Origin: Actinomadura logoneensis
GTDB taxonomy: Bacteria > Actinomycetota > Actinomycetes > Streptosporangiales > Streptosporangiaceae
Length of the DNA: 64,000 nucleotides
NCBI RefSeq assembly: GCF_003428695.1
Contig: NZ_QURH01000338.1
Coordinates: 1 to 64,000, forward strand
Reading direction: 5' to 3'
Under the pieces are notes generated by a model, which saw only the letters and a list, made by a program, of their open reading frames with translations, searched no databases and had not been told where the DNA came from. Below, one piece after another: positions 1-64,000 of this stretch. A program made the translations under genes and the position numbers. Each line of letters opens with the position of its first letter. Positions within the stretch are counted from its first letter, which is position 1.

Positions 1-22
1 CGTCCCGCGGGGCGGCGGGACG
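1..22 (-). terminator. Putative stem-loop terminator after the glycosyltransferase gene
   Basis: CGTCCCGC (1-8) and GCGGGACG (15-22) form a perfect 8-bp stem with a 6-base loop. It lies 10 bases beyond the stop codon of the leftward glycosyltransferase gene. There is no T-tract, as is common for actinomycete terminators. The left edge of the window prevents seeing more. Confidence 0.45.
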
Positions 23-32
23 CGGGGGCGGG

Positions 33-1409
33 TCAGGTCAGGGAGCCGACCAGCTCGCTGTCGGTCTCGGCCAGCGCGCTCGCGACGCTCGACGCGGAGG
101 CGGCCTCCGAGGTCGGCTCGGGCTCGCGCTCCGGCTCCGGCGTGGGGGCGGGGACGCGGGTGGGCTCGGGCGCCTGCTGCGGCTCGCGCTCGGGCTCGCG
201 GCCCGGCTCCGGCAGCGTCTCCGGCTCCGGCGTGATCGTCAGGTAGACGCGCTCGGTCTCGTCGGCGATCCGAGGCCAGCTGTGCCGCGAGCGCACCCGG
301 TCGGCGGCGGCGATGGCGTAGCCGTGCCGCGTGGTCTCCTCCGCCAGCAGCTGCCGGACGGCCAGCCCGATCTGGCGCGGGCGGTTCGCCGGGACGTGCA
401 GGCCGGTGATCGAGTCGAGCACCGCGTCGGCGTTGGTCCCGACCGGCGTGACCACCGCGGGGACGCCGCAGGCCATGGCCTCCAGGGCGGCGGTCGGGGA
501 GGACCCGGTCGGGGAGAGGCCGAGCGCGAGCCGCGAGGTGCGCAGCAGACGCGGCAGCGAGCGGCGCGGCATCCGGCCGAGGAAGATCACCCGGTCGGCG
601 ACGTTCAGCTGCTTGGCGAGGACGGTCAGCCGGCGCACCGACGCGTCGTCCTCCAGCTCCTCGCGCTCGGGACCGCCGGCGACGGCCAGCTCGGCGTCCG
701 GGACGTGCGGGAGGGCGCGGATCGCGGTCTCGGCCGAGCCGTCGGACAGGTTCCGGGAGATGACGGTGAGGCGCATCCGGTCGCCGCGCGGCATGGCCGG
801 GCCGACCTCGGAGAACAGCTCGATGTCCACGCCGGGCGGGGTGATGCGGATCGCGTCGCGCCGCACGCCCGTCCGGACGGCGGCCTGCGCCTCGTCGGTG
901 CTGCGGGCGAGGACGACGTCGGCGCCGCGGCCGATGGCCCGCTCGAGCCGCGCCCGGGCCGGGTGGATCTTCCGTCCGGCGCGCGCCTCGGTGGCGGCCA
1001 GGCCGTGGAAGGTCTGCGCGAAGGGGAGGTCGAGCTCGCGGGCGACCGCGCAGGCGGCGAGCCCGGCGATCCAGCCGTGCGCGTGCACGACGTCGGGGCG
1101 GCCCGCGCCTGTCCAGCGCCGGCGCAGCTCGTCGGCCAGGTCGCGGACGTGGTCCAGGAGCTGCTCGTCGGAGAGTCGCTCGACCGGACCGGCGGTCAGG
1201 TTGTACAGGGTGGCTCCCGGCGAGATCCGGGAGCGCGCGGGGGCCTCGGGGGTGCAGCGGCGGCCGTAGACGGAGACGCGGTGGCCGGCGCCGCCCTCGT
1301 CCTCGGAACGGCTCAGGGCGCGGGCCAGTTCACGGACGTGGGACACCTGGGAGTCGTCGCCACTGAAGTCGGAAGCGGAAACGAGGGCGATGTTCAGGGA
1401 ACGACGCAT
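33..1409 (-). CDS. GT4-family glycosyltransferase (GT-B fold)
   Basis: A retaining glycosyltransferase of the GT4 family (MshA/PimB-like), transferring a sugar from a nucleotide donor to an unknown acceptor in the cytoplasm or at the membrane face. The N-terminal Rossmann half contains the VVHAHGW segment, and the C-terminal donor half has the family signature EAMACGVPAVVTP with its donor-binding glutamate. After the catalytic region comes a low-complexity tail of about 60 residues rich in Pro-Glu pairs (repeated PEPE/PERE), which is unusual for the family and probably unstructured. The start chosen is the ATG at 1409, with GGAGG six bases upstream; an in-frame start at 1430 lacks this. It is divergent from the serpin gene. 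The exact sugar and acceptor cannot be told from sequence. Confidence 0.85.
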   Translation of the reverse strand: MRRSLNIALVSASDFSGDDSQVSHVRELARALSRSEDEGGAGHRVSVYGRRCTPEAPARSRISPGATLYNLTAGPVERLSDEQLLDHVRDLADELRRRWTGAGRPDVVHAHGWIAGLAACAVARELDLPFAQTFHGLAATEARAGRKIHPARARLERAIGRGADVVLARSTDEAQAAVRTGVRRDAIRITPPGVDIELFSEVGPAMPRGDRMRLTVISRNLSDGSAETAIRALPHVPDAELAVAGGPEREELEDDASVRRLTVLAKQLNVADRVIFLGRMPRRSLPRLLRTSRLALGLSPTGSSPTAALEAMACGVPAVVTPVGTNADAVLDSITGLHVPANRPRQIGLAVRQLLAEETTRHGYAIAAADRVRSRHSWPRIADETERVYLTITPEPETLPEPGREPEREPQQAPEPTRVPAPTPEPEREPEPTSEAASASSVASALAETDSELVGSLT

Positions 1410-1798
1410 TGGGGACCTCCGGGTCAGCACACGGGTTAACCGGGAGGTATCTGCGTCTTAGACACCTGGACATGCGAGTGGCCGCTCTGCCTTGCCCTGA
1501 CGGGCGCCGGGCGGGGGGTTGGCTGTCCCCGCACCGGTTCAGGCGGTCACAACGACCATAGTCCCCGAGCCGCGCGACCGCCAAACGTGAGCGTGGTGGC
1601 TGTCACAATGAAAAGTGGCGGATGGGGGAGTTTGCCATGACTTCCGGGTGAGGCGATTTCTGCCCCTGAGCCGCGAAAAGTCCTCGAAAGACGGTCGTCC
1701 GGCACCCCGCGGCGACACGCCGGGAAGAACTTCCGCGCGCCGGGGCGCGGAGGCCGTCCGCCACGGAACCATGGCCTCCGCGACACCGTCCCATCGGT
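1410..1798. other. Divergent intergenic region, no gene seen
   Basis: This 389-base spacer separates the leftward glycosyltransferase and the rightward serpin. Open frames crossing it are antisense shadows with no ribosome binding site or recognisable product. It must hold the promoters of both genes, but I see no hexamer pair convincing enough to mark. Confidence 0.4.
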
Positions 1799-3046
1799 AT
1801 GCCGACTCCCCGCTCTCTCGCCGCCGCGGTCTGCGCCGCCGCGCTCGCGGCGGCCCTCGCGGCGTGCGGCGACCAGCCGCCCCGGGTCCACGAACTCCGC
1901 GGCGCCGTCCTCGACGTCCCGCCCGGCGATCCGCGCCCCCTCGGCCGCGCCGACACCGCGTTCGGCTTCGGCCTGCTCTCCGCCTGGTGCGCCGCCGACC
2001 CGAACGCCAACATCGTGCTGTCGCCGAGCAGCGTCGCGTCCAGCCTGGGCATGATCCACCAGGGCGCGCGCGGCGAGACGGCCGCCGCCATGGCGCGGGC
2101 CCTGCACCTGCCGTCCGGCGACCTGCTGCCCGGCCTCCGCGCCCGCACGGCCGCGCTGCGCGCGCTCGGCGACAAGAAGACGTCCGTCAGGGTCTCCGAC
2201 CAGATCTGGGCCACCGCCGGCGTGCCGACCGACAAGAACTACCTGGCCCGGCTCGCCACCGGCTACGACGCGGGCGTGAAGACCCTCGACTTCGCCGGCG
2301 CGCCCGAGGACGCCCGCAAGGCCATCAACGCGCAGATCAAGAAGGACACCGGCGGGAAGATCCCCGAGCTGCTCACGAAGGGCCAGGTGCAGTCCGACAC
2401 GGGGTGGGTCCTGACCGACGCCGTCTACCTCAAGGCCGAATGGCGCACCCGGTTCAAGGAGGCGTCCCCCGACCGGTTCACCACCTCGGACAAGCGGGTC
2501 GTCCAGGCGAAGCTCATGAACGCCAGGAGCCGCTTCGGCTACGCGCACACCGCCGGATGGACGGCCGCCGACCTCCCGTACGCGGGCGGCGGGCTCCGCA
2601 TGACCGCCCTGCTCCCGGACGCCACCGCCCCCGGCTGCCCGGCCCTGACCGGACCGCTGTTCGACCGCCTCACCGGCGCCCTCGGCACCGGCACCGACGT
2701 GGACGTCTTCCTCCCCAAGACGGACCTCACGTCCCGCCGCGAGCTCACCCCGCTGCTCACCCGGCTCGGCATGGGCGTGGCGTTCTCCGGCCGCGCCGAC
2801 CTGCACGGCATCTCGCCCAAAGCCGACAGGATCCAGTTCGTGCAGCACGCCGCCACCCTGCGGGTGGACGAGAAGGGCACCGAGGGCGCCGCCGCGACCG
2901 GCGGCGGCGTCTCCGCGACCGCGCTGCCCGCGCCCGTCGAGAAGATCGAGGTCGTGTTCGACCGCCCCTACGTGATGGTGGTGCGCGACGCGAAGACCGG
3001 GGAGCCGCTGTTCATGGCCCGCGTCGCCGATCCCACCCGACAATGA
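1799..3046 (+). CDS. Serpin-family serine protease inhibitor, predicted lipoprotein
   Basis: A bacterial serpin: a suicide inhibitor that traps serine or cysteine proteases by inserting its cleaved reactive-centre loop into a beta-sheet. The N-terminus is an alanine-rich signal peptide ending in a lipobox LAAC with the lipidated cysteine at residue 23, so the protein is probably anchored on the outer face of the membrane. The serpin core begins around residue 50. The hinge DEKGTEGAAAT at about residues 357-367 has the small-residue pattern required for loop insertion, so it should be an inhibitory member. The C-terminus carries the family-typical PLFMARVADP strand. Length (415 residues) is normal for a serpin plus leader. 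The next gene begins five bases after its stop. The target protease cannot be read from the loop with confidence. Confidence 0.9.
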   Translation: MPTPRSLAAAVCAAALAAALAACGDQPPRVHELRGAVLDVPPGDPRPLGRADTAFGFGLLSAWCAADPNANIVLSPSSVASSLGMIHQGARGETAAAMARALHLPSGDLLPGLRARTAALRALGDKKTSVRVSDQIWATAGVPTDKNYLARLATGYDAGVKTLDFAGAPEDARKAINAQIKKDTGGKIPELLTKGQVQSDTGWVLTDAVYLKAEWRTRFKEASPDRFTTSDKRVVQAKLMNARSRFGYAHTAGWTAADLPYAGGGLRMTALLPDATAPGCPALTGPLFDRLTGALGTGTDVDVFLPKTDLTSRRELTPLLTRLGMGVAFSGRADLHGISPKADRIQFVQHAATLRVDEKGTEGAAATGGGVSATALPAPVEKIEVVFDRPYVMVVRDAKTGEPLFMARVADPTRQ

Positions 3047-3050
3047 CCGG

Positions 3051-3638
3051 GTGAAGCTCTGGTACGTCGCCTACGGCTCCAACCTGCACCGCGACCGGTT
3101 CCTCTGCTACCTGCGCGGCGGACGCCCGGCGGGCGCGGCGCGCACCTACACCGGCTGCCGCGACCCGCGTCCGCCGGCCGCCGACCGGCCCGTCCTGCTG
3201 CCGGGCGGCGTCTACTTCGCCCTGACGTCCCTGGTCTGGGGCGGCGGCATGGCGTTCTACGACCCCGACCTCGCCGACGAGGTCCCCGCCCGCGCGTACC
3301 TGCTGTCCAGCGGGCAGTTCTGCGACGTCCTCGCCCAGGAGATGCGCCGCGACCCCGGCGCCGAACCCGACCTCACGCCCGCCTTCGGCGCCAACGGCCG
3401 CCGGGTCCTCGGCCCGGGCCGCTACGAGACCGTGCTGAACGTCGGCGAACTGGACGGCCACCCCATGCTCACCTTCACCTCGCCGCACGGCGCGGCCGAC
3501 GCCGAGCTCAACGCGCCGTCCGACCTCTACCTCACGATGCTCGCCACCGGCCTGCGCGAGTCCCACGGCTGGACGCCCGAACAGGCCACCGCCTATCTGA
3601 TGTCCCGTCCGGGTGCCCTTGGTACGGTTCGCCCATGA
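3051..3638 (+). CDS. Gamma-glutamylcyclotransferase-fold protein
   Basis: The N-terminus YVAYGSNL is the phosphate-binding signature of the GGCT/AIG2 fold, whose members release pyroglutamate from gamma-glutamyl peptides or amines. Close actinomycete relatives are often misannotated as histone deacetylases. At 195 residues it is longer than single-domain GGCT proteins, with a central PGGVYFALTS stretch and a C-terminal helical segment. I do not see an unambiguous catalytic glutamate, so activity is uncertain. The GTG start at 3051 follows the serpin stop by four bases, and the stop overlaps the start of the peroxiredoxin (ATGA), so the three genes are probably co-transcribed. Confidence 0.7.
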   Translation: MKLWYVAYGSNLHRDRFLCYLRGGRPAGAARTYTGCRDPRPPAADRPVLLPGGVYFALTSLVWGGGMAFYDPDLADEVPARAYLLSSGQFCDVLAQEMRRDPGAEPDLTPAFGANGRRVLGPGRYETVLNVGELDGHPMLTFTSPHGAADAELNAPSDLYLTMLATGLRESHGWTPEQATAYLMSRPGALGTVRP

Positions 3639-4084
3639 AAGTCGGAGACGTGGTGGACGACTTCGAGCTCCCCGACGAGACCGGCGCGCTCCGCCGCCTC
3701 AGCGACCTGCTCGCGGACGGACCGGTCGTGCTGTTCTTCTACCCGGCGGCGCTCTCACCGGGCTGCACCGCCGAGGCCTGCCACTTCCGCGACGTCGCCG
3801 AGGAACTCGCCGACCTCGGCGCCCGTCCCGTCGGCATCAGCGGCGACGCCCCGACCAGGCAGCGGGAGTTCGCGGGCCGCCACTCCCTCGGCTACCCGCT
3901 CCTCTCCGACCCCGACGGCGCCGTCCGGGCCCGCTTCGGCGTCAAGCGCGGCTTCGCCCTGGCCCCCACACGCCGCCAGACCTTCGTCATCGCTCCGGAC
4001 CGGCGGGTCGTGGAGATCGTCAAGTCCGAGGTCCGCATGAACGTCCACGCCGACCGCGCCCTGGCCGCCCTCCGCAACCTCTGA
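3635..4084 (+). CDS. Peroxiredoxin, BCP/PrxQ type
   Basis: A thiol peroxidase of the AhpC/TSA family reducing hydrogen peroxide and organic hydroperoxides. The active-site segment is PAALSPGCTAEAC: the peroxidatic cysteine is residue 44 and the resolving cysteine residue 49, the C-x4-C spacing of PrxQ/BCP enzymes. The usual active-site threonine of PxxxTxxC is serine here (S41), a known conservative variant. Length (149 residues) is typical of a one-domain, cytoplasmic, thioredoxin-dependent enzyme. It overlaps the preceding gene by four bases (ATGA), implying translational coupling. Confidence 0.92.
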   Translation: MKVGDVVDDFELPDETGALRRLSDLLADGPVVLFFYPAALSPGCTAEACHFRDVAEELADLGARPVGISGDAPTRQREFAGRHSLGYPLLSDPDGAVRARFGVKRGFALAPTRRQTFVIAPDRRVVEIVKSEVRMNVHADRALAALRNL

Positions 4085-4268
4085 CCACCCGCCCCGACCC
4101 GCGTACGGCACCTGAGGCGCGGCCTACGTGACCCACGGTTCCCCTCTGGGCAACGCTGGGACTTCTGGCCGCACGACCTGCTTCGCGCCTCCGCCCCACG
4201 CGTTGGGTGCGCGCGCGGGACTGCGGTCACGCCGCCCGCCCTGCCCCGACCGCTCGACTGCCCGCGGG
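4085..4268. other. Short convergent intergenic spacer
   Basis: Separates the convergent peroxiredoxin and hydrolase genes. No gene and no convincing terminator hairpin were recognised. Confidence 0.3.
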
Positions 4269-5891
4269 TCAGACGCGCGGGAGCAGGATGGCGGACGGCC
4301 GGTCGGGAGCGTGGAAGATCTCCTGGTCGGCCGTGAGGTGGTCGGTGGCGGTGCCGATGGGCTGGCCGGTCCCGGGATTGCGCGAGACGCGGGGGTAGGC
4401 GCCGCTGCACACCTGGACGCGGACGCGGTGCCCGCGCCGGAAGCGGTGCCCCGCCGGCCACAGCTCGACCGTGACGCGGCGGACGCCCTCGTCGTCCGGA
4501 TCGGGGGCGCCGGGCACGAGGCGGCGCATCCCCTCGCACAGGTTGACCGACACGCCGTCCTCGTCCACGTCGCAGAGGCGCACGACGAAGTCGGTGTGCA
4601 GCCGGTCGGACCGGACGTACAACTCGGCCGAGACCGGGCCGATGATCTCGAGGTGCTCGTCCAGCACGGGCGAGGTGAACGTGAGGACGTCCCGGCGGCG
4701 TTCCAGTCGCGCCTGGTCGGCGACCGGCTGGTTGTCGCCGAGCAGCGTCGGGCCGCCGAGGAACGGCGTCGGATGGTCGGGGTCGTACCGGTACCGGTCG
4801 GGCTCCGACTCGGGCGGCGCGTCCGTGGCCAGGCCCCCGTCCGGGTGCAGGTGCCAGCGCTCCTCGCGCATGCCCGGGACGGGCCAGTCGGGGAAGTCGC
4901 GCCACTCGTTCGCGCCCGTGATGTACAGCCGTACCGGCAGCTCGCGCAGCTCGGACGGGTCGTCCAGCAGGTGCGCGCGGAACCAGGTCAGCGACTCGCC
5001 GACCGAGTCGCGCATCATCCGGCCGTCGGCGTGGAACCACGGCCCGATGGTCAGGTACGGCCGCCGTCCGCCCGCGCGCAGCGCCGCGTAGTCCTTGATC
5101 TGCCAGGGCAGGAAGATGTCGTACCAGCCGCCGGTCATGTTCACCGGCGCGGACACCTCCGACACCGTCCGGGTGAAGTCGCGGCGGTCCCAGAACGGGG
5201 TGTCGGGGCCGTGCGTGAGCAGGTCCTGGAAGAACTTCTGCTGCGCGCCGGTCGCCAGGACGTCCAGCTCGGCGAGCGGCTTGCCGGACAGCGCCGCGCG
5301 GCGCGCCCGCCGCGGCGACATGATCCCGGTGGTGACCCCCGACAGCGGATGCTTCATCCGGGCGGTGAGGTCGACCCAGGTCAGCGCCGCCTCCAGCGCG
5401 AACGTCCCGCCGACGTTCACCGCGTCCCGGAACGACGACGCGGTGACCTGCATCGACAGCGCGCGCAGCTCCGGCCCGGCCTCGGCCGCGACCGCCCACT
5501 GCACGTACCCGAGGTAACTGGGCCCGTGCATCGCGAACGTCCCGCCGAACCACGGCTGCCGCTTCAGCCACTCGATGGTGGCGAGGCCGTCCTCGCGCTC
5601 GTCCAGCGGCTCGAACACCCCGCCGGACCCGAACCCGCCGCGCACGCTCTGCACCACGGCCTGGAACCCGTGCGAGGCGAACGTCTGCCCGCACATCAGC
5701 CCGAACGGCCCGCGCCGCCCGTACGGCGACCGCACCAGGATCGTCGGCCGCCGCTCCAGTCCCACCGGCGCGTAGTGGTCGGCGAGCAGGGTGACGCCGT
5801 CCCCCGCCGGCACCTCGAGGTCCCTGGTGACCTCGACCCGGTGGGGGCCGTTCCGCAGACCGAGCGCCGTGACCCCCAGGCGGCGCAGCAT
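4269..5891 (-). CDS. CocE/NonD-family X-Pro dipeptidyl-peptidase-like hydrolase
   Basis: An alpha/beta-hydrolase of the CocE/X-Pro dipeptidyl-peptidase S15 family, which includes cocaine esterase, cephalosporin acylases and proline peptidases. The nucleophile motif GPSYLG lies near residue 122, the acid is probably the Asp of GGWYDIF (about residue 252) and the base the His of GPWFH (about residue 284). The C-terminal half is the family jelly-roll domain, with LEIIGPVSAELYVRSD and RVQVCSGAYPRVSRNPGTG typical of it. I chose the ATG at 5891 because AGGA lies six bases upstream; in-frame starts at 5936 and 5960 have poor ribosome sites. No signal peptide is evident. The substrate is unknown. Confidence 0.85.
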   Translation of the reverse strand: MLRRLGVTALGLRNGPHRVEVTRDLEVPAGDGVTLLADHYAPVGLERRPTILVRSPYGRRGPFGLMCGQTFASHGFQAVVQSVRGGFGSGGVFEPLDEREDGLATIEWLKRQPWFGGTFAMHGPSYLGYVQWAVAAEAGPELRALSMQVTASSFRDAVNVGGTFALEAALTWVDLTARMKHPLSGVTTGIMSPRRARRAALSGKPLAELDVLATGAQQKFFQDLLTHGPDTPFWDRRDFTRTVSEVSAPVNMTGGWYDIFLPWQIKDYAALRAGGRRPYLTIGPWFHADGRMMRDSVGESLTWFRAHLLDDPSELRELPVRLYITGANEWRDFPDWPVPGMREERWHLHPDGGLATDAPPESEPDRYRYDPDHPTPFLGGPTLLGDNQPVADQARLERRRDVLTFTSPVLDEHLEIIGPVSAELYVRSDRLHTDFVVRLCDVDEDGVSVNLCEGMRRLVPGAPDPDDEGVRRVTVELWPAGHRFRRGHRVRVQVCSGAYPRVSRNPGTGQPIGTATDHLTADQEIFHAPDRPSAILLPRV

Positions 5892-6040
5892 CCCCGTTCC
5901 TACCACTCGCCCGATCGTAACGCTTCGCCCTGACATCCCCTTCGGGACGCCCTGCCCCATCCGCCCCGAACCGGGCGCGCGACGCGACTACGATCGATGC
6001 TTTGTCTGGAACGTCCGACGTAGGTGGAGGATGCCGGAGC

Positions 6041-7099
6041 ATGCCTGAGTGGCCCGGTTGGGAACCGATCATCATCGCCGCATCCGTCATGGCGGTGACC
6101 CTGGTGCTGGCCGTCTCGCTGCGCCTGTTCGCGAAGCGGCTGACGGCCCGCGCCGAGGACACCCGGTGGGCCTGGGACGACCTGGCCGCCCGCCTCCTGT
6201 ACGACCTGGCGCTGCCGCTCGGCCTGCTCGGCGGCGCCTGGCTGGCGGCGAACGCGCTGCCGCTGCACAAGGGGACGATGGTCGCGACCGGCCGCGTCCT
6301 GACGGCGGCGACCGTCCTGGTCGTCTCGCTGGCGCTGGCCCGCCTCACGGCCGGGATCATCGCGTCCGTCGCGCTGATCCGGCAGGGCACCGCGGCCAAC
6401 GTCACCATCTTCACCAACATCAGCAAGGTCCTCGTGCTCGGCGTCGGCGTCCTGGTGATGCTGCAGAGCCTCGGCGTCTCCATCACGCCGCTGCTGGGCG
6501 CCCTGGGCGTCGGCGGTCTGGCCGTCGCGCTCGCGCTGCAGGACACCCTGGCCAACCTCTTCGCCGGCGTCCACGTCCTGGCGTCGCGCACGATGGAGCC
6601 CGGCGACTACATCAGGCTCAGCAGCGGCCAGGAGGGCTACGTCGTCGACATCAACTGGCGCAACACCTCGATCCGCACCCTGTCGGACAACATCGAGGTC
6701 ATCCCGAACGCCACGTTCTCCAAGACGATCCTCACCAACTACCACCGCCCGGCGCAGGACATGTCCCTGCTGCTCCAGGCGAGCTGCGCCTACGACAGCG
6801 ACCTGGACCACGTGGAGAAGGTCGTCATCGAGGTCGGCCACGAGATCATGGCCGAGGTCGAGGGCGGCGTGAAGGACGCCCAGCCCCTCGTCCGCTTCCA
6901 CACCTTCGACGACTCCCGCATCCACTTCACGGTCATCCTGCGCACCGTCGAGTTCGGCGACCAGTTCCGCATCAAGCACGAGTTCGTCAAGCGCCTGCAC
7001 CGCCGCTTCCGCCTGGAGGGCATCGAGATGCCCCCGCCCACCCGCAGGGTCCTGCTCCCCGGCGCGAACACCGAGCTCCCCGCCGGCCCCCGCGACTGA
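6041..7099 (+). CDS. MscS-family small-conductance mechanosensitive channel
   Basis: A membrane channel that opens under bilayer tension to release solutes during osmotic downshock. Three hydrophobic segments precede the pore helix, whose Gly/Ala-rich stretch LGALGVGGLAVALALQD is the conserved MscS TM3. It is followed by the beta domain (MEPGDYIRL, NWRNTSIRTLSDN, VIPNATFSK) and the alpha/beta vestibule. Length (352 residues) is slightly above E. coli MscS. The ATG at 6041 is preceded by GGTGGAGG and a nearer GGAG; an upstream TTG at 6002 in the same frame is rejected for lack of a ribosome site. It is divergent from the CocE-type gene and convergent with a TetR regulator seven bases away. Confidence 0.9.
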   Translation: MPEWPGWEPIIIAASVMAVTLVLAVSLRLFAKRLTARAEDTRWAWDDLAARLLYDLALPLGLLGGAWLAANALPLHKGTMVATGRVLTAATVLVVSLALARLTAGIIASVALIRQGTAANVTIFTNISKVLVLGVGVLVMLQSLGVSITPLLGALGVGGLAVALALQDTLANLFAGVHVLASRTMEPGDYIRLSSGQEGYVVDINWRNTSIRTLSDNIEVIPNATFSKTILTNYHRPAQDMSLLLQASCAYDSDLDHVEKVVIEVGHEIMAEVEGGVKDAQPLVRFHTFDDSRIHFTVILRTVEFGDQFRIKHEFVKRLHRRFRLEGIEMPPPTRRVLLPGANTELPAGPRD

Positions 7100-7106
7100 G
7101 GAGACC

Positions 7107-7688
7107 TCACGCCCGGACGGCGGGCACCAGGACGTTGTCGACGAGCTCGGTGAGGAACTCGTCGGTGATCGCTCCCGACTCCAGGGTGCAGCGGTACATC
7201 ACCATCGCGGGGCCCATCTCCGCGTTCATGGGCGTGGCGGCGGACGCGCGGACGTCGCCACGCTCGACCCCCCGCTCCAGCGCGGCGAGCAGCAGTTGCT
7301 TGAGCGGGCTGATCACCCGGTCCCGCACCACGTCGCGCATCAGGTCCGTCGACTGCTCGCCGTCCTGCTTGAGGACCTGGAAGGCCGTCCCCCGCGTGGC
7401 GTCCACGACGCGCCGGTAGCAGCCCATCAACTCCATGAGGTCGTCACGGATGTTGTCGTGCACGGGCATGTCGGCGGGCACCGGCAGGACGTGCTGGAGC
7501 GCGTCCGCGACCAGCTCCTCCTTGCCCGACCAGCGCCGGTAGAGCGCGGCCTTCCCCGTCTGCGCCGCCGCCGCGACCCCCTCCATGGTCAGCCGCACGT
7601 ACCCGACCTCGGCCAACTGCTCGAGCGCCGCGTTCAGAATCGCACTCTCCAGCGCCTCACCCCGCCGCCGCGTAGCCGTCCCCACCAC
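7107..7688 (-). CDS. TetR/AcrR-family transcriptional regulator
   Basis: A dimeric one-component repressor of about 193 residues. The N-terminal helix-turn-helix spans roughly residues 12-58, with the recognition helix in the TGKAALYRRWSGKEELV segment characteristic of the family. The remaining residues form the ligand-binding helical domain. The GTG start at 7688 is preceded by GGGAGG with a five-base spacer; the reading frame stays open much farther upstream only because of G+C-rich repeat DNA. No gene lies immediately divergent from it. The nearest rightward target is the MFS exporter starting at 9468, whose promoter region carries two TetR-style inverted repeats, so this regulator is a candidate for them (inference). 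Confidence 0.88.
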   Translation of the reverse strand: MVGTATRRRGEALESAILNAALEQLAEVGYVRLTMEGVAAAAQTGKAALYRRWSGKEELVADALQHVLPVPADMPVHDNIRDDLMELMGCYRRVVDATRGTAFQVLKQDGEQSTDLMRDVVRDRVISPLKQLLLAALERGVERGDVRASAATPMNAEMGPAMVMYRCTLESGAITDEFLTELVDNVLVPAVRA

Positions 7689-7821
7689 TCCCACCTCCCG
7701 ATCCCCCCCAAAGTACCCCCCGCCCCTCACTCCGCCCGCCCCTCCAACCCCCACCCGCGAGTCCCACCCCACCGCAACCCCAAACCCCCAAACCCGCCCC
7801 GCGAAACCCGATACGGCGCGC

Positions 7822-7889
7822 ACCCCGAACCCGCGCGCACCCCGAACCCGCGCGAACCCCGAACCCGCGCGAACCCCGAACCCGCGCGA
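7822..7889. repeat. 17-bp tandem repeat, four units
   Basis: Four consecutive copies of ACCCCGAACCCGCGCGA occur at 7822-7838 (last base C), 7839-7855, 7856-7872 and 7873-7889. Degenerate copies continue to about 7930. The C/A-rich bias continues leftward to about 7690. It is upstream of the TetR gene and non-coding as far as can be seen. Confidence 0.9.
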
Positions 7890-8290
7890 ACCCGAACCTT
7901 CCCGAACCCAGAACCCGCGCGCACCCAGAACTGCGGGATCCCGGCACCGCGTGGCCCCGATAACTGCGTGGCGATGGGCACCGCGAGCCTCAGCCTCACA
8001 CGAAAGTCGTGCCCCCGACATAAGCCCACCCGCCCAGGAGAAACGGACTGCCAAGGAACAGTGCGGGCGGCACCAGCCAGAGACGGTGCGGCTCTCGACC
8101 GAGTGGCGTGTTTGAGCCACCTCCCCAAGGCCATCGTGGAGCCGACCCCGCGGCTCTTGAGTGAAGAGTGTGCTTGAGCCACTTCATCCCCGCCGGTCCC
8201 GGGCCACCGAGTTGACCCGGGCGCCGAGGTGCCGCGGACGCCACGTGACCGTGGCACCGCGTGACGCTGGCACTGAGCTGCCCCAGGCAC

Positions 8291-8780
8291 CGCGTGACCC
8301 TGGCCTCGCGCATTGGTGGCCACTGACATGACGCCCGCCGGACGAGGGCAACCGCGACACAGGGCAGGGCGCGCCTGACGGGACCAGCCGAGGAGGTGCC
8401 GCCAGCTGGATGGGAGGCCAACCAGAGGAAGAGGCGGGCGTAGAAGTCGGAGCGTGCAGGACGGCGCTCGGCCACCAGGCATGCCTGAGCTATCCCCAGC
8501 CCACCTGGGGATTTGTCTCGTGCCACCCGCATCGCGTGACTCTCAGCCTCGCGCGAATGGCGGGCCGGCGACAGGATGCCAGCCGGACGAGGGCGGCCTG
8601 CGGCACAGGGCAGGGCGCGCCTCGTGGGACCAGCCGACGAGATGACGCCATCTCGCCGGGCATGCCAGCCAGTGGACGAGGTGGGCGCGTAGAAGCCCGA
8701 GCGTGCCGTACGGCGCTCGACCACCAGGCGTGCCTGAGCCACTTCCGGCTCCCTTGGGATTGGCCTCGTGCGACCGGCCT
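8291..8780. repeat. Diverged tandem duplication of about 240 bp
   Basis: 8291-8532 and 8533-8780 align along their length. Shared blocks include GCCGGACGAGGGC (about 8336 and 8581), CACAGGGCAGGGCGCGCCT (about 8356 and 8604), GGGCGTAGAAG-type (about 8436 and 8686) and ACGGCGCTCG (about 8461 and 8710). Partial degenerate copies of the TGAGCCAC part occur at about 8113 and 8174. No coding function is evident in either strand. Confidence 0.75.
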
Positions 8781-8989
8781 CGCGTGGCTCCGTCCTCGTG
8801 CTCATGGATGGTCGCCAAACGACGTTGCAGGGGCGTAGTGGCTTGCTCAGGGCGCCGGCCTTGAGTGAGGAGGCGTGCTTGTCGGGGCTGTCTCGGGAGG
8901 TTGCGCGTGGGTGAAGCGTGCTTGGAGAGCGTGGTGGCGGACGAAGCGGTGAGGGGGCGTTAGTTGGCTGGTGGGCTGATGGGAGGTGT

Positions 8990-9310
8990 TGGGCGGGTGA
9001 GTGCCGTGCAGGGGAGGGGCGTGCCTGGGACTGGTGTGCGTGGCAGCGGTGTCTCGGGGAGGGGCCGGCGTGGCAGCGGTGTGGGTGGGAGGGCTGTGCG
9101 CGGTAGGGGCGTGGCCGGGAGGGTTGTGCGCGGTAGAGGTGTGGCTGGGAGTGCGGTGCGGGGGAGGGACGTGGGCGGGACGGAGGTCTTGGGGAGGTCG
9201 GTTCTTGGGAGGGCTGTGCGGCGCAGGGGCGTGGGTGGGAGGGACGTGCGGCGCAGAGGCGTGGGTGGGAGGGGTGCGCGGGTGAGTGGCGTGCGTGGGT
9301 TCGGCGTGGG
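8990..9310. repeat. G-biased minisatellite with 15-bp period
   Basis: Repeated words such as GTGCGCGGTAGGGGCGTG and GGGTGGGAGGGACGTGCGG recur with a period of 15 or 30 bases. The top strand is strongly rich in G and poor in A and C. In one frame the array reads as five-residue units of the form x-V-x-G-R; on the other strand as five-residue units like TPLPR. It lies upstream of the MFS exporter. A degraded pentapeptide-repeat gene or a non-coding minisatellite are both possible. Confidence 0.7.
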
Positions 9311-9373
9311 CGTCGGGTGGGGCGGGGCGTTGGTGGCTTGAGTCGGGGTTGAGGCGGGGACGGGCGCAGTAGT

Positions 9374-9438
9374 GAACGCTGGCGTTCCCTTTTGGGGATT
9401 CGGGTGGTACCTTCGGCGCATAGTGAACGCTTCCGTTC
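9374..9438 (+). promoter_or_regulatory. Two TetR-type operators upstream of the MFS exporter
   Basis: The inverted repeat GAACG-N4-CGTTC occurs twice, at 9374-9387 and 9425-9438, with centres 51 bases apart, each within a longer shared word TAGTGAACGC. The second copy ends about 20 bases before the ribosome binding site of the exporter gene. The form (14-bp palindrome, paired sites) suits a TetR-family repressor controlling an efflux pump. The regulator ending at 7107 is the nearest candidate. Confidence 0.7.
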
Positions 9439-9467
9439 CTTAAAACCTAACCTTCTCGGAGGTCGTC

Positions 9468-10913
9468 TTGTCGACTGTTCCGGGTGGACGGGTGAGTGTC
9501 GAGGAGAGCCCGACCACCTCCTCGGCGCGTCCGTCGCCCGACTCCCCCCGCCGCCCCGGTCTCGTGCTCGCCGTCATCGTCGGCTGCCAGCTCATGGTCG
9601 GGGTCGACACGTCGGTCGTCACCATCGCGCTTCCGGACATCCGTGGCGCACTCGATCTGTCCACGGGCGGGCTCGCCTGGGTGCAGAACGCCTACACGCT
9701 CGCGTTCGGCGGGCTTCTCCTGCTCGGCGGACGCGCGGGCGACATCGTCGGCCGCCGCCGGGCGTTCGTCGGCGGGATCGCGTTGTTCACCCTGGCCTCG
9801 CTGCTCGGCGGCGTCGCCACCGGCGGCGGGGTGCTCATCTGCGCCCGCGCGTTGCAGGGCGTCGGCGCGGCGCTCGCCGCGCCCAGCGCCATGGCACTGA
9901 TCGCCACACTGTTCACCGGCGCGGCCCGGGTGCGCGCGCTGGGCGTCTCGTCGGCGGTGACGGGGGCGGGCGGCGCGCTGGGCATGCTGCTCGGCGGCCT
10001 GCTCACGGACCTCGCCTCCTGGCGGCTGGTGTTCTTCATCAACCTTCCCATCGGTGTCGTGATCGCGCTGGCTGCGCCCAGGGTGCTCGCTGAGCTCCCG
10101 CGCCGCGCGGTCGGCATCGACGTCATCGGCGCTGTGACCGGCACGGTCGGCCTGACGGCGCTCGTGTTCGGACTCATCCGGACGGGTTCGGACGGCTGGC
10201 ACGACGCCCTGGCACTGACCGCGCTGGCGGCGGCCGTCCTCTTGTTCGTGGTGTTCGTGCTGGTCGAGGCCCGAGTGCGGCACCCGCTCGTCCCGCTGCG
10301 GCTGTTCACCGATCGGCGGCGCGCCGGCGCGTTCGTCGTGCTGGCGACCGTGGTCTGCGGGATGTACGGCGGCTTCTTCTTCCTCACGCAGTACATCCAG
10401 CAGAACCTGGGATACGGACCGCTGGGAGCCGGAGCCGCGTTCGTGCCGATCGTCGGCACGCAGTTCGCCGCGGTGCGCTTCGCGCCGCGACTGCTCGGAC
10501 GGTTCGGCGCGCGCACCCTGGTGACGATCGGCGCGCTGCTGGTCGGCGCGGCCATGCTCTGGCTGGCCGCCCTCGACCCGCACCAGGGCTACGCCACCGG
10601 GCTCCTCGGCCCGTTCGTGCTGTACGGCGCGGGCGGCGGTCTCACCGTCATGCCGCTGATGGCGACCATCCTGGGCAGTGTCGCGCCCGAGGACTCGGGG
10701 GCCGCCGCCGGAGTCGCGCAGACGGTGCTGTGGTCCGGCGCGAGTCTCGGCGTCTCCGTCATGGTTTCGGTCTTCGACGCGGTCGCCGCGCACTCCGGCG
10801 GCCACGCCTCCACGGACGCCCTCGCCGGAACGTTCCTCACCGGAGCGGCCTTCGGCCTGATCGCGTCGCTCATCGCTCTTCTCACCCTTCGTTCCGCACG
10901 ACCGTCGGACTGA
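9468..10913 (+). CDS. MFS drug exporter, DHA2 (14-TM, EmrB/QacA) family
   Basis: A proton-driven multidrug or antibiotic exporter. After a hydrophilic leader of about 30 residues come 14 predicted hydrophobic helices. DHA2 landmarks are the TM1 acidic motif GVDTSVVTIALPDI, loop motif A GGRAGDIVGRRR and the TM5 motif C region GGALGMLLGGLL. Length (481 residues) fits the family. The start is a TTG at 9468 with an ideal GGAGG five bases upstream, an unusual start codon supported by that spacing. Two palindromic operators precede it, so expression is probably repressed until a substrate appears. A hairpin follows the stop. Confidence 0.9.
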   Translation: MSTVPGGRVSVEESPTTSSARPSPDSPRRPGLVLAVIVGCQLMVGVDTSVVTIALPDIRGALDLSTGGLAWVQNAYTLAFGGLLLLGGRAGDIVGRRRAFVGGIALFTLASLLGGVATGGGVLICARALQGVGAALAAPSAMALIATLFTGAARVRALGVSSAVTGAGGALGMLLGGLLTDLASWRLVFFINLPIGVVIALAAPRVLAELPRRAVGIDVIGAVTGTVGLTALVFGLIRTGSDGWHDALALTALAAAVLLFVVFVLVEARVRHPLVPLRLFTDRRRAGAFVVLATVVCGMYGGFFFLTQYIQQNLGYGPLGAGAAFVPIVGTQFAAVRFAPRLLGRFGARTLVTIGALLVGAAMLWLAALDPHQGYATGLLGPFVLYGAGGGLTVMPLMATILGSVAPEDSGAAAGVAQTVLWSGASLGVSVMVSVFDAVAAHSGGHASTDALAGTFLTGAAFGLIASLIALLTLRSARPSD

Positions 10914-10934
10914 CCCGGCGCCCGAGAGGGGACC

Positions 10935-10971
10935 GGCACCGGTGACGCCCGCCCTGGGACGCGCCGGTGCC
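10935..10971 (+). terminator. Putative terminator after the MFS exporter
   Basis: GGCACCGG (10935-10942) and CCGGTGCC (10964-10971) form an 8-bp perfect stem with a 21-base loop, 22 bases after the exporter stop. No T-tract follows. The next gene is convergent. Confidence 0.45.
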
Positions 10972-11085
10972 TCCATCGTGCCGAGCGGTCGCACCCAGAT
11001 GAAAGCGGGCCGCGGAACTGTGGATAACTTGCCGAACAGCCTGGTCAGACGGTGCGCGGAGAGGACGGGCAAGAGGGCGGCGGGT

Positions 11086-11391
11086 TCACCGCGCCCGGCG
11101 TCTCCGCAGCTCGGTGAGCCATGCGCGGACCTGGGCATCGCTGTGCAGATAACCGCCGCTGTGCAGGTCACCCTCGCTGTGCAGGTCACCACCGGTCGTC
11201 CCGCCGGCGGGGAGGTCGATTCCGTGGAGGAGGTCGAGGGCCCACCAGGAGAGGTCGTCCCAGTCGATCCCGTCCCGCGCCACCCAGCTCGCCGCCCACC
11301 GGTCGGCCTCGTCGCGGGACAGCCGACTGGCGACGAGTTCCACGAAGCGCTCCTCGATCTCATCGAGAGTCGGCCGACCCGTGGCGCTCAT
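11086..11391 (-). CDS. Small conserved-looking protein of unknown function
   Basis: I do not recognise this protein of about 101 residues. It is acidic and tryptophan-rich (WAASWVARDGIDWDDLSWWALD), suggesting a compact helical domain. Near the C-terminus lie three near-identical six-residue units of the type G-x-LHS (GDLHSE, GDLHSG, GYLHSD), encoded by an 18-bp tandem repeat at about 11138-11192, which suggests recent slippage expansion. The ATG at 11391 is chosen; an upstream in-frame start at 11415 is possible. It lies downstream of, and on the same strand as, the RsbW-like ATPase gene. Confidence 0.5.
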   Translation of the reverse strand: MSATGRPTLDEIEERFVELVASRLSRDEADRWAASWVARDGIDWDDLSWWALDLLHGIDLPAGGTTGGDLHSEGDLHSGGYLHSDAQVRAWLTELRRRRAR

Positions 11392-11467
11392 GTCCCGACC
11401 ATAGCGGCCGACCACAACCGCAGCGGCAAGGGCAACAGCGCGTGACCCGGATCAGATCAAATCCGGG

Positions 11468-12034
11468 TCACCCCTCGCGTCGGCCACCCTCGGAGACGCC
11501 CTCCGAGACGCGCTCCGCGTGCCGGTCCCCATCACCGTTGGACGACCAGTCCGCGGCGGACATCCGGCTCCCGAGGCTGTTCGCCCCGTACTTCAGGTGC
11601 TTCTCCAGCGCCACCAGCGATCCGTGGTCCGGGAAGGTGTGGAACCGCATGTCGTCGGCGAGCGCGCGCATGATCTGCAGGCCGCGTCCGGACTCGGCGG
11701 TCGGCGAGGCGGAGCGGCCGGCCTTCTCGACGGCCTCCGCGTCCACGCCCCGCCCGGAGTCGATCACCCGGATCACGCACCGCTCGTCCACGATGGTCAC
11801 CCGGACCGTGTACTCGTCGCCCGCACCGGCGTGCCGGATCACGTTGGTGCACGCCTCGGTCAGCATCAGCTCGATGTCGCCGCGGATCGGCTCGTCCACC
11901 CCCAGGGTGTCCAGCGACGCGTCGAGCAGCCGCCGGGCCGCCGGGACGCTCGTACTGTCCCCCGGCAACCGCAACTCCAGGTTGATCTCCACGTTGCTCA
12001 ACGCCTCCCCGCGCGTCGTCAGGCGGATGGTCAT
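11468..12034 (-). CDS. RsbW-like anti-sigma-factor serine kinase / HATPase_c_2 protein
   Basis: A GHKL-fold ATPase of the RsbW/SpoIIAB kind, which in actinomycetes binds sigma factors or phosphorylates anti-sigma antagonists. The N-box EACTNVIRHA (Mg-ATP ligand), the G1 box DSGRG and the G2 box SGRGLQIM are all present, so ATP binding is likely. The tail after the domain is serine-rich and hydrophilic. The ATG at 12034 (MTIRLTTRGEAL) is preferred because the sequence before it looks non-homologous; an in-frame ATG at 12118 is possible, and neither has a strong ribosome site. No partner sigma factor or antagonist gene is adjacent. Confidence 0.8.
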   Translation of the reverse strand: MTIRLTTRGEALSNVEINLELRLPGDSTSVPAARRLLDASLDTLGVDEPIRGDIELMLTEACTNVIRHAGAGDEYTVRVTIVDERCVIRVIDSGRGVDAEAVEKAGRSASPTAESGRGLQIMRALADDMRFHTFPDHGSLVALEKHLKYGANSLGSRMSAADWSSNGDGDRHAERVSEGVSEGGRREG

Positions 12035-12151
12035 CGGTCCCAGAAGCGTGCCCCCACCCCGGGCCCCAAACCTGTCCGCTCGTCCAGACGGGCCATACGC
12101 TCTCACTCCCAGGGCCATGGCGGACGGACCGCCACACCGCGAACGCGCATG

Positions 12152-12769
12152 TCAGGGCACGTGCGAGGAAGGATTCTCCGACCGTCGCGCGGTGGGCCAG
12201 TCTCCGCGTTCGACGAGGCGGAGCAGCAGGGCGGCGATGTTCCACGCGTCGTCGGCGCCGCTGTGGTGCCGCCCTTCCAGGGGAATCGCGGCGTGCCGGA
12301 GGGCGCCCGCCATGCCGAGTCTCTTCGGCAGGCCGTGGGCCTCGGACCACAGCGCCTTCACGTTCACGTGCCGGCGTCCGAACGGGTAGCGGACGCCCGC
12401 CGCCGCCGCCGTCTGCCGCTCGAACTGCTTGCGGTCGTAGTCGCCCCAGCTCACCCACGTGCGCGTGCGAGCCGAGTGCTCGCGCTCCAGAAGCGCGCAC
12501 GCCTCGGCGAACGAGACGCCGGTGTCCGCTTCGTCCTGCGTGAGCCCGGTCAGCTCCGTGCAGAACGCGCTCACCCGCGAACGCTCGGGACGGACCAGGA
12601 CGCGGTGCTTCCCGACGCGCTCCCGCGCCTCGAGGTCCACCACGCAGAGCCCGATCTCGATGATCTCGTTGACCTGGCCCGCCGGGCGCCGTCCCTCCCA
12701 GCAGGTGGCCTCGACATCGACCACATTCACATAGCGCTCGGAGGCCACATAGCGCCCGGAGATGTCCAT
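12152..12769 (-). CDS. DEDDh-type 3'-5' exonuclease (RNase T / DnaQ family)
   Basis: An exonuclease of the Exonuc_X-T fold acting on single-stranded DNA or RNA ends. The acidic residues that bind two metals are seen as VVDVEAT (Exo I, D and E), SWGDYDR (Exo II, D) and HHSGADDAWN (Exo III, H and D), the ordering of KapD/ERI-1-like enzymes. Length is about 205 residues, a single catalytic domain. The ATG at 12769 is used; a GTG three codons earlier is possible. A tandem repeat lies between it and the upstream acyltransferase gene on the same strand. Confidence 0.85.
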   Translation of the reverse strand: MDISGRYVASERYVNVVDVEATCWEGRRPAGQVNEIIEIGLCVVDLEARERVGKHRVLVRPERSRVSAFCTELTGLTQDEADTGVSFAEACALLEREHSARTRTWVSWGDYDRKQFERQTAAAAGVRYPFGRRHVNVKALWSEAHGLPKRLGMAGALRHAAIPLEGRHHSGADDAWNIAALLLRLVERGDWPTARRSENPSSHVP

Positions 12770-12798
12770 GCGCGGCACCGTAACCGCGTGCGGACGCC

Positions 12799-12897
12799 GT
12801 CCGCGAGTGCTTTATCCGCTGCTCTGTCCGCGTCCGCGAGTGCTTTATCTGCTGCTTTATCCGCGTCCGCGAGTGCTTTATCCGCTGCTCTGTCCGC
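12799..12897. repeat. 33-bp tandem repeat, three units
   Basis: Three contiguous 33-bp units at 12799-12831, 12832-12864 and 12865-12897; units 1 and 3 are identical and unit 2 differs slightly. The array starts 12 bases after the stop of the leftward acyltransferase. Read in another leftward frame it encodes an 11-residue repeat, ADADRAADKAL, which would form a charged alanine-rich helix. Confidence 0.9.
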
Positions 12898-12908
12898 GTC
12901 CGTGCGGG

Positions 12909-13586
12909 TCAGTCGCGCCGCCGGATCGGCGCGTAGGAGTCGACGTACTCCTGCCCCGTCAGCTTCTGGATCGCCTGCATGACCTGGTCGGTCGCGTAGC
13001 GGACGGCCTCGCGGTCGCGTTCCTCGCCGGTGAACTCCATCGGCTCGCCGAACCGCACCTCGATCTGCCCGGCGTTGGGCAGGAGCCGTCCCTGCGTCCG
13101 CAGGCGGTCGGTGCCGACGAGGCCGACGGGGACGACCGGCGCGCCCGTCCGCAGCGTGAGCCGTCCGACGCCGGTGTGACCCCGGTACAGGCGTCCGTCG
13201 GGGGAGCGGGTGCCCTCGGGGTGCAGCGCGAACACCTCGCCGCGGCGCAGGACGGCCTCCGACGCCTCCATCGCGGCGACCGCCGCCCGTCCGCCCGACC
13301 GGTCCACGGCGATCGCCCCGACGCCACGGAAGCACGCCGCCTGGATCCGGCCGAACCGGCCCGGACGCGTGAAGTACTCGTGCTTGCCCAGGAAGAACAC
13401 CTGGCGCGGGACGACCAGGGGCAGCAGCAGCGAGTCGGGGAGCGCCAGGTGGTTGGCCGCCAGGATCACCGGACCCGACCGGGGCACGTGGTGCCGTCCC
13501 GACGTCTTCGGCCGGAACACGACCCGCAGGGCGGGCCCGAGGAGGACGTGCTTGGCGAGCGGATAGACGAGACGTTCGGGCTCCAT
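12909..13586 (-). CDS. PlsC-type 1-acylglycerol-3-phosphate acyltransferase
   Basis: A membrane-associated acyltransferase moving a fatty acyl group onto lysophosphatidate or a related lysolipid. The catalytic NHLALPD is the family's H-x4-D motif (about residues 46-52), and HPEGTRS (about residues 121-127) is the phosphate-binding EGTR motif. Later blocks GAPVVPVGLVGTD and IEVRFGEPM match blocks III and IV. At 225 residues it is the usual one-domain length. An inverted repeat lies directly before the start. A tandem repeat in a different frame follows the stop; a frameshift there would add a helical tail. Confidence 0.9.
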   Translation of the reverse strand: MEPERLVYPLAKHVLLGPALRVVFRPKTSGRHHVPRSGPVILAANHLALPDSLLLPLVVPRQVFFLGKHEYFTRPGRFGRIQAACFRGVGAIAVDRSGGRAAVAAMEASEAVLRRGEVFALHPEGTRSPDGRLYRGHTGVGRLTLRTGAPVVPVGLVGTDRLRTQGRLLPNAGQIEVRFGEPMEFTGEERDREAVRYATDQVMQAIQKLTGQEYVDSYAPIRRRD

Positions 13587-13589
13587 GCC

Positions 13590-13606
13590 CAGAACGCTAG
13601 GTTCTG
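13590..13606 (-). promoter_or_regulatory. Inverted repeat before the acyltransferase start
   Basis: CAGAAC-N5-GTTCTG (13590-13606) sits three bases upstream of the acyltransferase ATG, where bound protein or RNA structure could affect initiation. No regulator is assigned. Confidence 0.35.
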
Positions 13607-13780
13607 TCCGCGAAGGCCTGCCCTGCCGGGGCGATACAAGCCCACAGGCGAGGACTTTGTAGGATTCCTCACTTGTGCGACAGCCCGTCGAATGGAACGC
13701 CGGGTCACCGGCCCCGCACGCCGTTGCCGACTTCCGGAACGTCGAGCCGGAACGACCCGCTCGGGACGGTCTGGCCGCAG

Positions 13781-13818
13781 CTCCGTCCCTCGCGCGCCGC
13801 TCCGTCCCTCGCGCGCCG
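13781..13818. repeat. 19-bp direct repeat, two copies
   Basis: CTCCGTCCCTCGCGCGCCG occurs at 13781-13799 and exactly again at 13800-13818, in the 250-base spacer between the GPP34 gene end and the acyltransferase start. No other feature is seen in that spacer. Confidence 0.85.
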
Positions 13819-13836
13819 CTCCGACTCCGGCGGGCG

Positions 13837-14469
13837 TCAGCCGGTGGCGCTCGCCATGACGGCGCGCTGCTGGCGGATGGCCTTCCGCAGCCCGGGGGCG
13901 GCGGGGCCGCTGCGGGCGGTCAGCGCGGCGATCCGGGCGCGGTACCGCCGGTTCTCCGCCCGCGGGACGACCGTCCTCACCTCGCCCGCCGCCGCCAGCG
14001 CGACCGCCGCGGCGTCCAGGCTGTTCACGTGCGCCGCCGGACGGCCCCGCAGCGCGGAGCTGACGCTGCCCGACAGCGCCTTCAGCACGCGCGGGTCGCG
14101 CACCTCGACCGCCGTCACCGGGAAGAGCCCGAGGACGCGGCGCGGACGCAGCCGGATCCAGCCGCCGCTCTCCAGCTCGTCCCGGACGGTCCGGACCATC
14201 CGCCGCGCGTCCTTGCGCACCCAGTGCGGCCACGGCCGCGGACGCGACGCGCCGATCTGCGCGACCACCCCGTACGGGTCCGGCCCGGGCGTCCCGGGGA
14301 CGGGCTTGCCGTCCTCCTCGCCGAGCCGTCCGTCCAGGTAGAGCTCGGTCAGCGCGGCGGCCCGCAGGACGAATCCCAGGTGCTCCCCGCGCAGGGCCGG
14401 GCGCTGCTTGCGCGTGTCGTAGGCCAGCAGGAACATCCGCTGGGGCAGTGTCTCGGGGATCGCGACCAT
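13837..14469 (-). CDS. GOLPH3/VPS74 (GPP34) family protein
   Basis: The sequence begins with a hydrophobic-acidic block ([17 protein letters not shown]), followed by [19 protein letters not shown] and later a leucine/arginine-rich helical region, the pattern of GPP34 proteins. In eukaryotes these bind phosphatidylinositol-4-phosphate on Golgi membranes; in actinomycetes they are multicopy and of unknown function, probably membrane-peripheral. Length (210 residues) is typical. Downstream on the same strand is non-coding spacer; upstream, 25 bases away, is the Arc-like gene, so it could be the last gene of the SPFH operon. Confidence 0.8.
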
Positions 14470-14494
14470 GTGACTCGTCCTCTGCTCTCCGGCT

Positions 14495-14755
14495 CTATTC
14501 TCCGTCCGGATCCCCCGGGGGGTCCTCGGCCGGCGCGGCGGTGTCCGTGCCGCCGCTGTCGTCCTTGGCCGGGCGTCCCGGCCTCCGCATGCGCCCCGCG
14601 TCCTTCGGCATCCGGCCCGCGTCCGCGAGGGCGCGCCGGAGCAGGAACTCGATCTGGGCGTTGGTGCTGCGCAACTCGTCCCCGGCCCACCGCGCCAGCG
14701 CGTCGTGCACGGCGGGATCGAGCCGCAGCAGGATCTTCTTGCGCTCGGTGGCCAC
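14495..14755 (-). CDS. Arc/MetJ-like ribbon-helix-helix DNA-binding protein
   Basis: An 86-residue protein whose first 48 residues fit an Arc-type ribbon-helix-helix: basic beta strand ([11 protein letters not shown]), helix A ([12 protein letters not shown]) and helix B ([17 protein letters not shown]). The rest is a Pro/Asp-rich disordered tail. Such dimers bind short palindromes. It starts three bases after the SPFH-domain gene stop, and the perfect 16-bp palindrome in the operon promoter (15696-15711) is the obvious candidate operator, giving an autoregulated pair. Known actinomycete neighbourhoods often pair an Arc-like gene with an SPFH gene. Confidence 0.8.
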
Positions 14756-14758
14756 GGC

Positions 14759-15664
14759 TTACTGGTACAGGGAACCGGTGTTGACGACCGGCTGGGCGTC
14801 GCGGTCGGCGCAGAGCACGACCAGCAGGTTGCTGACCATCGCGGCCTTGCGCTCCTCGTCCAGTTCCACCACGTGCTCCTCGTCCAGCTTGGTCAGGGCC
14901 TGCTGCACCATGCCGACCGCGCCGTCCACGATCCGCTGCCGGGCGGCGACGACCGCGCCCGCCTGCTGGCGGCGGAGCATCGCCTGGGCGATCTCCGGCG
15001 CGTACGCCAGGCGCGTGATCCGGGACTCGACGATCTTGACTCCGGCGGACGCCACCCGCAGCGCGATCTCCTCCGACAGCTGGCCGGTGATCTCGTCGGC
15101 GTTCTCGCGCAGCGAGGTGCGGTCGGCGGCGTCGTAGGGGAAGGCGCCCGCGATGTGCCGGACGGCCGCCTCGGTCTGGAACGCGACGAACTCGACGAAG
15201 TCGTCCACCTCGAAGACGGCGCGCGCGGTGTCCTCGACCTGCCAGACGACGACCGCCGAGATGTCGATCGGGTTGCCGTCCAGGTCGTTGACCTTCGCCG
15301 TGCCCGTCTCGTGGTTGCGGATGCGGGTGGACACCCGGCGGCGCGCGGTGATCGGGTTCACCCAGCGCAGCCCGTCGGTGCGGACCGTCCCGGTGTAGCG
15401 GCCGAGGAGCTGGAGGACGCGTGCCTCGCCCGGCGCGACCGGCGTCAGGCCCGCGGCGACCACCAGGCCGGCCAGGACGGCCAGGGCCCCGACGACGACC
15501 GCGACGACCGAGCCGGCGCCCTGGGACGCCACACCCCCGGCGAAGGCGGCGACCCCCGCGATGACCAGCAGCAGGGCGAGCCCCGCCATGGGCCATCCGT
15601 TGGTGTCGCGGGCGGGCCGCTCGGCGACCTTCGGCCGCGGCATCTCCACCTGTGCTTGTTCCAT
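14759..15664 (-). CDS. SPFH/Band-7 domain membrane protein
   Basis: A stomatin/flotillin-like protein expected to assemble on the membrane and organise microdomains. Two hydrophobic segments lie near residues 25-47 and 51-72, followed by the SPFH domain ([23 protein letters not shown] as its first strands) to about residue 240 and a coiled C-terminal region containing the [17 protein letters not shown] helix. Length is 301 residues. The start ATG at 15664 has AAGGAGG five bases upstream. A palindrome is placed exactly in the promoter spacer upstream. Translationally close to the Arc-like gene, with which it forms an operon. Confidence 0.88.
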
Positions 15665-15687
15665 CGTTCCTCCTTGGCTATGGCACC

Positions 15688-15716
15688 AATCTAGCAAAGT
15701 GATATCACTTTTCCAA
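15688..15716 (-). promoter_or_regulatory. SPFH-Arc operon promoter with embedded 16-bp palindrome
   Basis: Reading leftward, a -35 TTGGAA (15716-15711) and a -10 TAGATT (15693-15688) are separated by exactly 17 bases. A perfect palindrome AAAGTGATATCACTTT (15696-15711) fills the spacer and touches the -35. A repressor bound here would exclude RNA polymerase. The Arc-like product of the second gene is the likely ligand. An outer CCTTGG/CCAAGG pair (15672-15677, 15713-15718) brackets the site. Confidence 0.75.
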
Positions 15717-15771
15717 GGGGCGGAGACGCCGACGGCCCGCCGGAGCGGGCCGCGCGCCGAGAGACGCGGGA

Positions 15772-17319
15772 TCAGTGGGCGGTCTCGAGCTCCGGCTCGG
15801 TCCCGGCGTCCTCCTCGATGACCTTCGGGACGGACCGCAGCGTCACCAGCGCCGCCACCGCCACCAGCGCCGCGAACCCGGCGCTGACCAGCAGCGCGGC
15901 GTGCATGCCGTCCAGGTAGGCGGCGCGCGCCAGGTCCACGACCCGCCTGCCGAGCCGCGCCGGAAGCGAGCCCGCGACCTGGACCGCCGCGGGCAGCGAG
16001 TCGCGGACGGCGTGCGCGGCGGACCCGGCCACCCCGTCCGGGACGGTGATCCGGTCGCGGTACACCGCGGTCAGGACGCTGCCCAGGATCGCCATCCCCA
16101 GCGCCCCGCCCAGCTCGGTCGCCGTCTCGGCGATCGCGGACGCCGCGCCCGACCGCTCCCTCGGCACCGAGGCGAGCACGGTGTCGCCGGTGACCGTCAT
16201 CGCCATCCCCATCCCGAGCCCGGACATCGCCATCGGCAGCACCAGCGTCCAGTAGGGCGTGTCCGCGCCGACCAGCGTGAAGGAGGCGAACGCCGCCGCG
16301 GCGACCGCGAGCCCGACGGCGACCGTCCGGGCCCGTCCGAGCGCGGTGATGAGCGGCGGGGCGACCGCCGCGCCGCCGACCATCGCCGCGACCGCGCCGG
16401 GCAGCCCGGCCAGCCCGGACCGCAGCGGCGACCAGCCGTACACCATCTGGAACAGGATCGAGAAGATCAGCGACTGCGCGACCAGCGCGAACATGGCGAA
16501 CAGGTTCGTGACGATGGCCCCGGTGAACGCCGGGCGGCGGAACAGCCGCATGTCGATCAGCGGGTGCGCGACCGTCGGCTGGCGTCGGACGAACCACACC
16601 AGGGCCACCAGGCCGACCGCCGCCGCGACGCCGATCCGGGGGTGCGCGATCCCGTGCGCGGCCGTCTCCTTGATCGCGTAGACCGGGCCGAGGACGCCGG
16701 CGACCGACAGCGGCACGCTCGGCACGTCCAGCCGCCCGGGGTTCGGGGTCCGCGACTCCGGCAGCACCAGCAGGCCCGCGACCAGCGCCAGCAGCATCAC
16801 CGGCACGTTGATCAGGAACACCGAGCCCCACCAGAAGTGGTTCAGCAGCGCCCCGCCGACCACCGGCCCGAGCCCCACCGCCAGGCCGCCGACGCCCATG
16901 AGCAGGCCGACCGCCATCGTCCGCTCCTTCGGCTGGACGAACACGCGCCGCACCAGCGACAGCCCGGACGGCATCAGCGTCGCCCCGGCCACCCCCAGCA
17001 CCACCCGCGCCGCGATCAGCCACTCGGCGGACGGCGCGTAGGCGGTCGCGGCCGACGCCGCGGCGAACAGGGCCACCCCGCCCAGCAGCACCCGCCTGTG
17101 CCCGAGCCGGTCACCGAGCACGCCCATCGTGATCAGCAGTCCGGCCAGCGCGAACCCGTACGCGTCGGCGATCCAGAGGATCTGCGTGGCCGACGGGCGC
17201 AGGTCCGCCGACAGCTTCGGCACGGCCTGGTTCAGCGCCGTCAGGTCGATGTTCGGCACCAGTGCGATGACGGCGCAGACCGCGAAGGTGCTCCATTTGC
17301 GAGCCGTGGTGATCTCCAT
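15772..17319 (-). CDS. MFS transporter, DHA2 (14-TM) family
   Basis: A second EmrB/QacA-type exporter of 515 residues. TM1 contains the motif NIDLTALNQAVPKLSADL, motif A is GVLGDRLGHRRVLLGG, and motif C is GLAVGLGPVVGGALL. The long extracytoplasmic loop between TM13 and TM14 (PDGVAGSAAHAVRDSLPAA region) is typical for this group. The leftward ATG at 17319 is used. The AfsR-type regulator gene lies 160 bases upstream on the same strand and may control it. Substrate unknown. Confidence 0.9.
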   Translation of the reverse strand: MEITTARKWSTFAVCAVIALVPNIDLTALNQAVPKLSADLRPSATQILWIADAYGFALAGLLITMGVLGDRLGHRRVLLGGVALFAAASAATAYAPSAEWLIAARVVLGVAGATLMPSGLSLVRRVFVQPKERTMAVGLLMGVGGLAVGLGPVVGGALLNHFWWGSVFLINVPVMLLALVAGLLVLPESRTPNPGRLDVPSVPLSVAGVLGPVYAIKETAAHGIAHPRIGVAAAVGLVALVWFVRRQPTVAHPLIDMRLFRRPAFTGAIVTNLFAMFALVAQSLIFSILFQMVYGWSPLRSGLAGLPGAVAAMVGGAAVAPPLITALGRARTVAVGLAVAAAAFASFTLVGADTPYWTLVLPMAMSGLGMGMAMTVTGDTVLASVPRERSGAASAIAETATELGGALGMAILGSVLTAVYRDRITVPDGVAGSAAHAVRDSLPAAVQVAGSLPARLGRRVVDLARAAYLDGMHAALLVSAGFAALVAVAALVTLRSVPKVIEEDAGTEPELETAH

Positions 17320-17480
17320 GCCCCGGACTCTCCGCCCGGGCGCTCACCATCGCCGCACCGTCCACGCACCGCCCCGGTGCGCGCCGCACTGTTCCGGCGC
17401 GGGGCAGTTCCCTCTCGCTCCACGTCGCGCTCCCGCTTCGGCGTGCCCGCGCTTCGGCGTGCCCGCGCTCCGGCGCCCGG
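17320..17480. other. Spacer with 16-bp direct repeat
   Basis: Between the AfsR-type regulator and the MFS exporter. It contains a duplicated word of the form CGCTTCGGCGTGCCCG at about 17434-17465. No promoter hexamers are clear. Confidence 0.4.
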
Positions 17481-20400
17481 TCAGCTCGACAGCGCCTCGG
17501 CCTTCGCGTCGTCGGCGGACAGCCCGGCGCCCCGCTGGTACAGCTTCTCGAACGCGTCGTCCCCGATGGCGGCGCGGACGCCCGTCTCGATGCGCCGCAG
17601 GTCGGGATCGCCGGCGGGGGCCGACCCGGCGAGCGACGTGGCCGCCCCCAGCAGCACGGCCGCCCGCTCCGGGTCCCCCTCGGCGAGCGAGACGCCCGCC
17701 AGCCCGAGCGCGGCGCCCGCCCGGTGCATGAAGATCGGATGGTCGAACGACAGGGACAGCGCCTCGCGATGCAGTTCGCGTGCGCGCGCGAGGTCGCCGT
17801 CACCCTCGGCGATCCAGCCCAGCCCGACCTTCGCGGCGGCCCTCGTCGCGACGGCGAGGAAACGCTCGGACACGAAGCCGGTGAGGGCCGTCTCGAACAG
17901 CCGCCGCGCCTCCTCCGCGTCACCGCTCAGCCGCGCCACCTGGCCGAGGCCGTGGTAGGCGGCGGCCGTCTTGTCCGGAGTGCCCGCGCGCAGGCTCAGT
18001 TCGCGCGCGGCCTCCAGGTCCGCGCGCGCGGCGTCGAGGTCCCCGCTGTGCAGGTGGACCTCGCCGCGCCGGGACAGCAGGTCGGCCGTGTCCTCCAGCG
18101 CGCCCAGGTCGCGGGTGAGGGTGAGCGCCTCGTCCAGCAGGCGCAGCGCCCGCTCCCGGTCGCCGAGGCGGTCGGCGATGTGGGCCTGGGGGTCCAGGGA
18201 GTTCGCGACGCCCCAGCGGTCGCCGAGCGCGCGGAAGCCCTCGACGGCCGCGGCGCACGAGGCCTCCGCCTCCGCCAGCTCACCGCGGAACTGCAGCATG
18301 TACCCGTCGCTCATCCTGAGCAGCGACCGCGTCCACGGGTCGTCGCCGATCCAGTCGGCGTAGGCCGGCTGGGCGTCGGGGTCGGGGCCCGCCGTCAGCG
18401 CCCACAGCACCATCAGCGAGGGCCGCCGCAGCGAGCACCGGAGGGCGTTCACCACCGCGGTCGCGCGCTCCATCCACGCCGCCGCGCGCGGACCGGACGC
18501 CCCCGCCGTCAGCGCGTTCGCGACGCACAGGACGTACTCCTCGTCGAGTTCGGCCGGGACGTCCGCGCCGATCCCGTCGAGCAGCTCCTCGATGAGGGGC
18601 GCGGCGTCCACCCGTCCGCGCAGCCACCAGTACCAGGACAGCGCCGCGACCAGCCGCATCGCGGACGGACGGTCCTCCCGCACCGCCCCTCGCAGCGCGG
18701 CGTGCAGGTTGACGTGCTCGTCGGTCAGCCGTGCCAGCCATTCCAGTTGCCGGTGCCCGCGCAGTTCGGTGTCGGCGCGTTCGGCCAGGTCGAGGAAGTA
18801 CCGGACGTGCGCGGCCCGCATCCCGGACGTCTCCCCGGCCTCGTCCAGCCGGTCGGCGCAGAACGCCCGGATCGTCTCCAGCATCTGGAAGCGGACGCCG
18901 TCGGCCGTCCGGACGAACGACTTGTCCGCCAGGCCCTCCAGCAGCTCCTCGGCGTCCGGGACGTCGCAGACCGCCCGCGCCGCCTCCCGCGTCCAGCCGC
19001 CGGCGAACACCGACAGCCGCCGCGCGAGGGTCCGCTCGTCCTCGTCCAGCAGGTCCCAGCTCCAGCCGACGACCGCGCGCAGCGTCTGGTGCCGCGGCTC
19101 GGCGGCCCGGCTGCCGCGCGAGAGGAGCCGGAACCGGTCGTCCAGGCGCGCCGCGACCTCGGCCACCGGCAGCGACCGCAGCCGCGCCGCCGCCAGCTCG
19201 ATCGCCAGTGGCATGCCGTCGAGCGCGGCGCAGATCCGCCGGACGTCCGCCGCGTTCCCCTCGTCCACCACGAAACCGGGCCGGACCGCCGCCGCCCGTT
19301 CGGCGAACAGCCGGACCGCCGGGAAGTCGGCCGCCTCGTGCGCGCCCGCGTCGTCCGGCGGCAGGGGCAGCGGGGAGATGGGGCACAGCGTCTCGCCGGT
19401 CACGCCGAGCGCCTCGCGGCTGGTCGTCAGCACGCGCAGGTCCGGGCAGGCGGTCAGCAGCCGGTGCGCCAGCCGCGCCGCCTCCTCCACGACCTGCTCG
19501 CAGTTGTCCAGGACGAGCAGGACGCGCCGTCCGGCCAAGCCCGCCACCAGGCGGTCCACGGGGTCGGTCACCTGGTCGTCGCGGCGCATCCCGAGCGCCA
19601 CGACCACCGCCGGAGCCACCTCCTTCGCCGTGCCGGCGGTCGCCAGCTCGACGAAGCGGACCTCGCCCTCCCGCCGCCGGGCGGCCTCCACGGCCAGCCG
19701 CGTCTTGCCCGCCCCGCCCGGCCCGAGCAGCGTCACCAGCCGCCCGTTCGCCAGCATCTCGTCGATGCGCCGCAGCTCGTCCTCCCGGCCGACGAAGCTG
19801 GTGAGCTGCGACGGGATCGCCCGGACGGCCTCCGCCTCCTCGACCACCGCGGGCCGGGCCCGCTCGGCGCCCGCGGCGGGCTTCTCCAGGTCGCCGCGGA
19901 GGATCGCCACGTGCAGATCGGCCAGGTCCCCGGACGGATCGGCGCCCAGCTCCTCGGACAGCACCTGCCGCGCGCTCTCGTACTCCTCCAGGGCCTCGGC
20001 CTGCCGCCCCGTCCCGTACAGGGCGCGCATGAGGAGCCCCCGCGCGCGCTCCCGCAGCGGATACGCCTCGACGACCTGCCGGAGCCGTTCCACCGCGGCC
20101 CCCGCCATCCCGGCCGTGATCTGCGCCTCGGCGAGATCCTCGACCGCCGCGACGCGCGCCTCCTCCAGCCGCGCCGCCTGCCCCTCGGCGAACGGCGCCA
20201 CCCGGACGTCCGCCAGGGCGGGGCCGCGCCACAGGCCGAGCGCCTCCTCCAGCAGCTCGACCGCCCACGCGGCCTCCCCGCCGCCGAGCGCCCGCCGCCC
20301 GTTCCCCGCCAGCTCGGTGAACCGCAGCGCGTCCACCCGCGCGTCCTCGACGACGAGCCGGTACCCCGCCGGATGCCCCTCGACCAGCGACGCGTCCCCG

Positions 20401-20618
20401 AGGCCGCGCCGCAGCCGCGAGACCTGCGACTGCAGCGCGTTCATCGCCCCGGACGGTGCGTCCTCCCCGTACAGGCCGTCGATCAGGTGCTCGGTCGTCA
20501 CCACCCGTCCGGCCGAGAGCGCCAGCATGGCCAGCAGCGCGCGCACCCGCGGGCCGCCCACCGCCACGGTCTCTCCGTCGAGCCGCGCCTCGACCGGTCC
20601 CAGGACACCGAACTCCAT
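17481..20618 (-). CDS. AfsR/SARP-type regulator with NB-ARC ATPase and TPR repeats
   Basis: A large (1045-residue) transcriptional activator of the AfsR class, which controls secondary metabolism or transport. An OmpR-like winged helix occupies roughly residues 1-90 (LLAMLALSAGRVVTTEHLID), followed by the bacterial transcriptional activation domain to about 240. A STAND ATPase begins with the P-loop GPGGAGKTRLA near residue 300 and the Walker B VLLVLDNCEQV. From about residue 700 the protein is TPR-like helical repeats. It activates at direct heptamer repeats in family members; no such site is obvious here. The ATG at 20618 is chosen because it begins the conserved MEFGVLGPVEA; the frame is open far upstream but that is antisense MFS DNA. 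Confidence 0.88.
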   Translation of the reverse strand: MEFGVLGPVEARLDGETVAVGGPRVRALLAMLALSAGRVVTTEHLIDGLYGEDAPSGAMNALQSQVSRLRRGLGDASLVEGHPAGYRLVVEDARVDALRFTELAGNGRRALGGGEAAWAVELLEEALGLWRGPALADVRVAPFAEGQAARLEEARVAAVEDLAEAQITAGMAGAAVERLRQVVEAYPLRERARGLLMRALYGTGRQAEALEEYESARQVLSEELGADPSGDLADLHVAILRGDLEKPAAGAERARPAVVEEAEAVRAIPSQLTSFVGREDELRRIDEMLANGRLVTLLGPGGAGKTRLAVEAARRREGEVRFVELATAGTAKEVAPAVVVALGMRRDDQVTDPVDRLVAGLAGRRVLLVLDNCEQVVEEAARLAHRLLTACPDLRVLTTSREALGVTGETLCPISPLPLPPDDAGAHEAADFPAVRLFAERAAAVRPGFVVDEGNAADVRRICAALDGMPLAIELAAARLRSLPVAEVAARLDDRFRLLSRGSRAAEPRHQTLRAVVGWSWDLLDEDERTLARRLSVFAGGWTREAARAVCDVPDAEELLEGLADKSFVRTADGVRFQMLETIRAFCADRLDEAGETSGMRAAHVRYFLDLAERADTELRGHRQLEWLARLTDEHVNLHAALRGAVREDRPSAMRLVAALSWYWWLRGRVDAAPLIEELLDGIGADVPAELDEEYVLCVANALTAGASGPRAAAWMERATAVVNALRCSLRRPSLMVLWALTAGPDPDAQPAYADWIGDDPWTRSLLRMSDGYMLQFRGELAEAEASCAAAVEGFRALGDRWGVANSLDPQAHIADRLGDRERALRLLDEALTLTRDLGALEDTADLLSRRGEVHLHSGDLDAARADLEAARELSLRAGTPDKTAAAYHGLGQVARLSGDAEEARRLFETALTGFVSERFLAVATRAAAKVGLGWIAEGDGDLARARELHREALSLSFDHPIFMHRAGAALGLAGVSLAEGDPERAAVLLGAATSLAGSAPAGDPDLRRIETGVRAAIGDDAFEKLYQRGAGLSADDAKAEALSS

Positions 20619-20647
20619 GTAGTCAATTCTCCCGTATTGGACGCGTG

Positions 20648-21841
20648 TTACCGCGAAACCCCGACTTCGGCACTCCGATGCCCCACATCCTGGTGCCGAA
20701 CCCCAGGTCGGGGGAGTGCGAGATAGGACAAACCCAACCCCGCGACGCTGAGCACCGCGCCGACGAGCCCCGTCCACCGCGTCCCCACCCCCGAGACGAC
20801 GACCCCTCCGACCACCGAACCCAGGGCGATCCCGATGTTGAACGCCGCGATGTTGACCGAGACCGCCAGCGTGGGCGCGCTCCCGGCGTGCTTGAGCAGC
20901 AGGGTCTGCAAGGTAGGCGTCGTGGACGAGGCCAGCAACCCGAAGGCCAGCACCGCCGCCACCGCCCCGACTTTCCACGGCAGCGCCAGCGCCACCACCA
21001 CGAGGACGACCGCCAGCCCGCCGAACGTCCCGCGCACGGTCCACTCCAGCGACCGGTCGGCGAGCCGCCCGGCGACCAGTCCACCCGCCAGACTGCCCAC
21101 TCCGTAGATCACCAGCAGCCCGGAAACCGCCGCGGCCCCGAACCCGGCGACGTCCCGCAGCGACGGCGCGAGATACGTGAACACGGTCGAGACGGCGGCC
21201 ATCCCCACGGCCGTCGTGGCCACCACCAGCAGAACCGGCCGCGACACCACCGTCCGGACCTCGTCCCGCACCCGTGTGGCCCCGGTCTCGCCGCCCGGCA
21301 GCAGAACCCCCAACGTGACCGCCATGACCAGCGCCAGCCCCGCCAGCAACGCGAACGGCGTCCGCCACCCGGCGCTCTCCCCGAGCAGCACCCCGACCGG
21401 AACGCCCAGCAGCGTCGCCACCGAGAACCCGGCCGCCACCCCGGCGATCGCCGACCCGACCCGGTCCGGCCGCACGATCCTCGTGGTCAGCATCAGCGCC
21501 AGCGTGAGGAACGCCGCATGACTCAGCGACGCCACCACACGTCCCGCGATCAGCACCCCGTAGGACGGCGCGACCGCGCACAACCCGTTCCCCAGAGCGA
21601 ACAGCACCAGCAACGCCACCGCCAGCACCCGCCGCGGAACCCGCACCGTCGCCGCCGTCAGCAACGGCCCGCCGAGAACCACGCCCAGCGCGTACGCGGT
21701 CACCGCCTGCCCGGCCGCCGCCACCGAAACTCCCAGGTCAGAGGCCACCTGAGGCAGAAGCCCCGACACCAGGTACTCCGACGTCCCCACCACGAAAACA
21801 CTCGCGCCCAACGCCGCGAGCAACACCACGATCCGGCTCAT
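20648..21841 (-). CDS. MFS transporter, DHA1 (12-TM) family
   Basis: A 12-helix exporter of about 397 residues of the AraJ/chloramphenicol-resistance kind. TM1 contains GTSEYLVSGLLPQVASDLGVS, the classic start of this subgroup, and TM5 has the motif C-like GFSVATLLGVPVGVLLGESAGW. The ATG at 21841 lies only about eight bases after the predicted -10 element of a MerR-style promoter, so the mRNA may be leaderless or nearly so, which agrees with the absence of a ribosome binding site. It is divergent from, and probably activated by, the MerR regulator at 21891. Confidence 0.9.
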   Translation of the reverse strand: MSRIVVLLAALGASVFVVGTSEYLVSGLLPQVASDLGVSVAAAGQAVTAYALGVVLGGPLLTAATVRVPRRVLAVALLVLFALGNGLCAVAPSYGVLIAGRVVASLSHAAFLTLALMLTTRIVRPDRVGSAIAGVAAGFSVATLLGVPVGVLLGESAGWRTPFALLAGLALVMAVTLGVLLPGGETGATRVRDEVRTVVSRPVLLVVATTAVGMAAVSTVFTYLAPSLRDVAGFGAAAVSGLLVIYGVGSLAGGLVAGRLADRSLEWTVRGTFGGLAVVLVVVALALPWKVGAVAAVLAFGLLASSTTPTLQTLLLKHAGSAPTLAVSVNIAAFNIGIALGSVVGGVVVSGVGTRWTGLVGAVLSVAGLGLSYLALPRPGVRHQDVGHRSAEVGVSR

Positions 21842-21849
21842 GCGCAGCA

Positions 21850-21880
21850 CGCTAAAATCTCACACCGATGTGAGAGTCAA
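21850..21880 (-). promoter_or_regulatory. MerR-type promoter/operator between MFS and MerR genes
   Basis: Leftward -35 TTGACT (21880-21875) and a weak -10 TTTAGC/TTAGCG (21856-21850) are 18-19 bases apart, longer than the optimal 17. The spacer is filled by the palindrome CTCACA-N4-TGTGAG (21859-21874). This over-long spacer with a central dyad is the hallmark of promoters activated by MerR-family DNA distortion. The palindrome ends 16 bases before the MerR start codon, so it can also serve autoregulation. Confidence 0.8.
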
Positions 21881-21890
21881 GGGAGCGTCC

Positions 21891-22247
21891 ATGCGCATCG
21901 GCGAACTGTCCCGGCGCACCGGAGTCTCGGTGCGCCTGCTCCGCTACTACGAGGAGCAGGGCCTCCTGCACCCGACCCGGCTCCCCAGCGGCTACCGCGA
22001 GTACGCCCCCCAGGACGTCGAGGCCGTCCGCCGCATCCGCGCCCTCCTGGCCGCCGGCCTCACCACCGCCACCATCGCCACCCTCCTTCCCTGCCTGAAG
22101 GGCGACCCCGACCGCCTGGTCCCCATCTGCCCCGACCTGGTGAAGGACCTCCAACGCGAACGCGCCAGAATGACCGCCGCCATAGAAGCCCTGGAAACCT
22201 CCCGCTCCCTCCTCGACACCGTAATAACCGCCGCCCACCCCACCTGA
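21891..22247 (+). CDS. MerR-family transcriptional regulator
   Basis: A 118-residue one-component regulator. The N-terminus MRIGELSRRTGVSVRLLRYYEEQGLL is the MerR winged helix-turn-helix, with the wing in LPSGYREY; a long dimerisation helix follows. The C-terminal effector segment is short and has only two cysteines (LPCLKGD, VPICPDL), more like drug- or redox-sensing MerR members than classical metal sensors. The ATG at 21891 is preceded by AAGGGAG five bases away; the open frame upstream to 21840 overlaps the operator. It probably activates the divergent MFS exporter. Confidence 0.9.
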   Translation: MRIGELSRRTGVSVRLLRYYEEQGLLHPTRLPSGYREYAPQDVEAVRRIRALLAAGLTTATIATLLPCLKGDPDRLVPICPDLVKDLQRERARMTAAIEALETSRSLLDTVITAAHPT

Positions 22248-22269
22248 TCCTGCGGCCTCAGCCGCTGTG

Positions 22270-22400
22270 TCGGCTCGCCAGTCACCGAAGGAGAGATCGC
22301 GAGTCTCGACCGAGCGGTTCTGGGAGCGCGACGATTCCGGTCATCGCCCGGGAACGATGGTCGCCACCGAGCGGCCGTCGCCGGAGGGTTCCGCGCCACG
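22270..22400 (-). pseudogene. Remnant of a second copy of the helicase/partner gene pair
   Basis: Two short blocks on the minus strand match genes just to the right in the same order. 22275-22304 matches the 3' end of the small gene at 22684 (the ARDLSF-x-DW ending). 22332-22400 matches the helicase coding region at about 23813-23880 (translation EPSGDGRSVATIVPG versus ELSGDGRSVAVIVPD). Everything between them is missing and frames are broken. The region 22401-22683 holds no further recognisable gene. It looks like a decayed duplicate of the island's left edge. Confidence 0.6.
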
Positions 22401-22683
22401 ACCGACGGCCGACTCCGCGCCCGACTCTTCCGCGCTCCGCCGGGCGTTGGACCGCAGGACCCGATGGTGATGCGGTTGATTCTGGTGACGGCGGTCCGAC
22501 GCTTCGTCTCCGCCCTCGGCGACGACTGCCCGACCTTCAACGAGGCCCCTGCACCGCCACCGGGGCATCGGCGTTACCCGCCACCTCCCGGAGCCGGTGC
22601 GCGAGCCCCGAGGTAGTCCTCTTCCTCACCAGCACGCTCCTCGATCGCCGGCCGCCTCGGCGATGGGCGTACGTAGCGGCGCT

Positions 22684-23121
22684 CTACCAGTCGTCGAAGG
22701 AGAGATCCCGAGCCTTCTCCTCCCATGGCAGGTCCCACATCTGGGCCTCGACGTCCGGATGGAGGATCCGCTCGCTCGGCTCTTGGAACCACACGACGAC
22801 CAGGTCCGTACGCCACCAGTCGCCCACTGCCCGCGGAGTGGGCGGCCCGTGGAAGAACCCGATGCAGCGGAGCGGCGGCAGAACCTCCGTCGGATCGTGA
22901 GGCCGCCGCTCGTCCAGTTTGATCACCGGCGGAACGAGATGGACGGGCATCTCGCCGCGGCTCGCACTCTCAAGCGCCCTCTGGACGAGGCGGTCGTTGA
23001 ACCGCTTCGATGGTCCGCCTTCGATCAGGCCGCCATAAGTCTGCGTGACATTGAGAGAGGTGAGCAGTAGTTTCCCGACGCGGATCTGGACGGAGCAGAT
23101 TCCGGGTACGATTTCACTCAA
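22684..23121 (-). CDS. Uncharacterised partner protein of the HelD-like helicase
   Basis: I do not recognise a named family. The product is about 145 residues, begins with a beta-rich segment (ICSVQIRVGKLLLTSLNVTQTYGG) and ends with a Trp-rich acidic tail (MWDLPWEEKARDLSFDDW). The start chosen is the TTG at 23121, which overlaps the helicase stop by eight bases with GGGAGG and GGCGGAG upstream; a GTG at 23184 would overlap more. The overlap implies translational coupling and a shared function with the helicase. A remnant of a second copy of its 3' end lies at 22275-22304. Confidence 0.65.
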   Translation of the reverse strand: MSEIVPGICSVQIRVGKLLLTSLNVTQTYGGLIEGGPSKRFNDRLVQRALESASRGEMPVHLVPPVIKLDERRPHDPTEVLPPLRCIGFFHGPPTPRAVGDWWRTDLVVVWFQEPSERILHPDVEAQMWDLPWEEKARDLSFDDW

Positions 23122-25687
23122 CTCCGCCGGCCTCCCGTCCCAGCGCGATGCCGATACCCTCGCCACTCCAGCTCCCACCGTCACGCCAGATCAGCGCAAT
23201 GCCGAAAGCGTCACGAAGGACGTCTGCCGCCCACGGCTGTTCGGGTTCGCGAGGCAGCACGACGAAGCGGTGATCAGCCTGTCCCCCCTCGGCGTACTGG
23301 ACCTCCATGAGTCGAAGGACCGCCTGCCGTATCGCCGGGTAGGCGTGCCCACCCTCGCCGAGCACCTCGTACAGCATCCGTCCAGCCGGCCCTTCGCACA
23401 CGATGTCGGCGGTGGGGGAATCGGTCACCGGAGCGAGGCGCGCCGCGAACAGTGCGGAGACGAGCGAGTACCGGACGCTCTCATGAACGTGGCATTCCCG
23501 TTCCTCGCGGACCGAGCGCTCCAGGTCGTCGAGGAACGCCTGGAAACCGCTCTCGTCCCGGCTCTCCGCACCGGCTGTGGTCATCGGCTCGTCCTCCAAA
23601 GTCGCTTCGGTCGTCGGGTCCAGCTCACGGGGGAGCGGCGAGTGGTGCACGATCGTGAGCGACTGCGTGCACCGGGTGAGCGCGACGTACAGCTCTCCCA
23701 GACCGCCGGGTTCCTGCGATGCGATCGCAGCGGGTTCGACCAGCACGACGTGGTCGAATTCGAGCCCCCGGCATTCATCGGCGCGCAGGACCCGCGCGTC
23801 GTCCGAGCCGATCCCGGTCACGCCATCGGGGACGATCACAGCCACCGAGCGACCGTCACCGGACAGTTCGGCCGCGCGCGAGACAGCCGTTCCGTCCACC
23901 TCGTCCGCCGCGACCCGGAGCACGGTCACGGCCTCTTCGCCACCGGGCCGGACCGATTCCGGGAAGCGGGTGTTCGGAGCGAGTACGCGCGCCAACGGCG
24001 CCGCGAAGTCCATCACTTCCCGGGGCACTCTGTACCCGATGGTGAGCTGCTCCAGGTGCCACCCGTCCACACCGGCGAACACCTGCGAAAGCTCCAGCTG
24101 CTCCAGGTGCCACCCGTCCACACCGGCGAACACCTGCGAAAGCTCCGACCAGTCGTTCCAGCGGTGGAGACCGGACGACTGCGCGAGATCACCGAGAACC
24201 GTCAGGGAACCGGACGGGCACCGACGGGCCAGAGAGCGCGCCTGCATCGGGGTGAGGTCCTGAGCCTCGTCCACGACCAGGTGGCGGTAGCGCGGCGGGC
24301 CGTCGCCGTTCAGCAGATGGCGCAGTTCCTCCAGGCAGATCTGGTCTTCCAGGGACCACGGCTCCTCGGTCATCCGTTCGCGGCGCTCACGCAGAAGCGC
24401 GGCCTGCTCGCCGTCGTCGAGCACCCCGGTGGCGGCGCGACGCAGGAACTCCGCGTCGGTCAGCAGATCACGCAGCACCTGTTCCGCGCTGAGCCTGGGC
24501 CGCACCGAGTTGACGATCCGCTTCACCTGGGGATGACGCTCTATCCGCTTGCGCACGCCGCTGTCGTGACGCCTCGAAGAGGCATCGTGGTAGGCGGCCG
24601 TGAGAGCGTCCACGAGCCGGGTGCCGAAAGCGAGGCGCTGCGCGTTGTACGCCCCGCTCTCCCAGGCGAGGAATTTCTCGAGATCGGCTTGGGGTACAGA
24701 GAGGAACGCCCCCTCGAACACGAAGGCGAACGCCCCGTCCTTGAGATGCCGCGTCAGGGCGCGCGTGCCGCCCTGCTGCTCGATACCCCGCCGCAGAACG
24801 GTCGCCATGCGCGCGGACGACTTCACGAGGCGCGCCGGAAGCGGATCGACCCCCCGAGGTTCGTCCCAGAGACGGTCACGCTCCACCAACGTGACGCCGT
24901 GGGTGCCGAGCCGGGGGAGAACCTCCCGAACGTGCTCCAGGAAGCCCCGATGCGGACCGACGACGAGCATGTCGCCACGCCTGAAGATGTTGTTGTAGAG
25001 CAGCCATGACACCCGGTGCAGCCCTACGGCGGTCTTCCCCGTACCGGGGCCGCCCTGGATGACGAGCACGCCGTTCCGCCGATCGGCCACCAGCATGAGC
25101 TGCTCGCGCTGGATCGTCTCCACGATGTCGCGCATCCGGCCGTCGCGTGCGCGCTCCAGGTCCTCCAGCAGGAAGTCGCGCAGGCGCTCGATGCGCCGGG
25201 CCGGCGGCTCGTCCGCCACCGAGGCCACGGCCTGCCCGTCCTCGCCGGAAGAGCGCGGTACCACCAGCTCGTCGTAGTACTTGCGCACGATGCCGCCCTG
25301 GCAGGCCAGCCGCCTGCGAAGCCGGACCTCGCCGGGCTCGTTCAGCGTCGCGGTCATCCACTGGACGACGCGCGGTGTCTGCCAGGAGGCCACGACCACC
25401 TCGCCGTCCGCGTCGCGGACGAGCCGGCGCCCCCAGAGGCAGGACCGTTCGACGCCGTCCTCGACGAACGCGACGCGTCCGGCCACCAGCGCCTCGTCGC
25501 CGAGATCGTCCTCGAGCTGGAGCTCGGGCGCGACGTCGGGGATGAACGCGGTTCCGGCATGGGCGTCGGTGACGTCCGACGGCGTGCCCAGCTTCTTCCG
25601 AAGCTCCTCGAAATGGCGCGCGCGGCATGCGTACGCATGGTCCACCGCACGCTGTTCCTCCGCGATGACTACGGCACGGTCGGTCAC
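23114..25687 (-). CDS. HelD/UvrD-like SF1 helicase with nuclease-like C-terminal domain
   Basis: A superfamily 1 ATPase resembling HelD (RNA polymerase-recycling) proteins in its N-terminal arm and helicase core. Walker A is QGGPGTGKTAVG (about residue 210), Walker B VVDEAQDLTP (about 467), the Q-containing motif GDLAQSSG, then IGYRVPREV, and motif VI VALTRCTQSL. The family ends soon after motif VI, but this protein continues about 170 residues with a block (ADIVCEG...YEVLGEG...RLMEVQY) shaped like a PD-(D/E)XK nuclease, although the expected lysine after EV is leucine. A perfect 51-bp in-frame duplication inserts 17 residues between motifs III and IV. GTG start at 25687 with GGAG six bases upstream. 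Could act in phage defence or in RNA polymerase rescue. Confidence 0.75.
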   Translation of the reverse strand: MTDRAVVIAEEQRAVDHAYACRARHFEELRKKLGTPSDVTDAHAGTAFIPDVAPELQLEDDLGDEALVAGRVAFVEDGVERSCLWGRRLVRDADGEVVVASWQTPRVVQWMTATLNEPGEVRLRRRLACQGGIVRKYYDELVVPRSSGEDGQAVASVADEPPARRIERLRDFLLEDLERARDGRMRDIVETIQREQLMLVADRRNGVLVIQGGPGTGKTAVGLHRVSWLLYNNIFRRGDMLVVGPHRGFLEHVREVLPRLGTHGVTLVERDRLWDEPRGVDPLPARLVKSSARMATVLRRGIEQQGGTRALTRHLKDGAFAFVFEGAFLSVPQADLEKFLAWESGAYNAQRLAFGTRLVDALTAAYHDASSRRHDSGVRKRIERHPQVKRIVNSVRPRLSAEQVLRDLLTDAEFLRRAATGVLDDGEQAALLRERRERMTEEPWSLEDQICLEELRHLLNGDGPPRYRHLVVDEAQDLTPMQARSLARRCPSGSLTVLGDLAQSSGLHRWNDWSELSQVFAGVDGWHLEQLELSQVFAGVDGWHLEQLTIGYRVPREVMDFAAPLARVLAPNTRFPESVRPGGEEAVTVLRVAADEVDGTAVSRAAELSGDGRSVAVIVPDGVTGIGSDDARVLRADECRGLEFDHVVLVEPAAIASQEPGGLGELYVALTRCTQSLTIVHHSPLPRELDPTTEATLEDEPMTTAGAESRDESGFQAFLDDLERSVREERECHVHESVRYSLVSALFAARLAPVTDSPTADIVCEGPAGRMLYEVLGEGGHAYPAIRQAVLRLMEVQYAEGGQADHRFVVLPREPEQPWAADVLRDAFGIALIWRDGGSWSGEGIGIALGREAGGVE
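24045..24146. repeat. Perfect 51-bp tandem duplication inside the helicase gene
   Basis: 24045-24095 and 24096-24146 are identical. The unit is 17 codons, so the frame is kept and the protein contains the segment ELSQVFAGVDGWHLEQL twice in a row. Perfect identity suggests a recent event. Confidence 0.95.
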
Positions 25688-25782
25688 GCCGGGCTCCTCT
25701 CAGCGAGTGCGCTGGCAGCAGATCGTAAACAGCAGCAGTGACAATCGGCAGGAAGGTGGGTAAATCGTGATCTTGCGGGCTA

Positions 25783-26436
25783 TCAGTGGCCGCCGAGCGG
25801 AACCGTGACGCCCCCGGAGAACATCGAGTCGTGCAGGCGCAGTTCGCGGAACCTGGTCCCGCGGGGAACGTCGTAGACGAGGATGCCCTTCACCGCGTTT
25901 CCGGGATTGATCTCCTCGAAGAGCGATTTGGCCTCTTCTCCCAGGTAGGCGGCCGCTTCGTTGTCCACTTCGAAAATGCGGCCACGAGTGTCGACGAGCG
26001 TCTGGTTGCTGCCGAAGAACGTCTGCGACTTCTTGCCGATGTTGGCGATCTGCAAGTAGACGAACACGTACTGCCCCTGCGCCGACTTGCCGAGGTACTC
26101 GTCGCCGACCCGCTCGACCCCCTTCTTCACCTTCGTGACCGTGAAGGCGAACTTGCCGTCCCGGTACTCGTGCCCGATCCCATTGGTGATGGTGGGTGAG
26201 GGCTTCGGCTGCTTCGTCTCGGCCTTGGTCGCCCTCGAAGCAGCGGTCGACGTCGTGGACGGCTTCTTCTGGGGAGCGCCGGGCGAGCCGCCGGCGCTTC
26301 CGATCAGCGCACCGCACGCGCCCAGCAGCACGAGCAGGCCGAGCGTGCCGCCGGCGGCGATGAGACACCCCTTGCCGGCACCGCCCTTCTTCGGAGCGGG
26401 TCCCTGAACATGGAGGGGAGGCTGGTTCGGATTCAT
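25783..26436 (-). CDS. DUF4352-domain membrane-anchored protein
   Basis: A 217-residue protein with a short Pro/Lys-rich cytoplasmic start, a single hydrophobic segment (about residues 24-48, CLIAAGGTLGLLVLLGACGAL) and a Ser/Thr/Lys-rich linker, followed by an extracytoplasmic immunoglobulin-like DUF4352 domain (FAFTVTKVKKG, FVYLQIANIGKKSQTF, GNAVKGILVYDVPRG). The cysteine at the end of the hydrophobic stretch could be lipidated, but a transmembrane anchor is as likely. The ATG at 26436 has AAGGAG five bases upstream. It follows the RNase H-like gene by 20 bases and precedes the helicase by 95. Function in the island is unknown; such proteins are common in actinomycetes. Confidence 0.8.
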   Translation of the reverse strand: MNPNQPPLHVQGPAPKKGGAGKGCLIAAGGTLGLLVLLGACGALIGSAGGSPGAPQKKPSTTSTAASRATKAETKQPKPSPTITNGIGHEYRDGKFAFTVTKVKKGVERVGDEYLGKSAQGQYVFVYLQIANIGKKSQTFFGSNQTLVDTRGRIFEVDNEAAAYLGEEAKSLFEEINPGNAVKGILVYDVPRGTRFRELRLHDSMFSGGVTVPLGGH

Positions 26437-26456
26437 GATGTCTCCTTGCGAGGGGG

Positions 26457-27320
26457 TCAAGCGGCCAGGGCGTGCGGGTCGTCCTGGTCGTGCCAGGCGG
26501 CCAGGAAGGCCTGGACGAGGCCTTCGGCGCGGGCGACGGCATCGAAGCGCCGCGTCGCCCGACGCCGGGCGATCGACGCCAGCGAGTCGGCGGTCTCGTT
26601 GAGCGGATGGCCCCGATGGGCCTTCACGTGCTCGAACCGCAGGTCGGGGCGTTCGGCCACCCGCTCCGCGAGCCGGACGAGCGCGGCCGGCTCGGTCGCA
26701 GTCGGACGTGCGTCGTAGCCGCACGGCATGGGCGCGGTGCCGGAGCTCTGCCAGCTACGGAGGAACTTCAGGGCGGCCATGCTGTCGACCAGAACGACGT
26801 CCGCGTCGGCGTGCTCAAGGAGCAGCGCCACAGCGTGGAGCTCACCGATCACCACCGGGTCCGCGCCCGCGAGTGGGCGTCCGGAGCCCTTGTGGCCGCG
26901 CATTCCCCAACGGCCGTCGCTGACGACGTAACCGACCCCGGTGACGTTCTTCCACCAGCTCGCGTCCGTGGCGGCGACCAGAGGGAGCGAGGCCCCCGCC
27001 CACTCGGTGAGGCTCCGGTGCACCTCGAGAGGGGGCCGTCGCTTCGGTGGAGCCACCGGACCCTGCGGGCAGTCCGCCAGATGACCGCCGTGCTCGGCGT
27101 AGTACACGGCCTCGCCGATCAGGAGGCCGGCCCACTCCTCGTCTCCGTGCCGGGCGGCTGTGAACGCGAGCCCGAGAGCCTGCCGGACGACCTTGCAGAC
27201 GTGGCACCCGTACGCCCGAGTGGCGCCGGCCCGCACCGACTGAGCCCGGGCGGCGAGCTCCGTGGACAGCGCGCGGAGCTCCTCGTCGAACCGGTGGAGA
27301 GATAAGGGCATGCACGACAT
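26457..27320 (-). CDS. RNase H-fold protein
   Basis: The C-terminal half is a type 1 RNase H fold: first-strand AATDASWW (Asp), GELHAVALLLEHA (Glu), DVVLVDSMAALKFL (Asp) and HVKAHRGHPLNETADSLA (final Asp), giving the DEDD metal-binding set expected for cleavage of RNA in RNA:DNA hybrids. The N-terminal 130 residues hold an HVCK...C-type cysteine pair (GCHVCKVVRQ) and helices I do not recognise. The ATG at 27320 has GGAG eight bases upstream; the longer frame to 27395 does not. It heads a leftward run of four genes (RNase H, DUF4352, helicase, partner) and is divergent from the methylase at 27510. Confidence 0.75.
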   Translation of the reverse strand: MSCMPLSLHRFDEELRALSTELAARAQSVRAGATRAYGCHVCKVVRQALGLAFTAARHGDEEWAGLLIGEAVYYAEHGGHLADCPQGPVAPPKRRPPLEVHRSLTEWAGASLPLVAATDASWWKNVTGVGYVVSDGRWGMRGHKGSGRPLAGADPVVIGELHAVALLLEHADADVVLVDSMAALKFLRSWQSSGTAPMPCGYDARPTATEPAALVRLAERVAERPDLRFEHVKAHRGHPLNETADSLASIARRRATRRFDAVARAEGLVQAFLAAWHDQDDPHALAA

Positions 27321-27418
27321 GGCGTCAGCTCCGTTCACGGGGGGCGCAGAACCTTCCGACGCCCTCATCAAAGCACGAGATGCGCGTGAACACAATCAAC
27401 CAGCAACCGTGAATCAAA

Positions 27419-27441
27419 TCAACCGGTCGGAGATCGGTTGA
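27419..27441. promoter_or_regulatory. Inverted repeat between RNase H-like and methylase genes
   Basis: TCAACCG-N9-CGGTTGA (27419-27441) lies in the divergent intergenic region. A third half-site AATCAACC occurs at 27394-27401. It could be an operator serving both genes; the methylase itself carries an N-terminal helix-turn-helix and is a possible ligand. Confidence 0.45.
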
Positions 27442-27509
27442 GCGCGCTGGTACGTGTAGCGTCGGATCGAAGGCGTCGCTCCGAACGACGACGAGCCGAG
27501 GAGGCACCT

Positions 27510-29483
27510 GTGGCCCAGGACGCAGCAGTCACCGCCGCCGAGATCGCGCGACTGGCCGGTGTCGGGCGTGCCGCCGTCAGTAACTGGCGGAAGCGGCACG
27601 ACGACTTTCCGCAACCGGTCGGTGGCACCGCCACCAGCCCCACGTTCTCCCTCTCGGAGATCCAGGACTGGCTGGGCGCTCAAGGCAAGCTCTCCGGAGC
27701 CACCGCCGACGAGTTCCTCTGGCAGGACCTCCGGAAACTCGCTGACGAGGGGAACCTCGCGGACGTCCTCACCCTCGCGGGTTCCTTCCTGCTCTATCTG
27801 CATCGTGCTCCGGGCGCCTGGGCATCGCTCGAAAAGCTCAGCGATGAGCAACTGGCCCGCGAACTACCCGAGGCGGTCGGCGGCGACTTCGTCTCGCCGA
27901 TCGCGAAGAAGCACGTTCCGATCGTCCGCCGCGTGGCCGAGCTCGCGAGCGAGCGCAGCCCACGCGACACCTTCGAATTCCTCCGCGCCCGTTACCTGGA
28001 CCTGCACAAGCGCCGCGCCTACGAGACGCCGCCGGCCGTGACGTCCCTCGCCACCCGTCTGGCCGGGCCGGGCGTCGAGACCGTCTTCGATCCGGCCTGC
28101 GGCTCGGGCGGTTTCCTCTTGGCGGCTCTGGAGAACGTCCGGCCGACCCGCGTCGTCGGCCAGGACATCGACGCGGACCTGACCCGACTCACCGCCCTCC
28201 GCCTGGCCCTCCGCACCGAGAACGTCGAGATCCGCTCGGGCGACTCCCTCCGCGACGACGCCTTCCCCGAAGTCGAAGCCGACCTGGTCGCGACCGCCCC
28301 GCCCTTCAACGACCGCAACTGGGGATACGACGAGCTCAGCACCGACCTGCGCTGGGAGTACGGCCTCCCGCCCCGAACCGAACCAGAGCTCGCCTGGGTC
28401 CAGCACGCCCTGACGCACACGCGCCCCGGCGGCCTCGCCGTGGTCCTCATGCCGCCCGCCGCGGCGAACCGCCGCGCGGGACGCCGCATCCGTCAGCAAC
28501 TCCTCCGTCGAGGCGCCCTCCGAGCCGTCATCGGCCTACCTCTGGGTGCCGTCCCCAACATGGCCGTCCCCTTGGCCCTGTGGGTGCTCCGCCGCCCCAC
28601 GCCCGGCGAGCGCCCGCCCAGTCAGGTCCTCATGGCCGAAGCGTCGGACGGCTTCGCCGACCGCACGCTGGACGCGTGGCGACGCTTCACCTCCGATCCC
28701 GAGGTCGACCTTGACGAACCCGGTCAGGTCAGGGCCGTGCGGATCATCGACCTCCTGGACGAGGAAGTCGATCTGACGCCCGCCCGCTACATCGCGCAGC
28801 CGACCGGCGCTCTAGCGCTCGACCAGGTCGAGCAGCGCCGCGCCGAAGTACTGGAGCTGCTGCGAGGTCTGCCCGCGCTCATCCCCGAAGTACAGGCCGC
28901 CCCCCAGCTGTCGGACGCGCCACTGATCTCCGTCGCCGACCTGGTGCGCATGGGCCACCTTGCGCTCGTCCATGCGAGCTCGTCGAGCAAACACGACAAC
29001 GAGTCCCTTCCCAACGTCCTCACCGTGGACGACGTGACGCGCAATCGGCAGCCCGTCGCGTCCACTCATCCCACGGCTCCGGACCACGTCGCCCTCCAGG
29101 CCGGTGACGTCGTCGTCCCGGCCGTCATCCGGACACCCGCCGCGATGGTCGTCGAACAGGCGGGCGGAAGCCTGGGCCGCCATCTGCTTCTTCTCCGCCC
29201 GGACCCGAACTTGCTCGATCCGCACTACCTGGCGGGCATTCTGCGCAGCTCGCTGAACATCAGGAACTACACGGCGACGTCCACCAGCTACCGTGTGGAC
29301 ATCCGCCGCGCGGAGATCCCCGTTCCGGCCATCGACGTGCAGCGTGGTCACGGTGAGGACTTCCGCCGGTTGTACGAGTTCTCGACGCGGCTCCGACTGG
29401 CGGCCGACGTCGGCACGGACCTGGCCGCGCTCATCACCGATGGCCTCATCGACTCCATCCTCAAGCCCCGCAGGGCTCGTTGA
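27510..29483 (+). CDS. HTH-fused N6-adenine methylase / specificity protein, variant catalytic motif
   Basis: A 657-residue fusion. Residues 1-60 form a MerR/XRE-like helix-turn-helix (ARLAGVGRAAVSNWRKR). The middle is a type I-style N6 methylase with the SAM-binding motif FDPACGSGGF (about residues 193-202). The last 200 residues resemble one HsdS target-recognition unit (GDVVVPAVIR, LLLLRPDPNLLDPHYLAGILRSS). The catalytic motif IV, normally NPPF, reads APPF (ATAPPFNDRNWG), so methyl transfer may be lost and the protein may only bind DNA. GTG start at 27510 with perfect GGAGG five bases upstream. It precedes drmD by about 500 bases and could modify, sense or regulate the locus. Confidence 0.8.
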   Translation: MAQDAAVTAAEIARLAGVGRAAVSNWRKRHDDFPQPVGGTATSPTFSLSEIQDWLGAQGKLSGATADEFLWQDLRKLADEGNLADVLTLAGSFLLYLHRAPGAWASLEKLSDEQLARELPEAVGGDFVSPIAKKHVPIVRRVAELASERSPRDTFEFLRARYLDLHKRRAYETPPAVTSLATRLAGPGVETVFDPACGSGGFLLAALENVRPTRVVGQDIDADLTRLTALRLALRTENVEIRSGDSLRDDAFPEVEADLVATAPPFNDRNWGYDELSTDLRWEYGLPPRTEPELAWVQHALTHTRPGGLAVVLMPPAAANRRAGRRIRQQLLRRGALRAVIGLPLGAVPNMAVPLALWVLRRPTPGERPPSQVLMAEASDGFADRTLDAWRRFTSDPEVDLDEPGQVRAVRIIDLLDEEVDLTPARYIAQPTGALALDQVEQRRAEVLELLRGLPALIPEVQAAPQLSDAPLISVADLVRMGHLALVHASSSSKHDNESLPNVLTVDDVTRNRQPVASTHPTAPDHVALQAGDVVVPAVIRTPAAMVVEQAGGSLGRHLLLLRPDPNLLDPHYLAGILRSSLNIRNYTATSTSYRVDIRRAEIPVPAIDVQRGHGEDFRRLYEFSTRLRLAADVGTDLAALITDGLIDSILKPRRAR

Positions 29484-29733
29484 CCCGCGGCCAGGGCTGG
29501 CCCGGGGCCACGTCGTACCTTCTGGTCCTCGGGGAGAAGAGGGCCATCGCCTGGGCCCTCAAGACTCAGCGCACGGCCTTTCCGAGGACGTCGCGCGTTG
29601 AGGTGCAGCGGATGATCTCCGGCGCCCGCTTCTCGCGCTGCCGCCCCATGGCGCGGACCTGCTCCGCGCTCGCCTAGACTCCGTCGCCGGCGATCCCGGC
29701 GAGAACATCGACGGCCCTCTCGACCGCGCGTGA
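29480..29733 (+). pseudogene. Decayed short ORF after the methylase gene
   Basis: A TTG at 29480 overlaps the methylase stop (TTGA) and opens a frame whose first 37 codons look genuinely coding (SYLLVLGEKRAIAWALKTQ), then lose resemblance to protein. A different frame at about 29660-29733 again looks coding and ends at TGA 29731. This suggests a small gene broken by frameshifts or deletion. I do not recognise the family. It may instead be chance. Confidence 0.35.
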
Positions 29734-29865
29734 TCCGGCTGTCAACCGTGACGTGCACCCCGGCGTCTAATGATCATGTCGGTTCACCGGACCGGGGCAA
29801 TGCAGAACCGAGTCTGTTGTTAGGCGCACGCGGCATGTGAACGCAATACACAGGCAAATCGCTTG

Positions 29866-29894
29866 TGGACGGCATGGTCATTATGTCCTAGGAT
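29866..29894 (+). promoter_or_regulatory. drmD: Putative drmD promoter
   Basis: A -35 TGGACG (29866-29871) and a -10 TAGGAT (29889-29894) are 17 bases apart, about 100 bases before the drmD start codon. The surrounding 29750-29990 is visibly more A+T-rich than coding DNA and holds no gene. Confidence 0.45.
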
Positions 29895-29993
29895 GCCGGC
29901 AACGGGGTAGAGGTGCTTGCGACCTTCCACCCCGTCACGCCGTGCCCTGTGCTAACAAGTGAACGGCGCCTGTGACTCTGGGTGAGGAGAACC

Positions 29994-32900
29994 GTGGCTT
30001 CGACGGCTACCGACCAAAAGCCTGTCCCCGGCGCGCTCGTGCAGGTGCGCGGCCAGCGCTGGGTGGTCAGCGGTGTGGACGAGCGCGGAACGAGCAGCCT
30101 CGTCACCCTGCAGAGCGTCGAGGACGGCCGGTACGGCGACACCCTGTCGGTCATCTGGGAGGTCGAACCGGGACGTCGGACCCTGCCCAGCGGCTCGCTT
30201 CCCGAGGTCGCGAAAGACCGCTTCGACTCGCCTGAGCGACTGGCGGCCTTCCTGGACGCCGTCCGATGGGGCGCGGTCGCGTCCGCCGACGTCAAGACCC
30301 TCCAGGCGCCGTTCCGCTCCGGTGTGACGATCGAGGACTACCAGCTCGAGCCGGTGGCCCGTGCCATGGACGCGCCTCGCGTGAACCTGCTTCTCGCTGA
30401 CGACGTCGGCCTCGGTAAGACCATCGAGGCGGGCCTGGTGGTCCAGGAACTCCTGCTGCGCCAGCGTGCCCACCGCATCCTCATCGTCTGCCCCGCGGGC
30501 CTGACGGTGAAGTGGCGGGACGAGATGGCCGAGAAGTTCGGCCTGGAGTTCACCGTCATCGACTCCGAGCGTTGTGCCGAAGTCCGCCGTACTCATGGCA
30601 GCGCGGCCAACCCCTTCGAGGTCTACCCGCACGCCATCGTCTCGCTGCCCTGGCTGCGCGGTCCCAAGGCACAGCGGCTGCTCGACGAGGTCCTGCCACC
30701 GGACGGCCCGGCCTATCCCCGCACGTTCGACCTGCTCGTCCTGGACGAGGCGCACCACGTCGCGCCCGCCGCCCCGAAGCAGGTCTACGCGGTGGATTCC
30801 CAGCAGACCAAGCTGATCCGCAAGCTGGCCCCGCACTTCACCCACCGGCTCTTCCTGTCGGCGACGCCGCACAACGGCTACCAGGCCAGCTTCACCGCTC
30901 TGCTGGAGGTCCTGGACGACCAGCGGTTCGCCCGCGGGATGGATCCCGATCCCTCCGCCGTGAAGGAGACCGTGGTTCGGCGTCTCAAGCGCCAGATCGT
31001 CACAGCCGACAACAAGCCTCGCTTCACCCGGCGTGATGCTCGCGAGATCCTCGTGCGGTACCCCGAGGATGAGCTGGAGATCCACGGACTGCTCAAGCAG
31101 TTCGCCGAAACGCGCCGTCGCCGCCTCAAGCAGGTCAAGGGACGCAAGGCCGCCGACCTGGTCACGCTGCTCTTGAAGAAGCGCCTGTTCTCCAGCCCCG
31201 CCGCCTTCGCCCGAACGGTCGGCGTCTACATGGAGACCCTTCAGCACAAGGGCAAGCCCGCTCTCGCCCCTGAGGACGAATGGCTCGACGACTTCCTCGA
31301 CGAAACCGCCACGCTCGACGACGAAGCGCTGGACGAGGCCGAGACCGACGCCCTTGCCCGAACTCAGCCGCTCATCGAGAAGGAGGACGACGAACTCGCC
31401 CTCCTCAAGCGGATGCACGATTGGGCGCTCGCGCACGAAGCCCAGCCCGATGCCAAGGCCAAGGAACTCATCGACTACCTGACGGCGATCTGCAAGCCGG
31501 GCGATGAGTGGACGAACGAGCGCGTCATCGTCTTCACCGAGTACCGCGACACCAAGGACTGGCTCCGTGATCTCCTGCGTTCCCAGGGCTTCGGCGCCGA
31601 CCGGGTAGCCGAGCTGGACGGGAGCATGGGCGCCTCCGAACGCGAGGCGCTCCGGCTGGCGTTCCAGAAGTCGCCCGCGGAGCACCCGGTGCGCGTCCTG
31701 CTGGCCACCGATGCCGCCAGCGAGGGGATCGACCTGCAGAACCACTGCCACAGGCTCGTCAACTACGACATCCCGTTCAACCCCAACAAGCTCGAACAGC
31801 GGATCGGTCGTATCGACCGGTACGGGCAGACCGAGACGCCGGAGATCCGCCACTTCGTCGGCACCGGCTGGGACAAGGCGGTCGACTCCTACGAGGCCGA
31901 TCTGGAGTTCCTGTCCCGGGTGGCCAAGAAGGTCGCGCAGATGGAGGAGGACCTCGGTTCGGTCAACGCCGTCCTCGCGGATGCCGTCCAGCGGCGCCTG
32001 CTCGGCGAGCAGGTGGACGTGGAAGCCGAGACCGCCAGGGCGGCCAAGAAGGACAAGATTCCGGCCGACTCCAACGTGGGAGAACAGGTCCGCAAGCTTC
32101 ACGAGACCGTTCAGGCCACCATCCAGGAACTGCACATCTCGCCGCCGGGCATCAAACGGGTGGTGGACACGGCTCTGGAGTTGGCGCGTCAGCAACCGCT
32201 CAAGGAAGCCGTCGACCCCGATCCCGGGGTGTACGAGGTTCCGATCCTGACCGGCTCGTGGGAACGGGCGTCCGCCGGCCTGCTGGAGAAACTTCCGCCG
32301 GAAGGACGGGAGCCCAGGCAGCTTCCGATCACCTTCGACCAGGCGGTCGCCAAGGGCCGCGACGATCTGGTGCTCGCTCACCTCGGGCACCCGCTGGTCG
32401 CCATGTCGACTCGCCTGCTGCGCGCCGCCGTATCGAACGACAAGATCGATCTCAACCGTGTGACCGCGGTGGTCTACGACGACGATGATCTGGAGAGCAC
32501 GCTCGTCGCCGCCTTCTCCAGGTTCGTGCTCGTCGGTGCGGACGGCGTACGGCTGCACGAGGAAGTCCTGCACGCCGGCGGCTGGGCACCTGAGAACGGA
32601 CGTTTCCGGCGGTGGGAGAACGTCAACCGGTTCGGTGACCTGCTCGACCGGGCCCTCACCCATGGCCACGCGGCGACAGGCCGTATCCACGAGCGCCTCG
32701 CCGCGCGCTTCGACACGCTGCGCCCCGGCCTGGAGAGTGCGATCAGATGGCGCACCGACACCCGCCGCGAATCGCTGGAGCGCCAACTGGCCCAGCGGCA
32801 GGACGCCGAATCCAAGCGGATCATCGCCAACATCGAGCAGTTCTCCGCGGCGCTGCGCGACAAGCTCGCTCAAGGCGACGAGGAGGACACGCTGTTCTCC

Positions 32901-33095
32901 GCGATCGAGACGCGTAGTCGCGAAGAGATCCGCCAGTACCAGAACGACCGCCGCTCCTGGGAGCACCGTCTGAGGCGGCTCGCCGACGAACGGGACCTGG
33001 AACTGCAACAGATCGCGGCCCGCTACGCCGCTCCGCAGTCCCACTCCTTCCCCGTCGCCGTGATCTTCGTCGTGCCGCAGCGAGAGGCCCTCTGA
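29994..33095 (+). CDS. drmD: DISARM SNF2-like helicase DrmD
   Basis: The large SF2 Snf2/HepA-like ATPase that defines class 1 DISARM phage defence. Walker A reads ADDVGLGKTIEAG (about residues 133-145), Walker B LLVLDEAHH (about 250), motif III LFLSATPHNG, and the helicase C lobe runs through VLLATDAASEGIDLQ to QRIGRIDRYGQ (about 565-612). The rest is long helical regions of unknown role. Length 1033 residues fits the family. Start is the GTG at 29994 with GGTGAGGAG upstream, not the earlier in-frame codon at 29982. It is one base from drmMI, so the two are an operon. It is expected to act with the methylase and DrmAB to block incoming unmodified DNA. Confidence 0.9.
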   Translation: MASTATDQKPVPGALVQVRGQRWVVSGVDERGTSSLVTLQSVEDGRYGDTLSVIWEVEPGRRTLPSGSLPEVAKDRFDSPERLAAFLDAVRWGAVASADVKTLQAPFRSGVTIEDYQLEPVARAMDAPRVNLLLADDVGLGKTIEAGLVVQELLLRQRAHRILIVCPAGLTVKWRDEMAEKFGLEFTVIDSERCAEVRRTHGSAANPFEVYPHAIVSLPWLRGPKAQRLLDEVLPPDGPAYPRTFDLLVLDEAHHVAPAAPKQVYAVDSQQTKLIRKLAPHFTHRLFLSATPHNGYQASFTALLEVLDDQRFARGMDPDPSAVKETVVRRLKRQIVTADNKPRFTRRDAREILVRYPEDELEIHGLLKQFAETRRRRLKQVKGRKAADLVTLLLKKRLFSSPAAFARTVGVYMETLQHKGKPALAPEDEWLDDFLDETATLDDEALDEAETDALARTQPLIEKEDDELALLKRMHDWALAHEAQPDAKAKELIDYLTAICKPGDEWTNERVIVFTEYRDTKDWLRDLLRSQGFGADRVAELDGSMGASEREALRLAFQKSPAEHPVRVLLATDAASEGIDLQNHCHRLVNYDIPFNPNKLEQRIGRIDRYGQTETPEIRHFVGTGWDKAVDSYEADLEFLSRVAKKVAQMEEDLGSVNAVLADAVQRRLLGEQVDVEAETARAAKKDKIPADSNVGEQVRKLHETVQATIQELHISPPGIKRVVDTALELARQQPLKEAVDPDPGVYEVPILTGSWERASAGLLEKLPPEGREPRQLPITFDQAVAKGRDDLVLAHLGHPLVAMSTRLLRAAVSNDKIDLNRVTAVVYDDDDLESTLVAAFSRFVLVGADGVRLHEEVLHAGGWAPENGRFRRWENVNRFGDLLDRALTHGHAATGRIHERLAARFDTLRPGLESAIRWRTDTRRESLERQLAQRQDAESKRIIANIEQFSAALRDKLAQGDEEDTLFSAIETRSREEIRQYQNDRRSWEHRLRRLADERDLELQQIAARYAAPQSHSFPVAVIFVVPQREAL

Positions 33096-33096
33096 G

Positions 33097-36000
33097 ATGC
33101 CCCGTTTCCCCAAGCACAAGTCCGCCGAGTTCAACCACAACGACTGGTTGAGCCTGATCGACGTCTCGGGGCCCTTCCTCAGCATCCCGGTGCTGCGCCG
33201 CGCCTGGCCCACCCTGGACGCCCTCGACAAGGCGACCCGCGAGCGACTCCGCCTGGAGCACACGGCCCTCCCGGGCGCTGAGTGGATCAATTACGTCCTC
33301 ACCGGACTGCTCGGCTGGGACGAGGCCGTCCACTTCGAGGGACTCGACGCCCTCGCCATGGACGTCCCGGAGCACGAGACCGAGGTCGTCCCGTCGTTCG
33401 CCCTGCTGGAGCCCGGCACCGCACCCGGAAGCGATGCCAAGCCCGTCCGTCTTCTCGGCCTGATCACCGAGGACAGTCCGACCAGACGAGTCAAGGACTC
33501 GGCCTGGGCGGCGACGCCGGTGGACCGCCTCGCCCAGCTCTGCCGCCATCACGACGTGGAACTCGGCCTCGCCACCGACGGCCGATGGTGGGCGCTGGTC
33601 TGGGCACCACGCGGCGGCGTGACGGCGACGGCCGTCTTCGACGCCGTGAACTGGCACGAAGCCGCTGAGCGGGACGTCGTTCGCGCGTTCGTCTCGTTGC
33701 TGCGCCGGGAGCGGTTCTTCTCGGTGCCGGACGACGAGACCCTCCCGGCGCTGCTCAAGGCCGGCCTGGACAACCAGGAGGAGATCACCGAGGCGCTCGG
33801 CGTCCAGGTGCGGCAGGCGGTGGAACTGCTGGTGGCCGCCATCGGCCGCGCTCACACGCGCGACAAGGACCAGGGCGGCGAGGGCCTCGGCGACATCTCG
33901 GCGCACGAGGTCTACCGCGGAGCCGTCGCGGTGATGATGCGCGTGGTGTTCCTGCTGTTCGCCGAGGAGCGCGGCCTGCTGCCGTCCGACAAGGAGCTCT
34001 ACCGGACGGCCTACTCGGCGGGCCTGCTCTGCCAGGAACTCGAAGAGCGCGCGGTCAAGGGCAGCGAGGAGGACCTCGAGCACACCCACACCGGATGGCA
34101 CCGGCTGCTCGCCCTGTTCAACGCCGTCTACCACGGCGTCGACCACCCCGACATGCAGATGTCCGCGCTCGACGGCTCGATCTTCGACCCGACCACGTAT
34201 GCGTGGCTCCCGCACGCCATCGACGACCGGACGGTCCTGCACATGCTGCGGTCGGTCCAGCACGTCACGATCGGCACGGGCAAGTCGCGCGAGCGCCGCA
34301 AGCTGTCCTTCCGCGCACTGGACGTCGAGCAGATCGGTTACGTGTACGAGGGCCTGCTGGCCTTCGAGGGCTTCTACGCCACCGAGACGATCGTCGGGCT
34401 GGTCGGCAAGGCGGGCCTCGAGGAAGAGGTCGCGCTCAGCGCGCTGGAGAACTTCGCCGCTCAGTCGCCGGACGTCCCGACGCTGGCCGCCACGCTCGCC
34501 AAGGAGTACAAGGACTCCGGGATCGGCTCGGCGAAGGCGCTGGAGAAGCGCCTGGCACCCCTCTCGGACGCCGACAAGCAAGAGGCCCGCCGCCGCCTGC
34601 TCGCGGTGACCAACGGCGACTACCCGCTGGCCGAGCGCCTGCTGCCGTTCTACGGCCTCATCCGCACCGACCTGCGCGACCTCCCGGTGGTGATCCTCAC
34701 CGACGCGCTGTACGTGACCGAGTCGTCCCTGCGGAAGAACACCGGCACCCACTACACGCCGCGCTTCCTCGCCGAAGAGGTCGTCGAGGGCGCCCTCGAA
34801 CCACTGGTCTACGAACCGGGCCCCCTCCAGACGGCCGACAAGAGCCAGTGGAAGCCGAAGTCCTCGAAGGAGATCCTGGACCTCAAGGTCGCCGACATCG
34901 CGATGGGCTCGGGCGCGTTCCTGGTGGCGGCCTGCCGCTACCTGGCGGGACATCTGATCGAGGCCTGGGCGCGCGAGGGCGAGGAGGGCGCGCGCGAGTT
35001 CCTGGACCAGCCGGGCTACGAGACGGCCGACATGGACGCGGACCCGGTCGTCATCAAGGCCCGCCGCAAGGTCATCGAGCACTGCCTGTACGGCGCGGAC
35101 ATCAACGAGATGGCCGTGGAGATGGCCAAGCTCTCGCTCTGGCTCGTCTCGATGGACCCGCACCGCCCCTTCACCTTCCTGGACGACCGCCTGATCACCG
35201 GCGACTCCCTCCTCGGCATCACCTCACTCGACCAGCTCGAAGTGATGCACATGGACCCGAAGCGCGGCCGCGAACTGCACAAGGACGCCCTGCTCGACTG
35301 GACAGCCGGAGCCCGCGAGGTAGCCCGCGACATCGCCGCCAAGCGCCGCGCCATCACCGCGATCGAAGGCACCACCCTCGAAACCCTGGCCGCCAAGCGC
35401 GCCCTGCTGAAGGAGACCGAGGAAGAAGTCCAGGAAGCCTGGTTCTACGCCGACCTAACCGTCGCCGCCGCTCTCGCCCATGCGAAGAAGGGGCCCACCG
35501 GGCTGGACACCGCTTCCATCCTGGCTTCAGGAGCCGCCCAGGAAGCCGCCTCCTCGGGCCGGATTAACCCGGCTTCCTGCGACGAACTTAGCGAGTGGCT
35601 GAACAAGGACGTGTCGGCCCACGCCTTCCGTCGCCAACCGATCCACTGGCCGCTGGTCTTTCCCGAAGTCTTCGCTGAGGGAGGCTTCGACGCCGTCATC
35701 GGAAACCCGCCCTTTCTGGGGGGGACTAAAATTACTGGACCGCTGGGTATGGCTTATCGAGAATACCTTAGCGAGGTGGTTGCGGGAGGAGTGCGCGCAA
35801 GCGGCAGGGCTGACCTTGTTGCATATTTTCTTCTCCGTGGGCAAGGCCTACTCGTTGGATCTGGTCAGCTAGGAATCGTTGCAACTAATACTCTGGCCCA
35901 GAGTGACACGCGAGAAGTTGGACTCGATCAGATCATTTCGGGAGGGAGTTGTATTCGCCGGGCTGTCAAGAGCGCGCCTTGGCCATCAAAGTCGGCAGCG

Positions 36001-37122
36001 CTAGAGTATTGTGAAGTATCCATTACGCGCGCTTCAATGGGAAGAGAGGCCAGCTACGTACTTAATGGTGAGCAGGTAAAGTCAATCACTGCGGCACTCG
36101 AAGTTGGGTCCAGAGTTTCTGGAAGCCCTTTCCGCTTGCGAGCCAGTCAGGGAATTTCTTTCCAAGGCTGGAAATTGGACGGCATGGGGTTTGTGCTAAC
36201 TCCAGATGAGGCCCGGGCACTGCTGGACCGTGACCCGGTCAACAGGGAAGTCATAATGCCCTATATCGTAGGGCAGGATGTTAACTCGCGGCCAGATGTC
36301 TCGGCGAGTCGATGGGTAATAAACTTTCGAGATTGGTCACAGGATCAAGCTTCAAAATATAGCGACCCGTTTGCGCGAGTGGTCTCTCTAGTAAAGCCCG
36401 AGAGGCAGGAGAATAATCGGAAGAGTCATCGCGAAAGATGGTGGCAGTTTGCCGAAACCCGCCCAGGTCTGGTTAGGGCTATTTCTAAACTCGACAGAGT
36501 CGTCGTCATCACCTTGCACACAAAATTTGCAATTCCAGTTTTCGCCCAGACCGGGCAAGTGTTCTCGCATGCATTGGGTGTTTTTGCATCCGCCGACCCG
36601 TCAATGCTGACGCTATTGAGTAGCTCTCCTCATTTTTGGTGGGCTGTAAAATGGTCATCCACCTTGGGGGGGACGATTAGATACACATCTTCCGATGTCT
36701 TTGAAACGCTTCCCCTCCCTGAAATGACTCAGGAGATGCGGGAACTGGGAGATAGGCTCGATCGGGTCCGGAGGAACGTGATGCTTGCGCGACTATCTGG
36801 GTTGACGGCCACGTACAATCTCGTTCACAGTCAGGCGAACAATGATCATGACATTGTGGAGCTGCGGGAAATTCACAGGCTGGTCGACGAGGCTGTTTGC
36901 CGGGCGTACGGATGGGGCGACTTGATTCCACAGCTCGCTCACGACTACTACAGTCTTGGGCACGAGACTCGCTACACCGTCGCCCCAGCAATCCAGCGAG
37001 AGTTTGTCGATCGCCTGCTGGAGCTGAACCACGAACGGTACGCCGCCGAGGTCGCTGCCGGCCTGCATGACAAGAAGGGGAAGAAGAAGGCTCAGAAGGT
37101 CGAGAATCCCGGCCTCTTCTAG
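33097..37122 (+). CDS. drmMI: DISARM class 1 adenine methyltransferase DrmMI (Eco57I-type)
   Basis: A 1341-residue N6-adenine DNA methyltransferase of the Eco57I/PglX type that marks self DNA in class 1 DISARM. The SAM-binding motif I is DIAMGSGAFLVAA (about residues 600-612) and catalytic motif IV is IGNPPFLGG (about residue 870). The target-recognition part follows. The DNA from about 35700 to 37000 is clearly more A+T-rich than the rest of the gene and its neighbours, as if the recognition domain was exchanged by recombination. The C-terminus ends in a basic KKGKKKAQK tail. It starts one base after drmD and is followed by a strong terminator. A full-length paralogue lies at 54678. Confidence 0.9.
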   Translation: MPRFPKHKSAEFNHNDWLSLIDVSGPFLSIPVLRRAWPTLDALDKATRERLRLEHTALPGAEWINYVLTGLLGWDEAVHFEGLDALAMDVPEHETEVVPSFALLEPGTAPGSDAKPVRLLGLITEDSPTRRVKDSAWAATPVDRLAQLCRHHDVELGLATDGRWWALVWAPRGGVTATAVFDAVNWHEAAERDVVRAFVSLLRRERFFSVPDDETLPALLKAGLDNQEEITEALGVQVRQAVELLVAAIGRAHTRDKDQGGEGLGDISAHEVYRGAVAVMMRVVFLLFAEERGLLPSDKELYRTAYSAGLLCQELEERAVKGSEEDLEHTHTGWHRLLALFNAVYHGVDHPDMQMSALDGSIFDPTTYAWLPHAIDDRTVLHMLRSVQHVTIGTGKSRERRKLSFRALDVEQIGYVYEGLLAFEGFYATETIVGLVGKAGLEEEVALSALENFAAQSPDVPTLAATLAKEYKDSGIGSAKALEKRLAPLSDADKQEARRRLLAVTNGDYPLAERLLPFYGLIRTDLRDLPVVILTDALYVTESSLRKNTGTHYTPRFLAEEVVEGALEPLVYEPGPLQTADKSQWKPKSSKEILDLKVADIAMGSGAFLVAACRYLAGHLIEAWAREGEEGAREFLDQPGYETADMDADPVVIKARRKVIEHCLYGADINEMAVEMAKLSLWLVSMDPHRPFTFLDDRLITGDSLLGITSLDQLEVMHMDPKRGRELHKDALLDWTAGAREVARDIAAKRRAITAIEGTTLETLAAKRALLKETEEEVQEAWFYADLTVAAALAHAKKGPTGLDTASILASGAAQEAASSGRINPASCDELSEWLNKDVSAHAFRRQPIHWPLVFPEVFAEGGFDAVIGNPPFLGGTKITGPLGMAYREYLSEVVAGGVRASGRADLVAYFLLRGQGLLVGSGQLGIVATNTLAQSDTREVGLDQIISGGSCIRRAVKSAPWPSKSAALEYCEVSITRASMGREASYVLNGEQVKSITAALEVGSRVSGSPFRLRASQGISFQGWKLDGMGFVLTPDEARALLDRDPVNREVIMPYIVGQDVNSRPDVSASRWVINFRDWSQDQASKYSDPFARVVSLVKPERQENNRKSHRERWWQFAETRPGLVRAISKLDRVVVITLHTKFAIPVFAQTGQVFSHALGVFASADPSMLTLLSSSPHFWWAVKWSSTLGGTIRYTSSDVFETLPLPEMTQEMRELGDRLDRVRRNVMLARLSGLTATYNLVHSQANNDHDIVELREIHRLVDEAVCRAYGWGDLIPQLAHDYYSLGHETRYTVAPAIQREFVDRLLELNHERYAAEVAAGLHDKKGKKKAQKVENPGLF

Positions 37123-37142
37123 CTGACGCGAAGCCGTCCGCG

Positions 37143-37176
37143 GGGTGCGCCCGCACTGAAGGGCGCGCCCTCTTTT
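37143..37176 (+). terminator. Intrinsic terminator after drmMI
   Basis: GGGTGCGCCC (37143-37152) and GGGCGCGCCC (37161-37170) pair over ten positions with one G-U wobble around an 8-base loop, followed by TCTTTT. It is the best-formed intrinsic terminator in the window and ends the drmD-drmMI transcript. Confidence 0.85.
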
Positions 37177-37195
37177 GGCTGCCTGATATCAGATT

Positions 37196-37242
37196 GTCGA
37201 TTTCTCGACGGCATTGTGTATGGTTGAGGAATCATCTAACCT
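37196..37242 (+). promoter_or_regulatory. Putative promoter and operator of the chaperone-nuclease module
   Basis: -35 TTGTGT (37214-37219) and -10 TAACCT (37237-37242) have a 17-base spacer and lie about 55 bases before the start codon at 37298. Just upstream is an inverted repeat GTCGA-TTTC-TCGAC (37196-37209) that could be an operator. The region is A+T-rich relative to flanks. Confidence 0.5.
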
Positions 37243-37297
37243 GGCGCTTCCAAACCGTTTACCTTACGGTGGGCTGTGTAGAGGGTGAGGGGTTGGG

Positions 37298-38941
37298 GTG
37301 GAGTCCCCTGTCTCACGTGCGGAGCGCGTAGCTGAATGGCGGCGCAAACGGAACGCGCGTGTAGCCGCCATTCGCGCCGGACGGAGTGCTGCCGACCCGG
37401 TGGTCGAAGGGTGGGCCGCGCTCGGGGTGCAGGGTGAGGACACGATCGGGGGGCTCCGGAAGGCGATCACCCTGCTGCTCGGCGTTCCCGGTCTCCCCGC
37501 TCATCTCGTCAGTTCGGTCGAGCGCTCCATGGGAGGGCGGCCGGAGTCGTCGCTTCCCGGCGAGGTCAAGGCGATTCTCGGGACGCTGCCGGTCGAGCAG
37601 GCCGTCGCTCACCTGGACGAGCTGCTTCAGGCGGGCGCGCCCTGGATGACGGACCTCGGCCGCCGCAAGGTCCAGGTTCTCGCGTTCGAGGATCCGCGTG
37701 CCGGACGCATCAAGCTTCCGAGCCGAGACGTGTTAGAAGGCCCCTTCGCGTGGCGGCTCTACCTCGCGGCGCTGGGGCATCCGGCCTCGGTCACGGCCGT
37801 CGAGATGCGGCGTGCGACGGGGAACCTGCCGCTTCCCGTTCTGGACGACCTGTTGGACGCCGGGCTCGTGGGTTTTGAAGACGCGCCCTGGGAACGTCGC
37901 GAAGCCGACTCCGAACGCCGCTACCTGACGGCTCGGCTCGTGCCCGCGATGGTCGGCAGGCAGGACGCCGTGGCGCTCGGCTGGCAGGAGATGGAACGCC
38001 GTCACCGTTTCCTCGACGGTGAAGACCTCTCCGAAGGCGACGACATCTACGCCCTGCTCAGCGCCTTCTGGAAGGGCGACTCTCCGGACATCTCTCTGCG
38101 GACCCGGCTGAGCCCGTCCGGGCAGGTGCTCTACGACGAGATCCTGCTCGGCGTCCAAACCGAACGCTGGCCCGCGCACATCGTCAAGGACCGCGCCCTC
38201 TGGTCTCTGCTCGCCACGCGGTGGACTCCCAGCGGGCTGATCAACCCGTCCGTCAGCGACTTCCACATGTGGCGGGCCCTCTACAACTGCTACCGCTGGC
38301 TGCTCGCCGGGATGTTCGACCGCGTCCGCTCGCAGTTGACGCCACTCGTCGACCTCGCCGAGGAGAAGCAGCCGCAGGACGCCGGCGAGGCCCGCGTCCA
38401 GATGTGCGCCGAGGCGCTGGTCATGCGGGCTTACCTGGATCTGGAGACCAACGACTTCGCCATGGCGAGGAAGCGCCTGGAGCGCATCGGCCGCCGGCAT
38501 CCCGTCATCCAGCAGAACATCGACTACATCCGGCGTGCCGAGCTGAAGAAGCGGAACGAGCTCGACTACTGGGAGAACCCCTACCTGGTGCTCGGGGTGT
38601 CGCACGGGTCGCACGAGTGGCTGGACCAGTGGCGCTCCCTGGTCAAGCTCGTCCGCGACGACGTGCGCAAGCGCGGCCGGATCAACCGCGCCAAGCGCCG
38701 CCTGGAGGCGGCCGAACGCGATGGTGACGGGGACTTCTACCGCCTTCCCCTCGACGAGAGCCTGTTCGTCCTTCCGCGTGAGCGTTCGGTAGCCCTGTTG
38801 CCGCCCATCGAGCCCATGCCGCGCCGGACGCTCCCGGCCACTCCCGAAGACCTGGCCGAGCTGCGTGCTCGCGCCATCGAGACCGTGCTGGACGAATTCG
38901 CCGCCGTGCCACCGTCGGCGCTGAGTGAGGAGTCATCGTGA
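37298..38941 (+). CDS. Helical-repeat protein with degenerate J-domain-like segment
   Basis: A 547-residue protein I cannot assign to a named family. The middle (about residues 340-425) looks TPR-like (EALVMRAYLDLETNDFAMARKRLERIG). Residues 427-472 align with a DnaJ J-domain: NPYLVLGV matches the NPYEVLGV opening, W445-R446-S447-L448 the YRKL helix II, and INRAKRRLEAA helix III. The HPD tripeptide needed to stimulate Hsp70 is replaced by R453-D454-D455. GTG start at 37298. Its stop overlaps the next start (GTGA), and an Hsp70 gene follows, which supports a co-chaperone role (inference). Without HPD it may bind rather than stimulate the Hsp70. Confidence 0.6.
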   Translation: MESPVSRAERVAEWRRKRNARVAAIRAGRSAADPVVEGWAALGVQGEDTIGGLRKAITLLLGVPGLPAHLVSSVERSMGGRPESSLPGEVKAILGTLPVEQAVAHLDELLQAGAPWMTDLGRRKVQVLAFEDPRAGRIKLPSRDVLEGPFAWRLYLAALGHPASVTAVEMRRATGNLPLPVLDDLLDAGLVGFEDAPWERREADSERRYLTARLVPAMVGRQDAVALGWQEMERRHRFLDGEDLSEGDDIYALLSAFWKGDSPDISLRTRLSPSGQVLYDEILLGVQTERWPAHIVKDRALWSLLATRWTPSGLINPSVSDFHMWRALYNCYRWLLAGMFDRVRSQLTPLVDLAEEKQPQDAGEARVQMCAEALVMRAYLDLETNDFAMARKRLERIGRRHPVIQQNIDYIRRAELKKRNELDYWENPYLVLGVSHGSHEWLDQWRSLVKLVRDDVRKRGRINRAKRRLEAAERDGDGDFYRLPLDESLFVLPRERSVALLPPIEPMPRRTLPATPEDLAELRARAIETVLDEFAAVPPSALSEESS

Positions 38942-39720
38942 AGAAGGCCGGGGCGCGTAGGACCGGTGACGGTCGGAGCTCAGGGAAACGCCCTCGCAGG
39001 CCGCCGAACACCTCGTACGCCGACCAGCAGATGGAAATCGACTTCCTGGACCCGTACATCGATCGGATGGACGCCGAAGTCGAGCGACGGGTCGGCGTCA
39101 TGGGCGACGAAATCAAGCAGCTTCTACGCGATACCCTCCGTCAATTCCAGCGCTCGGCCGGTACTTCGGCCAAGCAGAACAGCTTTTCCAAAGAGTCGGC
39201 TACTTCCCGGGAAGCGGAGGTTCAGCGGCTGGTGGAAAAGCAGTTGAGCAGTATCGCCTCGGGGCGGGCCAAGCTCGAACCCGATGCTGTATATGAGCGT
39301 TTCGGCAATATTGTCCGCTATGAATTGAAGCAGCAGCGTTCTTCTGTCTCGGACTTCTCGGACGAGCAGATCGCGAAGATTCTTCGAAGCGCGGTGCTGG
39401 AGGGTTTCCGGAGTCGTCGGCTCCACTTGGCCCACCTCACCAAGCTGCAGCGGGCCGCCGAAACCGGTGATTTCGACAAGATCTCCTACTTGTTGAACAC
39501 GGCGTTCGCCGAGGCGGGGCTCAAGAAGATCTTCGACTGCGAGCAGTTCCCGGAGTACTTCGCCTTCCCCTCTTCGGCCGACGAGACGGCGGAGTTCGAG
39601 GTGGACGAACCCGCCTGGGTCGACGAGCTGACCGGGCAGGTGGTCCGGCGGGGCAGGGTCCGCGTCATGGAAGTGGAAAGCCCGATCGAGGAGGTCGGCG
39701 GGGACGGGGGCACGGAGTGA
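38938..39720 (+). CDS. Unknown protein, possibly GrpE-like, between J-like and Hsp70 genes
   Basis: A 260-residue acidic protein. After a basic disordered start, residues 30-75 are a likely coiled coil (MDAEVERRVGVMGDEIKQLL). The C-terminal third ends in a short beta-rich block (WVDELTGQVVRRGRVRVMEVE) that recalls the last strands of GrpE, where a GY...G-x-V-L-R-P-A-x-V-x-V pattern occurs. Coiled coil plus small beta domain next to an Hsp70 gene would fit a nucleotide-exchange factor, but the resemblance is weak and no diagnostic residue is seen. It overlaps both neighbours by four bases (GTGA twice), so the three proteins are made together. Base composition is a little more A+T-rich than neighbours. 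Confidence 0.5.
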   Translation: MKKAGARRTGDGRSSGKRPRRPPNTSYADQQMEIDFLDPYIDRMDAEVERRVGVMGDEIKQLLRDTLRQFQRSAGTSAKQNSFSKESATSREAEVQRLVEKQLSSIASGRAKLEPDAVYERFGNIVRYELKQQRSSVSDFSDEQIAKILRSAVLEGFRSRRLHLAHLTKLQRAAETGDFDKISYLLNTAFAEAGLKKIFDCEQFPEYFAFPSSADETAEFEVDEPAWVDELTGQVVRRGRVRVMEVESPIEEVGGDGGTE

Positions 39721-41804
39721 TCGCGGGAATCGACTTCGGGACGACGAACTCGGTCGTGGCCCAGTGGGCCGGGGGCGACGTCGAGGTTTTGGCGCTGGAC
39801 GGGGAGCACCTCGAAGACGAGTGGTTCTACCCGTCTTTCGAGAGCCTGTTCCCTACGGTCGTCGGGGAGAGTTCGGCTCGGCTGGGGACGCTGTTCGGCT
39901 GGGAGGCCAAGCTCCAGGGCAACCGCGTCATCGAAGCGTGCAAGCGGATGCTGCGCAGCGACGGCGGCATCCAGCTGCGCGACCGGCGGGTCTCCGCGAC
40001 GGCGGTGGCCGCCGGGGTCTTCCAGGCGATGCGCGAGCGCGCGGAACGCAACCTGACGAGCATCGACAGCGCCGTCATCACCGTTCCCGCCAATGCCAAG
40101 GGCGGTGCCAGGTACCGGACGCGCGCCGCCGCTCGCGCCGCCGGCATCGAGGTCAAGGCGCTGCTGAACGAGTCGACCGCCGCCGCGCTCTCCTACATGC
40201 ACGACGTCCCGGAGGAGGGCACCGTGATGGTGTTCGACTGGGGCGGCGGCACGATCGACGTGACGGTCCTCGAACACCAGGACGGGATCTTCGAGGAACG
40301 GGCCTCGCGCGGCATCACCCAGCTCGGCGGCCTGGAGATCGACAAGCGGCTGCGGGAGCTGCTCGTCCAGAAGATGGGACGCACGCCCGAGCTGTCGGAC
40401 GACGACCGGCGCCAGTTCGACCTGGCCGTGGAGCGGACGAAGATCCGCCTGTCCACCGAGGAGTCGGTGCTGACCCGGGTTCCCGGCAACGGCAGGCTCA
40501 TCGAGGTCACCCGGGCGGAGCTGGAAGGGCAGATCGCCGACCTGGTGGAGCGGGCGCTCGAACCGGCGCGGATGTGCCTGAACGATCTCGGCATCGGCCC
40601 CACCGGCATCACCGACATCCTGATGATCGGCGGAACGAGCCAGATGCCGTGCGTCCGCGCGGCCGTCGAACGGCTCATGGACGCTGAGACCGTCCCCGCG
40701 CACATCTGCCACCCGATGACCGCCGTCGCGCGCGGAGCCGCCATCGCCGCCGCGATCCTGAACAAGGAGCTCGACAGCTTCCTGCAGGTCTCCTCGATGT
40801 ACGCGCTCGGCACGACCGTCCGGCCGGAGGAGCTGAGCGAGCCGAGGTTCAGCACGATCATTCCGCCGAGGTCGCCGCTGCCCGCGGTGGAGAGCAAGAA
40901 CTACAAGCCGAACCGGGACTTCGCGGAGGGGCTCAAGCTGGAGATCTGGGAGGCGGATCCTGACAAGCCGCTCGACCATCCGGAGAACTTCCAGCTCACC
41001 ACGCTCGCCGTCCGTTTCCCGCGTCCGGCGGTGCGCGACGACTCGACCTTCACATTGGAGTACACCTACCAGGAGAACGGCCTGCTCCATGTGAAGGCGA
41101 TCCAGGACCGCGACCAGCGCGTCCTCCTCGACCAGGAGATCACCGACTTCACCCACGGACAGACGCTCACGGTGCAGGAGATCCAGCGGGAGATGAGGAC
41201 CCTCGACGTGGCCCGTCCGGCTCCGTCGGCCTTCTCCCCGCAGTTCACGGAGCCGACCGAACCGTGGCAGCCCGTGCGGCCGAGGAAGCCGGTGCCGACC
41301 CCGACGCCGCAGACGGTCCGTCCGATACCGGTCGCGTCGCCGCAGACGGCGGCCCGGCGGTTCGTGGTGGACGGTTCGAACATCGCCTGGCTCAACCGGG
41401 ACGTGAAAGCCGGAGACAAACCGAGTTTCACCGCACTGTGCGAGGCGGTCGAGGCGCTGAAGGCGCAGAACCCCGGATGCGTCGTGGACATCGTGGTGGA
41501 CGCCGCCCTCGCCCATCAGCTTCCCCACCCCGAACGGCGGCGACTGGAGAAGGGGAGAAGATCCGGGGAGGTGACGCAGGTCCCCGCGGGGACGGCCGGG
41601 AAGGCCGACCGTCTCGTCTGCACGGTCGCCGAACGCACTCATGCCGTGATCGTGACCAACGACAGCTTCAAGGAACTTCAGAGCGAGTTCTCCTGGCTAT
41701 GTGACGAGGGACGCCTGCTCGGCGCGTCCTACGTCGGAGGCGAATGGGTCTTCCTCGAACGCAGGCCCGTCCGGCCCCGCAGGGATTCCCTCAACGGGGG
41801 TTAG
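39717..41804 (+). CDS. Hsp70-family ATPase fused to a NYN/PIN-like nuclease domain
   Basis: A 695-residue fusion. Residues 1-345 form an Hsp70 nucleotide-binding domain: phosphate loop GIDFGTTNS (4-12), second loop MVFDWGGGTIDV (about 171-182), ITVPANAKGGARYRTRAAARAAG, and the adenosine loop ILMIGGTSQMP. Residues 345-490 resemble the beta substrate-binding domain (FSTIIPPRSPLP, ENGLLHVKAI). The helical lid is missing; instead a proline-rich linker (about 510-545) leads to a NYN/Zc3h12a-like nuclease fold: FVVDGSN (D552), VDIVVDA, KADRLVC and VTNDSF supply four aspartates for metal binding. It could use Hsp70 gating to control RNA cleavage (inference). GTG start overlaps the upstream stop. Confidence 0.8.
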   Translation: MIAGIDFGTTNSVVAQWAGGDVEVLALDGEHLEDEWFYPSFESLFPTVVGESSARLGTLFGWEAKLQGNRVIEACKRMLRSDGGIQLRDRRVSATAVAAGVFQAMRERAERNLTSIDSAVITVPANAKGGARYRTRAAARAAGIEVKALLNESTAAALSYMHDVPEEGTVMVFDWGGGTIDVTVLEHQDGIFEERASRGITQLGGLEIDKRLRELLVQKMGRTPELSDDDRRQFDLAVERTKIRLSTEESVLTRVPGNGRLIEVTRAELEGQIADLVERALEPARMCLNDLGIGPTGITDILMIGGTSQMPCVRAAVERLMDAETVPAHICHPMTAVARGAAIAAAILNKELDSFLQVSSMYALGTTVRPEELSEPRFSTIIPPRSPLPAVESKNYKPNRDFAEGLKLEIWEADPDKPLDHPENFQLTTLAVRFPRPAVRDDSTFTLEYTYQENGLLHVKAIQDRDQRVLLDQEITDFTHGQTLTVQEIQREMRTLDVARPAPSAFSPQFTEPTEPWQPVRPRKPVPTPTPQTVRPIPVASPQTAARRFVVDGSNIAWLNRDVKAGDKPSFTALCEAVEALKAQNPGCVVDIVVDAALAHQLPHPERRRLEKGRRSGEVTQVPAGTAGKADRLVCTVAERTHAVIVTNDSFKELQSEFSWLCDEGRLLGASYVGGEWVFLERRPVRPRRDSLNGG

Positions 41805-41831
41805 GCAGGGGACGAGGGGTTGCGGACCTTC

Positions 41832-41867
41832 TTGTCGTAGGCATGTGCTTGTGTACTCTATACACAA
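41832..41867 (+). promoter_or_regulatory. drmABC promoter overlapped by a GntR-type operator
   Basis: -35 TTGTCG (41832-41837) and -10 TACTCT (41854-41859) are 16 bases apart. A 19-bp perfect inverted repeat, TTGTGTA-CTCTA-TACACAA (41849-41867), covers the -10. Its form matches operators of GntR/HutC-type repressors. No GntR gene exists in this window, so the regulator acts from elsewhere. drmA starts 28 bases downstream. Confidence 0.7.
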
Positions 41868-41894
41868 CGTCTTCAAATGTTGGCTGGAGTGTCC

Positions 41895-44800
41895 ATGGCT
41901 GGGAGTATCGACGGACTGTTCCACGATCCGCGGGGAGAGCAGCTCCCCGTGGGGCATGACGCGCAGGAGGTCGGGCAGGACGCCGAGCCGGTCGCCCCCC
42001 TCGACCAGCCGCAGGACTTCGCCGAGGCGACCTCGTTCCAGGTGCGCGACGAACTGGAGGATCTGGTCCGTCGCGACCTGCTCGGTCCGTGGGACGGGCC
42101 GTCCGAGCGGTTCCACCCCAGGGCCATGGGCCCGCGCGAGCGTTACCTGGTCGGGATGCTCGGCCCTCGACACACCCCGTCGTCCGTGACCGACGAGGCG
42201 GGCGAGGTGCAGGACAACGACACCGGTGTGGAGGGCGACGCGTCGGACGCCGAGCTGCCCGACGTCGTCAGCCCCCAGGCGCTCGGCAAGCTGTGGGCGT
42301 CGTCCATGGGCCTGTCCTTCTGCGTGGACGCCGCCATCGACGCCGTGTCGGTCCGGGCCGCGTGGGGGCGGTACGACAAGCACGACGAGGAAGACGAGAA
42401 CGGCAAGAAGATCCGGCCCTGGGCGCGCAAGCAGGAGGACCACGAGAAGGAGGTGCGGCTCGACGCCGAACCCTCCTACAAGATCCCGCTGACGATGGAC
42501 GACCCGGAAGCGCCGGGGGTGCTGCTCAGCGTCGGCGTCCGGCAGCGCGACGGCAAGCGGATCGTCGAGCTCGCCCTGGTCAACGCCCAGGCCGAGCCGC
42601 CCAGTAACAAGGACACCGCCTGGCTGTTCCAGCCGGAGCTGACGGTGACCGCCCTGGACGGCGCCAAGCCGGTCTTCCTCCCGGTGGACGACCCCCTCGA
42701 CGATCGCGAGATCGCCGAGGACGACCCGGAGGAGCTCCACCTCCGCCTGCTCTACCGGAACGAGCGCCGGTACGCCGCCGGTCGCAACGTCGCCGTCCAC
42801 GCCGACATCGAGCCCGGCGAGCGCCGCGCGCACCGGCTCGTCACCACGTGGCTGCCCGTCTACGACGTTCCCGCGACCGTCGCCCCGACCGGTCCCGGCA
42901 CGCCGCTGGAGCACGTCGAGCTGTCCATGGACGCGCTGGCCGAGGCGACGCCGGAGCAGCTCAAGGCCGGTCTGCGTCCGCTCGTGGACGGTTACGAGAA
43001 GTGGCTCGACCAGTGTGAGGCCGAGATCCCCGGTCTGCCCGCCACCCTCCGCGAGACCGCCGAACGCGCCGTCGCCGACGCCCGCCGGGCGGCGTCCCGG
43101 ATAGCCGCGGGCGTCGCGTTGCTCACCGATCCGAGCACGCCCCGGCACGCCGAAGCGCTCCAGGCGTTCCACTTCGCCAACGAGACGATGGCGCTGCAAC
43201 GCCGTAACACCCAGATCGGCGCGCTCCGCGAAGAGGGGCTCGGCTACGCGGAGGCCGAGCAGAAGGTCGCCGAGCGTGGCGCGAAGGCGGCGAGCTGGCG
43301 TCCGTTCCAGCTCGCCTTCGTCTTGCTCAACCTCCCCTCGCTCACCGACCCGGGCCACCCGGAGCGCGCGGCCGACCACACCGCCCTGGTCGATCTGCTG
43401 TTCTTCCCGACCGGCGGTGGCAAGACCGAGGCCTACCTCGGGCTGATCGCCTACACCCTCGGCATTCGCCGCCTCCAGGGTCTGCTCGGATCGGGGGAGG
43501 ACGCGCGTGACGGGCTCGCCGGAGTCGCCGTCCTCATGCGCTACACCCTGCGCCTGCTGACCGCCCAGCAGTTCCAGCGGGCGGCTGCCTTGATCTGCGC
43601 CGCCGAGGTGCTGCGTCAACGCGATCCGCAGATGTGGGGGACCGAGCGGTTCCGGATCGGCCTGTGGGTCGGCGCCGGCGTCTCCCCGAACTGGTTCGAG
43701 GATGCCAAGGAGCAGGTCGTCGAGGCGCGCGACGCGGGCAAGGGCAACCGCGCCAATGTGCTCCAGACGCTCGCCTGCCCCTGGTGCGGTGAAGGACTGC
43801 GCGCCGAGCGCGACCTGTGGATCGACGAGGACCGGCGCCGCGTCCTGCTCTACTGCCACCGCGGCGAGGGCGAGGACGCCTGCCCCTTCTCCAAGCGCAA
43901 GGCGAACGGTGAGGGACTGCCCATCCTCACCGTGGACGAAGAGATCTACCGTTACGCGCCGAGCCTGGTCATCGCGACTGTTGACAAGCTTGCCCAGCTT
44001 CCCTGGAAGGGCTACGCGGGCATCCTGTTCGGCCGCATGCGGAGCCACTGCGACCGGCACGGCTTCCGCCATGACGACCTTGACGACAGGATCGGCTGCG
44101 CGGGCAAGCACAACAAGAAGGGCGCCCTCCCCGCGATCACCGCGCAGCCGGTCGTCCGGCTCCGGCCGCCGGATCTGATCATCCAGGACGAGCTGCACCT
44201 GATCTCGGGCGCGCTCGGCACCACGGTCGGTCTGTTCGAGGCGGCGGTGGCGGAGCTGACGTCCTGGCCCTTCGGGGAGCACCGCACCGGCCCGAAGATC
44301 GTGGCTTCCACCGCGACCACCAAGCGCTCCCGGCAGCAGGTGCTCGGTGTGTTCGGCCGCGATCTGGCCGTGTTCCCGCCCCAGGTGATCGATGCGTCCG
44401 ACACCTTCTTCTCCGAGCAGAAGCCGGTCACGCCGGAGACCCCGGGACGCCGCTACCTCGGAGTGTGCGCGCACGGAGTGCGCTTGAAGTCGGCCGAGAT
44501 CCGCCTCGCGGAGATCCTGCTGCTGGCCGGGCAGACGCTGTTCGACAAGTACGGTGCGCCCGCCGACCCTTACATGACCCTGGTCGGCTACTTCAACGCC
44601 ACCCGCGAGCTGGCCGGGATGCGCCGCTACCTGGACGACGACGTGACGACCCGCGTCCGGCGCCACGGCCGTGCGAAGGGCCTGTCCGACCGCGTCATCG
44701 GAAACTCCCTCCTCGTCATCCAGGAACTGACGTCCCGCATCTCCTCCGGTGACATCAGCGACGTGCTCAAGCGGCTGGAACACGGCTTCGACCCCGAGAT

Positions 44801-45737
44801 CGACACCCATGCGCGGCGCAGCGAGGCCGCCGCCGAGATGCGCCGGATCATGAAGGCCCGCAAGGAATCCCGTTCCGCCGAGAAGGCGCCGGCGCCGCAC
44901 CCGCTGGCGGAGCGTTTCTACGATCGGCAGCGCGCCGGGCTGACTCCGGTCGATGTGGTTCTGGCCACCTCGATGCTTCAGGTGGGGGTCGACGTGCCGC
45001 GGTTCGGCCTCATGGTGATGACAGGCCAGCCGAAGAACACCGCCGAGTACATCCAAGCGTCCTCGCGGGTCGGCCGCGAAGCGACCAAGCCCGGCCTCGT
45101 CGTCACTCTCTACAACTGGTCGCGTCCCCGGGACCTCGCCCATTACGAGGACTTCGAGCACTACCACGCGACCTTCTACCGCCAGGTCGAAGCCCTTTCG
45201 GTGACCCCGTACACCCGCAGAGCCCTGGACCGCGGTACGACCGCGACCCTTGTCGCCGCCGTCCGGCAGGCGGTGGAGGAGTACTCCCGCAATCGGGACG
45301 CCTACGACGTCGATCTGGAAGGCCCGATCGTGCAGGAGGTCATCGACCGGATGCTCGTCCGCGCCGAGGCCGTCGCGCACGAGCGCGGACGAGACTATCT
45401 GGCCGAGCGGGTCAAGCGCGTGACCGACCTGTGGGAGACCCAGAAGAACCAGGGCTCGACGAGGCTCGGCTACCAGGACGGCACGTGGAACAAGCAGGTG
45501 ATCCGCGGGCTGCTCGAACCGGCGGGCAACGGCAGGTGGGGCGATCTCACCGCCGGGATGTCCATGCGGGAGACCGAGAACGAGATCAACCTGCTTCTCC
45601 CCGGTGGTGACGCGTTGTTCAAGCCGGTCTACAACGAACCCGCGTGGTCGTTCGGTCCGCCCGTCGAGACCGAGGACGACGACGCGCCCGCCGGTGACGA
45701 GCTCGGCGAGACCGCCCTGAACGGGAAGGGAGCATGA
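41895..45737 (+). CDS. drmA: DISARM helicase DrmA
   Basis: The core SF2 helicase of DISARM, 1280 residues, which with DrmB forms the complex that recognises and blocks invading DNA ends. Walker A is FFPTGGGKTEAYLG (about residue 503), the DExH box is IIQDELHLISG (about 762), followed by STATTK, and the C lobe has VVLATSMLQVGVDVPRFG and QASSRVGRE (about 1030-1058). The family signature of a long N-terminal region rich in acidic residues is present. The ATG at 41895 has GGAG five bases upstream; an ATG six codons earlier lacks it. It overlaps drmB by four bases (ATGA). Confidence 0.93.
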   Translation: MAGSIDGLFHDPRGEQLPVGHDAQEVGQDAEPVAPLDQPQDFAEATSFQVRDELEDLVRRDLLGPWDGPSERFHPRAMGPRERYLVGMLGPRHTPSSVTDEAGEVQDNDTGVEGDASDAELPDVVSPQALGKLWASSMGLSFCVDAAIDAVSVRAAWGRYDKHDEEDENGKKIRPWARKQEDHEKEVRLDAEPSYKIPLTMDDPEAPGVLLSVGVRQRDGKRIVELALVNAQAEPPSNKDTAWLFQPELTVTALDGAKPVFLPVDDPLDDREIAEDDPEELHLRLLYRNERRYAAGRNVAVHADIEPGERRAHRLVTTWLPVYDVPATVAPTGPGTPLEHVELSMDALAEATPEQLKAGLRPLVDGYEKWLDQCEAEIPGLPATLRETAERAVADARRAASRIAAGVALLTDPSTPRHAEALQAFHFANETMALQRRNTQIGALREEGLGYAEAEQKVAERGAKAASWRPFQLAFVLLNLPSLTDPGHPERAADHTALVDLLFFPTGGGKTEAYLGLIAYTLGIRRLQGLLGSGEDARDGLAGVAVLMRYTLRLLTAQQFQRAAALICAAEVLRQRDPQMWGTERFRIGLWVGAGVSPNWFEDAKEQVVEARDAGKGNRANVLQTLACPWCGEGLRAERDLWIDEDRRRVLLYCHRGEGEDACPFSKRKANGEGLPILTVDEEIYRYAPSLVIATVDKLAQLPWKGYAGILFGRMRSHCDRHGFRHDDLDDRIGCAGKHNKKGALPAITAQPVVRLRPPDLIIQDELHLISGALGTTVGLFEAAVAELTSWPFGEHRTGPKIVASTATTKRSRQQVLGVFGRDLAVFPPQVIDASDTFFSEQKPVTPETPGRRYLGVCAHGVRLKSAEIRLAEILLLAGQTLFDKYGAPADPYMTLVGYFNATRELAGMRRYLDDDVTTRVRRHGRAKGLSDRVIGNSLLVIQELTSRISSGDISDVLKRLEHGFDPEIDTHARRSEAAAEMRRIMKARKESRSAEKAPAPHPLAERFYDRQRAGLTPVDVVLATSMLQVGVDVPRFGLMVMTGQPKNTAEYIQASSRVGREATKPGLVVTLYNWSRPRDLAHYEDFEHYHATFYRQVEALSVTPYTRRALDRGTTATLVAAVRQAVEEYSRNRDAYDVDLEGPIVQEVIDRMLVRAEAVAHERGRDYLAERVKRVTDLWETQKNQGSTRLGYQDGTWNKQVIRGLLEPAGNGRWGDLTAGMSMRETENEINLLLPGGDALFKPVYNEPAWSFGPPVETEDDDAPAGDELGETALNGKGA

Positions 45738-47653
45738 CGATGACCGAGACCGCGCAGTTCTACCGCCGGGTCGGAAGCGTCCGTCCGAGCCATCTGATGT
45801 ACACCGGCGGTGTCGGCGCCCTGGTGGACCTGCCGAACTTCTCCGTCCTGGTCAAGGGCCTGGACGACTGGGAGCGGTACCTGGAGTACACGCCGCAGAT
45901 GCCGATCGCCGAACCCCGGCTGCTGACGGCCGTTCAGAAGGTCCTCGGCAAGTCCGTGGTCTCGCTCAGGGAGGCACCGTGGCTGGAGGGGCTGGACAAG
46001 GACCCCAAGGGCCCCGCGTCCAAGCTCGGGGTCCCGGTCGCGCCGTTCCCCGCCTGGTTCCGCTGCACGGCGTGCAACGAGCTCGCCGGCCTCGACTCGG
46101 GAGTGTTCGGTTTCGAGAACTCCAAGCCGCGGAAGCCGCACGAGGCCAAGTTCTTCCACGACAAGTGCTCCAGGTCCAAGAAGCGTCCGCTCGCGGTGGC
46201 GGCCCGTTTCGTGCTCTCCTGCATCAACGGCCATCTCGACGAGTTCCCCTACGTCAACTTCGTCCATAAGGGCCTGCCCTGCCCGAAAGCGTCGCATCCT
46301 CGGCTGCGCATGGACGACCGTGGCGGGAATCTCGGCGCGAACGTCGAGATCGTGTGCATCAACTGCAACGAACGCCGCAACATCCGCGAGGCGCAGGGCA
46401 AGCGCGGGGAGCAGAACCTTCCGCGCTGCCGGGCGAGGCATCCGCACCTGGTGGTGTTCAACCCGCAGGGCTGCACCGCCGACCCGAAGATGCTGGTCGT
46501 CGGGGCCTCCAACCAGTGGTTCGCGCAGACCATGTCGGTTTTGAACGTCCCGCGGACCGGGGCGAGCGAGTTGGAGACCAAGGTCGAGCAGCATTGGGAC
46601 GCCGTCTCGGCGCTCCCCTCGACGATGTACGAGTGGGCGCGCAACAACGCTCCGGCCTTCAAGGAGCTCAGGGACTGGTCGGACGAGGAGATCGCGGCGG
46701 CCGTCGAAAGGCTCCGCGGGAAGATGACGGGCGGCGGGGACGACCAGCAGGACGCCAAGAAGATCCCCGACCTCCGTACTCCCGAGTGGGAGATCTTCTC
46801 CGCGCCCAAGCTTCCCGATCCCACCGAGGACTTCACCCTCCGGCGCGACCTCGACGGAGTTCCGGAGCGGCTGACGGACGTCTTCGCCGACGTCCTCCAG
46901 GCCGAGCGGCTCCGTGAGGTCCGCGCGCTGATCGGTTTCACCCGTCTCGACGCTCCCGACCCAGAAGATCCCGAGATGGTGAAGAGCGTCACGCTCGCCC
47001 GCTCCAACCCCACATGGGTGCCCGCGAGCGAGGTCCGCGGCGAGGGCATCTTCTTCAGGCTTCCCGAGGACGTCGTCCAGGAGTGGGAGAAGCGGATCGC
47101 CGACTCCGAGGCCGTGCGGCTGCACCGTGAGGCGTACGGGCGGTACCGGCAGAACCGGTACTCCGACCGGATCCAGAACATGGCCGAGTTCGACCCGATG
47201 CACCTGTGGCCGGGTGCCCGCTACATCGCCTTGCACACGCTGTCCCACCTGCTGATCCGCACGATCTCGCTGGAGTGCGGCTACAGCTCGGCCAGCCTTT
47301 CCGAGCGGATCTACTCCGGTACCGAGGACGATCCGCACCGCGCGGGCATCCTCATCTACACAGCCGTCCCCGACGCGGACGGAACTCTGGGAGGCCTGGT
47401 CTCGCTAGCCGAACCCGACCAACTCGTCCGGCTGACGCGGCGGGCGCTCGCCGACGCCCGGCACTGCTCCTCCGATCCGTTGTGCTGTGAGCGGCTCCCG
47501 CAGGCTCCGGCGGACTTCCTGCACGGCGCAGCGTGCCACGTGTGCCTCTTCGTGTCCGAGACGACCTGCGAGCGCGGCAACAAGTTCCTGGACCGCAGGT
47601 TCGTCGTGCCGGTGGACCAGCCGGATCTGGCGCTGTACCCGGAGCTGCCGTGA
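45734..47653 (+). CDS. drmB: DISARM protein DrmB (DUF1998)
   Basis: The DUF1998 partner of DrmA, 639 residues. It carries several cysteine clusters likely to bind zinc: FRCTACNE (about residue 112), VCINCNE (about 210) and a C-terminal set around CCERLP, ACHVC and TTCERGN (about 584-613), which is the DUF1998 core. DrmB tightly binds DrmA and controls its DNA loading in characterised DISARM. Start overlaps the drmA stop, and its stop overlaps the drmC start (GTGA), so drmABC is translationally coupled. Confidence 0.93.
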   Translation: MTMTETAQFYRRVGSVRPSHLMYTGGVGALVDLPNFSVLVKGLDDWERYLEYTPQMPIAEPRLLTAVQKVLGKSVVSLREAPWLEGLDKDPKGPASKLGVPVAPFPAWFRCTACNELAGLDSGVFGFENSKPRKPHEAKFFHDKCSRSKKRPLAVAARFVLSCINGHLDEFPYVNFVHKGLPCPKASHPRLRMDDRGGNLGANVEIVCINCNERRNIREAQGKRGEQNLPRCRARHPHLVVFNPQGCTADPKMLVVGASNQWFAQTMSVLNVPRTGASELETKVEQHWDAVSALPSTMYEWARNNAPAFKELRDWSDEEIAAAVERLRGKMTGGGDDQQDAKKIPDLRTPEWEIFSAPKLPDPTEDFTLRRDLDGVPERLTDVFADVLQAERLREVRALIGFTRLDAPDPEDPEMVKSVTLARSNPTWVPASEVRGEGIFFRLPEDVVQEWEKRIADSEAVRLHREAYGRYRQNRYSDRIQNMAEFDPMHLWPGARYIALHTLSHLLIRTISLECGYSSASLSERIYSGTEDDPHRAGILIYTAVPDADGTLGGLVSLAEPDQLVRLTRRALADARHCSSDPLCCERLPQAPADFLHGAACHVCLFVSETTCERGNKFLDRRFVVPVDQPDLALYPELP

Positions 47654-48405
47654 ACTCGCCTTTGAAGCGGTTCGCGTCGGCCGCCGCCGCGCCGGCGGCC
47701 AGGCTCGGTCCCACGCGCCTTCGTGTCCTGGCGGATCGTGTCGGCCGTGGGGACCTCTACCGCATTCGTGAGGCGATGCCAGAGTTCGCCGCGGACGTGG
47801 AGGCGGTATTGGCCGCCCGTGACGACGAAGGCGATCTTCCTTCTGCCACGGTCGCCGCCTTCTTGGAGGGCATGGCCGCCGCGCTGGCGCAGCAGGAGGC
47901 CGCGGTGCGAGTGGAATCGGTCTGGTCCGGGCCGGTCACTCATGCGGTCCCCGTTCGCTCGACGGCTCAGGTGCTCGCGCAGCTCATCGGCCATGCGCGG
48001 CACGAGCTGATCCTCATGACCTACTCGGCCAAGCCTCATCCGCCTGTCCGCGATGCGATCGCGGTGGCCCTGGAGCGCGGTGTGCGGGTCCGGGTCGTGG
48101 TCGAGACGCTCCAGGGCGCCGGCAGTGCGATCTCCGGCGAGGAACCCGCGGCGGCCTTCCACGGCCTGAACGTGGAGTTGTGGCACTGGCCGGTCCTCAG
48201 GCGCCCCGGACAGAAGGGGAAGATGCACGCGAAGATCGCCGTGGCCGATCGGCGGGAACTGCTGGTCACCAGCGCGAATCTCACCCAGTCGGGGGCCGAC
48301 GCCAACATCGAGGCGGGCCTGCTGGTGCGCGGCGGCTCGGCCCCGCAGCGCGCGGCCGAGCATGTCGACCAGCTACGGACCGACGGGGTTCTGGAGCGGC
48401 TGTGA
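47650..48405 (+). CDS. drmC: DISARM phospholipase D-like protein DrmC
   Basis: A 251-residue PLD-superfamily protein, the third DISARM core component. One HKD motif is seen at H193 (MHAKIAVADRRELLVTSANLTQSG region); the first, degenerate half is around MTYSAKPHPPVRDAIAVAL. PLD-like nucleases with one good HKD act as dimers. DrmC is dispensable for protection in the Bacillus system, so its role here is uncertain. The GTG at 47650 overlaps the drmB stop; the longer frame to 47533 overlaps drmB coding sequence and is rejected. Confidence 0.9.
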   Translation: MNSPLKRFASAAAAPAARLGPTRLRVLADRVGRGDLYRIREAMPEFAADVEAVLAARDDEGDLPSATVAAFLEGMAAALAQQEAAVRVESVWSGPVTHAVPVRSTAQVLAQLIGHARHELILMTYSAKPHPPVRDAIAVALERGVRVRVVVETLQGAGSAISGEEPAAAFHGLNVELWHWPVLRRPGQKGKMHAKIAVADRRELLVTSANLTQSGADANIEAGLLVRGGSAPQRAAEHVDQLRTDGVLERL

Positions 48406-48497
48406 CGGCGCGATCAGCGGAGTGGGTGGAGAAAACCTCCGGTTAAGCGGTTGAATATGTTGATTTACTCCATGCTTACCTGAGGGGAGGTGTCACT
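48406..48497. other. A+T-rich spacer between drmC and kinase
   Basis: This short spacer is more A+T-rich than flanks and includes TTGAAT and TTGATT hexamers that could be -35 elements for the kinase gene, but no convincing -10 is placed correctly. The kinase may be read through from drmC. Confidence 0.3.
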
Positions 48498-50066
48498 GTG
48501 GCGGACGTCATCGCGGGCCGTTACAAGCTCGACCACACCCACATGGGCAAGGGCGGTATGGGGGAGGTGTGGGGAGCCACGGATACCGAACTCATGCGCC
48601 GGGTCGCGGTCAAGTTCATCAGTTTCCCGCAGACTCCCACCGAGCGCGAGGAGCTGGTCAAACGGTTCGACCGGGAGTGCAAGCTCACAGCCCGGATGGA
48701 CCATCCGGGCGTCCCCGCCCTGTACGACCTCGGCGAGGAGACCGAAGGACGGTTCGCCCACCGGCGCTACCTGGTGATGCAGCTCATCGAGGGACGCGAG
48801 GTGGACGACCTCGTGGCCGAGCACGACCCGTTCCCCATCGGATGGGCGGCGGCCATCGCCGCGCAGACCTGCGCGGTGCTCAGCCACGCGCACTCCCTCC
48901 AACTCGTCCACCGCGACCTCAAGCCCAGCAACCTCATGGTCGACCAGCACGGCGCGGTGAAGGTGCTGGACTTCGGGCTGGCGGCGGCCCTGGACGACGA
49001 CCAGCGATCCCGGCTCACCAGTACGGGCCAGATGGTCGGGACGATCGCCTACATGGCGCCCGAGCAGTACGACAACAACTGGAGCCCGCGCAGCGACCTG
49101 TACTCGCTCGGTACGGTCCTGTACGAGATGCTCAGCAGGCGCTGCCCCTTCGCCGGTCCCACCCAGGCGTCCATCATGAAGGCCCGCCTGACGAGCGATG
49201 CCGTGCCGGTCCGTGAACTGCGCCGCGACGTCCCGCCCGCGCTGGAACGGCTTCTGCAGGCCCTGCTGGACCGCGACCCCCGGAACCGGCCGGAGAGCGC
49301 CGACGAGGTCTACGAACACCTCGAACCCCACATCGGCGATCTCCCGTGGCTTCCCGACGCGGTACGGCCCGGGCCGACCTCCGTCCGCCGGTACACGGCG
49401 ATCGTCGGACGCGCCCTGACGACTCGCGTCGCCCGTCCCCAGTCGGCTGACAAGGCGCCTTCGCGATTCGCGGCGCCTGCCGAGAACGGACGGCCCTCCG
49501 AGTCGTTCGGCCGAGGGGACGTGGACCGAGCCCGCCGCCATGCCCGGCGCCTGGTGGGCGAGGCCCGTTACGAAGAAGCGGCCCGGACCATGAGTCGGAT
49601 CACCGAACGGGCCGAACGACATTTCGGCGCCGACCACACCGAGGTCATGGAGCTGCGCCGGGAGCTCGCCGAGGTGCGGTTCCAGGCCGGCGACTACCGG
49701 ACCGCCGCCGAGGACTTCAACGCGCTCGTCCGCGAACTGTCGCGTTCGTCGGCTCCGGACACCGAACTCGTCCTGCGCCTGCGCTTCCAGGAAGCCAACA
49801 GCCATGCGCTCGCGGGCGACACCCCACGGGCTCTCAACCAGCTCAACGACCTGCTCGCCGACGAACGGCGCATGTTCGGTTCCGACGACAGCCGGGTCCT
49901 GGAACTGCGCCGGCAGGTCGGACTCCTCCAGTTCGGCGCGGGCCGGACCGCCTCGGCCGTCCACACGCTGGAGGACCTCCTCCATGACCTCGTCCGGCTG
50001 CACGGACCCGAGCACGGCATGGTGCGCAAGGTCCGCGAGAGCCTTGACCGCGTGAAGGGACGCTGA
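48498..50066 (+). CDS. Ser/Thr protein kinase with C-terminal TPR repeats
   Basis: A Hanks-type kinase: glycine loop MGKGGMGEV (16-24), VAVKF lysine, catalytic loop HRDLKPSN (about 138-145), DFG (about 159) and APEQ activation-end motif, so it should be active. There is no transmembrane segment, unlike PASTA kinases. Residues 345-522 form tandem TPR units (ARRLVGEARYEEAARTM, LAEVRFQAGDYRTAAEDF), a scaffold for partner binding. GTG start at 48498 with GGGAGG seven bases upstream. The helicase gene begins two bases after its stop. Kinase-helicase adjacency downstream of drmC suggests an abortive or signalling layer on DISARM, comparable in idea to the Stk2 kinase defence (inference). Confidence 0.88.
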   Translation: MADVIAGRYKLDHTHMGKGGMGEVWGATDTELMRRVAVKFISFPQTPTEREELVKRFDRECKLTARMDHPGVPALYDLGEETEGRFAHRRYLVMQLIEGREVDDLVAEHDPFPIGWAAAIAAQTCAVLSHAHSLQLVHRDLKPSNLMVDQHGAVKVLDFGLAAALDDDQRSRLTSTGQMVGTIAYMAPEQYDNNWSPRSDLYSLGTVLYEMLSRRCPFAGPTQASIMKARLTSDAVPVRELRRDVPPALERLLQALLDRDPRNRPESADEVYEHLEPHIGDLPWLPDAVRPGPTSVRRYTAIVGRALTTRVARPQSADKAPSRFAAPAENGRPSESFGRGDVDRARRHARRLVGEARYEEAARTMSRITERAERHFGADHTEVMELRRELAEVRFQAGDYRTAAEDFNALVRELSRSSAPDTELVLRLRFQEANSHALAGDTPRALNQLNDLLADERRMFGSDDSRVLELRRQVGLLQFGAGRTASAVHTLEDLLHDLVRLHGPEHGMVRKVRESLDRVKGR

Positions 50067-50068
50067 CC

Positions 50069-52156
50069 GTGGCGACACTCGGTATCGACCAGGACTTTCT
50101 GCGCGATTACGCCGAGCTGGAACCCGCGGTCCAGAAACGCGTCCAGGAGGTCTTCCGCAAGTTCTCCGAAGCGACGCACGCGGGTGTGCATCTGGAGAAG
50201 GTGCACAACGCCCGTGACCCCCGGCTCCAGACCGTCCGCATCACCCAGTTCTGGCGCGGCGTCGTCCTCGCGCCCGACAGTGGCGACTCGTACACGCTGC
50301 TGAAGGTCCTGCCGCACGACGCCGCCTACTCGTGGATCCAGCGCCGCCGGGTGTCGGTCAACGCCGCCACGGGCCGGATCGAGCTGCGCGACGTCGCGTC
50401 GATCGAGGAGACGCTGCCCCAACTGGAGAGGCTGGGGGAGCACGACAACCGGCGGCTGTTCGACGCGGTGAACGACGCGGACCTGCGCCGCCTCGGCGTC
50501 GACGGGGAGACGCTGACGTTCGCGCGGGCCCTCACCGACCTCATCCAGCTCGAGGCGTCCCAGTCCTTCCTGCCCCCGCAGCAGTACGACGCGCTGATCG
50601 GCCTCGCGCTGGGGATGAGCCCGGACGAGGTCTGGGCGCAGCTCGCCGGGGACCTCCAGGAGCAGGGCTACGACACCGAGGACATCGACGCCGCGGTGAC
50701 CCGTTCGCCCGAGCGGGTGGTCCTGGTCCACGGCCCGGACGAGTTGATGGCCGTCTTCGCCGACCCGTTCGCGCTGTGGCGGATCTACCTGCACCCCGCG
50801 CAGCGGCGCGTCGCCTACGGCTCGTTCGGTGGCAGCGCCAAGGTCGGCGGCGCGCCCGGCACCGGCAAGACCGTGGTCGCGCTGCACCGGGCCGCCCACC
50901 TCGCCGAGCAGGGCGGGCGGGTGCTGCTCACCACCTTCACCTCGACCCTGGCGTCCTCGCTCGAGGACAGCCTGCGGCTGCTGACCTCCGACCCGGAGGT
51001 GCTGGACCGCATCGACGTCCGGCACGTCGACCAGATCGCTTACCAGGTCGTCGCCGGACAGCACGGCCGCCTCACGATCCTGCGGCCCGCCGAGGAGAGG
51101 GCCACCTGGAAACGCATCATCAAGCGGCTCGGCCTGCCGTTCACCGAAGGGTTCCTCGCCGCGGAATGGCGTGACGTCGTGCTCGGCCGGGGGGTCGCGG
51201 ACGCCGACGCCTACCTGGCTGCGAAGCGGTCGGGACGGGGCCGAGCACTCGGCCACCTCCAGAAGGCCCAGGTCTGGCACGCGGTGAGCGCCTTCAGCGA
51301 GGAGCTCACCGAACGCAACGTGTGGACGTATGAGTCGATGTGCGCCGAAGCCGCTCGCCTGCTGGCCGACGCCGAGGACAAGCCCTACGACCACGTGATC
51401 GTGGACGAGGCGCAGGACCTCCATCCGGTCCGCTGGCGGCTGCTGCGCGCCGCCGTCGCCGAAGGCCGCGACGACCTGTTCATCGCGGGCGACACCCATC
51501 AACGGATCTACGGCAACACCGTGTCGCTGCGCGGCCTCGGCATCAAGGTCGCCGGACGGTCCTTCCGGCTCACCGTCAACTACCGCACCACGGCGGAGAT
51601 CCTCGGCTGGAGCCTGAACCTGCTGTCGGGCGTCCGCGTGGACGACATGGACGAAGGCCTGGAGAAACTCAGTGGATGCCGCTCCGACGTGCACGGTTCG
51701 CCGCCGACCGCCATCGGTCACCCGACCCGGCAGCGGGAACTGGACCAGCTCGCCGAGAAGATCGGCGCATGGATCTCCTCCGGCGTCTCACCGGAGGAGA
51801 TCGGCGTGGCGGCTCGGTCGAACAAACTCGTGGACGAGGCCGTCGGCGCGTTGGACAGGGCGGGCGTCGCAGCCGCCTCCCTCGCCCGCAAGACCCCGGA
51901 CGGAGCGGTCCGCGCGGGCACCATGCACCGCATGAAGGGCCTGGAGTTTCGCTGCGTCGCGGTCATCGGCGTGGGCGTTCACCAGATTCCCGCAACCGGC
52001 GCCGTCACCCCGGAGGAGGAGGACAAGGCGGCGCACACCGCCGACCTCGAACGGGAACGCTGCCTGCTGTTCGTGGCGGCCACCCGTGCCAGGGAGGCTC
52101 TCTACGTCTCCTGGCACGGGGAGCCGAGCCCGTTCCTCCGCCCGGTGCTCACCTGA
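50069..52156 (+). CDS. UvrD-like SF1 helicase with N-terminal RelE-fold domain
   Basis: A 695-residue fusion. Residues 1-95 resemble the RelE/ParE toxin fold (FLRDYAELEPAVQKRVQEVF, VRITQFWRGVVLAP, LLKVLPHDAAYSWIQRR), with the final DAY-W block typical of RelE-like proteins. The rest is a UvrD/REP helicase: GGAPGTGKTVVAL (about 258-270), IVDEAQDLHPVRW (about 443), GDTHQRIYG, NYRTT and the C-terminal LLFVAATRARE motif. The gene follows the kinase by two bases. Its TGA is directly followed by the opposing TCA of the DUF262 gene, so the two genes end back to back with no spacer. Whether the RelE part is an active RNase or a binding module is not clear. Confidence 0.82.
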   Translation: MATLGIDQDFLRDYAELEPAVQKRVQEVFRKFSEATHAGVHLEKVHNARDPRLQTVRITQFWRGVVLAPDSGDSYTLLKVLPHDAAYSWIQRRRVSVNAATGRIELRDVASIEETLPQLERLGEHDNRRLFDAVNDADLRRLGVDGETLTFARALTDLIQLEASQSFLPPQQYDALIGLALGMSPDEVWAQLAGDLQEQGYDTEDIDAAVTRSPERVVLVHGPDELMAVFADPFALWRIYLHPAQRRVAYGSFGGSAKVGGAPGTGKTVVALHRAAHLAEQGGRVLLTTFTSTLASSLEDSLRLLTSDPEVLDRIDVRHVDQIAYQVVAGQHGRLTILRPAEERATWKRIIKRLGLPFTEGFLAAEWRDVVLGRGVADADAYLAAKRSGRGRALGHLQKAQVWHAVSAFSEELTERNVWTYESMCAEAARLLADAEDKPYDHVIVDEAQDLHPVRWRLLRAAVAEGRDDLFIAGDTHQRIYGNTVSLRGLGIKVAGRSFRLTVNYRTTAEILGWSLNLLSGVRVDDMDEGLEKLSGCRSDVHGSPPTAIGHPTRQRELDQLAEKIGAWISSGVSPEEIGVAARSNKLVDEAVGALDRAGVAAASLARKTPDGAVRAGTMHRMKGLEFRCVAVIGVGVHQIPATGAVTPEEEDKAAHTADLERERCLLFVAATRAREALYVSWHGEPSPFLRPVLT

Positions 52157-54463
52157 TCAGGGCACGTAGTTGAAGCGGAGGAGGACCTGGCGGGCACCCT
52201 CCAGCTCCTCCGCGGTGAACAACGGAGCCCACTTCGGATCGAGCACGAACGCTTCCACCGACAGGTCGAGGCGGCCCCGCTCCCAGAGCGCCGCGAACCC
52301 GTCGGACATGTGCTTGAGCGCCAGGACGCGCTTGGCCGCCCCGACCCCGCCGTGCTCCGCGAGCATGCGCAAGAGCGTCGTGGCGTTGTACCCGGCTTCC
52401 GCCTTGGTCCGCTCGTACAGCTCGCGCAGCGCCGCATCGAACTGCTTGGAGAGCTCGGTGTCCTGCCCGGCCTGCGCCTGCGTGGCATCCGCTTCGTCGG
52501 CCGCTTCGGCGACCCGGGACTCGCTGCGGCGGCGGGCGAAGCCGAGCAGCGAATCGACCGAGGTGAAAACCTCGTATCCGAGCTCCCGGATCCGGGCGAC
52601 ATCGGTGTCCTCCGGGTCCAGTTCCAGCACCACAGGGTCACCCTGCCCGGGCTGGAGCCCGTCCGGCCAGAACGCCTCGGCGACACCCAGGAGGACACCG
52701 GTGTCCGGATCGGCGATCTCGGCGTCCAGCCGTGGCGCGACGAAACCGAACTCCTCCAGCTCGTCCAGCATGCTCGTGATCTGGACGGCGCGGACGTCGG
52801 GCTGCTCGTCGCTCACCGACACCTGGATGCGCCCCAGCTCGGGAGCCGACGAGGTGGACGTTCCATTGCGCAGCTCGGTGAGGAAGGAGTTCGCGGCCTG
52901 CGCCAACAGCTCGCGGCGCGCTTCGAGGAAGTCCGGGTAACGGTCGATCCGCCACAACTGGGGGTCGGTCGGGATCCACTGCGAGGCCAGCGCCCCGGGC
53001 TGGGCCGCCTCCACCTGGGGGAAGTAGTCCTCCGGGGACCGCATGCCGATCTTGAGGTTGGTCTCCTGGGTGAGGAAGCAGAAGTTCGCCACCGCGTTCA
53101 CCTGGGACCGCTGGTACCCGGCCTCGTACAGCACGGCCTTGGGGAAGACGTGGTGCATCTGCAGGCTGGTGAGCTTGCCCAGCATCTCGCTGTGCAGCGG
53201 GAGTCCGGAGCCGAAGTCGCGTGCTCCGCAGACGCGCGTGAGCAGGTAGAGCAGCGGATAGAAGCGGGAACCGATGCTCCAGCCGTCGAAGTCGTGCGGA
53301 CTGATCGTCAGGTTCCCGCCGCGCCACCGCTCAACGGAGTCGATGAGCGCGCCGATGCCGTCCTCGCCCGCTCGCCGCGCCCGCTCCAGCGTCTCGTAGT
53401 CCTGCGTCAGGACGGTCTCGACGGACCCCGCGAAACGGCCCCACAGCCCGGACTGGACGAACCAGAACAGCATCCGGTCGCGTTGCTTGGCGTCGTCGAA
53501 CATTCCGCCATTGAGGTGGAGGAACCGCGACACGACGGGGAAAGCGTAGTGCCCCAGCAGGACCCGGTTGTGGTCCAGACCCAGCCGTCCGGCGAGGGCT
53601 TCGAGGAACCGGCCGATGTAGTCGGCCGAGGACTGGAGGGCCGATTCGAACTCCGGCGCCTGGATCTTCTCCAGGGCGGTGAACTGGGCCCGTCCCTTCG
53701 CCACGGCGGTGACGTTGCGCAGCAGCCAGTCGAGGGTGAAGCGCTCGTATCCGGCCTTCTGCCAGGAGGCGAGGTGCCCGCGCATCGTGGCGCGGGCGGG
53801 CGGCCACTCGGCGCAGATCTTGGCCAGGGCCAGGTCGCCCTTGGACAGCTTGGTGCCACCCGAGTTCACCTTGTTGAAGATGTCGACCACGACGTCTATG
53901 CTCTTGTCGACGCCGGTGATCTTCTCCTCGTGGAACTCGCGCTCCAGCAGGCCGTGCAGCTTCGTCAGCCGGCTCAGATACTCCGCCAGGTGCGGCTGGG
54001 TGCGGGCGTTGGTGCTCAACGCGGAGATCAGCGGGGTCAGTCCGTCGGTGAACAACCGGGTGACGTCGACCCATCGGGGGTCGTCCTTCATCCGGGAGGC
54101 GGCGTAGAACTCGAACCGTTCCTCGGCGACGTTGAAACGCAGGTTCAGGAAGGCGTTCGCGTCCCCCTCGAAGAACGCCGGAGGCCGGCCGCGCATCACT
54201 CCGTACAGGGAGGTTATGCGCTGCTGTCCGTCCAGTAGCAGGAGCTTGGCCCCACTGGACACGACGGTCTCGCCGCGCACCGCCGCGCCTCCGACGGACG
54301 GCTCGGTCTCCCAGATCAGCAACGACCCCACCGGGTAGCCCCGGTAGAGCGAGGTCATGAGCCCCCGTACCTGATCTCGATTCCAGACGTACCCTCGCTG
54401 GAATTCCGGAAGGAGCAGCGTGCCCGAGTCGATCTGATCCAGGAGGGTGGCGAGTTTGGTCAC
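52157..54463 (-). CDS. GmrSD-like DUF262/HNH protein with extra C-terminal domain
   Basis: A type IV restriction-like protein of 768 residues. The N-terminal DUF262 (ParB/GmrS-like NTPase) shows LPEFQRGYVWNRDQV (18-32) and LLLDGQQRITSLYG (about 74-87). A central helical region leads to a DUF1524-like HNH site (LQMHHVFPKAVLYEAGY, about 428-445, then NAVANFCFLTQETN), a GmrD-type nuclease. The last 120 residues (YERTKAEAGYNATTLLRMLAEHGG...GRLDLSVEAFVL) recall a C-terminal module found in other restriction-linked proteins. GmrSD enzymes cut glucosylated or otherwise modified phage DNA, complementing DISARM. GTG start at 54463 with AGGA seven bases upstream. Confidence 0.85.
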   Translation of the reverse strand: MTKLATLLDQIDSGTLLLPEFQRGYVWNRDQVRGLMTSLYRGYPVGSLLIWETEPSVGGAAVRGETVVSSGAKLLLLDGQQRITSLYGVMRGRPPAFFEGDANAFLNLRFNVAEERFEFYAASRMKDDPRWVDVTRLFTDGLTPLISALSTNARTQPHLAEYLSRLTKLHGLLEREFHEEKITGVDKSIDVVVDIFNKVNSGGTKLSKGDLALAKICAEWPPARATMRGHLASWQKAGYERFTLDWLLRNVTAVAKGRAQFTALEKIQAPEFESALQSSADYIGRFLEALAGRLGLDHNRVLLGHYAFPVVSRFLHLNGGMFDDAKQRDRMLFWFVQSGLWGRFAGSVETVLTQDYETLERARRAGEDGIGALIDSVERWRGGNLTISPHDFDGWSIGSRFYPLLYLLTRVCGARDFGSGLPLHSEMLGKLTSLQMHHVFPKAVLYEAGYQRSQVNAVANFCFLTQETNLKIGMRSPEDYFPQVEAAQPGALASQWIPTDPQLWRIDRYPDFLEARRELLAQAANSFLTELRNGTSTSSAPELGRIQVSVSDEQPDVRAVQITSMLDELEEFGFVAPRLDAEIADPDTGVLLGVAEAFWPDGLQPGQGDPVVLELDPEDTDVARIRELGYEVFTSVDSLLGFARRRSESRVAEAADEADATQAQAGQDTELSKQFDAALRELYERTKAEAGYNATTLLRMLAEHGGVGAAKRVLALKHMSDGFAALWERGRLDLSVEAFVLDPKWAPLFTAEELEGARQVLLRFNYVP

Positions 54464-54480
54464 GTGATCATCCTAAGTCG

Positions 54481-54511
54481 CTTCCCGGTTCCATTCGAGG
54501 CTTCCGGGAAG
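54481..54511. promoter_or_regulatory. Inverted repeat between DUF262 and second methylase genes
   Basis: CTTCCCGG (54481-54488) and CCGGGAAG (54504-54511) form a perfect 8-bp dyad with a 15-base spacer, close to the DUF262 start and in the divergent intergenic region. Operator or mRNA hairpin are both possible. The remaining spacer to 54677 shows no gene. Confidence 0.4.
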
Positions 54512-54677
54512 CTCGTGCGGTCTTGTGCCTTAGCGCATGAACGGTGAGTGACAAGAGGTCTGACCGTTACCGGCCTGCGAAGTTGAAGCGGTGAGCCGGG
54601 CCGGGTAGAGCTCAGCCGTGGGTCCTGCGACGACAGCGCGACCGCCGGAAGCGAGCGGGTGCGGGCGGGTGGTCTGA

Positions 54678-57600
54678 ATGCCCCCGAGAACCGGTTACTC
54701 GACGACGGGCTACGACCACAATGATTGGCTCGGTCTGGTCGATGTCTCCGGTCCCTTCCTCAGTGTCCCCATGCTGCGCCGGATCTGGCCCGTCCTCGAC
54801 ACCCTCGACAGGCCGGCCCGGGAGCGCCTCCGCCGCGAGCACACCGCCCTGCCCGGCGCGAGCTGGATCAGCTTCGTCCTGACCGAACTGCTGGGCTGGG
54901 CCGACGCGGTTCACTTCTCGGGCCTCGATGTCTTCGAGTTGAAGGTTCCCGAGCACGGCGAGGTGCTCAGGCCCTTCTTCGCCCTGCTGGAACCGGGGGC
55001 TGTCCCGGGCGGTGACGCCAAGCCCGCTCGGCTCCTCGGCATGATGTGCGACGGTCCTCCCAACCGACGCGTCAGGGGCTCCGCGTGGGCCGCCACCCCA
55101 GTTGACCGGCTTGCCCGGCTCTGCCGCCATCACGGGGTCGAACTCGGACTGGTGACCGACGGCCGGTGGTGGGCGCTGGTCTGGGCGCCGCGTGGCAAGG
55201 CGACCGCGACGGCGGTCTTCGACTCGGCCGACTGGCAGGCGGCCGCGGAGCGGGACGTCGTGCGCGCGTTCGTTTCGATGTTGCGGCGCGAACGCTTCTT
55301 CGGTGTGCCGGAGGAAGAGACGCTGCCCGCGCTGCTCGCGGCGAGCGAGGACCATCAGGAGGACATCACCGAGGCGCTGGGCGTCCAGGTCCGGCAGGCG
55401 GTGGAACTGCTCGTCGCGGCCATCGGGCGCGCCCATCTCGCCGACAAGGCGCGCGGTGGTGACGGCATCGGCGACACCGGCGCGCATGACGTCTATCGCG
55501 GCGCCGTCGTGGTGATGATGCGTGTGCTCTTCCTGCTGTACGCGGAGGAACGCGGCCTGCTGCCGTCGGACAAGGAGGTGTACCGGACGGCCTACTCGGC
55601 CGGTCTGCTGTGCCAGGACCTCGAAGACCGGGCACGCCAGGGCAGCGAAGAGGACCTGGAGCACACCCACGCCGGTTGGCATCGGCTCCTGGCGCTCTTC
55701 CACGCCGTGTACTACGGCGTGGAACATCCTGAGATGAGAATGCGCGCACTGGACGGCTCGATCTTCAAGCCGGACACGTACGCATGGCTGCCGCACGACA
55801 TCGACGATCGCACCGTCCTGCACATGCTGCGTTCGGTGCAGTACGTGACCATTGGCGCAGGACGGGCGCGCGAACGCCGGAAGCTGTCCTTCCGCTCGTT
55901 GGACGTCGAGCAGATCGGGTTCGTGTACGAGGGCCTGCTGGCCTATGACGCCAAGTACGCGGATGAGCCGGTAGTCGGTCTCATCGGCAAGGCGGGGTCG
56001 GGGCGCAACGTCCCGCTGACCGAGCTTGAGGACGTTGCCGCCCAGTGCTCGGACGTACCGTCACTGGCCGACGCTCTTGCGGCGAGATACAAGGATTCGC
56101 GCATCGGGACACCGAAGGCACTGGCGCGCCGCCTTTCGCCGCCGGCGTCCGGGGAACGACAGGAGGCCCGCCGTCGCCTGCTCGCCGCCACCAACGGCGA
56201 CTACCCGCTGGCCGAGCGACTGCTGCCGTTCTACGGCCTCGTCCGCACGGACCTTCGTGACCTTCCGCTGGTCATCCTGGAGGACACGCCGTACGTGACC
56301 GAGCCGGGCCGCCGCAAGAGCAGCGGAACGCACTACACACCGCGTGCCCTGGCCGAGGAGGTCACCCGAGGGGCACTTGAGGCCCTGGTCTATGAGCCGG
56401 GGCCGTTGCAGACCGCCGACACGAGCCGCTGGAAGCCCAAGACGTCGGCGGAGATCCTCGCCCTCAACGTCGCGGACATCGCGATGGGGTCGGGTGCTTT
56501 CCTGGTGGCCGCCTGCCGCTACCTGGCGGCGCACCTCATCGAGGCATGGGCGCACGAAGGGGCCGAGGACGCCCTAGCCTTCACGGAGCTGCCCGGCTAC
56601 GACACGTCCGAGATGGACCACGACCCCGTGGTCATCAGGGCGCGCAGAGCCGTTGTCGAGAACTGCCTCTACGGCGCGGACATCAACGCGCTGGCCGTGG
56701 AGATGGCCAAGTTGTCGCTGTGGATCATCTCCACCGGCCCGGACCGCCCGTTCGCCTTCCTGGACGACCATCTCGTCGTCGGGGACTCGCTGCTGGGCAT
56801 TACCTCGCTCGACCAGCTCGAGGTGATGCACATGGACCCGAAGCGTGGCCGCGAGCTGCACAAAGATGTGCTCATTGACTGGACCGTCCAGTCCCGCGCC
56901 GCCACGCTCGAAAGGCGCGAAGCCATCCGGCGCATCGAGTCCGCGAGCCTGAAGTCGCTAGAGGAGAAGGGAAGCCTGCTCGCCGAGAGCCATCGGTCGG
57001 TCACGGAGGCGAACTTTCATGCGGATCTCACCGCCACCGCTGCGCTCGCCTTCGCCGCAGAGGGCCCCAAAGGCCTGGACAAGGCGTCTCTTCAGGCCGC
57101 CCTGGCTGCCGAGTCTCCTCGCTACGTCGATGAGGCCGGCCGGCTCACCTGTCAAAAACTGGACATGTGGCGGAAGGCTGTTCCCGCAGCCCCGCATATC
57201 GACTGGTATCCGATCAACTGGCCGGTGGTCTTTCCAGAAGTGTTCGCCCGAGGGGGTTTCGACGCCATCATCGGGAACCCCCCGTACTTCGGCGGACAGA
57301 AGCTGACGGGCGAGCTGGGGCGCCCGTACCGCGAGTACCTGGTCCAGGCGATCGGCGGGGGAGCCCGGGGAAGCGCCGACCTGGTCGCGTACTTCGTGCT
57401 GAGGGCGCATGCGCTGCTGAACCCGTCCGGGCAGACGGGCTTGATCGCCACCAACACCCTCGCCCAGGGAGACACTCGGGAAGTCGGCCTGGACCAGCTC
57501 GTGCGTGCCGGTGTCGTCATCCGGCGAGCGATCAAGTCGCGGCCCTGGCCGTCCAAGGGCGCGAACCTTGAGTACAGCGCCGTGTGGACGAGCCGGAAAC

Positions 57601-58667
57601 CGATCGAGAGGGACGCCGGGCAGGCTTTGAGTGCATCGCTGAGCTCTTTCTTCAGGGAGAAGGGAGCGGCGCGTCGCCTGCGCGCCAACCGGCATCTCTC
57701 CTATATCGGTTCTTATGTCTTGGGGATGGGGTTCGTGGTGGATCCCCAAGCGGCGCGATTGCTGATCGCGAGGGATCCCAAGAATTCGGATGTGCTTTTC
57801 CCTTTCTTGAATGGCCAGGATGTCAATTCCCGATACGACCTGTCGGCATCTCGATGGGTTATCGATTTTCATGGCCGGTCGGAAGTTGAGGCCAGTGGCT
57901 ACGCTGAGTGCTTTGATCGCGTCCGGTGCCTGGTGAAACCTGAGCGGAGCGTGAACAACCGTAAGGTGTACCGTGACAATTGGTGGCGATTCGCCGAGCG
58001 CCGCCCGGCGATGCTTGAGGCGATCTCTGGCCTGGATCGGGTCGTGGTCATCGCGCTCGTCAGTAAGACCGTGATGCCGGTGATGGTGCCGACTGGGCAA
58101 GTCTTCTCGCACATGCTGGGTGTCTTTGCAACGGACGACACGGCGATGCTGGCGCTGTTGAGCAGCGCTCCGCATTACTGGTGGGCGGTTGCGCGGGCTT
58201 CTTCCTTGAAGGGCGACTTGCGGTACACGCCGTCTGATGTGTTCGAGACGCTGGCGTTGCCTGAGCTGACGCAGGAGATGCGGGAGCTGGGGGATCGGCT
58301 GGACCGGTTCCGGCGGGATGTGATGCTCGCGCGGCAGGCCGGGCTGACCAAGACCTACAACCTTGTCAACGACCCCAAGATCCACGGCGCCGACATCGTT
58401 GAGCTGCGAGAGATCCACAGGGCGATCGACGAGGCGGTGTGCCGGGCGTACGGATGGGACGATCTCGTTCCGCGGCTTCGGCACGACCACTACGAGCTCG
58501 ACCGGCAGATCCGGTACACGATCGCCGCGGAGGTCCGGCGCGAGATTCTCGATCGTCTGCTTGAGCTGAACCAGGCTCGGCACGCGGCGGAGATCGCGGA
58601 GGCGGATTCACGGCGTGGGCAGCGCGGGGCCCGGCCCGGCACGGCCGTCCGCCACGGCGCTCATTGA
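54678..58667 (+). CDS. Second DrmMI-type (Eco57I-family) adenine methyltransferase
   Basis: A 1329-residue paralogue of the protein encoded at 33097, alignable over its full length (for example the shared NHNDW/DHNDW starts, LLPFYGLxRTDLRDLP and the C-terminal QEMRELGDRLDR). Motif I DIAMGSGAFLVAA sits at the same place (about residue 600) and motif IV is IGNPPYFGG (about residue 868), NPPY rather than NPPF. The recognition region (about residues 960-1150) differs strongly, so it should methylate another sequence. Its DNA is also somewhat A+T-richer there. It stands alone, divergent from the DUF262 gene, with no second drmD. It may supply a second specificity to the same DISARM, or protect against the DUF262 nuclease (inference). 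Confidence 0.88.
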   Translation: MPPRTGYSTTGYDHNDWLGLVDVSGPFLSVPMLRRIWPVLDTLDRPARERLRREHTALPGASWISFVLTELLGWADAVHFSGLDVFELKVPEHGEVLRPFFALLEPGAVPGGDAKPARLLGMMCDGPPNRRVRGSAWAATPVDRLARLCRHHGVELGLVTDGRWWALVWAPRGKATATAVFDSADWQAAAERDVVRAFVSMLRRERFFGVPEEETLPALLAASEDHQEDITEALGVQVRQAVELLVAAIGRAHLADKARGGDGIGDTGAHDVYRGAVVVMMRVLFLLYAEERGLLPSDKEVYRTAYSAGLLCQDLEDRARQGSEEDLEHTHAGWHRLLALFHAVYYGVEHPEMRMRALDGSIFKPDTYAWLPHDIDDRTVLHMLRSVQYVTIGAGRARERRKLSFRSLDVEQIGFVYEGLLAYDAKYADEPVVGLIGKAGSGRNVPLTELEDVAAQCSDVPSLADALAARYKDSRIGTPKALARRLSPPASGERQEARRRLLAATNGDYPLAERLLPFYGLVRTDLRDLPLVILEDTPYVTEPGRRKSSGTHYTPRALAEEVTRGALEALVYEPGPLQTADTSRWKPKTSAEILALNVADIAMGSGAFLVAACRYLAAHLIEAWAHEGAEDALAFTELPGYDTSEMDHDPVVIRARRAVVENCLYGADINALAVEMAKLSLWIISTGPDRPFAFLDDHLVVGDSLLGITSLDQLEVMHMDPKRGRELHKDVLIDWTVQSRAATLERREAIRRIESASLKSLEEKGSLLAESHRSVTEANFHADLTATAALAFAAEGPKGLDKASLQAALAAESPRYVDEAGRLTCQKLDMWRKAVPAAPHIDWYPINWPVVFPEVFARGGFDAIIGNPPYFGGQKLTGELGRPYREYLVQAIGGGARGSADLVAYFVLRAHALLNPSGQTGLIATNTLAQGDTREVGLDQLVRAGVVIRRAIKSRPWPSKGANLEYSAVWTSRKPIERDAGQALSASLSSFFREKGAARRLRANRHLSYIGSYVLGMGFVVDPQAARLLIARDPKNSDVLFPFLNGQDVNSRYDLSASRWVIDFHGRSEVEASGYAECFDRVRCLVKPERSVNNRKVYRDNWWRFAERRPAMLEAISGLDRVVVIALVSKTVMPVMVPTGQVFSHMLGVFATDDTAMLALLSSAPHYWWAVARASSLKGDLRYTPSDVFETLALPELTQEMRELGDRLDRFRRDVMLARQAGLTKTYNLVNDPKIHGADIVELREIHRAIDEAVCRAYGWDDLVPRLRHDHYELDRQIRYTIAAEVRREILDRLLELNQARHAAEIAEADSRRGQRGARPGTAVRHGAH

Positions 58668-58769
58668 ATTGTCGCGACTTGATCAGTCGCCCCCGGTTGT
58701 CGTACGGGCCTGGCATCATGACGCCACCTCCGAAATCTCTGGGTCGGTCATGTCAAGAAGGGACCTGTC

Positions 58770-59834
58770 ATGGGTTTCTACGTCCGCACCAGCCTCAAGG
58801 CAGGCCCCTTCCGCTTCAACCTTTCCCCCTCCGGGATCGGGGTATCGGCGGGCGTGCCGGGGTTCCGCGTCGGGACCGGACCACGTGGCAACTACGTGCG
58901 GATCGGCGCGGCCGGCGTCTACTACCGGACGACCTTTGCCGGGAGCCCGGGCGCTCCACGGCCACGCCCGGCCCCCATGCCCCGTGTGAGCGACGTCGTC
59001 CTCGCGGACATCACGGGCGCGTCGGTCCAGGAGCTCGTGGCCGCCCACCCCAGTGACCTGGTGAGCCAGCTCCAGAAAGCCTCCCGCCGGGTCGCGGTCT
59101 GGCCGTTCGTGCTCACGGTTCTCGTGCTCGTCTCGCTGCTGCTCGGCGCCTGGGGACTGCTGACCCTGGTCCTCGGGATTCCGGCGGTGGTCTGGCTGTC
59201 GATGCGCGATCGCGCCCGGCGGTCGGTGGTCGTGATGTACGACGTCAACGACGCACCGGCCCAGCGGTTCGGCATGGTCGTCGAGACCATGACGGCTCTT
59301 GCGGAGTCGCACGGTCTCTGGCTCCTCCCCGCAGCCGGTCACCTTCATACGACCCATCAGCGAAAGGTCAACGCGGGGGCGTCCACGCTCGTCGAGAGGT
59401 CGAGCGCGAAACTGACCATAAAGGGACCGCGTGAACTGGTCACGAACATCGCGGTGCCCACGCTCACGTCGGGCAAACGATCGGTGTCCTTCCTGCCCGA
59501 CCGTGTACTCGTCAAGGACGGCAGGGACTACGCGGACCTGCCGTACCGAGCGCTGCGGGTCACCGGCTCGCATTCCCGGATGGTCGAAAGCGGCTCCCCT
59601 CCCGCCGACGGCACGATCGTCGCGTACACGTGGCGGTTCGTGAACGTCAACGGCACGCCGGATCGTCGCTTCAACAACAACCGGCAGCTCCCGGTCCTGC
59701 TGTACGGGCGCCTTACGCTCTCTAGCGCCACGGGCCTGCATCTGGTCTGGGAGGCGTCACGTGCGCCCGCCGTCGATCGTGCGGCCACGGCGCTGCGCGG
59801 ACTCGCCGCCGTTCCCCAGCGGGTGCTTACTTGA
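58770..59834 (+). CDS. DUF4236-domain membrane protein
   Basis: The N-terminal 60 residues are a DUF4236 domain (FRFNLSPSGIGVSAGVPGFRVGTG), a glycine/serine-rich beta module of unknown function. Two adjacent hydrophobic helices (about residues 110-148, VWPFVLTVLVLVSLLLGAWG and the following segment) anchor the protein in the membrane, with a cytoplasmic C-terminal domain of about 200 residues that I do not recognise. The ATG at 58770 has AAGGGA upstream. DUF4236 proteins occur near phage and defence genes but are not tied to one system. A strong hairpin follows the stop. Confidence 0.75.
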   Translation: MGFYVRTSLKAGPFRFNLSPSGIGVSAGVPGFRVGTGPRGNYVRIGAAGVYYRTTFAGSPGAPRPRPAPMPRVSDVVLADITGASVQELVAAHPSDLVSQLQKASRRVAVWPFVLTVLVLVSLLLGAWGLLTLVLGIPAVVWLSMRDRARRSVVVMYDVNDAPAQRFGMVVETMTALAESHGLWLLPAAGHLHTTHQRKVNAGASTLVERSSAKLTIKGPRELVTNIAVPTLTSGKRSVSFLPDRVLVKDGRDYADLPYRALRVTGSHSRMVESGSPPADGTIVAYTWRFVNVNGTPDRRFNNNRQLPVLLYGRLTLSSATGLHLVWEASRAPAVDRAATALRGLAAVPQRVLT

Positions 59835-59839
59835 CCTGA

Positions 59840-59876
59840 CTGGTGGCCGGCTCGCATGCGGCGAGCTGGCCACCAG
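59840..59876. terminator. Bidirectional terminator between convergent genes
   Basis: 59840-59855 and 59861-59876 pair over 16 positions with one G-U wobble around a 5-base loop. The hairpin starts five bases after the DUF4236 gene stop and ends five bases before the end of the opposing DUF397 gene, so it can serve both. Confidence 0.8.
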
Positions 59877-59881
59877 AAGGC

Positions 59882-60070
59882 TCAATGAGCCCGGAGTTCG
59901 GTGAGGACGGCCCGCCAGTCGGACGGAGTGAATTCCAGCAGGGGAGCGGTGAGCGGGGCCTTGGTGTCACGGACGCCGACCGTGCCGTCCATCGCCCGAC
60001 CCGCTTGGACACAGTTCCCGTCCGGATCGCTGTGGCTCGACTTACGCCAGCCGGTGTAGTTCTTGGTCAT
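59882..60070 (-). CDS. DUF397 protein
   Basis: A 62-residue DUF397 protein with the family pattern W-x-KSSHS...G-x-CV-x-A...V-x-VRDTK...F-x-xxWR-x-F/V. Such proteins are restricted to actinomycetes and nearly always follow an Scr1-type XRE regulator; characterised pairs affect sporulation and antibiotic production, and some are thought to act as toxin-antitoxin-like pairs. It overlaps the regulator stop by four bases (ATGA). Confidence 0.95.
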   Translation of the reverse strand: MTKNYTGWRKSSHSDPDGNCVQAGRAMDGTVGVRDTKAPLTAPLLEFTPSDWRAVLTELRAH

Positions 60071-60948
60071 GCCTCCGATCCTGTCTGTTCCGACAGCCGG
60101 TCGGCCACCTCGTTAAGGAAGGTGAGGCTGTCCGCCGGGGGCAGCGCCGCCTTCCGTAGGCGCTCGTACACCCCGGTATACCGCGCCACCTCGTTGCGCT
60201 GGCCAAGGATGAGATCAGTGGTGACGGTGTCCACCACCGCGAGCGGCGGGTCTCCGGGCTCGTCGAAGGTGTAGAGCGAAAACGACGCCTTCGATAGCAG
60301 CCCCTCGGGGACTTTCGAGTTGTAGCGAAGCACCTGGACGGTGATCCGGGGCTGAGTGGACACCGCGGTGATCAGGTGCCGGATTTGGGCGGCCATAACG
60401 GGGCGTGGCACGGCGAGGCGGTGGATGGTCACCTCGTCCAAGACGGTCGCGTATGTGGGGCCGTCGGAGCCGAGCAGGTGGCGCTGACGGTGTGCGCGAG
60501 CCTCGGCCATTCGCTCCGGGCGATAGGTCAGCGGTCCCTGGGCGGCGTCCAACTCGGTAAGCGCCTGGATGAACTCTGGAGTCTGTAGGGCGGCGGGCAT
60601 GCCGGTTTGGTTGTACTCGCGGATTGAGGCGGCCCCGGACTCCAGGTCGGCGTAGAGCTTCTGCCGGGGGCCCATGGAGTCCCCGAACCGGTCCCACCAG
60701 CCCTTCTGTGCGGCGTCGCGGGCCAGGCGGACCAGTTCGTCGTGCCGGCGGCCCTCGACGCCGAGGACGTCCAGCATGTTCATGACCTCGCCCACGTCCG
60801 GCCGGACCTGTGCGTTCTCGAAGCGAGTGATCTTGGTGCGGGACGAGTACACCAGGCGGGCGAGGTCGCCGGCGGTGAGGTCGCGGTCCTCGCGGATGCG
60901 GCGGAGCGCGGTAGCCAACCGTCTCCGGCGGACGTACGGACTCGGCAT
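60067..60948 (-). CDS. Scr1-family XRE transcriptional regulator (HTH plus DUF5753)
   Basis: A 293-residue regulator. An XRE helix-turn-helix lies at about residues 10-65 (LATALRRIREDRDLTAGDLARLV, KITRFENAQVRP), followed by a DUF5753 domain (QKLYADLESGAASIREYNQTGMPAALQTPEF and TVQVLRY). This architecture and the following DUF397 gene are typical of the Scr1 system of actinomycetes. The ATG at 60948 has AGGAG seven bases upstream. It probably controls its own operon; a palindrome was not identified upstream. Confidence 0.95.
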   Translation of the reverse strand: MPSPYVRRRRLATALRRIREDRDLTAGDLARLVYSSRTKITRFENAQVRPDVGEVMNMLDVLGVEGRRHDELVRLARDAAQKGWWDRFGDSMGPRQKLYADLESGAASIREYNQTGMPAALQTPEFIQALTELDAAQGPLTYRPERMAEARAHRQRHLLGSDGPTYATVLDEVTIHRLAVPRPVMAAQIRHLITAVSTQPRITVQVLRYNSKVPEGLLSKASFSLYTFDEPGDPPLAVVDTVTTDLILGQRNEVARYTGVYERLRKAALPPADSLTFLNEVADRLSEQTGSEA

Positions 60949-61291
60949 GGCCGTTCTCCTTTGAGCGCGCCGATGTCACGGAAAAGCGGAGCTCTGACGT
61001 TGGGTAACCGGTCACGACTTGCAACCGAGTGACCCGATCCGGTCATACACCGTGACGAGCTCCAGGTGAGGGCGGTACCCAGAATCCGCACGTGCGGATT
61101 TCGCACGTGCGCGTCCCGCATGTGCGGCGTCTGTACGTGCTGGACGCGCACGTGCGGAACCTGAATGTGCTAATCCGCGGCCCCGAGCTTGAAATGCGTG
61201 CACGAACGGCGACGGGGCGTGACGATGTGCTGGCAGATGGGCGGCTGGGCCTCCCATCCCCCCGCGTCCTCCGGCTTCCTCGAGGTGTCCG
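60949..61291. other. Divergent intergenic region
   Basis: A 343-base spacer between the leftward XRE gene and the rightward ATPase gene. It holds the six-copy 15-bp repeat array (61089-61170, listed separately) and presumably the promoters of both genes, which I could not place. Confidence 0.5.
61089..61170. repeat. Six-copy array of CACGTGC-like elements at 15-bp spacing
   Basis: CACGTGC (61089), CACGTGC (61104), CATGTGC (61119), TACGTGC (61134), CACGTGC (61149) and AATGTGC (61164) begin exactly 15 bases apart. Each perfect copy sits in the dyad GCACGTGC. Spacing bases vary. In one frame it reads as five-residue units ending in HVR. It may be a protein-binding array or a remnant of a pentapeptide-repeat coding sequence. 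Confidence 0.85.
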
Positions 61292-61729
61292 ATGTCTTTG
61301 GAGCTCTGCCCGTTGGTCGAACCGTCCGTGCTGCGCTGGTGCCGTGCCTTCCCCGGGGAGGCGGTGCAGGCGGCGGCCGTGCGCCGGTTCGTCGCGCTGC
61401 TGCTGGACGGCTGTCCCGTCCTCGACGACGTCCTCCTCGCCGCGGACGAGTTGGTCGTCAATGCCGTCCGGCACACCAAGTCCGGCCGCCCGGACGGCGT
61501 CTTCACCGTCGAGCTCCGGCGCGGCCTCGGCATGGTCGCCGTCGCGGTCCGCGACCAGGGCGGACCCACCGAGCCCATCGCCTCCGACGCCGGCGACTAC
61601 GCCGAATCCGGGCGCGGCCTGCGCACCGTCTCGGCGCTCGCCACGCGGTGGGGCTGGTTCGGCAACGACAAGACCCGCACCGTCACCGCCGTCTTCACCG
61701 ACACGACGTCGTGGACAGAGGCCGCGTGA
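61292..61729 (+). CDS. RsbW-like HATPase protein
   Basis: A 145-residue GHKL ATPase with N-box DELVVNAVRHT, G1 box VRDQGGP and G2 box ESGRGLRTVSAL. It is a minimal anti-sigma-regulator-type ATPase of a kind very abundant in actinomycetes, often near XRE/DUF397 genes. The ATG at 61292 has GAGG six bases upstream. Its stop overlaps the next gene (GTGA), suggesting a functional pair. Confidence 0.85.
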   Translation: MSLELCPLVEPSVLRWCRAFPGEAVQAAAVRRFVALLLDGCPVLDDVLLAADELVVNAVRHTKSGRPDGVFTVELRRGLGMVAVAVRDQGGPTEPIASDAGDYAESGRGLRTVSALATRWGWFGNDKTRTVTAVFTDTTSWTEAA

Positions 61730-62292
61730 CCTCCGCCGCCGTCCACCATCAGACATCCGAGCGCGTCCGCTCGGCGATGACCGCCGCGATGCGCGCCGAC
61801 CCCGGCCGCCTGGCCACCGCTGCCGCACACCTTGACGCGGCGGACGTCAGCGAGGCCGCCTTCGTTCGAGAGTCGCGCTCCCTCGTCCTGGGGCTGGCCG
61901 CCGCGCTCACCACCGTGCTGCGCATCCACCGCCCAGGCGAGGACCCTTATGGCGCTGCCATGTGCATCGGCTGCGGTACGCCGGATTGCCGCACGGTCCG
62001 AGCCGTCGCCGAGGTGCTCGCCGCCTACCAGGTGAGACCGATCGTCCTGGACCGGGCCGAGGCGTGGCGGCGGGCTGACGCCTGGTTCGCCCGCCAGGCC
62101 GGTGCGCGGATAGCCGTGACGGTCGAGGAGTTCGACGGGGGATTCGTTGCCCGGGGCGCGGACCAGGGCAACGTTCTCGTCCTCGACCTCCACACGGCCG
62201 CCCTCACCGTCTGGCCGCCCCTGCCGACCGGTGAACTCGCTGCACGATACGACCACTACCGCACCGGACGTGCTCACTCCTCGTGGGCATAG
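61726..62292 (+). CDS. Hypothetical protein with CxxCxxxxC motif
   Basis: A 188-residue protein of unrecognised family. It contains the cysteine cluster MCIGCGTPDC (about residues 83-92), a possible metal site, followed by a helix-rich region and a beta-rich C-terminus. The GTG start overlaps the ATPase stop by four bases, so it is co-translated with the ATPase. No function is proposed. Confidence 0.75.
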   Translation: MTSAAVHHQTSERVRSAMTAAMRADPGRLATAAAHLDAADVSEAAFVRESRSLVLGLAAALTTVLRIHRPGEDPYGAAMCIGCGTPDCRTVRAVAEVLAAYQVRPIVLDRAEAWRRADAWFARQAGARIAVTVEEFDGGFVARGADQGNVLVLDLHTAALTVWPPLPTGELAARYDHYRTGRAHSSWA

Positions 62293-62299
62293 GGTTCCG

Positions 62300-64000
62300 T
62301 CACTCGGTGTCGGATGCGTCGGGGTCGTCGATCGGGAGCACGTACTCCTGGGCGAGGGCCGCCAGGTGCAGGGGGAGGGGCAGCGCCAGGGCCTCGGGGT
62401 AGTCCGGGGGCTGGCGGAGGATGTGCGCGGTCAGGGCCAGGGCCTCGGGGGAGTCGCCGTCGTCCTCGTGGCAACCGAGGACGGTCAGCTCCATCAGGGT
62501 CGGGTTCCAGCCGACCTTGTCGGTGTCCAGGGTGAGCTTGCCCTCGTTGTCTCCGAGGGTGAGGGGGCGCGGAGCGAGCTTGTCGGCCCTGATCGCCGAC
62601 GATTTGAACTGGCCGGGCTTCGGGGTGGTGCTCCAGAAGACACGGTCGCCATATGGCTCGCAGTCGTCGGGCACCCACAGGTGGGCGGGGATGCCGTTCG
62701 CCTCGCCCTTGGGGTGCACACCCCACCACTGCGCGACCTCGCGGTTGCCGGCTCCGCGCACCCGCAGCAGACGCAGGTCGGGATCCAGGCGGCGGGCGGG
62801 GGCGTGGCCGGTGCGGGTCCGGTCCCGCTCGGCGCGGCCGTCCTGGATCCAGGTCCAGTGGCGGCGGGCGTTCTGCGCGTGGACGAACAGCAGGGTCGGG
62901 GTGCCGCGCAGGCGGCGCTGGACCTTCTGCAACCACTGCTCGGTCGAGCGGCGCTGCTCGTCGGCGGACTGGCGGCGCGTCGCCCGCGGCTGGGGGACGG
63001 GCTCGTCGGTGTCGACGGCGGCCTCGACCTCGGCGCGGGCGGCGAGCCGCAGCAGCATCACCGGGTAGGGGACCCATTCGCCCGCGCCGTCGTCGCCGGC
63101 CGGGTCGAAGCCCTCCACGCGTGCGACGCCCGTGCCCGGCTCACCCGGTGTGACCAGGACGGCGACCGGGGAGTGGGCGGCCCAACGGTTGCGTGCGGTG
63201 CGGTTCTTCTGGACGAGCCAGATCGCCGCGTAGCGCAGGCCGTCCGGGAGGCCGCCGAGCGGGCCGGGCTCGGGCAGCACGCGCGCGCCGAGCTGGCGCA
63301 GGCCGTCATCCCACGCCATGAGAGCCCGGTGCTTGTCCTGCTTGCCGGCCTTCCCGGGGACCAGCATGAACTGGCTCAGCACGCCCGCGTCGGCGAGTCC
63401 GAGGCGCAGCGCGAACTTCGGGTCGTGGGCGGGCGAGCCGAAACCGGTCGGAGGGTCGATCTCGACCAGCGCCAAGGTCGGGCCGTCTCCGGGCTTGTCG
63501 GCGGCGGCGAACGCGGCGACGGCCTTACGCCGGGCGGTGATGGCAGCCGCAGCCGTCGCACGGGACGGACGGCCCTTCTCCGGCAGCGCCAGGTCTTCGG
63601 CGAGACCGTCGGTGAGCTTCAGGCAGCGCAGCCGCACGGCCAGCTCCGGTGTGCTCCATTCCAGGACGGCGGCCGAACCCGGCTCGGCGTGCTCGAACTC
63701 CTCGGTGCTCGGGCGGACGCCGTCGTCTTCCAGGCCGAGATGCTCGATGAGAGCGGCGATCGCGGTGTCGCGCATCTCCGGTGTCTGCCACAGCAACCGC
63801 GCCTCCAGGACGGGCCCTCCTCCCCAGGCGGAGACGGCGAACGCCGCAGCGGTGCGCACGGTCCGAGCCCGCTGCTGGGCGGCGGGGGCGTTGCTCGGGG
63901 TGGCACGGCCGAGCCGGGTCCGGCGGCGGCGCGGAACCGGACGAAGCTCGGGCGGCAACGCCTGCTCGGCCCAAGTGACGATCTCCGAGCGCTGGTTCGA
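62300..64000 (-). CDS. pPIWI_RE-type protein, C-terminal part (gene runs off right edge)
   Basis: The frame is open to the last base, so only the C-terminal 566 residues are in view; a TTG at 63958 is an internal codon by my reading. The C-terminus matches the RNase H-like end of pPIWI_RE (DUF3962/DUF3893) proteins: LALVEIDPP, KFALRLGLADAGVLSQFM, LRYAAIWLVQKN, LLFVHAQNARRHW, REVAQWWGVHPKGEANGI and the terminal LPLPLHLAALAQEYVLP. pPIWI_RE proteins are prokaryotic PIWI relatives proposed to guide DNA/RNA targeting with linked nuclease and helicase genes; those partners would lie outside the window to either side in the family's usual order. It adds another defence module to the island. Confidence 0.75.
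   Translation of the reverse strand, partial: SNQRSEIVTWAEQALPPELRPVPRRRRTRLGRATPSNAPAAQQRARTVRTAAAFAVSAWGGGPVLEARLLWQTPEMRDTAIAALIEHLGLEDDGVRPSTEEFEHAEPGSAAVLEWSTPELAVRLRCLKLTDGLAEDLALPEKGRPSRATAAAAITARRKAVAAFAAADKPGDGPTLALVEIDPPTGFGSPAHDPKFALRLGLADAGVLSQFMLVPGKAGKQDKHRALMAWDDGLRQLGARVLPEPGPLGGLPDGLRYAAIWLVQKNRTARNRWAAHSPVAVLVTPGEPGTGVARVEGFDPAGDDGAGEWVPYPVMLLRLAARAEVEAAVDTDEPVPQPRATRRQSADEQRRSTEQWLQKVQRRLRGTPTLLFVHAQNARRHWTWIQDGRAERDRTRTGHAPARRLDPDLRLLRVRGAGNREVAQWWGVHPKGEANGIPAHLWVPDDCEPYGDRVFWSTTPKPGQFKSSAIRADKLAPRPLTLGDNEGKLTLDTDKVGWNPTLMELTVLGCHEDDGDSPEALALTAHILRQPPDYPEALALPLPLHLAALAQEYVLPIDDPDASDTE

Follow-up and report, generated by a model that had tools for sequence, protein, structure and literature searches.

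Hsp70-containing conflict systems are already known in bacteria. The main text of Kaur et al. (2020, eLife, PMC7159879) describes predicted conflict systems centred on GAP1-N2 GTPases, common in actinobacteria, that include HSP70, GrpE and FNIII-DnaJ/TPR proteins. According to Bell et al. (2024, eLife, PMC11090510), CoCoNuTs, type IV restriction systems with CnuD/CnuCD Hsp70 homologues, often share superoperons with Druantia type III, BREX or type I RM. A chaperone requirement has also been reported for bNACHT25, which needs host DnaJ for phage detection (Conte et al. 2025, PMC12169576). The locus described here, from a window of 64,000 nucleotides of Actinomadura logoneensis (positions 1 to 64,000 of contig NZ_QURH01000338.1), carries three adjacent genes, referred to below as the triad, that encode, in turn, a protein with TPR-like and J-like parts, one resembling GrpE, and an Hsp70 fused to a NYN-type RNase domain.

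A class 1 DISARM locus surrounds the triad (37298-41804), which has drmMI on one side and drmA on the other; all these genes are on the + strand. The DISARM parts were identified with NCBIfam, PADLOC or both: drmD (29982..33095; NCBIfam DrmD, 1382 bits, and PADLOC), drmMI (33097..37122; PADLOC DrmMI, 1695), drmA (41877..45737; NCBIfam DrmAS, 1421 bits, and PADLOC), drmB (45734..47653; NCBIfam DrmB, 720 bits, with Pfam and PADLOC) and drmC (47533..48405, with an alternative start possible at 47650; NCBIfam DrmC_I, 234 bits, and PADLOC). The first-pass annotation of this DNA had placed three genes joined by GTGA overlaps between drmMI and drmA of a DISARM locus; the open reading frames confirm the coordinates and the overlaps, at 38938 and 39717, and the profile matches bear out the DISARM setting. 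A terminator-like hairpin on the + strand downstream of drmMI (37142..37171), from a scan whose sites did not rise above those of shuffled sequences, gives a weak hint that the triad may be its own transcription unit. A palindrome at 41849-41867, upstream of drmA in the window, was absent before drmA in 20 other loci. No McrBC-type Pfam match was found among the window genes scanned, from 23114 to 59834, and no GAP1-N2 GTPase or FNIII match was reported among the scanned genes with a profile set that did not contain GAP1-N2.

The same J-like, GrpE-like and Hsp70 genes occur in this order in the window and in at least 38 further distinct loci, 39 in all, which excludes a chance association. Most of these loci came from a pattern-based scan in which at least 593 stretches matched, 413 were confirmed and 80 loci were kept, and genes in the comparison loci were called with a custom script. 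Left out of the set of 39 are L040 and L061, as duplicates of L025 and L032 respectively; L044 and L046, which share one Streptomyces phaeofaciens genome, are both counted. Triads were sampled from Actinomycetota, and the scan does not show absence in other phyla.

The third gene (39717..41804, + strand, 695 aa) is the Hsp70-NYN fusion, as identified from its open reading frame and Pfam matches. PF00012 matches it with 202 bits, the best stretch covering profile positions 101-509 of 599, which takes in the ATPase domain and SBD-beta (residues about 1-480; 39717..41156) but no helical lid. A Pro-rich linker followed by a NYN domain of the Zc3h12a type (residues 547-677; 41355..41747; PF11977, 36.8 bits, cut-off 23) takes the place of the lid. 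This agrees with the earlier reading of the gene as an Hsp70 ATPase fused to a four-aspartate NYN nuclease, the aspartates being D552, D595, D631 and D649. Among the listed loci the first three are each conserved in 37 of 37 and D649 in 36 of 37, counts that alone omit L062, where the contig has the Hsp70-NYN gene out of frame, and L065, where the contig ends and the NYN domain lies beyond view. The ATPase residues D6, T9, T10, K65, E152, D174, T179 and D181 are identical in all 39 listed loci. Judging from these alignments, the catalytic residues of both the ATPase and the NYN domain are under strict constraint. Membership of its family suggests that the NYN domain targets RNA and not DNA. 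One scan of viral contigs with this gene found no relative.

The second gene (38938..39720, + strand, 260 aa) encodes a putative GrpE-like nucleotide exchange factor, a call based on AF2, Foldseek and hhalign. The AF2 model (mean pLDDT 79.6, pTM 0.46) consists of long helices followed by a C-terminal beta domain. When this model was searched against the PDB with Foldseek, GrpE or GrpEL1 chains made up five of the six top matches, with low TM-scores and no E-value below 0.001; the best were 3a6m_B (E 3.4e-3) and 3a6m_A (E 1.0e-2), with 1dkg and GrpEL1 also in the top six. The C-terminal part resembling GrpE, a helix and beta wing (residues 178-248; 39469..39681), aligned with 1dkg_A in VIA-align (Z 5.1, rmsd 3.6, 69 residues aligned), and the beta wing gave Z 4.8 with 4ani and Z 4.2 with 8gb3, values to which unrelated helical chains come close. 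In hhalign the protein matched GrpE with E-values of 1.3e-4 to 3.5e-4 and probabilities of 38-54%. It had no PF01025 match and nothing significant in Pfam, PADLOC, NCBIfam or PDB-sequence profiles. Remote homology plus modest fold support from the predicted model thus points weakly but specifically to GrpE, and the earlier GrpE-like call stands to that extent, with GrpE chains weakly leading the fold search and hhalign in agreement.

The first gene (37298..38941, + strand, 547 aa) appears, from its open reading frame, homologues and AF2 model, to encode a co-chaperone with a TPR-like and a J-like part. The model is nearly all alpha (mean pLDDT 90.6), and TPR folds match it at about residues 306-419. 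The J-like domain (residues about 427-480; 38576..38737) was called from hhalign and predicted helices. Pairwise profile-profile comparison of this segment with J-domains gave E-values of 4-5e-5 and probabilities of 68-69%, and none of 100 column-shuffled nulls scored as well; in the model a helix at 441-451, a loop and a helix at 456-475 fit the helix II - loop - helix III arrangement. Residues 453-455, where HPD would be expected, read RDD, and HPD was found in 0 of 33 aligned homologues, with the last Asp retained in 27 of them. For this reason the protein is termed J-like and not a J protein, and the usual J-stimulated cycle should not be taken for granted. The first-pass annotation had itself claimed only a J-domain-like segment, and remote homology gives this identity weak but specific backing. 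Pfam, PADLOC, NCBIfam and a profile search of PDB sequences returned nothing significant for this protein, and the gene had no match in 72,556 plasmid records. Foldseek and VIA-align on the model listed mainly TPR-like and other helical repeats and no solved J-domain, which says little because the query was the whole model. The start at 37298 is plausible: homologue starts in L027, L028, L030 and L034 give proteins of 540-556 aa. In L023, L024 and L026 similarity reaches residue 1, yet no ATG, GTG or TTG was found there.

A sister cassette without NYN offers a further comparison. There the TPR-like and J-like parts are encoded by separate genes, so that, relative to it, two fusions mark the NYN clade: the adaptor joined to J, and the RNase to Hsp70. 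The sister Hsp70s retain a short C-terminal tail, mostly ending with a YxYLL-like motif, and the lid is absent across the Hsp70s of the NYN clade.

The triad as a core component of DISARM was considered and rejected, as it is present at 0 of 20 other DrmA loci. Across 39 sampled genomes with DrmAS over the cut-off, in searches that scored at most the best three and at most the best two candidates per genome, the triad adjoins DrmA in the window only, and just two of the 39 listed triad loci (the window and L049) are beside DISARM proper. The proposal that the three genes form a conserved set therefore holds for the trio itself and not for DISARM loci in general, and the same counts lend no support to the suggestion that the module senses damaged DISARM complexes in particular. 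As a separate matter, inserts between drmMI and drmA in L209 and L213 were considered as cargo and rejected; they look like drmMI specificity-switch cassettes.

A defence gene lies nearby in 35 of the 39 listed triad loci, compared with 1 of 10 loci of the NYN-less sister cassette and 1 of 44 other Hsp70 loci, in a comparison that favours the triad in two ways, since part of the defence references came from its own neighbourhoods and some of the control contigs are short. The idea that such triads are found mainly outside defence islands is contradicted by this count. L023, L024, L050 and L058 have no recognised defence gene, and PADLOC found no match among six neighbour genes from these four loci. 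Elsewhere the neighbours include Druantia- and ARMADA-like YprA helicases, UvrD helicases, R-M genes and dynamin-like GTPases, the last adjoining three triads (L041, L062 and L069). The partner defence systems vary along the triad tree, and the triad is most likely a self-contained module that is swapped horizontally among defence islands. A gene of about 1100 aa with no Pfam or PADLOC match was also observed near several triads (L025:4369-7680 and its homologues).

The interpretation that we prefer, and hold to be evenly poised between right and wrong, is that the triad is a swappable chaperone-gated RNase effector module of defence islands. The kept order and linkage, the constrained residues, the dedicated GrpE- and J-like partners, the defence neighbours with their changing systems, the lid loss and the two fusions seen against the sister cassette, and a drmMI-drmA junction that in other DISARM loci can hold an EndoU nuclease or HipA gene are consistent with a gated effector; the gating, RNA as the target and protection by the triad are alike inferred. 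The TPR/J-like subunit would be an adaptor that docks a trigger onto Hsp70, the candidate triggers being a client that is unfolded or made by the phage, or a partner helicase complex at work on phage DNA. The GrpE-like factor would reset the ATP/ADP cycle of Hsp70, and this cycle would move or cluster the NYN domain, hung from SBD-beta via the Pro-rich linker, and so license RNA cutting. The outcome could be dormancy or an abortive response that backs up DISARM and other DNA-targeting systems as a second line, and Hsp70-NYN may shut down translation, as first proposed. Canonical Hsp70 cycling is doubtful because HPD has been lost, and this loss suggests that the J-like part is a tether, a negative regulator or a stimulator by another route; a J-like part without HPD would keep the RNase apart from the DnaJ pool that serves housekeeping. 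A broader version, which we offer tentatively and judge somewhat more likely wrong than right, is that of a general immune effector: the whole Hsp70 machine would be a proteostasis sensor with an RNase lid that serves DISARM, Druantia-, ARMADA- and UvrD-type loci as a pluggable second line and senses phage through the clients that appear, not through any one phage molecule.

An unlikely alternative to gating is that the triad is a non-toxic RNA-targeting arm, in which Hsp70 binds RNA or ribosome-nascent chains, as has been proposed for CnuD of CoCoNuTs, and guides NYN to viral mRNA with no self-harm. RNA binding has been argued for defence Hsp70 homologues beside RNases (Bell et al. 2024, PMC11090510), and the NYN residues of the triad are intact. 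However, the same paper describes ATP hydrolysis by CnuD as likely extremely inefficient, whereas the triad keeps its ATPase residues in all listed loci, and its GrpE-like and TPR/J-like partners suggest client cycling. Quite improbable, in our estimation, is that the triad acts as a dedicated chaperone in assembling large defence complexes, those of YprA-family helicases with their partners; NYN would then act on RNA that these complexes bind or are blocked by, or as a quality-control guard. This would fit the clear YprA-family helicase in 14 of the 39 listed loci, which in 8 directly follows the Hsp70-NYN gene, on its strand, at a gap of 72 bp for drmA of the window, 28-57 bp in L025, L026, L028 and L030, and about 120-140 bp in L051, L055 and L059. 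However, 25 of the 39 are without a clear YprA helicase in view (among them L056 and L057, each with part of a helicase matched where the locus ends), and the triad is missing from all 20 other DrmA loci, so assembly does not require it. A toxin-antitoxin-like or selfish module, with Hsp70-NYN as a toxin restrained by the J-like and GrpE-like proteins and kept by addiction and not by antiviral use, is very unlikely, for although the triad moves among neighbourhoods and genes for an EndoU nuclease (L208, L211) and HipA (L211) occupy the drmMI-drmA junction in other DISARM loci, its size and ATP cost would be unusual in a plain toxin-antitoxin pair, its ATPase is strictly constrained and its neighbours are mostly defence genes.

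If the triad is indeed a chaperone-gated RNase effector, the Hsp70 cycle would directly control a nuclease effector in immunity, and the notion of bacteria guarding the state of their protein folding would take a concrete, testable form. It would also point to recurring slots filled by interchangeable effectors as a reason for the varied accessory genes of YprA-helicase loci. Mechanism aside, the triad is a well-defined gene set, none of whose three proteins is matched by the PADLOC 2023 models, and is suitable for inclusion in defence annotation. No description of the triad or of an Hsp70-NYN fusion was found in the literature searched, outside which lie supplements and most subscription papers; NYN does not occur in the main text of Kaur et al. 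(2020, PMC7159879), and Hsp70, NYN, GrpE, DnaJ and chaperone do not occur in the main text of the YprA preprint (PMC12458937).

The GAP1-N2 systems as their main text presents them (PMC7159879) combine a dedicated HSP70 and GrpE with a DnaJ- or TPR-bearing partner, and the triad likewise has its own Hsp70 with GrpE-like and TPR/J-like partners. Unlike in them, its Hsp70 itself bears the RNase, the lid and HPD have been lost, and its neighbours are DISARM, YprA-helicase and UvrD systems. CoCoNuTs likewise are a defence system in which Hsp70 NBD/SBD units occur alongside RNases, but their Hsp70 is described as fused to McrB/McrC-type proteins or encoded apart, ATPase-poor and accompanied by HEPN RNases (PMC11090510), whereas the triad has intact ATPase residues, a NYN RNase, and J-like and GrpE-like partners. 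Class 1 DISARM, ARMADA and Druantia, which are YprA-family kin, are host systems that adjoin the triad, and their parts as described contain no Hsp70 machine (PMC9142583, PMC12458937). The case of bNACHT25 shows that a chaperone can mediate between phage and an immune receptor of bacteria, though as reported it relies on host DnaJ and not on a dedicated, nuclease-fused chaperone set (PMC12169576). Lastly, the triad NYN belongs to the same Pfam family as the Zc3h12a/Regnase-type NYN RNases (PF11977) and keeps their four aspartates, but differs from them by its fusion to Hsp70.

The three genes sit where the first-pass annotation placed them, between drmMI and drmA of a class 1 DISARM locus in which drmD, drmMI, drmA, drmB and drmC were all identified. 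Gene 1 (J-like, 37298-38941), gene 2 (GrpE-like, 38938-39720) and gene 3 (an Hsp70-NYN fusion, 39717-41804) lie on the plus strand in the gap between the end of drmMI (37122) and the start of drmA (41877), each joined to the next by a GTGA overlap. That the three genes form a conserved set was also borne out, because J-like and GrpE-like genes were found directly upstream of an Hsp70 gene on the same strand in 39 distinct loci; the GrpE-like gene was recognised by clustering in L033 and L034, and at least one gene of this triad was seen by tblastn and not clustered by the gene caller in L028, L030 and L070. Protein 2 matched in 16 of 249 genomes of the window's order, comprising 13 NYN triads (window included) and 3 sister cassettes, which are related chaperone gene sets without NYN. 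The protein 1 profile matched at least 10 of 394 genomes of the class sample, several partially, with at most three candidates per genome scored. Scanning 84,980 species genomes by pattern gave at least 593 stretches, and the 80 loci kept included at least 28 triads (26 additional to other searches), all Actinomycetota among the matches listed.

The fusion of an Hsp70 ATPase to a four-aspartate NYN domain is well supported. Protein 3 matched the Pfam Hsp70 profile at 202 bits, the best stretch covering profile positions 101-509 of 599 and the lid portion of the profile giving no match, and NYN domain PF11977 follows a Pro-rich linker at 36.8 bits (cut-off 23). An alignment of 39 homologues, one from the window and 38 from other loci, shows no variation at the eight ATPase residues tested. 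The NYN domain can be seen in frame in 37 of them; all 37 keep D552, D595 and D631, and 36 keep D649, L033 having Gly there. The catalytic roles assigned to these positions follow those known for DnaK and the Zc3h12a RNases. The two partner proteins are more remote from their namesakes. In single profile-profile comparisons, chosen by hypothesis and not drawn from a database search, the C-terminal part of protein 1 (NPYLxLG...WRxL...) matched a profile of 23 J domains (E 4-5e-5, hhalign probability 68-69%) and protein 2 gave E 1.3e-4 to 3.5e-4 with hhalign probability 38-54% against a GrpE profile built on 21 sequences of related genomes. Neither score was equalled by any of 100 column-shuffled nulls, and the crossed controls gave 0.51 for the J-like part against GrpE and 0.037 for the GrpE-like tail against J. 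HPD was found in 0 of 33 homologues of protein 1; the equivalent loop is RDD in the window, with the Asp conserved in 27 of 33, and this part is best called J-like and not a J protein. The model of protein 1 (33 sequences, mean pLDDT 90.6) is nearly all alpha, and residues ~306-419 resemble TPR folds (Z ~8-11), scores that, by the tool's own caution, helical repeats often reach.

Protein 2, annotated as possibly GrpE-like, was unmatched in every family library searched. Its AlphaFold2 model (32 sequences, mean pLDDT 79.6, pTM 0.46) has long helices followed by a C-terminal beta domain, and GrpE or GrpEL1 made up five of the six best PDB matches, namely 3a6m_B (E 3.4e-3), 3a6m_A (E 1.0e-2), and 1dkg and two GrpEL1 chains (E 0.39-0.47). 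None of the top matches fell below 0.001 and TM-scores by query length were 0.17-0.29. The beta wing aligned with 1dkg over 69 residues (Z 5.1, rmsd 3.6), with Z of 4.8 against 4ani and 4.2 against 8gb3; for the helices, unrelated helical chains reach equally high Z. Together with the remote profile match, this leaves protein 2 as GrpE-like.

The sister cassette was found in 10 loci, nine from Actinomycetota and one from an Acidobacteria bin (L035-L037, L066, L067, L071-L075). It encodes a TPR-like protein of ~860 aa, a 128-aa J-like protein, a GrpE-like protein and an Hsp70; the search gave no GrpE-like match in L074, and the 128-aa gene was not found in L072 and sits downstream of Hsp70 in L071. 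Alignments from L035-L037 show homology of protein 1 residues 155-403 to the large protein (E 1.4e-13) and of residues 430-542 to the 128-aa protein (E 9.6e-10). Compared with this layout, the NYN clade is thus set apart by two fusions, one joining TPR to J-like and the other Hsp70 to RNase. The 10 sister rows split from the 39 triad rows with support of 100/100 in a tree rooted by midpoint only.

In the loci and genomes sampled, the triad is not a component of DISARM. It was absent from all 20 other fetched loci with DrmA over cut-off. DrmAS (the DrmA profile) scored over cut-off in 39 of 394 genomes, and the window is the sole case with a neighbouring triad; in one further genome the two lie more than 0.8 Mb apart. 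In Streptomyces sp. SM10 (L049) the triad adjoins a DISARM locus from outside. In the tree, the window Hsp70 nests (100/99) among two triads linked to DruE and two lacking a recognised defence neighbour; the other DISARM-adjacent triad falls in a distant, mainly Streptomyces group. On this phylogenetic reading, the triad has switched neighbours and come upon DISARM at least twice.

Where drmMI and drmA were both in view (14 loci), they were adjacent in eight and ~2.8-9 kb apart in six (L200, L208, L209, L211, L213, L218). Ten proteins from five of these gaps were scanned, and they included EndoU nucleases (L208, L211), HipA and a RAMA/HSDR_N protein (L211), HTH-DUF5753 regulators (L218), serine recombinases (L209, L213) and an HTH-peptidase gene (L213). 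This variety marks the junction as a recurring site of extra genes, the triad being one content among several. In L209:8899-15628 and L213:10302-16297 the recombinase sits next to a 3' segment of drmMI repeated in inverted orientation; in L209 the arms are 1038 nt long, 84% complementary and 590 nt apart. This looks like a methylase specificity switch and not foreign cargo, and suggests that the target-recognition part of the DISARM methylase may be switchable by DNA inversion.

Other defence genes accompany the triad. Matches to a fixed defence-reference set (E <=1e-10, >=100 aligned residues) occurred in 35 of 39 triad loci, against a single locus each among the 10 sister cassettes and the 44 other Hsp70 loci. 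This comparison is tilted towards the triad, since several members of the reference set were taken from around triads and the controls include some short contigs. Of the 39 triad loci, 14 have a clear YprA helicase, counting either DrmA or DruE with >=300 aligned residues; a looser count of 19 was set aside because it takes in kinase-part matches and short pieces. The neighbours include DruE-like YprA helicases (L025, L026, L028, L030, L033, L064), kinase-YprA fusions (L051, L052, L055, L059, L065; a full DrmD/BrxHII-like helicase visible in three), LeoBC/LeoA dynamin-like GTPases (L041, L062, L069), AIPR/AbiU (L029, L032), type ISP/IIG genes (L031, L033), NsnA (L056, L057) and HsdM-like methylases. 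In nine loci, eight from named Streptomyces and one from an unclassified actinobacterium, a UvrD/GajB-like helicase of 1157-1303 aa precedes the triad on the same strand at a distance of 77-286 bp. The fusion at L051:12177-18581 is a 2134-aa protein next to the triad, with an N-terminal Ser/Thr kinase and a YprA/DruE-type helicase with an MZB domain. A ~1100-aa protein (L025:4369-7680; homologues in L026, L028, L030, L033 and L064), linked to the DruE-like helicase and triad, had no Pfam or PADLOC match.

In the window, GC content falls from ~0.71-0.77 to ~0.60-0.71 across roughly 22-62 kb, which fits the expectation for an acquired island. The DISARM locus has an N6-methylase gene (27438/27510-29483) before it; after it come a Ser/Thr kinase-TPR gene at 48498-50066 and then a UvrD helicase at 50069-52156. 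A GmrSD-type (type IV) restriction endonuclease domain (52157-54463, minus strand, PF03235) has a homologue in triad locus L033; past this convergent gene lies a second DrmMI-like methylase gene (54678-58667, PADLOC DrmMI 1598 bits), ~17.5 kb beyond the end of the first. Another UvrD-type helicase (23114-25687, minus strand), ~12 kb from the triad and on the opposite strand, is kin of the helicase directly preceding the triad in the nine loci. A terminator-like hairpin at 37142-37171, of a kind no commoner in the scanned region than in shuffles, hints that the triad may be a separate transcription unit. The palindrome TTGTGTA-N5-TACACAA (41849-41867) stands immediately 5' of drmA, with one half-site copy 84 bases 5' of gene 1, and was not seen ahead of drmA in 20 other loci. 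Elsewhere in the same genome (L198, contig C901, 1105-3635) another divergent Hsp70 adjoins a weak GrpE match (43 bits).

Given the parts, linkage, constraint and context observed, the triad is most likely a chaperone-gated RNase effector, the gating being what we infer: a client or nucleotide state would control the NYN domain, RNA would be its target, and the outcome would be dormancy or death. The YprA-plus-BrxHII layout beside some triads is similar to ARMADA as described in the preprint text consulted (PMC12458937), the main text of which makes no mention of Hsp70, NYN, GrpE, DnaJ or chaperone. In the portions of the published texts consulted, bNACHT25 sensing requires DnaJ (PMC12169576), GAP1-N2 conflict systems have predicted Hsp70 with GrpE and DnaJ/TPR proteins (PMC7159879), and Hsp70 units are predicted in CoCoNuTs (PMC11090510). 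The claim that such a module was undescribed agrees with that literature as far as searched, where no description of the Hsp70-NYN fusion or the triad was found. Hsp70 units in conflict and defence systems have already been predicted for GAP1-N2 systems and CoCoNuTs, which the triad resembles in this respect, and it is the Hsp70-NYN fusion and the triad itself that appear new relative to those sources.
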